DNA from: a virus
Strand: one strand, 5' to 3'
Virus record (IMG/VR): IMGVR_UViG_3300002514_008869
Coordinates: 17,518 to 45,046 of that record
DNA: 27,529 nucleotides
Numbering within the stretch: the stretch's first letter is position 1; each line of letters opens with the position of its first letter. The position numbers and the translations under genes were made by a program. Of the stretch, positions 1-27,529 are shown in pieces. The notes under the pieces were generated by a model. That model worked only from the letters and a program-made list of their open reading frames with translations, did no database searches and had not been told where the DNA came from.

Positions 1-282
1 ACAAGATTCTTTTGGACGCGCGACGAAGCAGTGGCTTTGATTTTTGAATGTCTCGCCACAGCCACATGTTCTGCGCCGTATGTGCCCGACATGAAATCTA
101 TGGACATTAAGAGCCTTTTAGGAGCCATGGCCGAAAAGTATTTACCTGCCGGCGAAACATTAAAGATTAAAACTATTGGTCTACAGCCCGGCGAAAATCT
201 TCATGAAAAGATTTTAGCTGATGGCAAATATTCAAACGAAGTAGAGCGCTTCACCATTCCTGAAATATTGGAGAAAATCTAA
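1..282 (+). CDS. C-terminal end of UDP-GlcNAc 4,6-dehydratase-like (PseB/CapD family) protein, 5' partial
   Basis: The frame is open from base 1, so this is the last 93 residues of a longer gene and the GTG at 31 is not its start. The visible part begins with TRFFWTRDEAVAL and carries VPDMKSMDIKSLL and IGLQPGENLHEKIL, which match the tail of FlaA1/PseB/CapD-type nucleotide-sugar dehydratases (family pattern TRFW..., PKI.SM.I.DL, GIRPGEKLHE). These enzymes convert UDP-GlcNAc to a 4-keto-6-deoxy sugar in the cytoplasm. The catalytic and NAD-binding part lies upstream of the window, so activity and exact substrate cannot be judged. It is followed after 7 nt by a glycosyltransferase gene, consistent with a glycan operon entering from the left. 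Confidence 0.8.
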   Translation, partial: TRFFWTRDEAVALIFECLATATCSAPYVPDMKSMDIKSLLGAMAEKYLPAGETLKIKTIGLQPGENLHEKILADGKYSNEVERFTIPEILEKI

Positions 283-289
283 AAATCCG

Positions 290-2074
290 ATGGACACACC
301 AGCTATATACATCCCTTGTTGCGACGCCTCCCTTCCTATTGTTAAAATAAGCTCTTATTTATATAATAAATTTTGGCCAAAGGCCCAAGTCCATTTTTTA
401 GGATTTGCCGCACCCGAGTTCGATTTTTACAATGAAAACCACACCTTCCACTCTTTAGCCCCCGAACAAGTCGGAGGCGCCTCGTCGTGGACTCGTTACA
501 TCCACGACTTTATGAAAGATATACCAGAGGACTTTGTAATATTTTCTTTGGATGATTATTTGCTCTGCGGGGCACCAGATCTGGAAATGATACAGACAGC
601 GTTAGGGTTGATGCACAGAACTTCTAAAATCGGCCGCTTTGACCTTACATTTGATACACAAATTGAGGGCAATATTGCCCCCATGGGCCAAGTTAATAAT
701 TTTATGGTAGTTCATAAAAAGCCAGATGCGCCCTATCGTATTTCTACGCAACCCGCGGTTTGGAATCGCGAATTTCTTCTTAAATTCCTGGATAATGATT
801 GGAGCCCGTGGGACTTCGAAATTAAAGGTTCCCAAAAAGCTAGTATCGAAAAGATGCCCAACCAGACGGTGGCTTTTTACGATAGAGACCTGTGCCAATA
901 TCCTCTGCGCACCACAGCAAAAGGCGCCGTATCGCGCTTTAACCCCGACAAATATAATGTATTGGGACTGCAACCGGAAACGATCAAGGAGCTTGTAAAA
1001 GAAGGGTTCCTTGAGGAGAGAGATTTAATTTGGGGTCAACATGCGAACAATCCCCCGAGGTTTTTTGAAAAAGAGGGTTATGAATTTCACCCCTCCTTTC
1101 TAGATTTTCACCCTACCTCCCCTACACATTTTGAGGAATATAATTGTATATACGACGATCCCGAATCACCGTTGCTGACTGTTAATCTTTTTGACAACAA
1201 CTTTATCCACACCCAGGATCATCCGGATTTCGGCTATATAACGACACAAGGCGAAAAAGCACCACGCGGCAAAAAATTGCGCTATGTCGAGGGCAAGAGA
1301 TACTTTCACGAATATTCAGGCATTACTATTTTTACGGATCGATTCTTGAGGCCCGGGGTTATTAAAGCGGTTAATTCCCCCATCAAGATAGGCTGGATTA
1401 TGGAGCCTCCCGTTGTCCATCAATGGGCTTTTGACGCAGTGCCCGAAGTGCTACCAGAACTAGATTATTTATTCTCTTTCAGCCAAGAACTCGCGGACAA
1501 ATATGAAAAATGCCATCTCTTCCCGTTTTGTTTTTTACGCGTACACCATGATGACTGGGGAGTCCATGAAAAAAGCAAGCTCGTTTCAATGGTTGCGAGC
1601 GAGAAAAAATGGGCTCCTGGCCACATTTTAAGACATCGCGTGGCAGATGAGTTGGCTGAAAAGCACAATATTGAGCTATGGGGCGGCGGGTTTAAACGCT
1701 TTCCACAGCACGGCAAGATATTGGCCCTAAAAGATCACATGTTTAGCATTATAATCCAGAATTGCCAATTGGATACTTTTTTCACGGACTTTATCGATCC
1801 TTTAATTACAGGCACCATCCCTATTTTTTGGGGAACTCGTGAAGTTGGTAAATATTTTGATGAAAACGGGGTTATCTTTTTTGACACTTATGAAGAGTTG
1901 GATGAAATCTTATCGAATTTGACTGAAGAAGATTATTATTCGCGTCTAGAATCAGTGAAGAAGAACTTTGAACTCGCCAAGAATTATTGGAGAGCCGATG
2001 ACCAACTAGCTGATTTGATTCACAAGGTTGTTGATTTTGACAAATTAAATCCACAAGCAAGGGGAGTAAAATGA
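290..2074 (+). CDS. Two-domain glycosyltransferase: N-terminal GT-A-like domain plus C-terminal GT10 (fucosyltransferase)-like domain
   Basis: 594 residues, starting at an ATG 7 nt after the previous stop with only a weak ribosome-binding site. The N-terminal ~240 residues look like a small GT-A glycosyltransferase, with an acidic SLDDYLL motif near residues 86-92 where metal and sugar nucleotide would bind. The C-terminal ~250 residues end in a GT10 (alpha-1,3-fucosyltransferase) signature at about residues 484-515: FSIIIQNC, a TDFIDPL stretch and ITGTIPIFWG. The usual GT10 pattern is F.FENS...YxTEKL.DAL..GTIPIYWG, so the nucleotide-binding Glu and the E-K pair are changed (QN and TDF). It probably adds one or two sugars made by the neighbouring genes to an acceptor glycan. 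GDP-linked donors would fit the GMD-type enzyme at 14422. The acceptor is unknown. The stop overlaps the next start by 4 nt. Confidence 0.75.
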   Translation: MDTPAIYIPCCDASLPIVKISSYLYNKFWPKAQVHFLGFAAPEFDFYNENHTFHSLAPEQVGGASSWTRYIHDFMKDIPEDFVIFSLDDYLLCGAPDLEMIQTALGLMHRTSKIGRFDLTFDTQIEGNIAPMGQVNNFMVVHKKPDAPYRISTQPAVWNREFLLKFLDNDWSPWDFEIKGSQKASIEKMPNQTVAFYDRDLCQYPLRTTAKGAVSRFNPDKYNVLGLQPETIKELVKEGFLEERDLIWGQHANNPPRFFEKEGYEFHPSFLDFHPTSPTHFEEYNCIYDDPESPLLTVNLFDNNFIHTQDHPDFGYITTQGEKAPRGKKLRYVEGKRYFHEYSGITIFTDRFLRPGVIKAVNSPIKIGWIMEPPVVHQWAFDAVPEVLPELDYLFSFSQELADKYEKCHLFPFCFLRVHHDDWGVHEKSKLVSMVASEKKWAPGHILRHRVADELAEKHNIELWGGGFKRFPQHGKILALKDHMFSIIIQNCQLDTFFTDFIDPLITGTIPIFWGTREVGKYFDENGVIFFDTYEELDEILSNLTEEDYYSRLESVKKNFELAKNYWRADDQLADLIHKVVDFDKLNPQARGVK

Positions 2075-2856
2075 CACAATTAAAATTTGACGGCGAGTGG
2101 CATGCCGGGATCGTAGCTAACCTGGAGGATGCATTCTTGCAAGAATGTGTTAATATTTGCCATGATAAACAAAAGCTTTTGAATTTCAAAAGAAATAATA
2201 TTTTTTGCAAAGTTATTGGGAATGATATCCGGCACAAGAATATCGCGGATGTATGGTACAATTTCCTTAAAGACACAGAACTAATGGAGAGCATCGACAA
2301 ATATAAAAACAATGACGCCGTCGGCAACCCATTGTTTTATCACTATGAAAAAACTGGAATGATTAGTCCCGGCACTTTATGCTTCTTGTCGGTTCTTCAG
2401 GACATCAAGACTCGATTGGTCGACCCTCACGGCAAAAGCGTTTGCGAGATTGGGAGTGGATATGGCGGCCAAGCCAATATTATTTTGAAATATGGGGTTA
2501 AATCCATGGACTTGATTGATCGCGCGCAAACCTTGGGGTTGGCTAAAAAATATTTAAGCCTGTACAAGCATCCCAATGTATCTCTCCATGATACCGAGTC
2601 CATCGAGCTTAAAGAATACGATCTTGTTGTTTCTAACTGGTGCTTGTCTGAGTTGGATCGCAAAGGAATAAAATTTTATATCGATAATGTAATTAAAACT
2701 TGCAATTATGGCTATTTTTTGATAAACTTTAGAGACGAGAACAAACAGCAGTGGATGATCGACGAGTTAAATAAAATATTTTCCAATGTGGTCCTGGAGG
2801 AGGAGAACCCTCCCACCAATGAAATAAAAAATTATGTGCTGCTTTGTTCCAAGTAA
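2071..2856 (+). CDS. SAM-dependent methyltransferase, putative sugar O-methyltransferase
   Basis: 261 residues, translationally coupled to the glycosyltransferase through an ATGA overlap. A class I methyltransferase motif I is clear at residues 124-133 (VCEIGSGYGG). An acidic position follows at MDLIDR and a motif IV-like stretch at YDLVVSNWCLSEL. The roughly 100 residues before motif I and the overall layout resemble the putative sugar O-methyltransferases of LPS and capsule loci. It would methylate a hydroxyl on a nucleotide sugar or on the growing glycan in the cytoplasm. The position methylated cannot be deduced. Fold assignment is firm; the sugar substrate is inferred from context. Confidence 0.75.
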   Translation: MTQLKFDGEWHAGIVANLEDAFLQECVNICHDKQKLLNFKRNNIFCKVIGNDIRHKNIADVWYNFLKDTELMESIDKYKNNDAVGNPLFYHYEKTGMISPGTLCFLSVLQDIKTRLVDPHGKSVCEIGSGYGGQANIILKYGVKSMDLIDRAQTLGLAKKYLSLYKHPNVSLHDTESIELKEYDLVVSNWCLSELDRKGIKFYIDNVIKTCNYGYFLINFRDENKQQWMIDELNKIFSNVVLEEENPPTNEIKNYVLLCSK

Positions 2857-2874
2857 CCAAATAAGAGGCAAGAA

Positions 2875-3291
2875 ATGAGCAGCGCAGAAAGAAAGTACCT
2901 TCCCACCTTATCAGAGTTAATTGACAGACTCTCCATAGCCCAACTTAAAGAAGTTTTCATACCGGAACACAAAGAAGAATATGCGGAAGAGATAGCCGCT
3001 ATTCTGCACGATATCAATTTAATTTTAACCAGTAAAGATGCTATACTGAACGCAGAAGTGTTACGGGCTGTGGTTGTATTATCGCAAATGAATCTGCATA
3101 TATGGCACAACGAATCCAACTATCGGAAAGGAATCAAGGACGGCAACGATCTTGAACTTACCCATGGTTTAAATGGGATCCGAAACACAGCTAAAAATCG
3201 CATACAAGAGGTAGTTGGCGGCCGAAAGGATTATAAAATTGATTGCTTGGCCGCAGAGTTTAAAGATTGGAAAATCAGTTGGAAAAAATAA
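2875..3291 (+). CDS. Hypothetical protein of glycan loci (weak DUF4254-like resemblance)
   Basis: 138 residues, start chosen at an ATG preceded by AGAGGCA. The protein is mostly helical and charged. It has an N-terminal TLSELIDRLSIAQLKEVF segment and a central MNLHIWHNESNYRKG stretch. The L..RLSI..L...WHxE pattern faintly recalls DUF4254 proteins, which occur in polysaccharide gene clusters, but I cannot confirm membership. No signal peptide or membrane segment is visible. It overlaps the following RmlC-like gene by up to 25 nt. Its role is unknown; a structural or chaperone role for a neighbouring enzyme is only a guess. Confidence 0.6.
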   Translation: MSSAERKYLPTLSELIDRLSIAQLKEVFIPEHKEEYAEEIAAILHDINLILTSKDAILNAEVLRAVVVLSQMNLHIWHNESNYRKGIKDGNDLELTHGLNGIRNTAKNRIQEVVGGRKDYKIDCLAAEFKDWKISWKK

Positions 3292-3779
3292 AAGATGTAC
3301 AGGTGTACACCCCGGATATATATACTGATTACCGCGGCGACCTTTGGACTTTATGGCACAAAGACACAAACAATTTTAATTTAGAGTTCAATCATGATAA
3401 AGTATCGACATCGCGGAAAAACGTTCTCCGGGGGATTCATGGGGATTTTAAGTCCTGGAAATTGGTAACCTGCTTATATGGAGAGCTTTATTTCGTCGTT
3501 GCCGACAACCGGCCCAACTCGGACACGTTTCGACAATGGGATTGGATTGTATTAGATGATCGCACTCGCAAACAGGTTTTAATACCTCCCGGCGTGGGCA
3601 ACGGCTTTGTGGTTTTAAGCGAACAATCCGTCTTTCACTATAAATGGGCATATCCGGGCGATTACCCGGACGTGTCAGAACAATTTACGTTATCGTGGGA
3701 CAACCCCACACTTAGAATTAATTGGCCTATTGAGAATCCAATCTTACAGGTCAGAGACAAAAGAGGAATTAAAATATGA
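3267..3779 (+). CDS. RmlC-like dTDP-4-dehydrorhamnose 3,5-epimerase family protein (copy 1)
   Basis: A cupin-fold sugar epimerase of up to 170 residues. Family hallmarks are DYRGDLWTLW, VLRGIHGDFKSWKLV (the active-site His of RmlC lies in RGxH, with a following Lys), GELYFVVADNR, VLIPPGVGNGF, FHYKW (candidate catalytic Tyr) and INWPIENPIL. RmlC enzymes epimerise C3 and/or C5 of a nucleotide-linked 4-keto-6-deoxy sugar. No RmlA/RmlB/RmlD genes are present, so the substrate is probably not dTDP-rhamnose but a 4-keto intermediate of this locus. There is no in-frame ATG at the 5' end. The frame begins at a TTG at 3267; a second TTG at 3279 aligns better with the N-terminus of the paralog at 8568. 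Followed by an ATGA junction. By eye it is about two-thirds identical to the 8568 copy. Confidence 0.85.
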   Translation: MENQLEKIKDVQVYTPDIYTDYRGDLWTLWHKDTNNFNLEFNHDKVSTSRKNVLRGIHGDFKSWKLVTCLYGELYFVVADNRPNSDTFRQWDWIVLDDRTRKQVLIPPGVGNGFVVLSEQSVFHYKWAYPGDYPDVSEQFTLSWDNPTLRINWPIENPILQVRDKRGIKI

Positions 3780-4315
3780 AAAAAGCACTTATCCTTACTC
3801 ATGCCGGTTTTCAAGACCACGAGTTAATATACCCTTATCACAGCTTAAAGGAAAACAACTTTGAGGTTACAATTGTAGCCAATCAGTTGGGAAGATTCTA
3901 TGGAATTTTAGGATGTCACATGGTTGGTGACGTATTGACGTCTGATTTTAATGATTCCGAGACTAGAGAAAAGTACCTGCAATATGATCTATTGATAGTC
4001 CCAGGAGGCGTTAAGGCTTTGGAAAAATTAAGATTAGAGGAGGGGGTAGTTGAATTTGTACGCGAGTGGAATGCGTTAGACAAAACTATTTTCTCTCTAT
4101 GCAATGGCGCCCAATTATTGATTACGGCAGATGTTCTTAGAGGCAAAACAGTGTCGGGTTATTATGCCATTGAAGCTGACATCAACAACGCTGGGGCAAC
4201 TTATCATAGAGGCCCGGTTGTTGTTGATAGCAATATAGTTTCCTCCCCTCATTATGACTTTATGGGCGAGTGGATGAGAACTGGATATGAAGTTTTAGAG
4301 AAAAGAGGGAAATGA
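3776..4315 (+). CDS. DJ-1/PfpI family protein with Cys-Asn instead of Cys-His
   Basis: 179 residues, overlapping the previous stop by 4 nt, with AGAGGA just upstream. The DJ-1/PfpI (class I glutamine amidotransferase-like) fold is indicated by an ALILTHAGFQDHEL start with Glu16, YDLLIVPGG at 70-78, the nucleophile elbow SLCNGAQLLI with Cys109, and the tail INNAGATYHRGPVVVDSNIVSSPH. Most family members have Cys-His (CHG) at the elbow; here the residue after the Cys is Asn110. Family activities include peptidase, deglycase/glyoxalase III and hydratase functions, so a precise reaction cannot be given. Its place between an epimerase and a cupin suggests work on a carbonyl sugar intermediate or removal of reactive by-products. 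That is inference. Confidence 0.8.
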   Translation: MKKALILTHAGFQDHELIYPYHSLKENNFEVTIVANQLGRFYGILGCHMVGDVLTSDFNDSETREKYLQYDLLIVPGGVKALEKLRLEEGVVEFVREWNALDKTIFSLCNGAQLLITADVLRGKTVSGYYAIEADINNAGATYHRGPVVVDSNIVSSPHYDFMGEWMRTGYEVLEKRGK

Positions 4316-5007
4316 GCTATGAAGACACCATAGTTAAGAAGCCCTGGGGCTATGAATACCTGGCCTACGAAAATGAACACGTAGGTCTTTGGTTTTTATA
4401 TATTGCCCACAAGCAAGCGACATCAATGCACTGTCACCCCAACAAAACCACTGGACTGATGGTGCTTGACGGGGATGTGCAGATATCATTTCTCAGTAAT
4501 AAGTTTTTTGTCGAAACTTGCGGGAAAATGATGATTAGAAAAGGCCTTTTTCACTCCACTCAGGCGGTGAGCCAACCAGGCGCATGGGTAATGGAGATCG
4601 AAACACCCGTCGATAAACATGATTTGGTACGTTTCAAAGATTTTTACGGTCGCGAGGGAAAGCCTTATGAGGATAACACTTTCGAAGCGCCCAAAAAAGA
4701 CGACTGCTTATGGCTTGAAGATCCGCCCCCATCACAGACCGTGACTTATGATTTTGCAAATTGCAATATTCATTTAACGAGCGTTGATAGCTCCTCTTAT
4801 TTCGCCGATTTGCCCGACGATACACATGTTACTTTTCTAAGGGGCGGTCTCATCACAGATTACGCAACAACCGTCGCTGGCCCGGGCGACATTGTGTCCG
4901 GAGCAGTTCTTAAGAAGTTGATGACTGTGTTTAAGGACGTGGTCACCGACACCGTCACCATGATTGTGGAGAAAAAGAATGATAGCGGACCTAGCAGCGC
5001 GGTATGA
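4312..5007 (+). CDS. Cupin domain protein, sugar isomerase/epimerase-like
   Basis: 231 residues, ATGA-coupled to the DJ-1-like gene. The N-terminal ~110 residues form a single cupin with KPWGYEYL (as in type II mannose-6-phosphate isomerase cupins), metal-ligand candidates MHCHPNKTTG (His40, His42), GDVQI, and a MIRKGLFHSTQAV second cupin motif. The C-terminal ~90 residues contain a possible degenerate second cupin half (HVTFLRGG, GPGDIVSG). It could be a sugar-phosphate isomerase or a nucleotide-sugar isomerase. Small KPWGYE cupins are common in LPS/capsule loci and their substrates are usually unknown. The last 29 nt overlap the next gene. Confidence 0.7.
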   Translation: MSYEDTIVKKPWGYEYLAYENEHVGLWFLYIAHKQATSMHCHPNKTTGLMVLDGDVQISFLSNKFFVETCGKMMIRKGLFHSTQAVSQPGAWVMEIETPVDKHDLVRFKDFYGREGKPYEDNTFEAPKKDDCLWLEDPPPSQTVTYDFANCNIHLTSVDSSSYFADLPDDTHVTFLRGGLITDYATTVAGPGDIVSGAVLKKLMTVFKDVVTDTVTMIVEKKNDSGPSSAV

Positions 5008-5491
5008 TACTTTTATTTTTGATTTAGATCGCACCGTCTGGGATACAAATTCCAAAACCGGGGAGCCCATATGGGCAAAACAAATGCTCTTACCTTATAC
5101 TATTGAGGGAGAATGGTCGGATACTATTATTGATGATGTTTTCTCCACATGTTCGCTACACGCCGGCATCCGTCCTGTTCTAGAAAAGTTACAGGCTTTG
5201 GGTAAAAACATTGGGTTTCTTTCCCGCGGTGGCATATACGAAGTCGAGTATGAAAAGCAACCGTCGGTCCTCTTGTTAAAGAGGTTTGGAATATACGAAT
5301 TTTTCAATTATAAGAAGATTTTACTTTACAAAACAGACCTAAAGCTGTATAATATAAAAGAAATTGCGGATGTTTGCGGAGAATACGTTTTTTTCGATGA
5401 CAATGAAAAAGATTTGACCGAAGCAGCCTCGATAGGGGGCGTCAAAGCAATAGATCGCAATAGTTTTGACTGCTGGGAGAGCATTCTATGA
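4979..5491 (+). CDS. HAD-superfamily phosphatase (MDP-1/class IIIC-like)
   Basis: 170 residues. The start is placed at the ATG at 4979, which has GGAGA 6-10 nt upstream and lies inside the end of the previous gene; the in-frame ATG at 4964 would only add five residues. HAD motif I is FDLDRTVWD (Asp15 nucleophile, Asp17), motif II is the Ser in GFLSRGG, candidate motif III lysines are in the YKTDLK region, and motif IV is VFFDDNEKD (Asp140, Asp141). The DLDxTxW form is that of MDP-1/FkbH-like magnesium-dependent phosphatases. A role in dephosphorylating a sugar phosphate precursor fits the context. It is distinct from the HAD domain fused to the nucleotidyltransferase at 16180. Confidence 0.8.
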   Translation: MIADLAARYDTFIFDLDRTVWDTNSKTGEPIWAKQMLLPYTIEGEWSDTIIDDVFSTCSLHAGIRPVLEKLQALGKNIGFLSRGGIYEVEYEKQPSVLLLKRFGIYEFFNYKKILLYKTDLKLYNIKEIADVCGEYVFFDDNEKDLTEAASIGGVKAIDRNSFDCWESIL

Positions 5492-6327
5492 GCAGGGATT
5501 TTAGAATAAACGTTTTCAAAAGGGCGTCATTGTGTCGAAATTTTGAACAATATGTATTTAACGGAATTCAGAGTAAAATGTTTAAGTTTCCTATCTACCT
5601 CTCTGCGGGTCAAGAGTATATTTCTGCGACTATAGCCCAGGTGCTACACCAGAAAAAAATTAACCCCAATATCTTTATTCAACACCGCGGCCACTCGACA
5701 TATTTATCTTATGACGCACCGCCTGAAGCGCTTGTAGACGAGTTGCTTGGGCGCTCTACAGGCTGCGCTTACGGGATGGGCGGATCCGCTTCGATTCACT
5801 CCAAAGAAAAAAATATATTTGGTCATGACGGCCTCATGGGCTCTCAAGCCCCAATCGCCGTTGGCCATTGTTACAGTACCCAACACCCCACTATTGTGCA
5901 TTTGGGAGACGCATCTGCCGAAGAAGACTACGTGTTCGGCGCCCTAGGCTGGGCTTCCACCAAAAATCTTCCAATGATCTTTGTGGTGGAGGATAACAAT
6001 CTTTCCATTTTAACCGAAAAGAAGATGCGGCGCAATTGGGAATTGCCCGACGTGGCGAAGGGGTTTAAAATGAAAGGTTTTGACACCAGCGATGATCCGC
6101 TGGAGTTGGCATCTTTCCTGAAAAATCCATTCTCTGATGGCCCTGTTCTGTTGAATGTGAACACGCATAGAAAATTTTGGCATTCGGGTGCGGGAATCGA
6201 CGACGAGAACATTTTTGACAGATATCAGGTAGAAATGGATGATTTAGGCGAAGAGGCCAGCGCGATTGATAAACAAACGAAGCAAAAAGTAGAAGAGATA
6301 TGGCAAAAACAGTTAGAGACACAATAA
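5488..6327 (+). CDS. TPP-dependent dehydrogenase-type E1 component, alpha subunit-like
   Basis: 279 residues, shorter than usual E1-alpha subunits (about 320-370), ATGA-coupled with GGGAG upstream. Family features are QHRGHSTYLSY, ELLGRSTGCAYGMGGSASIH, the region FGHDGLMGSQAPIAVGHCY, and the TPP/Mg motif GDASAEED (residues 140-147) ending in VVEDNN (166-171). The canonical motif is GDG...NN; here the third Gly is Ala142, while Asp141 and the Asn pair are kept. Together with the beta gene that overlaps it by 28 nt it forms a complete E1 heterodimer. No E2 (lipoyl) or E3 gene is present, so a role as acyl-carbanion donor to a keto sugar is likelier than an oxidative 2-oxoacid dehydrogenase. Known precedents for TPP-dependent two-carbon addition to sugars are YerE (yersiniose) and the AviB1/AviB2 pair (avilamycin). 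Confidence 0.85.
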   Translation: MSRDFRINVFKRASLCRNFEQYVFNGIQSKMFKFPIYLSAGQEYISATIAQVLHQKKINPNIFIQHRGHSTYLSYDAPPEALVDELLGRSTGCAYGMGGSASIHSKEKNIFGHDGLMGSQAPIAVGHCYSTQHPTIVHLGDASAEEDYVFGALGWASTKNLPMIFVVEDNNLSILTEKKMRRNWELPDVAKGFKMKGFDTSDDPLELASFLKNPFSDGPVLLNVNTHRKFWHSGAGIDDENIFDRYQVEMDDLGEEASAIDKQTKQKVEEIWQKQLETQ

Positions 6328-7211
6328 AAGAAATAACTCGCACCCACCTTGCGAACGGCAGCCGTTGCTTTGGCCAATGTCTCACAGCCGTCGGCTGGGT
6401 TGGTGGAACCCTTCCTGAACTCTATGAAGAAGATGGCATGGTTGAACTTTCAATGGCAGATGTTGCAGGCGGAGGTATTGTCACCGGTTTAGCGCTAGCT
6501 GGCGAACGACCAATTTATGTCGTTAGATATCAAGGATTCCAATGGTATAATTCGCCCATTATCGCCAATTACGCCATGAAATCACAAGAGATTTGGCAAC
6601 GCCCATGTCCCCTCATGGTTAGAAGTATCGCCATGGAAGGCGGTATCGGCCCGGTGGCCGGCTCTTCCCACCACTCAATTTATCAAAGAATGCCGGGAGT
6701 CAAGATAGCAGCTCCAATGACACCAGAAGAATACAGAAGTGTTTATAACAGTTTCATGAAAGACGACTGTGTTTATTACATCTCAGAACACCGAAAGAGC
6801 TATGACAACACTGAAGAATTACCGAATACGTTTCATGAAGAATCAGACATCACTTTGTTTCCGATATCTATTACTAGGTTTGCTGCAGAAGAAGCCTGCA
6901 GATCTTTAGAGTCAGAGGGTTATAGGGTAAATGTGGATCATATTTTGTGGATCAAGCCCTTTAACTTGAGTGAAGAGTCTTTGACAGCATTAAAATCTTC
7001 TAAATTTGGAGGAATTGTATTAGATGATGACTATGAGGAAGGTGCTGCTAGCAGCATAGCACATCGCATCATGCTGAAATCTAATAAACCGATTCACACA
7101 ATGGCACTGAAACATCGAACAGCCGGCTTTCATCCGAGAGTAGATAACTTGCCACCTTCTGCGTCGGAGATAGTAAAGAAAGTAAGGGAATGCTGCTCGT
7201 CGACACAATAA
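6300..7211 (+). CDS. TPP-dependent E1 component, beta subunit-like (transketolase pyrimidine-binding + C-terminal domain)
   Basis: 303 residues, start inside the end of the alpha gene with AGAAGAG upstream. The pyrimidine-binding domain shows GIVTGLALAGERPIYVVRYQ, the stretch YAMKSQEIWQ, MVRSIAMEGGIGPVAGSSHH and MPGVKIAAPMTPEEYRSV. The transketolase C-terminal domain shows YRVNVDHILWIKPF and GGIVLDDDYEEG. In pyruvate dehydrogenase E1-beta the residue that activates TPP is the Glu of the SE-A/M-G segment before GI.VG. An ungapped alignment on the AGxRPI anchor puts Asp54 here (SMADVAGG), not Glu. With the alpha subunit this should form an alpha2beta2 TPP enzyme acting in the cytoplasm, possibly joining a C2 unit from pyruvate to a 4-keto sugar. 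The second half of the gene becomes visibly AT-rich from about 6850. Confidence 0.85.
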   Translation: MAKTVRDTIKEITRTHLANGSRCFGQCLTAVGWVGGTLPELYEEDGMVELSMADVAGGGIVTGLALAGERPIYVVRYQGFQWYNSPIIANYAMKSQEIWQRPCPLMVRSIAMEGGIGPVAGSSHHSIYQRMPGVKIAAPMTPEEYRSVYNSFMKDDCVYYISEHRKSYDNTEELPNTFHEESDITLFPISITRFAAEEACRSLESEGYRVNVDHILWIKPFNLSEESLTALKSSKFGGIVLDDDYEEGAASSIAHRIMLKSNKPIHTMALKHRTAGFHPRVDNLPPSASEIVKKVRECCSSTQ

Positions 7212-7224
7212 AGAGGAAATAAAA

Positions 7225-8568
7225 ATGAAAATTGGATTTATTTTTCCAAGTAGTGAGTATTTACATGATCCCTTCCGGGGAGATCCACACACACATTTTC
7301 AAATACTCACAATTCTTGAATCTCATTTCGGTTCTGAGGTTGATGTATCCTTAATAGATTTAAGGGGCATAAAAAAAAGATTTGCAATTTATCATATTCA
7401 AGAATGTGATGTTTATCTTCATTCTCTTTATACCCTAGACCTCTATGAACAAGAGTCAATTGTTGAGCAATTGAAACAGAGGTACCCGACAGCACTTCAT
7501 ATTGCAGGGGGTCCGCATGCAACAGCTTTTCAAGAGAAGACACTAGAGGTTTTTGATGCAATTGTGTTAGGTGATGGAGAACAATCAATCATCCAGGTTA
7601 TTGAAGATATTCGCGATTCAAAGTTAAAAAAAAGGTATATTAGCAAAAGCACGAACATTAACGATCATCCGTATCCTCTTCGAAAATATTTGCCAAAATT
7701 AACAATAGCTAGACCAGGATTATTAACATTAAAGAATACTCCCGGATACGACAAGATCGTAGGAACAACTACAATGTTTAGTCGTGGGTGTCCGTACAGC
7801 TGTTCATTTTGCGCAATGCCGGCATCAAAACAATTCAGTCCGGGTATAAGATTTCGATCCCCGGAACTCATTAAAGAGGAGATTGAGTATCTTAAGCGAG
7901 AGTATGGTGTGTGTGGAATCAGTATGGTAGATGAAATTTGTATGCCTCTCAAAAAAAGCAAAGCCATACCTCACTTAGAGGCGATAGGAAGTACCGGGGT
8001 GGTCTGGAAGGCACAGTGTCGTGTTGATTCGGTCACGCCAGAGATAGCCAGCCTGTCTAAAGACGCCGGCTGTATTATAATGTGCATGGGTGTTGAGAGT
8101 GTTTCTCAGCAATCGCTGGACATTATTAATAAAAAAATCAAAGTTGAGAGAGCAAGGAAAAGTATAAAACTTCTTAAAAAAGCTGGAATTGAAACACGAA
8201 TTTATATGATTCTGGGCCTACCTGGAGAACCTACTGACATTGTTGATAAAACTTGGGATTTTATACAAGAGACCGGTCCGGATGCTGTTTATTTATCACT
8301 TTTTACGGTCCGCCCAGGCACTCCTGTTTATGATAATCCAAAAAAATTCGGAATCAAAGAGGTTAAAACATCATGGGAAAACACGATGCACATGTATAGT
8401 AGATACGAAGAAGAGCTACCCACACTGACCTTTGAATATGATGAAAATACTCCCTGGGGAAAGGGAGAAAAAAGTGAAGTAATCATCAACAACTATTTAA
8501 AGCTTCAAGATCTTGTTAAGAGTCATGGATACGGCCCGGTAGGTTATAGTGACGAGGAAAACGGCTAA
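7225..8568 (+). CDS. B12-binding-type radical SAM protein
   Basis: 447 residues, ATG preceded by AGAGGAA. Residues 1-135 resemble the N-terminal cobalamin-binding Rossmann domain of BchE-type (class B) radical SAM enzymes: AGGPHATAF at 94-102 and VLGDGEQSI at 114-122. The usual B12 base-off histidine motif (DxHxxG) is not evident, so cofactor binding is uncertain. The radical SAM domain is clear: FSRGCPYSCSFCAMP with Cys189, Cys193 and Cys196 for the 4Fe-4S cluster, then GISMVDEICMP, WKAQCRVD, MCMGVES, IYMILGLPGEP and SLFTVRPGTP. Such enzymes do methylation, epimerisation or rearrangement at unactivated carbons. In this locus a C-methylation or radical epimerisation of the sugar or glycan is plausible. 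The gene is AT-richer than its neighbours. Its stop and the next start share one base (TAATG). Confidence 0.85.
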   Translation: MKIGFIFPSSEYLHDPFRGDPHTHFQILTILESHFGSEVDVSLIDLRGIKKRFAIYHIQECDVYLHSLYTLDLYEQESIVEQLKQRYPTALHIAGGPHATAFQEKTLEVFDAIVLGDGEQSIIQVIEDIRDSKLKKRYISKSTNINDHPYPLRKYLPKLTIARPGLLTLKNTPGYDKIVGTTTMFSRGCPYSCSFCAMPASKQFSPGIRFRSPELIKEEIEYLKREYGVCGISMVDEICMPLKKSKAIPHLEAIGSTGVVWKAQCRVDSVTPEIASLSKDAGCIIMCMGVESVSQQSLDIINKKIKVERARKSIKLLKKAGIETRIYMILGLPGEPTDIVDKTWDFIQETGPDAVYLSLFTVRPGTPVYDNPKKFGIKEVKTSWENTMHMYSRYEEELPTLTFEYDENTPWGKGEKSEVIINNYLKLQDLVKSHGYGPVGYSDEENG

Positions 8569-9077
8569 TGAATTCCAGCAATGTTATACAAAGCATGAAA
8601 TTTTCTGAGGTTAAAATTCTGTCACCAGATTGTTATTCTGACTATAGGGGAGACTTGTGGACTCTGTGGGAGAAGGGAAAAGTTTTCAAAGAAATAAATT
8701 TTAACCATGATAAAGTTTCGACTTCTAGAAAGCATGTTCTTCGAGGAATTCACGGCGACTTTAAGTCTACAAAGTTAGTGACATGCCTCCATGGAGAAAT
8801 ATATTTTGTAGTTGTTGACAATAGAAAAAATTCATCCACATACAATCACTGGGATTGGACAATGCTGACATCAAAAAACAGAAAAATGGTGTTGGTTCCA
8901 CCGGGATATGGAAACGGTTTTTATGTCATGAGCGATGATGCTGTTTTTTATTATAAGTGGTTGTACGAAGGATCATACCCGGATGTTGAAGACCAGTTTA
9001 CTTTAAAATGGAATGATGAGAATTTAAACATTGACTGGCCAACAGACAACCCAACCCTACAGAAAAGAGATAAATGA
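8568..9077 (+). CDS. RmlC-like 3,5-epimerase family protein (copy 2)
   Basis: 169 residues. The start at 8568 overlaps the previous stop (TAATG) and has GAGGAAAA upstream; an internal ATG at 8595 has no visible ribosome-binding site. Same hallmarks as the 3267 copy: DYRGDLWTLW, VLRGIHGDFKSTKLV, GEIYFVVVDNR, VLVPPGYGNGF, FYYKW and IDWPTDNPTL. The active-site His, Lys and Tyr candidates are all retained. By eye about two-thirds of residues match copy 1, with the DNA well diverged, so this is not a recent tandem duplication. It directly precedes the ColD-like dehydratase, suggesting it acts on a 4-keto intermediate of that branch. The two copies may handle different substrates or different carbons. 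Confidence 0.85.
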   Translation: MNSSNVIQSMKFSEVKILSPDCYSDYRGDLWTLWEKGKVFKEINFNHDKVSTSRKHVLRGIHGDFKSTKLVTCLHGEIYFVVVDNRKNSSTYNHWDWTMLTSKNRKMVLVPPGYGNGFYVMSDDAVFYYKWLYEGSYPDVEDQFTLKWNDENLNIDWPTDNPTLQKRDK

Positions 9078-9078
9078 T

Positions 9079-10242
9079 ATGACATTTAAGTGGCCTTTAA
9101 TAAATGATAACATTACAGCCGAAGATAAAAATGCCTTAATTGATTTTTTAAAGATTCCGAATGTTCGTCTTACACAAGGAGAAAGAGTTCGAGAATTTGA
9201 AAAAAAATGGTCTGAATGGTTGGGCGTTAAGCATAGCGTCTTTGTTAATTCTGGTGCCTCCGCAAATTATATAACAATGGCCATCACTCGCGAACTAAAA
9301 GGACAACAGGGGGAAGTTATTGTACCCCCCATCGGGTGGGTATCCGATGTAGCGTCCGTCATCAATACAGGGTTGACACCGGTTTTCGTGGACGTAGACA
9401 AAAGCAATATGTCCATTGCGTATGAAAATATTAAAAATGCCATTACCGAAGAAACCAAAGCTATCGTGCTGGTTCATTGTTTGGGTTTTAATGGGTTAAA
9501 TGAAAAAATAATTCAGCTTGCGCTAACTCATAATTTATTGCTTATAGAAGATTGCTGTGAGTCCCATGGCGCCATCTTCAAGGAAGACCGCGTGGGTAGC
9601 TGGGGAGACATGTCTTGCTTCTCCTTTTATTTTGGGCACCACATAACCACCATCGAAGGTGGAATGGTATGCACAGATAATTACGAGATATACCAACTCG
9701 CCAAGCTTTTCCGCTCTCATGGTATGACGCGTGAAGTGTCGCAAGAAACCCATGACCATTATTATGAAGAAGGCCTCAACCCTATGTTTACTTTCGGCGT
9801 TCCCGGCTATAATATGAGAAGCACGGAGTTAAATGCAGTATTGGGACTCCAGCAAATGCACAGGCTTGATTTTAATATCGATTGTAGAAAAGAAAATCTG
9901 GCTGTTTGGCTCGACAATCTGGATAGTGAAAAGTATTTTACGGCTTTCGACACAAAGGGGAATAGCAATTTCGCCCTCCCTTTGATTTTAGCAAAACCAG
10001 ACGCAATGGCTCTTTCTAACATATGCAACTTTTTGGAGACAGAAGGTGTAGAATATAGATTAGGTACCGCCGGCGGAGGAAACCAGGCGCGCCAGCCTTA
10101 TTTGAAAAAGTATTCTTTTAGACAGGCCGACGACCTAGCCAACGCAGACTATATACACGAGAATAGTCTATATATTGGTAATCACACAGAATTAAGCAAA
10201 GAGCAAATAGTTGCGCTTTGCAGAGGTTTAAACGATGTTTGA
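9079..10242 (+). CDS. DegT/DnrJ/EryC1-fold, ColD/RfbH-like nucleotide-sugar 3-dehydratase
   Basis: 387 residues from the ATG at 9079, which gives the normal start of the fold (KWPLINDNITAEDK); the frame extends upstream to 9031 but that would run back into the epimerase gene. The aminotransferase fold is shown by VNSGASAN at 57-63, EVIVPPIGWVSDVAS, PVFVDVD, IEDCCESHGA and RSHGMTRE. At the Schiff-base site the sequence is SFYFGHHITTIEGG (182-195). The lysine of true aminotransferases is His187. His at this place is the signature of ColD (GDP-4-keto-6-deoxymannose 3-dehydratase) and RfbH/E1, which use PLP/PMP to remove the C3 hydroxyl. The length equals that of ColD. A GDP-linked substrate fits the GMD-type enzyme at 14422. 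RfbH-type enzymes also need an Fe-S reductase, none of which is seen here, favouring the ColD type. The first ~180 bases are AT-rich. Confidence 0.85.
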   Translation: MTFKWPLINDNITAEDKNALIDFLKIPNVRLTQGERVREFEKKWSEWLGVKHSVFVNSGASANYITMAITRELKGQQGEVIVPPIGWVSDVASVINTGLTPVFVDVDKSNMSIAYENIKNAITEETKAIVLVHCLGFNGLNEKIIQLALTHNLLLIEDCCESHGAIFKEDRVGSWGDMSCFSFYFGHHITTIEGGMVCTDNYEIYQLAKLFRSHGMTREVSQETHDHYYEEGLNPMFTFGVPGYNMRSTELNAVLGLQQMHRLDFNIDCRKENLAVWLDNLDSEKYFTAFDTKGNSNFALPLILAKPDAMALSNICNFLETEGVEYRLGTAGGGNQARQPYLKKYSFRQADDLANADYIHENSLYIGNHTELSKEQIVALCRGLNDV

Positions 10243-11212
10243 AAATAAAAATGTGTTAGTAACAGGCGGAGCAGGGATGATTGGACGTCAGCTTGTAGCG
10301 TTGCTTCTTGAGAGAAACGCCATCGTTCACGTGGCAGATATTAAAAAGCCCACGGGCATGTCGGATAAAATTCTTTTTCACGAGGTCGATCTGCGCAGCT
10401 ACGATTCGTGCCTACAAGTGTGCGAAAATATTGACTTTGTTTTCAATTTGGTGGGCATCAAATGCTCTCCTCGCGTCTGTATCGAAGAACCAGCGAGCAT
10501 TATGGGCCCAATGCTGCAATTCAACACCAATATGCTTGAAGCTGCGATGAAGCAGAATGTCGAGTGGTACCTCTATACAAGCACCGTAGGAGTATATGAA
10601 CCCGCAGAAGTCCTTCGTGAAGACGATGTGTGGAAAACACAACCATCAAAAAACGATTGGTTTGGCGGATGGGCCAAACGCATGGGAGAACTTCAATGCC
10701 AGGCCTACGAACGACAATATGGACAAGGAAAATGCAGTATTGTAAGACCAGCCAACGTTTATGGCCCACATGATACATTTGATCCCGACAGCGCCATGGT
10801 TATTCCCTCTCTGATACGCAAAGCTTTCACCAATGGCAAGCTTGAGGTCTGGGGCGACGGATCTGCCATCCGCGATTTCATCCATGCCAAAGATGTCGCT
10901 CGCGGAATGCTGTTCGTAGTAGAAAATAAAATCACCGAGCCCCTTAATTTGGGTTCTGGGGACGAAATTTCTATCAAAAGAATCGCGGAAACCATCGCCC
11001 ATGCCGCAAATATACCCATCGAGTGGGACACAAGCAAGCCCACAGGCGACGCGAGACGAGTATTCGACATGTCCCGCGCCGATAAACTGGGCTTTAAACC
11101 CCAAATATCGATAGAAGAGGGCATTAAAAATACCATTGAGTGGTATCTTGAGAACCAAGAGGTGGCCAACACCTCTAAGGACGTTTTCAAGGCCCTAAAA
11201 GGAGCAATCTAA
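10235..11212 (+). CDS. NAD(P)-dependent epimerase/dehydratase, GDP-fucose synthase-like extended SDR
   Basis: 325 residues, overlapping the dehydratase gene by 8 nt with AGAGG upstream. The Rossmann motif is VTGGAGMIGRQL. The substrate-binding part has VRPANVYGPHDTFDPDS, closely like the NxYGPHDNF motif of GDP-L-fucose synthase (WcaG) and ColC, plus VWGDGSAIRDFIHAKDVARG. The usual catalytic YxxxK is altered: the segment reads NDWFGGWAKRMGEL, so the Lys is kept but the residue four places before it is Gly. The TSTVGVYEPAE segment also lacks the Cys of GDP-fucose synthase. It probably reduces or epimerises the keto sugar made upstream, using the altered active site. Alternatives are a decarboxylase-type or non-catalytic role. 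Confidence 0.8.
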   Translation: MFENKNVLVTGGAGMIGRQLVALLLERNAIVHVADIKKPTGMSDKILFHEVDLRSYDSCLQVCENIDFVFNLVGIKCSPRVCIEEPASIMGPMLQFNTNMLEAAMKQNVEWYLYTSTVGVYEPAEVLREDDVWKTQPSKNDWFGGWAKRMGELQCQAYERQYGQGKCSIVRPANVYGPHDTFDPDSAMVIPSLIRKAFTNGKLEVWGDGSAIRDFIHAKDVARGMLFVVENKITEPLNLGSGDEISIKRIAETIAHAANIPIEWDTSKPTGDARRVFDMSRADKLGFKPQISIEEGIKNTIEWYLENQEVANTSKDVFKALKGAI

Positions 11213-11213
11213 T

Positions 11214-12098
11214 ATGAGTAAAGATCTAATACTTTTGTTGCCCACACGCGACAACCCAGAAAAATTCGACGAAACTATTAACATGCTTTATACAACGGCG
11301 GATTCCAAAGATAATTTTGATATATTGGCGATCATAGACGACGATCAATTGGAATTATATGGCGAAGTGATGGAAAAATATCCCGACATTATATACCAGC
11401 ATCCTGCTCATGGCGGCCCCAATTCGCCTGGAATCACCCAACTGCAGTTTGATTTTATCGAGCAGAGTAATTATTATTTTAATTGGTGCCTGTGTGACGA
11501 TTTCTGGGGTCTCGCCAAAGGCTGGGACGCTGCAATATTGAGTAAAAAGGGAGTCTATGACGACGGCTTCTTTACCTTGTTCACAACTAACCCTGTTGGG
11601 CGCAATCTGAATGCCCTCACCACGCAGTTTCGCATTGGCCGACACCCGTTCGATGGCCACTTAAAACCCCTTGAGAGTGATCCTGCTTTCCTTATCTATC
11701 ATTATCATGAGATGCTCCCCATCTGCACGAAAAAGTGGAGAATGGCTCTTAAAGATCTGTATGACGAGAACTGGAAAGGACCAGATCACGTCTTTATTTG
11801 TGCTGCTTTGGCTCATATTTTGAGTCGCATTTATGGCTATTCACGTCTGATGGAGGCCGGAGTACACTATAAAGACCTAAGCAACGATAATAATACAGTT
11901 AAAGTCCTAGTGAACGGTATGAACCGCGATCAATATTTTGCTCAATGGGCGCGAAAGGAAGATTTTGCTATCATCAAACCAGTAGCACGAAAAGTAGCAA
12001 CTCAGATATTTCATCATTACAAAGATATTATGGATGAGCCTCGCGGTGTTGGCAAGTTTGCCCCGGAGCACCATATGGCTACCATAAAAGGACAATAG
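11214..12098 (+). CDS. Glycosyltransferase, GT-A/GT2-like
   Basis: 294 residues, AAGGAG upstream of the ATG. It opens with LILLLPTRDNPEKFDETINML, as in GT2-type proteins, followed by FDILAIIDDDQLELY with an acidic triad at Asp42-44 and a second acidic site in FNWCLCDDFWG near residue 95. The middle contains HPFDGHLKPLESDPAF, and an amphipathic C-terminal part ends without membrane helices, so the protein is probably cytoplasmic or peripheral. It likely transfers one of the locus-made sugars. Donor and acceptor are not predictable. Confidence in the fold is moderate because the motifs are short. Confidence 0.65.
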   Translation: MSKDLILLLPTRDNPEKFDETINMLYTTADSKDNFDILAIIDDDQLELYGEVMEKYPDIIYQHPAHGGPNSPGITQLQFDFIEQSNYYFNWCLCDDFWGLAKGWDAAILSKKGVYDDGFFTLFTTNPVGRNLNALTTQFRIGRHPFDGHLKPLESDPAFLIYHYHEMLPICTKKWRMALKDLYDENWKGPDHVFICAALAHILSRIYGYSRLMEAGVHYKDLSNDNNTVKVLVNGMNRDQYFAQWARKEDFAIIKPVARKVATQIFHHYKDIMDEPRGVGKFAPEHHMATIKGQ

Positions 12099-12108
12099 GT
12101 AATTTATA

Positions 12109-12690
12109 ATGAAACCCAAGGTTTTAATAACAGGCGCGTCATCGGGTCTTGGTATCCACTTGGCAAAAAAGTTTGAGGAAAGCGGACATCCTGTTTTACG
12201 CCACAATGGACACAAACATCATAATCTAGCCCGAGTGCAAGGAGTTAAAAATTTGGCCTTTGAAGCTATTAGCGAGGGGGTCGAGGTATTGGTAAATAAC
12301 GCTGCCATTGTTTGTCCAAATATTACATTAAATAATTATACAATTGCGCAAATATGTGATATGATAGAAGTGAATCTAAAGGCTCCGATATTGCTTACAC
12401 ATTATCTGCTACCCTACTTGAAAGGGATAATAAATATAAATTCAATGGTCGGTTTGGAGGTTAAACAGCCTCGAACTTTATATTCTGCAACAAAGTGGGG
12501 GCTGCGAGGTTTTTCTAATAGTTTAAAAAAAGAAAACCCTTCGTTGTCTATCATGGACGTTTACCCCACTAATATAAAAACAACGCCCGATAGAGAGAAT
12601 GCAATGGATGTTGATATGGTAGTTAATGAGATCTACAAAGCATATAGTCTAAATGAATCCGAATTGATACTGGATGGGAGACTTCAATGA
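12109..12690 (+). CDS. Short-chain dehydrogenase/reductase (classical SDR, compact)
   Basis: 193 residues, short for a classical SDR (about 250). The cofactor motif is VLITGASSGLGIHLAKKF, the NNAAIV motif is present (VLVNNAAIVCP), the catalytic Ser is in INSMVG, and the YSATKWGLRGFS segment supplies the catalytic Tyr and Lys. The missing length falls at the substrate-binding C-terminus. It could be the keto-sugar reductase that follows the dehydratase or TPP step. The gene is noticeably AT-rich compared with its neighbours. It starts 11 nt after the preceding stop with a weak ribosome-binding site and ends in an ATGA overlap. Confidence 0.8.
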   Translation: MKPKVLITGASSGLGIHLAKKFEESGHPVLRHNGHKHHNLARVQGVKNLAFEAISEGVEVLVNNAAIVCPNITLNNYTIAQICDMIEVNLKAPILLTHYLLPYLKGIININSMVGLEVKQPRTLYSATKWGLRGFSNSLKKENPSLSIMDVYPTNIKTTPDRENAMDVDMVVNEIYKAYSLNESELILDGRLQ

Positions 12691-13637
12691 AAAAGATGTT
12701 AATATGCGGCGCCAATGGTTTTATTGGGCGAAACTTGGTGGGGCATTTTGCGTCCACCTATAACATAAGAGCGGTTGATCAAATTCGCACCAACTGTCAC
12801 CCTGGTGACTGTCCTGAAAATGTGGAGTGGATAGTCACCGATTTGCGAAATGCGAGCGAGGTCGCCCGAGTCATCGACGGAGTGGATGTCATCCTTCATT
12901 ACGCAGCAACTACCACAGGCGCCGCCGACATTGTATCTAAACCTTATATTCACGTAACTGATAATGCAGTTATGACCTCTCTACTTTTGCGAGAGGCTTT
13001 CGAGCAAGGGATAGAACATTTTATAATGCCCAGTTGTACAATCATGTATCAATCGAGCGATTCCCCAGTAAGAGAAGCCGACTTCGACGAGTCTACTGGC
13101 ATACTTCCGAAGTATTTTGGTGCTGGAAACACAAAAGTTTATTTGGAAAAGATGTGTGAGTTTTTCGCAGGTTTTGGAAGAACCAAGCACACAGTGCTTC
13201 GACAGTCTAACATTTATGGCCCTCACGATAAGTATGATTTAAAAAAGGGTCACGTTTTTGGCGCCACAGTGGTAAAAGTGATGGAAGCGGAGAAAGAGGT
13301 AATTGTATGGGGCACAGGAGAAGAAGAGCGCGATTTGCTCCACGTTAATGATTTGGTTACGTGTGTAGAAGCCGCTCTTGAGAAACAAGAAACCCCGTAT
13401 GAACTAGTAAATGTTGGCCTAGGGGAGTCGATATCTATTTCAAATCTTGTACAATCGATTGTTACAGCATCGGGGAAGAATTTGCAAATAAAATATGACG
13501 AAACCAAACCAACTATTAAAACTAAATTAGCAGTGGACATCACGAAGGCAAAAGAGGTGTTGAAATGGCACCCTCAAATTTCTTTAGATAGTGGTATTAA
13601 AAATACATTATCTTGGTATAAGGAGAATATTAAATGA
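12687..13637 (+). CDS. NAD(P)-dependent extended SDR, GDP-fucose synthase/ColC-like
   Basis: 316 residues, ATGA-coupled to the SDR before it. The cofactor motif is ICGANGFIGRNL. The active-site region HFIMPSCTIMYQ resembles the SSCIYP segment (Ser-x-Cys) of GDP-L-fucose synthase, and QSNIYGPHDKYDLKKGHVFG matches its NLYGPHDNF...HV motif with the catalytic His candidate. In contrast to GDP-fucose synthase the YxxxK motif is not canonical: the stretch is KYFGAGNTKVYLEK, with the Lys kept and Ala four residues before it. A GDP-linked 4-keto substrate is likely, for epimerisation and/or reduction. It may work together with, or in sequence after, the similar protein at 10235. Followed by an ATGA junction. 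Confidence 0.8.
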   Translation: MKKMLICGANGFIGRNLVGHFASTYNIRAVDQIRTNCHPGDCPENVEWIVTDLRNASEVARVIDGVDVILHYAATTTGAADIVSKPYIHVTDNAVMTSLLLREAFEQGIEHFIMPSCTIMYQSSDSPVREADFDESTGILPKYFGAGNTKVYLEKMCEFFAGFGRTKHTVLRQSNIYGPHDKYDLKKGHVFGATVVKVMEAEKEVIVWGTGEEERDLLHVNDLVTCVEAALEKQETPYELVNVGLGESISISNLVQSIVTASGKNLQIKYDETKPTIKTKLAVDITKAKEVLKWHPQISLDSGIKNTLSWYKENIK

Positions 13638-14422
13638 CCGAACTCAAGACTCACATGGACAGCTTCACTCTTACTGAAGAACAGCTAAACTCTTATAATG
13701 AAAACGGGTACTTACTAATTCCGGGAGTGTGGAATAAAGATGAAGTAGACATTATCCGCCAAGATTTAGACCATTATGCCCGCGATAATATTACTGTACG
13801 ACTGGATATGCATCATCATGCCAGCATCAAGCAGGCGCATAGAGGTAAAAAGATGTGTGATATAGGGGACGCCATTTGCGGTGGCCGCGCTATTCCACTC
13901 GCAACCACCACATTTTTTTGCAAACCTAACAATGAGAAGGAGTTGGGATCGATATGGCATCAAGATAATTTCGCTCCTATGGCCCCCAACGGGAACCATT
14001 ATTTGAATTTGGCCTTGGTGGTCGACGACGCCGATTCCACAAATGGATCTCTTATTGTTATTCCTGGTAGTCATAGGTTGGGAATGCTGGCCTTTGCCCC
14101 CTCCCCAAACTTTTCAGCCGACGCAGATGGAAACCGATATCAGATTGCCCCGATCGGAGACGCTTACAAACTGAGCGATTATACGGATTCCGACGGAAAC
14201 CCCCTGTCGGACGATCTTCCAACCCTTCAGCTTGAGTATAAGGCCGGAGACGTACTTGTGGTTAACGGCCTTTTGTTGCATAAAGCCGATAGAAACACTC
14301 ACCCGACGCGCTGGCGAAGGACAATTTATAGTGTCTATATTAGAGAAGGTGAGCCCTTTTGGCCCGGCTGGACGGCCAAAAGAGAGTTGTTAGGCCGTTA
14401 TGATTCGAAGGATTTTGCTTAA
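13634..14422 (+). CDS. Phytanoyl-CoA dioxygenase (PhyH) family Fe(II)/2-oxoglutarate oxygenase
   Basis: 262 residues, AAGGAGA upstream and a 4-nt overlap. The N-terminus FTLTEEQLNSYNENGYLLIPG is typical of PhyH proteins. The Fe(II) ligands are visible as IWHQDNFAP (His109, Asp111) and the distal His216 in NGLLLHKADRN, followed by an Arg-rich TRWRRTIYSVY segment for 2-oxoglutarate binding. The middle has LVVDDADSTNGSLIVIPGSH, another family hallmark. It should hydroxylate, or otherwise oxidise, a small molecule or a sugar. In this operon a sugar or lipid-linked glycan substrate is likely. All ligand residues are intact, so it is predicted to be active. Confidence 0.85.
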   Translation: MTELKTHMDSFTLTEEQLNSYNENGYLLIPGVWNKDEVDIIRQDLDHYARDNITVRLDMHHHASIKQAHRGKKMCDIGDAICGGRAIPLATTTFFCKPNNEKELGSIWHQDNFAPMAPNGNHYLNLALVVDDADSTNGSLIVIPGSHRLGMLAFAPSPNFSADADGNRYQIAPIGDAYKLSDYTDSDGNPLSDDLPTLQLEYKAGDVLVVNGLLLHKADRNTHPTRWRRTIYSVYIREGEPFWPGWTAKRELLGRYDSKDFA

Positions 14423-15429
14423 TGACTAGCGCCTTTATAACAGGAATTACGGGGATGGTTGGTTCACATTTGTCCGACTTTCTTCTGGAAAACACTGATT
14501 GGCACGTTTATGGTTTTTGTAGATGGAATGATGATTTTTCAAACATCAAACATCTTTTTGATCGCATAAACAATCATGACCGCATACACCTAACCTACGG
14601 AGATCTAAACGATTACGCCTCGGTCCTGCACGCACTCAAAGACGCTAATCCCGATTATATTTTTCATTTAGCCGCGCAAAGCTATCCCAAAACCAGCTTC
14701 TCAGCCCCGCTTGAAACCCTACAAACTAATATTATCGGCACAGCCAATCTATTGGAATCTATCAGAACTTTAGGTATCGACCCAGTGGCGCACGTGTGTG
14801 CCTCCTCTGAAGTCTTTGGAAGGGTTCCTCAAGATAAGCTTCCCATCGATGAGGATTGCACATTTCACCCTGCATCTCCTTATGCTATATCAAAAGTAGG
14901 AACGGATCTCCTAGGGCGTTATTATGGAGAGGCTTACGGAATTAAAGCGATTACCACGCGAATGTTCACCCATACGGGTCCACGCCGCGGCGACGTTTTT
15001 GCGGAGTCCAGCTTTGCTAAACAAATCGCCATGATAGAAAAGGGCCTTTTGCCCCCAGTTATAAAGGTAGGAAATTTAGATTCTTTGCGAACTTGGGCAG
15101 ATGTCCGGGACGCCGTAAGAGCATATTATATGCTTGTTACAATTAACCCCACAGCGGGTGAGTATTATAATATCGGAGGTCAATATACGTGCTCGGTACG
15201 AGATATGTTAAATTTTCTTATTTCCCAAGCCAATATTGAGGAAATAAAAGTAGAAGTGGATCCGTCTCGCCTGAGACCGATAGATGCTGACTTGCAGGTA
15301 CCAGATACGTCTAAGTTTAAACATCATACAGGATGGGAACCGCAGATCTCTTTTGAAAAGACTATGATTGATTTGTTAAACTATTGGAGAAAAAGGGTAG
15401 AAAACGAAAATCATTTTATGTCTCGATGA
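14422..15429 (+). CDS. GDP-mannose 4,6-dehydratase-like (GMD/RMD family)
   Basis: 335 residues, sharing one base with the previous stop (TAATG). The cofactor motif is ITGITGMVGSHLSDFLL, then YGDLNDYASVL, HLAAQSYPKTSF, CASSEVFG (Ser129, Glu130) and SPYAISK (Tyr154, Lys158), so the SDR triad plus the dehydratase Glu is complete. THTGPRRGDVFAESSF has the PRRG of GMD. The later part (KQIAMIEKG, KVGNLDSLRTWADVRDAV, RLRPIDADLQVPD, LLNYWR) also resembles RMD, the GDP-4-keto-6-deoxymannose reductase. I favour the dehydratase, which would feed GDP-4-keto-6-deoxymannose to the ColD-like enzyme at 9079; an RMD activity giving GDP-D-rhamnose is the alternative. The substrate GDP-mannose would come from the host. 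Confidence 0.8.
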   Translation: MTSAFITGITGMVGSHLSDFLLENTDWHVYGFCRWNDDFSNIKHLFDRINNHDRIHLTYGDLNDYASVLHALKDANPDYIFHLAAQSYPKTSFSAPLETLQTNIIGTANLLESIRTLGIDPVAHVCASSEVFGRVPQDKLPIDEDCTFHPASPYAISKVGTDLLGRYYGEAYGIKAITTRMFTHTGPRRGDVFAESSFAKQIAMIEKGLLPPVIKVGNLDSLRTWADVRDAVRAYYMLVTINPTAGEYYNIGGQYTCSVRDMLNFLISQANIEEIKVEVDPSRLRPIDADLQVPDTSKFKHHTGWEPQISFEKTMIDLLNYWRKRVENENHFMSR

Positions 15430-15451
15430 CTTGTGTCAAATTGAGTAATAT

Positions 15452-16183
15452 ATGAAAATTTTAGTAATCGGTGAAACATGCAAAGATGTCTTTTGTTACG
15501 GGAAGAGCGAACGCCTTGCTCCCGAAGCTCCCGCACCAGTTTTTGTACCTTTTAATACTGTCACCAACCCGGGCATGGCCATGAACGTTCAGCAAAATAT
15601 ACTTTCGCTCGGATGCGACTGCGATATCGTTACCAATAAGAACTGGGAAAAAATTATTAAAACACGCTATATTCATAAAATCACTAATCAAATGTTCTTA
15701 AGAATTGACGAAAATGATGATAGTATAGAAAGATGTGATGTAAAGGATTTGCCCTTAAAAGATTACGATATGGTGATTGTTTCTGATTACTGTAAAGGAT
15801 TTTTAGCACAAGAAGATATTCGTTGGATCGGAGAGAATCACGAGTGTGTATTCTTGGACACTAAAAAACAGTTGGGGCCCTGGTGCGATACCGTTACCTA
15901 TATTAAAATAAACAATGGAGAATACCAAAGATCCGAAGATTATTTAACAGATACCATCCGCTCGAAATTAATCGTTACACTGGGAGAAAAAGGTTGCAGA
16001 CACTTGGGAAAAGTTTATCCCGTTAATTCAGTAGAAATTAAGGATGTCTCAGGGGCGGGCGACACCTTCATCGCTGGCCTAGCAGTAGAATACCTTCAGA
16101 CCACAGATATAGAGAAAGCAATCACCTTTGCAAATAGTTGTGCCACAAATGTGGTTCAGCGAAGAGGCGTCAACACTCTATGA
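15452..16183 (+). CDS. PfkB-family sugar kinase, HldA/HldE-N-like but shortened
   Basis: 243 residues after a 22-nt gap, the largest in the window. N-terminal VIGETCKDVFCYGKSERLAPEAPAPVF and NPGMAMNVQQNILSLG match the heptose-7-phosphate kinase domain of HldE (family: RxSPEAPVPV, PGGAANVAxNxxxLG). The C-terminal PfkB motif VSGAGDTFIAGL (199-210) carries the catalytic Asp204. Compared with HldE-N (about 315 residues), the segment that normally follows (GxD..G up to the TKTRvi region) is absent: LG...DIVTNK runs straight into EKIIKTRYIHKITNQMFLRID. The expected reaction is phosphorylation of D-glycero-D-manno-heptose 7-phosphate at C1. An ATGA overlap links it to its nucleotidyltransferase partner. 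Confidence 0.8.
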   Translation: MKILVIGETCKDVFCYGKSERLAPEAPAPVFVPFNTVTNPGMAMNVQQNILSLGCDCDIVTNKNWEKIIKTRYIHKITNQMFLRIDENDDSIERCDVKDLPLKDYDMVIVSDYCKGFLAQEDIRWIGENHECVFLDTKKQLGPWCDTVTYIKINNGEYQRSEDYLTDTIRSKLIVTLGEKGCRHLGKVYPVNSVEIKDVSGAGDTFIAGLAVEYLQTTDIEKAITFANSCATNVVQRRGVNTL

Positions 16184-16911
16184 AAACAATTTTTACTAAT
16201 GGGTGCTTTGACATTCTTCATCGAGGCCATGTTGAACTTTTAAGACATTGCAAGTCACTCGGCCGAGTCGTCGTAGGGCTTAATAGTGACAGCAGCGTGC
16301 GCAAGCTAAAAGGAAAAAACCGCCCCTTCTTCCCTCAAGAGGATAGAGAATACATGCTTCGATCTTGCAAATACGTTGATGACGTGATTGTGTTTTCCGA
16401 AGATACACCATACGCCTTGATTAAAGAACTGCAGCCCGACTTAATTGTCAAAGGCGGCGATTATAAGCCCCACGAAGTGGTTGGAAATGACATCGCGGAT
16501 GTGCAAATCTTCAACTATATCACGGGGTTTTCCACCACCTCTATTTTAGAAAATCAAAAAAGAAGCCCCTCAAAGTTCGAAGGCACCGGTGAAACCTATG
16601 TTTTTGATATTGATGGAACTTTGTGCTCTTTAACAGACGGAAATTATGAAAACGCGTCGCCACATAAAGCGCGCATAAAAAAAGTTAATCGCTTATATGA
16701 TGAAGGTCATACAATAATACTATTTACTGCTCGCGGAATGGGGCGCACAGCCAATCAATCCAAAGAAGCCATTCGCATGTTTTTTGATATGACCTTGCAA
16801 CAGGTCGACTCATGGGGCATCAAACACCACCGATTGATCCTAGGCAAACCAGCCGGAGATCATTACATCGACGACAAGGGAATAAACCATGAAGACTTCT
16901 TTAGAAACTAA
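16180..16911 (+). CDS. Fusion of HldC-like nucleotidyltransferase and HAD phosphatase
   Basis: 243 residues from the ATG at 16180, which overlaps the kinase stop (ATGA); the frame is open upstream to 16138 but that lies in the kinase. Residues 1-130 are a cytidylyltransferase-fold adenylyltransferase like HldE-C: TNGCFDILHRGHVELL with HxGH at 14-17, GLNSDSSVRKLKG, RPFFPQEDRE, DTPYALI, LIVKGGDY and the STTSI end. Residues 138-243 form a HAD phosphatase: YVFDIDGTLCSL (Asp143, Asp145), LFTARGMG, and ILGKPAGDHYIDDKG. Together with the kinase this gives the kinase, phosphatase and nucleotidyltransferase steps to ADP-heptose. The HAD part resembles capsule-type phosphatases more than classical GmhB. 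GmhA, which makes the heptose 7-phosphate, is not in the window. Confidence 0.85.
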   Translation: MKTIFTNGCFDILHRGHVELLRHCKSLGRVVVGLNSDSSVRKLKGKNRPFFPQEDREYMLRSCKYVDDVIVFSEDTPYALIKELQPDLIVKGGDYKPHEVVGNDIADVQIFNYITGFSTTSILENQKRSPSKFEGTGETYVFDIDGTLCSLTDGNYENASPHKARIKKVNRLYDEGHTIILFTARGMGRTANQSKEAIRMFFDMTLQQVDSWGIKHHRLILGKPAGDHYIDDKGINHEDFFRN

Positions 16912-17248
16912 GTTAGTTCCCAAGGGCTGGGGCTTTGAAAAGTGGATCGTCAACTGTGAAGAATATTGCGGAAAGCTGCTATATTTTGTGAAGGGTCGAC
17001 GATGCTCGTGGCATCACCACAAGCTCAAAGACGAGGTATTTTACATTCAGTCTGGAAAGCTTGTAGTTAAATATTCCGACGATGATGACCTTGCAGAAGC
17101 TAATGAGCTTATATTGGAAAAAGGCGACAGTTTCCATGTTTACCGCGGTTTACGCCACCAAATGGTCGCACTAGAAGACACTGAGTTATTCGAATTTTCT
17201 ACTCAACATTTTGATTCGGATAGCTATAGAATTATAAAAGGAGATTAA
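16889..17248 (+). CDS. Small single-domain cupin
   Basis: 119 residues; the ATG lies 23 nt before the previous stop. The single cupin has KGWGFEKWIVN, the metal site CSWHHHKLKDEVFYIQSGK (His42-44, Glu49), a LILEKGDSFHV turn and the second motif RGLRHQMVALEDTELFEFS. Such proteins resemble the C-terminal part of type II mannose-6-phosphate isomerase/GMP and are common at the ends of LPS-type clusters. A sugar isomerase role or a simple sugar-binding role is possible. It is the last gene of the glycan block; phage-type genes follow two bases later. Confidence 0.7.
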   Translation: MKTSLETKLVPKGWGFEKWIVNCEEYCGKLLYFVKGRRCSWHHHKLKDEVFYIQSGKLVVKYSDDDDLAEANELILEKGDSFHVYRGLRHQMVALEDTELFEFSTQHFDSDSYRIIKGD

Positions 17249-17249
17249 A

Positions 17250-17492
17250 ATGAGTGAAATGAATTTATCAAAACAAGCGATTGGGGCCATCATGATGGCA
17301 CTACAAAAGAGCCTAATGGAACAAACAGACATTGTACCAGTTTTTGAGGGCTTTAGAGTTAAACTTTCGGACGAAGGTTTGGTGGTTCTAAACCCACCTT
17401 TGGTTAAATATAATGAGGAAGTAGTGGATTTTGAGGATGAGACGGAAGAAGGGGAATCGACACAACAGAATGCAACATCTGAGAGCGCTTAA
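17250..17492 (+). CDS. Small phage-type hypothetical protein
   Basis: 80 residues, AAGGAGA upstream. The first half is hydrophobic-amphipathic (LSKQAIGAIMMALQKSLMEQ), then DIVPVFEGFRVKLSDEGLVVLNPP, and an acidic, disordered tail. It resembles short proteins I associate with T4-like phages near the late sigma gene, but no function is known. No signal peptide, and the hydrophobic stretch is too polar for a membrane segment. It marks the start of the phage-core part of the window. Confidence 0.6.
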   Translation: MSEMNLSKQAIGAIMMALQKSLMEQTDIVPVFEGFRVKLSDEGLVVLNPPLVKYNEEVVDFEDETEEGESTQQNATSESA

Positions 17493-17741
17493 ATGCCTAT
17501 TTATCTCTATGAGTGCGCTACTTGTGAAGAAGTCTTCAAAGTGCGACATGGTATGTCCGAAACCTGTGAATGTTGCACTTTATGCGGTTCGAATACCATA
17601 GAGAGAAAGGTCTCCACCTTCACCAATCTTTCAAAACAAAAGCATGCCGCAGCAAAGGTAGGGGACGTAACCAAAGAGTTCATTGAGAACTCCAAAGATG
17701 ATTTGAAGACTCAAATCGAGGAGCTTAAGGAAAAAAGATGA
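17493..17741 (+). CDS. FmdB-type zinc-ribbon protein
   Basis: 82 residues, ATG directly after the preceding stop. The N-terminus MPIYLYECATCEEVFKVRHG is the FmdB family signature, with a zinc ribbon from Cys8/Cys11 and Cys28/Cys31 (CCTLC). The remainder (residues 40-82) is a basic, helical tail. FmdB-like proteins are annotated as putative regulators; in phages they are common as very small proteins of unproven function. Location beside a sigma factor suggests a nucleic-acid or RNA polymerase role, which is inference. Confidence 0.8.
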   Translation: MPIYLYECATCEEVFKVRHGMSETCECCTLCGSNTIERKVSTFTNLSKQKHAAAKVGDVTKEFIENSKDDLKTQIEELKEKR

Positions 17742-18064
17742 TTATAGATGTTACTGCAATATTGCTTGTCGTGTCGGGACTGTTGAATTTTGTACTTATG
17801 TGGTACATTATACAACTTCTCAAGCGCTTCCTTCATTTCCAAGACCAGCTAGATGGCTTTATGGATAAAATCCAAGAATACGCTGAGCATGTTGATATCG
17901 TATATAATATGGAGAACTTTTTGGGAGATCCCACACTCGGAAATCTTTTAGAGCATTCTAAGGGTATCGCCGCCGAATGCGACAGCTTCAAGGAGTTTTA
18001 TTTGACTGAAACCGATGAGATTCAAGAAGAAGAACCAGAGGAAGAAACAAATTATGGCGAGTAA
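17738..18064 (+). CDS. Small membrane-anchored hypothetical protein
   Basis: 108 residues, ATGA overlap with the zinc-ribbon gene. One strong N-terminal transmembrane helix (about residues 5-27, VTAILLVVSGLLNFVLMWYI) is followed by a basic stop-transfer (LLKRF), so the C-terminus is probably cytoplasmic. The rest is helical with an acidic tail (EIQEEEPEEETN). No family recognised. The last 11 nt overlap the sigma factor start. Confidence 0.6.
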   Translation: MIIDVTAILLVVSGLLNFVLMWYIIQLLKRFLHFQDQLDGFMDKIQEYAEHVDIVYNMENFLGDPTLGNLLEHSKGIAAECDSFKEFYLTETDEIQEEEPEEETNYGE

Positions 18065-18746
18065 CCGCAAAAATTATTATTTCACACAAGATCATGAAGA
18101 CGCGATTGTGGGATACTGTAACACTGAAGATTCGAAAATTAGAAATGACCTATATAAAGAGTTTATAGGCCCCGTCTTTGACGAGATGGTAGATAAAATT
18201 GTTTTCACTTATAAGTTCAACACTTTACCCAATTGTGACGCCCTGCGAGATGACTGTAAAAACTGGCTCATTACAATTTTAAATAAATATGACCCCAACA
18301 AGGGTTCCAAAGCTTTTACATATTTTAGCGTGGTTACGAAAAACTGGTTTATCGCCCAGGTTAAAAAAACGAGTAAAAAGGCACGCAAAGAGATTTTGCT
18401 GGAAGACTTCTATATCGATAAAAGATCAGGAGACGAAAAAACAGATCCGTCCTTGGTCGAACAAAATACAATCATTGAAGACAGCATTAAATTAGAATTT
18501 TTTTTGAATCTAAAGAAGGAAATCGACTCATGGCACACGCTTCCCCTAAAGCCCAATGAAAAGAAAACAGTACAGGCAATTCAAGTGCTTTTTGATGACG
18601 CTGAAAAAATAGAAATTTTCAATAAAAAGGCTATTTATCTATACATACGCGAGATCACCGGCTTGAATACCAAACAAGTTGTAAGTTCTTTGAATCGTAT
18701 AAGAAAAAGGTATAGAGAGTTTAAAAAGGGATGGGACGAGATATAA
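18054..18746 (+). CDS. Late sigma factor, T4 gp55-like
   Basis: 230 residues from the ATG at 18054; the frame is open back to 18015 but that start would lie further inside the upstream gene. The core resembles a sigma-70 region 2 as found in phage late factors: DALRDDCKNWLITILNKYDP, then KGSKAFTYFSVVTKNWFIAQ with the aromatic FxYFSxxxKNWF face that melts promoter DNA, and a Lys-rich stretch. The C-terminal ~80 residues are helical (TGLNTKQVVSSLNRIRKRY), possibly a DNA-binding or core-binding part. It would direct host RNA polymerase to late promoters. I could not find a convincing TATAAATA-type late promoter in the short gaps here. Confidence 0.75.
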   Translation: MASNRKNYYFTQDHEDAIVGYCNTEDSKIRNDLYKEFIGPVFDEMVDKIVFTYKFNTLPNCDALRDDCKNWLITILNKYDPNKGSKAFTYFSVVTKNWFIAQVKKTSKKARKEILLEDFYIDKRSGDEKTDPSLVEQNTIIEDSIKLEFFLNLKKEIDSWHTLPLKPNEKKTVQAIQVLFDDAEKIEIFNKKAIYLYIREITGLNTKQVVSSLNRIRKRYREFKKGWDEI

Positions 18747-19036
18747 AAGATCTAGAAGAATATGTGGGTGAAGCGATTTCCAATATTCGCAACGACCGCG
18801 CAATTACTTCCGCGCTCTTGACGGATTTATTCCAAGAGCTAAAGAAAAATAACGATATTGAAACCCACAAAAACTTGGGGCTTATTGCCTCGAAATATGT
18901 GGAGACCCTTCAGCGCTCGAACGAGCAGCTTGTCAAGCTCACCTCTATAATTAATAAAAATCGATCAGAACCAGCTTCATTAGGCGAGACCGATAAAGAA
19001 AAACTTCTCGATATGATTCAGGGAGATAAGAAGTAA
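18731..19036 (+). CDS. Small helical phage protein next to the late sigma factor
   Basis: 101 residues; the ATG is 16 nt inside the sigma gene. Entirely helical by appearance, with ITSALLTDLFQELKK and the longer YVETLQRSNEQLVKLTSI helix, then a charged tail. I do not recognise the family. Two weak ideas: a late-transcription coactivator (gp33-like, because of its position beside the sigma factor) or a small terminase-type helical protein. Neither is supported by a motif. The stop shares one base with the lysin start (TAATG). Confidence 0.55.
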   Translation: MGRDIKDLEEYVGEAISNIRNDRAITSALLTDLFQELKKNNDIETHKNLGLIASKYVETLQRSNEQLVKLTSIINKNRSEPASLGETDKEKLLDMIQGDKK

Positions 19037-20529
19037 TGGCCAAGGAATTAGAAAGCATATATAATCAGACGGTGAACAACAATATAGCGAAATTCCAGTC
19101 GGAGCGCATTCTTTTTGATCCCAAACTGGAGGGTTCGATAAATCAACTTCGCAAGGCGATGATTGACACTTTTGAACCCAACAAATTAAAGTCACAGACT
19201 AAGTACACGGCCATCGTATTGGCACAGCTTCCCTCAATCAAGGTTGAGGATAAAACGTCGGTGCGAGTATTAGCCCGAATACCTGAGTTGCATGCCCTTC
19301 TGCCGCTACCAGAATCGCCGCGCGACTTTGCACGTATGATGTCGTACCCTGCATTTACGTCTGAGGACGACGTGCTTAAAGACCCTCTTACCCACACGGC
19401 GCTAGATTCTATCCCGGCCGGTTCCGAGGTGGAGGTGTCCTTCGGCGATAGTGCCAATTTTTCAGCGCCCAAATTAATACGTATAATAAGTCTTCTTACT
19501 CCCAGTCCCGCGGGCACCGACAACCCGGATAATCCTCATGACGATCCGGATGTTAGCAAAGCGGCTAATGACGGGGAGGGTCCCCGCGCTCCTACTTCAG
19601 CCGGCTGGGGCGCCCCAGAGTTAGATCCTGCGCCGTCAGCGGAAGAGAAAGCCAAAGCGGCCGCCAAAGCAAAGAGAGAGGCAGCATCAACCCCCAAAGA
19701 AAAGCCCCACCCAACAGTTGCGGAGATAACAACGCACGAAATCCCGGAAGTTTTAGCTTCGTGGATAACGAAAGAGAAGAGGTTCGGAAGTTCTAAAAGA
19801 CGAAGGAACATTGATCTTATCATTATTCATGATTCTTGCACGTCCACAGCAGAGGGAATGGTGAGGGTGTTGAACAACAGAGGATTAGGAACGCATCTCA
19901 GCATAAGCGCCAATGGGAATGTGAAACAATATGTTTCTATAGATCGTCAAACCTGGCATGCTGGGAACTGGAATCCGCGCTCAATCGGCATAGATATGGC
20001 CGTACGGTGCCAATGGACGAAGACCTCCTATAAACCAGGAATGAAAAAGGCACCCTCAATGCCAAAAAAGAGCGACGGATTGAGGGACCCCAAAAACCAG
20101 CGCGTTGCGTTTTTTCCCTTTGGCTGGGGCAAACAACTGGTTATCCCCAACGCCATAGCCATGAAAGCTGCATACAACACCGTCAAGGCCATCCGAAAAG
20201 CCAAGCCAAATATTCCCCTAAAGTTTCCAGGTGTCAGAAGTGGAGGGATGTATTTTGGCAAAGCGCCCGCGAATTCTACCGGCATTGTGGCTCACGGCCA
20301 ACTTGCCGCTAAATCTGATGGCCGCGTAACGGTATATTATCTGTGGCTGCGCATGGTGAAAGGGTTGTCCCACGCCGCAGCCTATAATCGCGTGCTGGAC
20401 AATATGAATCAATTAGCCGCCAAATGGGTTTCTACCGGTAAATACCCGAGCCGCACGATACCGAGTGGTCCAATCCTCTTGGGTCTTGCATCGACGGGTC
20501 CAAAGCCGGGCCACGGCGTATTTCTGTAG
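19036..20529 (+). CDS. Virion-type lysin: OB-like N-terminal domain plus N-acetylmuramoyl-L-alanine amidase
   Basis: 497 residues. Residues ~50-155 look like the OB-fold start of a baseplate hub/spike protein: TSVRVLARIPELHALLPLPE, IPAGSEVEVSFGDSANFSAP, APKLIRIISL. Residues ~160-230 form a Pro/Ala/Lys-rich linker. From ~255 the protein is an amidase_2/PGRP-type domain: IDLIIIHDSC (Zn ligand His265), GLGTHLSISANGNV, TWHAGNWNPRSIGIDMAV (His308 region) and IVAHGQLAAKSDGR (His420, with the K-S-D end of the zinc site). It cleaves the amide between muramic acid and L-Ala of peptidoglycan. The N-terminal part suggests it is carried on the baseplate and used at infection, like T4 gp5, rather than being a plain endolysin. 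No signal peptide is present. Confidence 0.8.
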   Translation: MAKELESIYNQTVNNNIAKFQSERILFDPKLEGSINQLRKAMIDTFEPNKLKSQTKYTAIVLAQLPSIKVEDKTSVRVLARIPELHALLPLPESPRDFARMMSYPAFTSEDDVLKDPLTHTALDSIPAGSEVEVSFGDSANFSAPKLIRIISLLTPSPAGTDNPDNPHDDPDVSKAANDGEGPRAPTSAGWGAPELDPAPSAEEKAKAAAKAKREAASTPKEKPHPTVAEITTHEIPEVLASWITKEKRFGSSKRRRNIDLIIIHDSCTSTAEGMVRVLNNRGLGTHLSISANGNVKQYVSIDRQTWHAGNWNPRSIGIDMAVRCQWTKTSYKPGMKKAPSMPKKSDGLRDPKNQRVAFFPFGWGKQLVIPNAIAMKAAYNTVKAIRKAKPNIPLKFPGVRSGGMYFGKAPANSTGIVAHGQLAAKSDGRVTVYYLWLRMVKGLSHAAAYNRVLDNMNQLAAKWVSTGKYPSRTIPSGPILLGLASTGPKPGHGVFL

Positions 20530-20541
20530 GATTAATCCATT

Positions 20542-22056
20542 ATGACTTTAATATTAGACTGCGAAGCAGAAAAAGTAGGACAGAATAATTTAAATATAAT
20601 TTTTAATATTAATCATGACCTTGCATCGCAGGAGAAGAAGTACTTCCTTCTTCCCAACGACCGCGCAGCTTTTGTTAACTTGCTCGACGAGATCTACAAC
20701 CGCGAAGAAGATATCATACCTTCAAGATTTAGCGGTGCCGCCGGCAAGAAAGAATTCAAAAAAGAGTTCCTGGATTATACGCTGAGTCTGAATTATCGCT
20801 TGGCGAACGTTGAGGAAATCAACACACAATATGATTCTATATTTAAATATGACACCGCGGCCATCGCCGACATAATCCAACAACAGGAAGAAGATTTTAA
20901 GGCTTTTGCGGCCCAAAGAAGGGCCGCGGCCCAACAACGGCTGGAAGAATACAATGAGCGCTTCGTAAAATTGCCCGCCGACGCGGCGGACGAGGATATA
21001 AGCACCGCCGTCAGCGATCCCGGAGCGAGCAGTTTCAACCCCGCCGCGCAGGCCCGTTCCTCGACAAAGCCTAGTGATAAGAAAAACCGCGCGGTACAAG
21101 AAAAAAATCTAACGGAGCGTCAAAAAGCCCAAATTGGGGGTCTCCCATCCGATGTTTCTTCCAAATTCGACGGAATCAACGGGGACCGCTTAATCGAAAA
21201 AGTTCCTGTGCCCATGCTCTACCCTGGAGACAAATTGGTATCCGGAGAGGCAAACGCCGGCCTACAAGTAAGTCGCGACGAAATATATCGCTTTAAAGGT
21301 CACACCAGTTGCGGTTCATGTTATCTCTATGCCGGCAAAAGCACGGATGCCGGAACCGAAGAAGCCGGCGAACCAGCCGGAGATGATATTGTTTTACGGA
21401 CCCCTAACAACTTGAAAGAAGATGCTGCATACGTTTATCTATCTCAGAAGTCAGATTCAAAAACACTGCTCGGCGTTACCGGTGGCACTTATAAAAAGGT
21501 TGCCGGCAAACGCCGACCCCAATCTTTAGCAGCTATCAAAGCCGATGACGTTGTTTTGATGTCTCGCGAATCCGGTATCCGCTTGATCACCGGAACAAAC
21601 TCTACAAATTCTAGAGGAGGTGATATTGCTGCGCACTACGGCATCGATTTAATCGCCGGCAATAACGACAGAGACTTGCAGCCGCTCGTAAAGGGCTATA
21701 ATTTGCTGCAATATTTAAAATCCCTCTCCAAGGTCGTCGACAATCTCTCGTCTGTGGTATATCAGCATATTACTGCGCAAGGAGTGTTTAATGGGCAAAT
21801 GGCCATGCACCGCCATTATGATCCTTTTACAATTTTGCTCGGCACGATGGGCACTGGCAACCCAACGGCCGTCTTGGGCGGTCAAAACCTACCGTCTCAA
21901 GGCGGGATGATGGGCGGCGCCAAAGTTCTTCTAGAGGGTCTACAGCAAATGCAAGGCGCAATAAGCCAAACTTTTAATAGAATTAATAATGATTTCAACG
22001 CACTAGAGAAGATCGGAGCCTACAGCATTCTTAGCGAGAAGAATAGAACCAATTAA
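20542..22056 (+). CDS. Probable baseplate/tail virion structural protein
   Basis: 504 residues, start 12 nt after the lysin stop. Residues 1-180 are helical and charged with an Ala/Gln-rich coiled-coil-like part (FAAQRRAAAQQRLEEYNE). The second half has a pattern I associate with virion proteins of T4-like marine phages: DDVVLMSRESGIRLITGT, HYGIDLIAGNNDRDLQPLVKG, then QGVFNGQMAMHRHYDPF and a Gly-rich end. A CGSCYLYAG stretch could bind metal. It lies between a hub-type lysin and a giant virion protein, so a baseplate or tail role is likely. The exact component cannot be named. Confidence 0.65.
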   Translation: MTLILDCEAEKVGQNNLNIIFNINHDLASQEKKYFLLPNDRAAFVNLLDEIYNREEDIIPSRFSGAAGKKEFKKEFLDYTLSLNYRLANVEEINTQYDSIFKYDTAAIADIIQQQEEDFKAFAAQRRAAAQQRLEEYNERFVKLPADAADEDISTAVSDPGASSFNPAAQARSSTKPSDKKNRAVQEKNLTERQKAQIGGLPSDVSSKFDGINGDRLIEKVPVPMLYPGDKLVSGEANAGLQVSRDEIYRFKGHTSCGSCYLYAGKSTDAGTEEAGEPAGDDIVLRTPNNLKEDAAYVYLSQKSDSKTLLGVTGGTYKKVAGKRRPQSLAAIKADDVVLMSRESGIRLITGTNSTNSRGGDIAAHYGIDLIAGNNDRDLQPLVKGYNLLQYLKSLSKVVDNLSSVVYQHITAQGVFNGQMAMHRHYDPFTILLGTMGTGNPTAVLGGQNLPSQGGMMGGAKVLLEGLQQMQGAISQTFNRINNDFNALEKIGAYSILSEKNRTN

Positions 22057-22072
22057 TTCGAAGGAATAAAAA

Positions 22073-25000
22073 ATGAAACCTCCTGTAATAAAAATGTATG
22101 CAGCCAGCCGCGAGCCCAAATTTGAGGCTTTCGCGGTGTTTGCGCAGAACAATCGGTTCCACAATTTTCCTTTTTATAAGCAACTTTGGCGATCCGAGTA
22201 TGACGTAGGATACACCGAGGGCAAAGGCTGGTCAGGAGGGCTTAAAAAGCCGACTCCCTTCATTATGTTGGGAGTCCTTGAATTTGATCAAAAAGATTAT
22301 GATAAAGCATCAAAAATTGACACGAGCCCGACAGAAGGGGAATATGGCCGTATCGAAATGGTGTTGGAAAAATTCATTCTTGATTTGATCGATGGCAACT
22401 ATTTGAAAGCCAAATCTAAAAAGAAACTCACAACCGCCGCATTCAACGACCTTAAAGCGGCCTCCAGCATACTAAATCTTCAAAAGATTGCGCCGGTTCA
22501 CCCCGGCATCACGCCTTCTGATATCATGTACGAAGTGTCTATTTTACCAGCCGTTTTCATGAGATATTGGAATAAGAAAGCGCTGCTTGAGAACAACCCT
22601 TCCGACGCTGGTCAATATGCAGAGGCTGCCACCAACCAGAAAAAACAAGAAAAGATTCAGAAAGCCGCGAAGGACGATCCGCGGACAAATACGGTAAAAC
22701 AGAAAAAGACGATACAAAGCACAGCGCCCCCCCAAACCGTAACAATGAAAAAGGAAAGTTCAAGAAAAATATCTAAGAAAGTCGGCAAAGAGGTCTATGA
22801 CTACTATTCGGTTAATTACTCTCTTCAAGGGTTAAAAGCATACGCAGATCTCGCGACTAAAGTTCTCACCGACTTGGATAATAGAATAAGGGCTTATGGT
22901 ATAAAGCTTGAAAAGCCCCTTAACTTGCAACTTCAAATTGACCGATTAGTCGCATTACAAACGGATATTGGGACGGTTGTGAGAAACGCGCTCCCAGCAG
23001 GTGCCAGCGGGAAGCCAAAGATCCCTCCCTCAACAATGATAAACTTTAAATTCGACATGAGCTTCAGTTTAACTGATCTAAAAGTAGGCAGCCATCGACA
23101 TCCAGGCGCCCCCATCGCAGTGTTTGAGCCCAAAGATTCGAAGAAAACATGGGAATGGCAACGCCTTTCCGCCGGCGCCTGGAAATCAGAGGAGGAATTT
23201 GCACAATCCTTGCGACAGGACTCTCTCGTCAACCATCGGCTTTTCCTCAACCCAACCACCAACGCGCTGATTGTACATTTAAAAGAAATTTTTGCAAAAT
23301 ACACTGTCACGGCGAATTCTCCTTTTAAAAAGCCGGAAGATTGCGAAAAGTTTCTTCGGAAATATATCTATCCGATGCCTTATTTTACTCACTCCGCGGT
23401 AACCAAAACGATAATTGAAGAGTTTCTTATTGGGGATGTGCGGCTTTTGGATGATGATTTTTATAAAAAGACGCGCCCCTCGAAGGCTAGCATAAACGAG
23501 ATGGCGAAACAAAATGCCCGGGCAGAAGTCGCCACGCAATATGAGAAAATTGGCGATGTCCTTGGCGACAATTTTATGATGGGGAAATTTGAGAATATTG
23601 ATGACATCGATGATCTTTATAAGTCGGTGCTAAATCATATTTCGATCCCACACTTGATAAAAATGTCGGCGCAATGCCTCATGCAGCTTTTGGGCATTGA
23701 TGAACTTAAGAGGCAATTTTGCCGCAGCGCCATTATGAAGTATCGGTCTTATCAGGATGAAATTGTCGACGCTGTCGCAAAACAGGGCCCGCAGGGCCAA
23801 GCGATAGCAGCGAAATTATCTGCTGCCATGGAAACTTTGGATAAAGGGCTGCAAGATGGCGTCGCTAGCGCAGCAGCTTGGGGCGCGAAGAAAATCGGGG
23901 AATCCATCTCTGTCGGTAATCAACTGTCCACATGGCAAAAGAAAGAGAATTTGGAACTTTTTCTTGTAGACTTGAACGAACAATGGGCCGCGAAAAGGGC
24001 ACAAGCCGCGCGTCAAGACAAACCAGCCGACGACTCTTTTGTCAGCCCAAATTTGGATAATAAAATTGCGCGCAAGGCAAAACGCGTGCAAGCGCTCGAA
24101 GCTCGAATCACCGAGCAGCAGGAACGAGAGAAATTACTGGGTAAAAATAAAGTGCCACCCAACGAGCGCCATCTCTTAGAGACCTACCAAGCAGAACTTT
24201 CTGAGTTAACAGGGGAGATTGACGAATTAGAAGAAGCGTCAGGCGCAATTCAGAAACAAGTCGACGCCTATGAATTCCTCATCAACACGTTCATCCCCAT
24301 TTTGGCCACAGTGAATCCCTTTTCTGAAGCACCGCCCGGTGTTGCGCTGAGCCAAACCAACGAAGTCGGCGCAATCGAACGTTTTCTAAAATTAGGCGAC
24401 GGTGGCGCATCATCCCATCGCGCAATTACAACTTTCGGACCAGAAGTGCTCACAAAATACAACGACGCAAAAAAGACACTGGGATTGACGGGCTACTGGA
24501 CCGGTCTGAAAAAGAAAGAGCGGCAGAAGCATTTCCAAAACGATTTGCGCCCTCTTTGCGGTCTAATTTTGGCGCATATTGAAAAGATCGACACAGGTGC
24601 CATGGCCACCTTTAAGAAAAGCTTTGAAATGAAGGGCGGCAAACAAGCGGCAGAGGGGGTCTTGGACGATCTCTTTAACGATCCGGACGACGGCCTTTTG
24701 ATCTGCGCAGCGATTTTTGCTATTGTACCCGCCGCGCTTTATGCACTCTATTACTTAATCTCTAATGCAGAGGAAGTTGCCAAAAAGATCGGAGAAGATG
24801 CCGAAAAGGTTGCGGAAGCGGCAGAGCGCAGGGTGGAGATGTTCTTGCAGACTGATTTCCCTGTTCTGGATATCCTGGAGGGGTTCAAAGAAGCGCTTTA
24901 TGACTTGGCCATGAATTTGGTTCGAGATCTGATCGTAAATGGCATCATGTATATTATGAGAAGTTTAATGTCAGCGTGTTCAGATTCAGAAAAAGCCAAT

Positions 25001-27529
25001 GCACCTGAAACTCCCCTCGGAAAAATAGATCTTAGCGAGTTTATGAACGCTAGCGCCCGCTCCGGCAGCGTTAAAAACAGCAAAGGGTTCATTGAGATCT
25101 CCGCCGCCACAAAGTTAACCTTGGCAGAATACAAGAAATTATTGGCTGATATCTCGGCTGCTTTTACCATTAACGAAATGGTGGCATTGCTGCGTCAAAC
25201 GGGCTCCAACCGCCTCCATTATAAATTGTTGGATTTGTTGAAATCTTTGCAATACCTTCAAGGCACGCAGTTTTATGAATACTATGTTAACGAGAACGGT
25301 GTATATGCTTTTGTTGAGATGCTTGCCAAAGACATCGATCCCGCTCTGCTCATTGCAGCTAGAAACGCATACGATAGGCAGAGAAAAATAATTTTAAACC
25401 TCTGCGGGGCAACAAACGAAGACATCAAGAAGTTAGAGTTGTCGAAATACATGACCCCAGAAGAGCTTATGAAAGCCATGTCGGATGCAGACGCAAACCG
25501 CAGAAGCCTGTTAAATCAAGCACTTAACAACGTTGGGGACATTTTGGGCGGTCCAATGACGCCCACTCAGACTTGTTCCGATGATGATAACGACGAAAGC
25601 AAACCGTCTATTGATCCATACCATGAATCCCAAAAGTTTGCCAGCGCCCAGGCGGCCAACGCTATTTTTGGGAACTTGGAGAATGTTTTTGAGATAGAAA
25701 TAAGTCGCATCAAAGATATATATAGAGACTTATATGGGTTTATCGGGGAACAAGGTGGGATATCCGTGGTGCCCCCATATAACGCGAATAGGATTGCCGG
25801 CCCGGACTCGGATGACGATGAAATCGAGGCGATGCGCATCGCGCTTTTGCCTACCGCAGAGCGCAGAAATTCAGGCATTGCAGCCTCAAGGCTTCAAAGT
25901 GCTATTATTTCTATGCTTAACCCTGAAGATGCGGCAGCAAAAACAGCCTTTTTTACGGCGTCTCCCGACGGCAAACGCATCATGTTCAGTTTTGACCCTA
26001 GCGCGCTTCCTGATGGCATGGATATCGATAGACGCATTCAGTTTTTCTACGCGAATACACCCTTCCCTGCGATTGCGCCGCTGTTGCAGACGACCCTGAC
26101 GATGCAAGTCGGCTCATATGTGTTTCAAGACCCACAGGTCAGCCAATTCCAATATCTGTTGGATTCGGAGACGGGCTGGGATGACGAAGAGGCGCAAAAA
26201 TGGGGCTTCGCTATAGCAGCCTCAGTACACCAGATTTGGTACGGCAAAAATTTCGTGCTGATGGGCATCGCGGACCAGGACAGCAGCTGCGTTAGGCGCT
26301 GGGAGAATGCAAAACTCATTGTCGACGCCTCTTCTGTTCCTGGCTCCCCCCCTTCTGATACCGAAAAGATTCGAAAAGCGATGCATATGCACTTGGACCC
26401 CAAAAAGCAGGTGGAGGCCCTCAACCAGTCGACACAGACGTATTATAACGTCACCGTAGACGTCCCGCTGGATGAGTATGTTCCGACGGCCACGCAGATA
26501 AGCGACTTTCAGGAATCACTGCCCACATTGCAAACAGAATATAAACAAAAATTCGCAGCATGCGCAAACAAGCTTGCGGTAAACCCAGCATCCAAATGGG
26601 GCAGCGTTCTCTACCCCGAGGACTCCACCGCGGTGACGGGCATTACCTACGAGGATTGGCCGGTCATGCTGGAGATTTATGATCAGGTCAAAGCCTGGAT
26701 AAACACCGGCCCTCTAGATATAGAATATTTTGAGGGCATGGGCTCACCATACAGCGACACTCTGTGGGAGGCCATACGAAGGAAGAAAATTAAAGAAGAG
26801 CGCTGGGCAAAAATGAACGCTGTCTGCCTCTACCTTCACAATCAATCGGAATCTTGGCTTCCCGGCGCGCCATCCAAAGCGGAGGTTGCAGCAGAAGCTG
26901 CCGCCGAATCCGCCGCCGCGCTAGCGGAAGACGCTGTTGCGGAGTTGGATCTTTACTTCCCAGAGTCGAATCAGGCGAATTTGGTTTTATCTGTTCTAGG
27001 CGCCGAGGGCTCGTCTGTGTATACATACGCCACAGAAAAACCGCCTGTTCTTGAACATTTCCAGAGCAAATATGTTTCAGGCTCGTTTTATGCGGGACGT
27101 CGTATGAGTGACTCAACCAACACACATTCAATAAATTTGGAAAAGTTTGTTCGAGACAATGATCTTTATATGTCAGCATTAAATGACATGTTTCATGACT
27201 TGTTGACTTCAACGTCCCGGAACGGTTTATTTTTAGATGTGCGTCAACAGCAGGGGCAGCCCATCAACCTCAATCTTCAAATATTTGAGAAATTGAGGCT
27301 AACAAAGGCAATTCCACAAACCGCCGCAGGGGAATGTTTCCTCGGGTTTTTCAATCACAAGGTGCTAAACGCCCAGGTTCAAAATTTGACTGATGCGCTC
27401 AAGTGCGTCAACCCAATGGCGGTCCAGAAAAACGCAACCAATCTTGCCTATATTAAAATTGCATTGGATTGCGTGGTGCGCTCCATCGTCGTTAAAGAGG
27501 TAATGAAAAGTCTTTTTATCTTTGGCTTT
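22073..27529 (+). CDS. Giant virion-type protein, 3' partial (more than 1,819 residues)
   Basis: The ATG at 22073 (AAGGA upstream) opens a frame that reaches the end of the window without a stop. Residues ~100-240 include a Lys/Gln-rich stretch. Residues ~498-560 hold a helical block (DLYKSVLNHISIPHL). Residues ~663-740 are a strong coiled coil (VQALEARITEQQEREKLL). A hydrophobic helix at about 875-898 (LLICAAIFAIVPAALYALYY) looks like a transmembrane segment, followed by a heptad-like helix. Residues ~1600-1630 are Ala/Glu-rich. No enzymatic motif is seen. Size, context and helix content suit a large tail, baseplate or ejected internal virion protein. The usual tape-measure role is possible but unproven. 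Confidence 0.7.
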   Translation, partial: MKPPVIKMYAASREPKFEAFAVFAQNNRFHNFPFYKQLWRSEYDVGYTEGKGWSGGLKKPTPFIMLGVLEFDQKDYDKASKIDTSPTEGEYGRIEMVLEKFILDLIDGNYLKAKSKKKLTTAAFNDLKAASSILNLQKIAPVHPGITPSDIMYEVSILPAVFMRYWNKKALLENNPSDAGQYAEAATNQKKQEKIQKAAKDDPRTNTVKQKKTIQSTAPPQTVTMKKESSRKISKKVGKEVYDYYSVNYSLQGLKAYADLATKVLTDLDNRIRAYGIKLEKPLNLQLQIDRLVALQTDIGTVVRNALPAGASGKPKIPPSTMINFKFDMSFSLTDLKVGSHRHPGAPIAVFEPKDSKKTWEWQRLSAGAWKSEEEFAQSLRQDSLVNHRLFLNPTTNALIVHLKEIFAKYTVTANSPFKKPEDCEKFLRKYIYPMPYFTHSAVTKTIIEEFLIGDVRLLDDDFYKKTRPSKASINEMAKQNARAEVATQYEKIGDVLGDNFMMGKFENIDDIDDLYKSVLNHISIPHLIKMSAQCLMQLLGIDELKRQFCRSAIMKYRSYQDEIVDAVAKQGPQGQAIAAKLSAAMETLDKGLQDGVASAAAWGAKKIGESISVGNQLSTWQKKENLELFLVDLNEQWAAKRAQAARQDKPADDSFVSPNLDNKIARKAKRVQALEARITEQQEREKLLGKNKVPPNERHLLETYQAELSELTGEIDELEEASGAIQKQVDAYEFLINTFIPILATVNPFSEAPPGVALSQTNEVGAIERFLKLGDGGASSHRAITTFGPEVLTKYNDAKKTLGLTGYWTGLKKKERQKHFQNDLRPLCGLILAHIEKIDTGAMATFKKSFEMKGGKQAAEGVLDDLFNDPDDGLLICAAIFAIVPAALYALYYLISNAEEVAKKIGEDAEKVAEAAERRVEMFLQTDFPVLDILEGFKEALYDLAMNLVRDLIVNGIMYIMRSLMSACSDSEKANAPETPLGKIDLSEFMNASARSGSVKNSKGFIEISAATKLTLAEYKKLLADISAAFTINEMVALLRQTGSNRLHYKLLDLLKSLQYLQGTQFYEYYVNENGVYAFVEMLAKDIDPALLIAARNAYDRQRKIILNLCGATNEDIKKLELSKYMTPEELMKAMSDADANRRSLLNQALNNVGDILGGPMTPTQTCSDDDNDESKPSIDPYHESQKFASAQAANAIFGNLENVFEIEISRIKDIYRDLYGFIGEQGGISVVPPYNANRIAGPDSDDDEIEAMRIALLPTAERRNSGIAASRLQSAIISMLNPEDAAAKTAFFTASPDGKRIMFSFDPSALPDGMDIDRRIQFFYANTPFPAIAPLLQTTLTMQVGSYVFQDPQVSQFQYLLDSETGWDDEEAQKWGFAIAASVHQIWYGKNFVLMGIADQDSSCVRRWENAKLIVDASSVPGSPPSDTEKIRKAMHMHLDPKKQVEALNQSTQTYYNVTVDVPLDEYVPTATQISDFQESLPTLQTEYKQKFAACANKLAVNPASKWGSVLYPEDSTAVTGITYEDWPVMLEIYDQVKAWINTGPLDIEYFEGMGSPYSDTLWEAIRRKKIKEERWAKMNAVCLYLHNQSESWLPGAPSKAEVAAEAAAESAAALAEDAVAELDLYFPESNQANLVLSVLGAEGSSVYTYATEKPPVLEHFQSKYVSGSFYAGRRMSDSTNTHSINLEKFVRDNDLYMSALNDMFHDLLTSTSRNGLFLDVRQQQGQPINLNLQIFEKLRLTKAIPQTAAGECFLGFFNHKVLNAQVQNLTDALKCVNPMAVQKNATNLAYIKIALDCVVRSIVVKEVMKSLFIFGF

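Follow-up and report, generated by a model that had tools for sequence, protein, structure and literature searches.

The window analyzed here is the whole stretch of 27,529 nt that spans positions 17,518 to 45,046 of the viral record IMGVR_UViG_3300002514_008869. It contains a gene set that is a phage-encoded nucleotide-sugar cassette (Table 1), and because the gene order recurs across many divergent contigs, we consider the set to be beyond chance. The ORFs of the two E1-like subunits, referred to below as the large pair, overlap by 28 bases. Between this pair and the ColD-like gene lie the radical SAM gene and the second RmlC-like gene; among seven viral loci compared, close relatives of the radical SAM gene occur at the same site in L004 and L007 only.

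Table 1. Predicted genes of the cassette, with their coordinates in the window and the supporting matches.
Feature	Coordinates	Strand	Details
GT10-like glycosyltransferase	290..2074	+	PF00852 25.1 bits, cut-off 23.9
RmlC-like NDP-4-ketosugar C3/C5-epimerase 1	3267..3779	+	Pfam dTDP_sugar_isom 2.3e-36
DJ-1/PfpI-family protein	3776..4315	+	Pfam match; constant large-pair companion
Cupin-fold protein	4312..5007	+	without Pfam match; predicted model a cupin fold, pLDDT 94
HAD phosphatase (MDP-1-like), start uncertain	4964..5491	+	Acid_PPase, Hydrolase and TIGR01685, all below cut-off
E1-alpha-like ThDP subunit (large pair)	5488..6327	+	279 aa; Pfam E1_dh 1.5e-18
E1-beta-like ThDP subunit (large pair)	6300..7211	+	303 aa; Transket_pyr 4.3e-10, Transketolase_C 6e-6
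B12-binding radical SAM enzyme (optional tailoring)	7225..8568	+	domain match
RmlC-like NDP-4-ketosugar C3/C5-epimerase 2	8568..9077	+	Pfam 1.5e-38
ColD-like PLP/PMP sugar 3-dehydratase	9079..10242	+	387 aa from ATG at 9079; DegT_DnrJ_EryC1 4e-75; His187 at Lys position
Extended SDR (Fcl/GME-like)	10235..11212	+	without Tyr at YxxxK position
Short classical SDR, candidate branch-ketone reductase	12109..12690	+	adh_short; YSATK in translation
Extended SDR	12687..13637	+	without Tyr at YxxxK position
PhyH-like 2-oxoglutarate dioxygenase (tailoring)	13634..14422	+	domain match
GDP-heptose 4,6-dehydratase-like SDR (DmhA-type)	14422..15429	+	371 bits to 7us5; motifs SSE and YAISK conserved
Short PfkB kinase resembling HldE domain I (heptose-7-phosphate kinase-like)	15452..16183	+	118 bits to TIGR02198 (cut-off 345)
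HldE domain II-like nucleotidyltransferase/HAD phosphatase fusion	16138..16911	+	TIGR02199 150 bits (cut-off 181); EcbF-BcbF 38 bits (cut-off 162)

The first-pass annotation had described a complete two-subunit E1-like TPP enzyme without an E2. The ORFs and Pfam domains agree with this description, and neither the E2 core (PF00198) nor the lipoyl domain (PF00364) was found in any of 15 phage records (the 59.8-kb contig and 14 others with the pair, possibly fragments), in searches whose positive controls were detected. In the alpha chain, Gly140-Asp141, Asn170-Asn171, His66, His69, and His232 are invariant in 82/82 aligned relatives. The model of the beta chain has a pLDDT of 89 and query TM values of 0.79-0.86 to its seven best PDH E1-beta matches, and alignment to 3duf places its Asp54, present in 79/79 aligned relatives, at the position of a Glu of PDH E1-beta. 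We take this Glu to be the catalytic, ThDP-activating residue; because Asp54 replaces it, catalysis by the large pair may differ from that of PDH. The alpha/beta fold is of the E1 type, as would be expected if the pair served as E1 in a 2-oxoacid dehydrogenase and borrowed host E2/E3 to alter the metabolism of the infected cell. However, we regard this as very improbable given the absence of an E2/lipoyl gene from all 15 records, the Asp at the catalytic Glu position, a score of 103 bits against a PDH equivalog cut-off of 394, and the location of the pair among sugar genes. E1-like alpha and beta chains with a ThDP motif, in a deoxysugar cluster that lacks an E2/lipoyl partner in these possibly fragmentary records, are instead the features of aKADH2-type carboligases. 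A YerE-like single chain with TPP_enzyme N, M, and C domains was excluded since E1_dh and Transket_pyr lie on two chains; TPP_enzyme_C scored 21.7 bits on the alpha chain, with a cut-off of 21.9. The one Streptomyces plasmid match examined was PDH-like and had an E2.

The best solved relative of the dehydratase encoded at 9079 is E. coli ColD (2gms, 195 bits), followed by the RfbH-type 3bcx (153 bits), and its score against the NCBIfam RfbH model (230 bits) is under the cut-off of 423. His187 aligns with a residue that is Asn in 3b8x and Lys in 2r0t, which are variants of one chain. With His at the PLP-lysine position and a sequence nearer to ColD than to the RfbH type, this protein is a predicted ColD-type dehydratase, and alignment to the ColD structures bears out the earlier view that His187 replaces the PLP lysine.

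We then considered the genomic company of the large pair in 85 loci (80 viral and 5 bacterial), which are related to one another, so that the counts given here are not independent. A His-type DegT dehydratase is present in the available DNA of 71/85, and in all 73 ColD-matching DegTs longer than 250 aa the Lys is replaced by His. Five further DegTs, of the Lys type, only 204-219 aa in length and located 3-8 kb away, emerged from a broader HMM search, as did two fragments without the Lys/His position; L079 has no DegT within 6.5 kb downstream. The ThDP pair is thus tied to a His-type DegT and not to an E2, which fits the branching of a 3-deoxy-4-ketosugar. This part of the first-pass annotation gains support from the comparison, but its GDP-mannose/hexose base does not.

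The 80 viral ColD loci comprise 22 with the large pair (L101 being counted by its beta chain alone), 52 with a smaller, distantly related ThDP pair that is bare and has no Transketolase_C match (the small pair), none with both, and six with neither; L046 and L069 carry both ThDP pairs. The small pair lies 5-9 kb from ColD in 18/52 loci and on the opposite strand in three. On the ColD tree there are 11-12 changes between large and small labels, at least nine of which are forced by starred branches, and two ColD clusters at 90% identity contain both pair types. Because of this repeated mutual replacement, the two ThDP modules look interchangeable beside the same dehydratase. They differ in their companions: DJ-1 and cupin genes are each present in 80/85 large-pair loci, and each in 21/22 large-pair vs. 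0/52 small-pair ColD loci. The short SDR of the 12109 type (14/22 vs. 0/52) and the PhyH-like dioxygenase (9/22 vs. 0/52) likewise occur with the large pair. The DJ-1 and cupin companions, which fall outside the model proposed below, may point to a non-pyruvate donor.

Among large-pair loci, the tightest unit is that of E1, DJ-1, and cupin, and one could therefore place the large pair upstream, where it would make a ketose (phosphate) by carboligation that the cupin isomerizes, an HddA-/PfkB-like kinase phosphorylates at C1, and the HAD enzyme relieves of its other phosphate before the GDP-heptose steps. L076 and L077 carry this unit with HAD and an HddA-like kinase between phage genes, with no ColD and no C4-dehydrogenase in these 20-25-kb fragment contigs; a GmhA-type SIS_2 isomerase is absent from the 15 records; and the structures to which the predicted cupin model aligns include D-lyxose and phosphomannose isomerases, along with many other cupins. 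Nevertheless, we consider an upstream role unlikely, as many lineages have the bare small pair beside ColD in place of the whole DJ-1/cupin/E1 unit, with the 4,6-dehydratase retained in 47/52 small-pair loci, and as a His-type DegT accompanies most large pairs.

The identity of the base sugar bears directly on the product. The gene at 14422, previously read as GMD-type, is present, but its product scores 371 bits to the GDP-heptose 4,6-dehydratase 7us5 vs. 161 to GMD 1db3, and 185 bits against the GMD equivalog TIGR01472 (cut-off 415). We therefore rejected its assignment as a GDP-mannose 4,6-dehydratase: the heptose enzyme is the closest among solved structures, and the dehydratase motifs are kept. 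Sister cassettes encode an SDR of the C. jejuni GDP-heptose type (6vo6, 356 bits; next match, 73) and HddA-like kinases, bacterial loci have HddA-, HddC-, and GmhB-like genes, and 73/85 large-pair loci have one or more of four heptose-type genes. The two 4-keto routes are found in 27 and 41 loci, and together in one. No SIS_2 (GmhA-type) or NTP_transferase gene was found in the 15 phage records, which suggests that GDP-heptose comes from the host or via an unrecognized route. The route put forward in the first-pass annotation, in which GDP-4-keto-6-deoxymannose made by GMD undergoes C3 deoxygenation by ColD and then receives an acetyl unit from the E1 pair to give a GDP-yersiniose-like hexose derivative, has in its favor that 14422 falls within the GMD superfamily and that the characterized ColD-type enzymes described in the available text of PMC10440746 use a mannose-derived ketone. 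The scores of 14422 and the heptose-type kinase, C4-dehydrogenase-like, HddC-, and GmhB-like genes of sister cassettes make it improbable, and favor a 4-C-branched (di)deoxyheptose (C9) over a yersiniose-type octose.

Alternatively, the product may be an ordinary, unbranched GDP-3,6-dideoxyheptose, with the ThDP pair doing another job such as providing an acyl donor for decoration. In 21/22 large-pair and 51/52 small-pair loci, ColD is found with an Fcl-like SDR, a potential C4-reductase, and three ColD loci with both flanks present (L142, L143, and L166) have no ThDP pair. However, in this SDR and nearly all its 106 aligned relatives the YxxxK position has no Tyr, and two ThDP pairs alternate beside ColD. 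Furthermore, 23 of the 25 loci that combine C4-dehydrogenase-like SDR, ColD-like, and HddA-like genes (several of them near copies) have no other SDR of at least 150 aa in the available DNA, which makes the ThDP pair the likely user of the 4-ketone. We thus judge an unbranched product to be improbable as well. In the isolate ACG-2014f, where a 39% relative of ColD occurs, 17 kb contain no match to the large pair; together with L076, L077, L079, and the three ColD loci above, this case counts against the branched-sugar model.

Our preferred reading, to which we give a probability of about 0.55, is that the cassette joins a GDP-(3,6-di)deoxy-4-keto-heptose and a C2 unit into a 4-C-branched nine-carbon sugar. 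GDP-heptose 4,6-dehydration followed by C3-dehydration is published chemistry of C. jejuni enzymes, as described in portions of PMC10440746 and PMC10680097; in sister cassettes a C4-dehydrogenase-like SDR would serve the 4-keto step, and the 6-OH would stay. The ColD-like enzyme, judging by homology and its His signature, would use PLP and glutamate to remove O-3 and give GDP-3(,6-di)deoxy-4-keto-heptose. The E1-like pair would then decarboxylate a 2-oxoacid, most simply pyruvate, on ThDP, and the resulting two-carbon carbanion would attack the ketone at C4, so that C4 becomes a tertiary alcohol bearing a 4-C-acetyl branch. Both the pyruvate donor and the carboligation itself are what we infer here; addition of C2 branches from pyruvate by alpha/beta E1-type pairs is published or proposed for antibiotics (PMC12247030, available text). 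The RmlC-like proteins may epimerize C5, reduction of the branch ketone may fall to the short SDR encoded at 12109, and glycosyltransferases would attach the sugar to the surface of the host or virion. In other phages the small pair would do the equivalent job, perhaps with another donor. Because the upstream substrate chemistry has already been worked out for the C. jejuni enzymes, the proposal is directly testable.

Several known systems resemble parts of this scheme. AviB1/AviB2, Pau11/Pau12, EvdU5/EvdS3, and KbDH-alpha/beta (aKADH2-type) are likewise two-subunit E1-like ThDP enzymes in deoxysugar clusters; in the available portions of the reports, transfer of C2 from pyruvate onto a ketone is proposed, or demonstrated for KbDH on sugar analogues (PMC12247030, PMC4425429, PMC4753412, PMC10338323). 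Compared by description, those pairs belong to antibiotic pathways of actinomycetes, whereas the pair studied here occurs in phages and marine bacteria with GDP-heptose-type, ColD-type, DJ-1, and cupin genes. The yersiniose pathway has the same logic, a 3-deoxy-4-ketosugar and then ThDP-dependent C2 transfer to C4 (PMC12247030, in part), but YerE is a single decarboxylase-superfamily protein acting on a CDP-hexose, while in the phages the enzyme is an E1 alpha/beta pair and its substrate is probably a GDP-heptose. The C. jejuni HS:5/HS:11 GDP-3,6-dideoxyheptose pathway shares the GDP-heptose 4,6-dehydratase, PLP-dependent C3-dehydratase, and epimerase, according to sections of PMC10440746, and a C4-dehydrogenase and C3-dehydratase of this organism give GDP-3-deoxy-4-keto-heptose in vitro (PMC10680097, in part). 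C. jejuni reduces C4 afterwards, whereas the phage cassettes add the ThDP pair, those of the C4-dehydrogenase/HddA type mostly without a further SDR. The cyanophage isolates S-SM2 and P-TIM68 carry, in a sugar cluster, a fused, transketolase-like relative of the small pair (annotated as a single protein, ~39% identity on the alpha part), and the 20-25 kb examined contain no match to ColD. Among the papers listed by our literature searches, none described a phage or GDP-heptose version of such an E1-type sugar carboligase.

More tentatively, we suggest that aquatic phages carry interchangeable branching modules, either the large pair, accompanied by DJ-1, cupin, and frequently HAD, or the bare small pair, beside a common GDP-heptose 4,6-dehydratase/ColD core, and so diversify 4-C-branched nine-carbon (or larger) surface sugars, perhaps against superinfection or to evade recognition by the host; the large pair would use Asp where PDH has the activating Glu, and DJ-1, cupin, and HAD would supply it with a donor other than pyruvate. 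We know of no report of such surface sugars. The cassette is also found in bacteria (marine taxa; SAR11, SAR116, and betaproteobacterial sugar clusters). If the proposal is true, E1-type ThDP C-C branching of sugars, so far mainly a matter of antibiotic pathways in the available text of PMC12247030, would extend to many aquatic phages and to these bacterial clusters, and would act on heptoses. It would also predict branched C9 surface sugars as a class, an enzyme pair tolerant of hindered ketones and thereby useful for tertiary alcohol synthesis, and a swap system whereby phages could vary surface chemistry.

The viral record is 59,771 bases long, of which the window covers 17518-45046, and the contig has T4-like features (baseplate wedge proteins, PhoH and a weak, 24-bit late sigma factor match). 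The window's plus strand holds genes 290 to 17248, the majority of them sugar enzymes. The ThDP subunits encoded at 5488 and 6300, here the large pair, carry E1_dh and Transket_pyr/Transketolase_C domains, and a predicted model of E1-beta (pLDDT 89) gave query TM-scores of 0.79-0.86 to PDH E1-beta. Scores against PDH equivalog/subfamily models were far under cut-off (alpha, 103 against 394 bits; beta, 46 against 321). E1-beta carries Asp54 in 79/79 sequences, at the position of a PDH Glu that we take to be catalytic; a distantly related, smaller ThDP pair keeps Glu at the matching position (54/54). The first-pass annotation had claimed a TPP pair without an E2 partner and a ColD-like dehydratase with His187, and both claims hold: E2 core and lipoyl domains were absent from the 15 phage records searched, with controls positive, and His187 aligns with the catalytic His of ColD. 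PHROGs has no family for E1-alpha, and searching 50,697 phage records by tblastn with E1-alpha gave four matches, all weak, so that this set yielded no isolated phage carrying the large pair. Among plasmids, 86 records had E1-beta-like matches, every one below 60% identity (22-26% among the 30 matches listed); in one such Streptomyces region an E2 gene adjoins, and thus no reference sequence of the aKADH2 type (the two-subunit sugar carboligases AviB1/2, Pau11/12 and KbDH) was obtained from plasmids.

The large pair is linked to predicted 3-dehydration. A second scan, with 11 aligned sequences as query, yielded 160 viral relatives of E1; we analyzed 85 loci, comprising the best 80 of these and five bacterial ones; they include L089, whose weak E1-alpha match resembles the small subunit, and leave out a Nanoarchaeota locus (L016, 28% identity). 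L004 is identical to the window across shared genes and is therefore not independent of it. Clustered genes in these 85 loci were E1-alpha (84), DJ-1 (80), cupin (80), E1-beta (79) and DegT (71). The modeled cupin has a cupin fold that matches many structures equally well (D-lyxose isomerase, phosphomannose isomerase, KdgF, DddK, CapF), the VIA-align rows covering mostly residues 1-118. DegTs were chosen first by match to the window's ColD-like protein, and the choice was then widened by searching all ORFs with an HMM built from those matches. All 73 ColD-matching DegTs longer than 250 aa in the 85 loci have His at the PLP-lysine position; the HMM contributed a further five DegTs of the Lys type, short and 3-8 kb distant, and two fragments lacking this position. 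Among the 14 loci without a His-type DegT, nine reach no further than about 2.3 kb past the alpha gene on its downstream side, one record (L014) starts at that gene, and another (L069) carries a partial DegT at the edge. The other three (L076, L077 and L079) extend 3-8 kb downstream; the fragments L076 and L077 hold the pair, kinase, HAD, cupin, DJ-1 and B12 radical SAM genes, with ColD and the C4-dehydrogenase absent.

The base sugar, probably a heptose, was reassigned through the SDR at 14422. This SDR had been annotated as a GMD, acting in a 3,6-dideoxyhexose route, an assignment that its matches to solved structures disfavor: GDP-heptose 4,6-dehydratase 7us5 scored 371 bits, an RMD-type reductase came second (198 bits), and GMD 1db3 reached just 161 bits. 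We keep the hexose route as a rival. Marine bacterial relatives of the pair (51-57% identity) were found in Pelagibacteraceae (L011), Betaproteobacteria TMED100 (L012, L015) and SAR116 (L013, L014), and HddA-like kinases lie near the pair in L011, L012, L013 and L015. Three of these kinases were scanned, with HddA as best family at 133-161 bits, below its cut-off of 600; in L013 a guanylyltransferase resembling HddC (151 bits, cut-off 300) and a GmhB-like phosphatase are present as well. Many phages have, in place of the 14422 gene, an SDR that scores 356 bits to 6vo6, presumably C. jejuni Cj1427 (next match, 73 bits). The PDB title of 6vo6 reads only putative sugar-nucleotide epimerase/dehydratase, and none of the matches listed in a literature search for the code names its protein. 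Cj1427 is described as a GDP-heptose C4-dehydrogenase (PMC10680097). Across the 85 loci (best 80 of 160 viral plus five bacterial), 27 have the 4,6-dehydratase type, 41 the C4-dehydrogenase-like type and one both; 33 have HddA-like and 32 PfkB-like kinases, none both; and 73 have at least one of four heptose-type genes. SIS_2 isomerase and NTP_transferase genes were absent from 15 phage records, which suggests that the phage relies on host GDP-heptose or on enzymes not recognised; HldE-like genes in the window are perhaps source enzymes.

It is probably the ThDP pair that uses up the 4-ketone, by a predicted carboligation at C4. In 23 of 25 loci with a C4-dehydrogenase-like SDR, a ColD-like protein and an HddA-like kinase, several of which are near copies, the available DNA holds no other SDR of at least 150 aa, leaving no such cassette enzyme for 4-ketone reduction. 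Two extended SDRs, 10235 and 12687, are left in the window. As a C4-reductase candidate, SDR 10235 is ambiguous, scoring alike to Fcl and GDP-mannose 3,5-epimerase and missing the YxxxK Tyr. Families of SDRs 10235 and 12687 mostly lack this Tyr (106 and 48 aligned sequences), and the 14422 family retains it (93 aligned sequences). The first two steps have been achieved in vitro with C. jejuni enzymes, in work that includes a C4-dehydrogenase and C3-dehydratase combination (PMC10440746; PMC10680097); relatives of these two enzymes co-occur naturally in the present loci. A review (PMC12247030) covers alpha/beta ThDP enzymes that put C2 branches from pyruvate on antibiotic ketosugars, reports C2 addition by KbDH-alpha/beta on sugar analogues, and calls viral orthologues unexplored. 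Several observations fit the carboligation reading poorly: Asp54 of E1-beta, DJ-1 and cupin genes for which the proposed pathway offers no step, the cassettes of L076 and L077, isolate ACG-2014f, the loci holding both ThDP pairs, and the lack of SIS_2 and NTP_transferase genes in 15 records.

Location	Feature	Observation
5488-6327	E1-alpha-like subunit	large pair
6300-7211	E1-beta-like subunit	large pair
9079-10242	ColD-like 3-dehydratase	DegT family
10235-11212; 12687-13637	extended SDRs	close to ColD; mostly without YxxxK Tyr; possibly unusual chemistry
15452; 16138	HldE-like pieces	
L058:7950-9473	B12-binding radical SAM protein, ~506 aa	50 of 85 loci (best 80 of 160 viral plus 5 bacterial)
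L058:11700-12602	301-aa protein, no Pfam match	also 20 loci; after E1-beta in L058, L064, L049, L013
L072-L075:11642-12772; L057, L081, L085, L088	divergent His-then-Leu DegTs in large-pair loci	25-36% identity to ColD; putative further His-type subclass
L002:5597-6751	candidate tubulin/FtsZ-family GTPase	phage contig; weak match, 22.6 bits, under cut-off; GGGGGTGS motif
L098:8819-9996 (alpha 8819-9448; beta ORF 9355-9996, start uncertain); L110:8831-9996; L046:12787-13925	small pair	
L135:10481-12220; L141, L144, L151, L158, L159, L161, L163	577-591 aa ORF continuing the small beta chain	8 loci; C-terminal part without match to cassette proteins used as queries
L045:15670-16977; L046:17652-18959	second DegT, AHHITCGEGG motif	opposite strand to ColD-like locus-mate; appears RfbH-like by eye
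L170 (S-SM2) 11989-13197; L171 (P-TIM68) 10058-11203	fused small-pair relative	cultured cyanophages
Coordinates of cassette genes (window positions unless a compared locus is named) and of side observations.

The reverse test started from ColD. A ColD-alignment scan found 198 viral relatives, and among the best 80 the large pair occurred in 22 loci (one showing the beta chain alone within available DNA), the small pair in 52, both in none and neither in six, three of which (L142, L143, L166) have both flanks available. The small pair has two chains, one of about 200 aa with an E1_dh domain and one of about 178 aa with a Transket_pyr domain; its representative from L046 has no Transketolase_C match. 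Small and large alpha chains share 25% identity (2.6e-11), and the beta chains show no significant alignment (0.017). L046 and L069 carry both pairs. In these best 80 of 198 ColD loci, the distance from the small pair to ColD is at most 1 kb in 34 of 52 and 5-9 kb in 18, and the two share a strand in 49. The 14422-type dehydratase is present in 20/22 large-pair and 47/52 small-pair loci, whereas DJ-1 and cupin (21/22), the short SDR represented by 12109 (14/22) and PhyH (9/22) occur with the large pair and in 0/52 small-pair loci. In cultured cyanophages S-SM2 and P-TIM68 the fused small-pair relative is a 'transketolase central region' protein adjoined by an alcohol dehydrogenase, and the stretches examined contain no ColD match. 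The ACG-2014f isolate contains GMD-like genes and a relative of ColD (39%), with no large-pair match within the 17 kb examined.

Pelagimyophages carry O-chain genes, for which a change of host surface against co-infection has been suggested (PMC7029224); transketolase and pyruvate dehydrogenase do not occur in the main text of that paper. Among the papers listed by our literature search, which reached few subscription journals, none describes a phage ThDP branched-sugar pathway or a GDP-heptose version of one.

We assessed the two pair types on a ColD tree of 49 clusters at 90% identity, each labeled by one member, so that two clusters holding both pair kinds counted as large. The labels change 12 times (small) and 11 times (large), at least nine of each being forced by well-supported branches; shuffled labels average 16.4 and 13.7 changes, with values as low in 15 and 32 of 500 shuffles, and pair labels are thus only weakly clustered on the tree. 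The loci are related to each other, so these counts are not independent trials. The simplest reading, and the boldest that we offer, is that one ThDP module has repeatedly taken the other's place next to a shared core.
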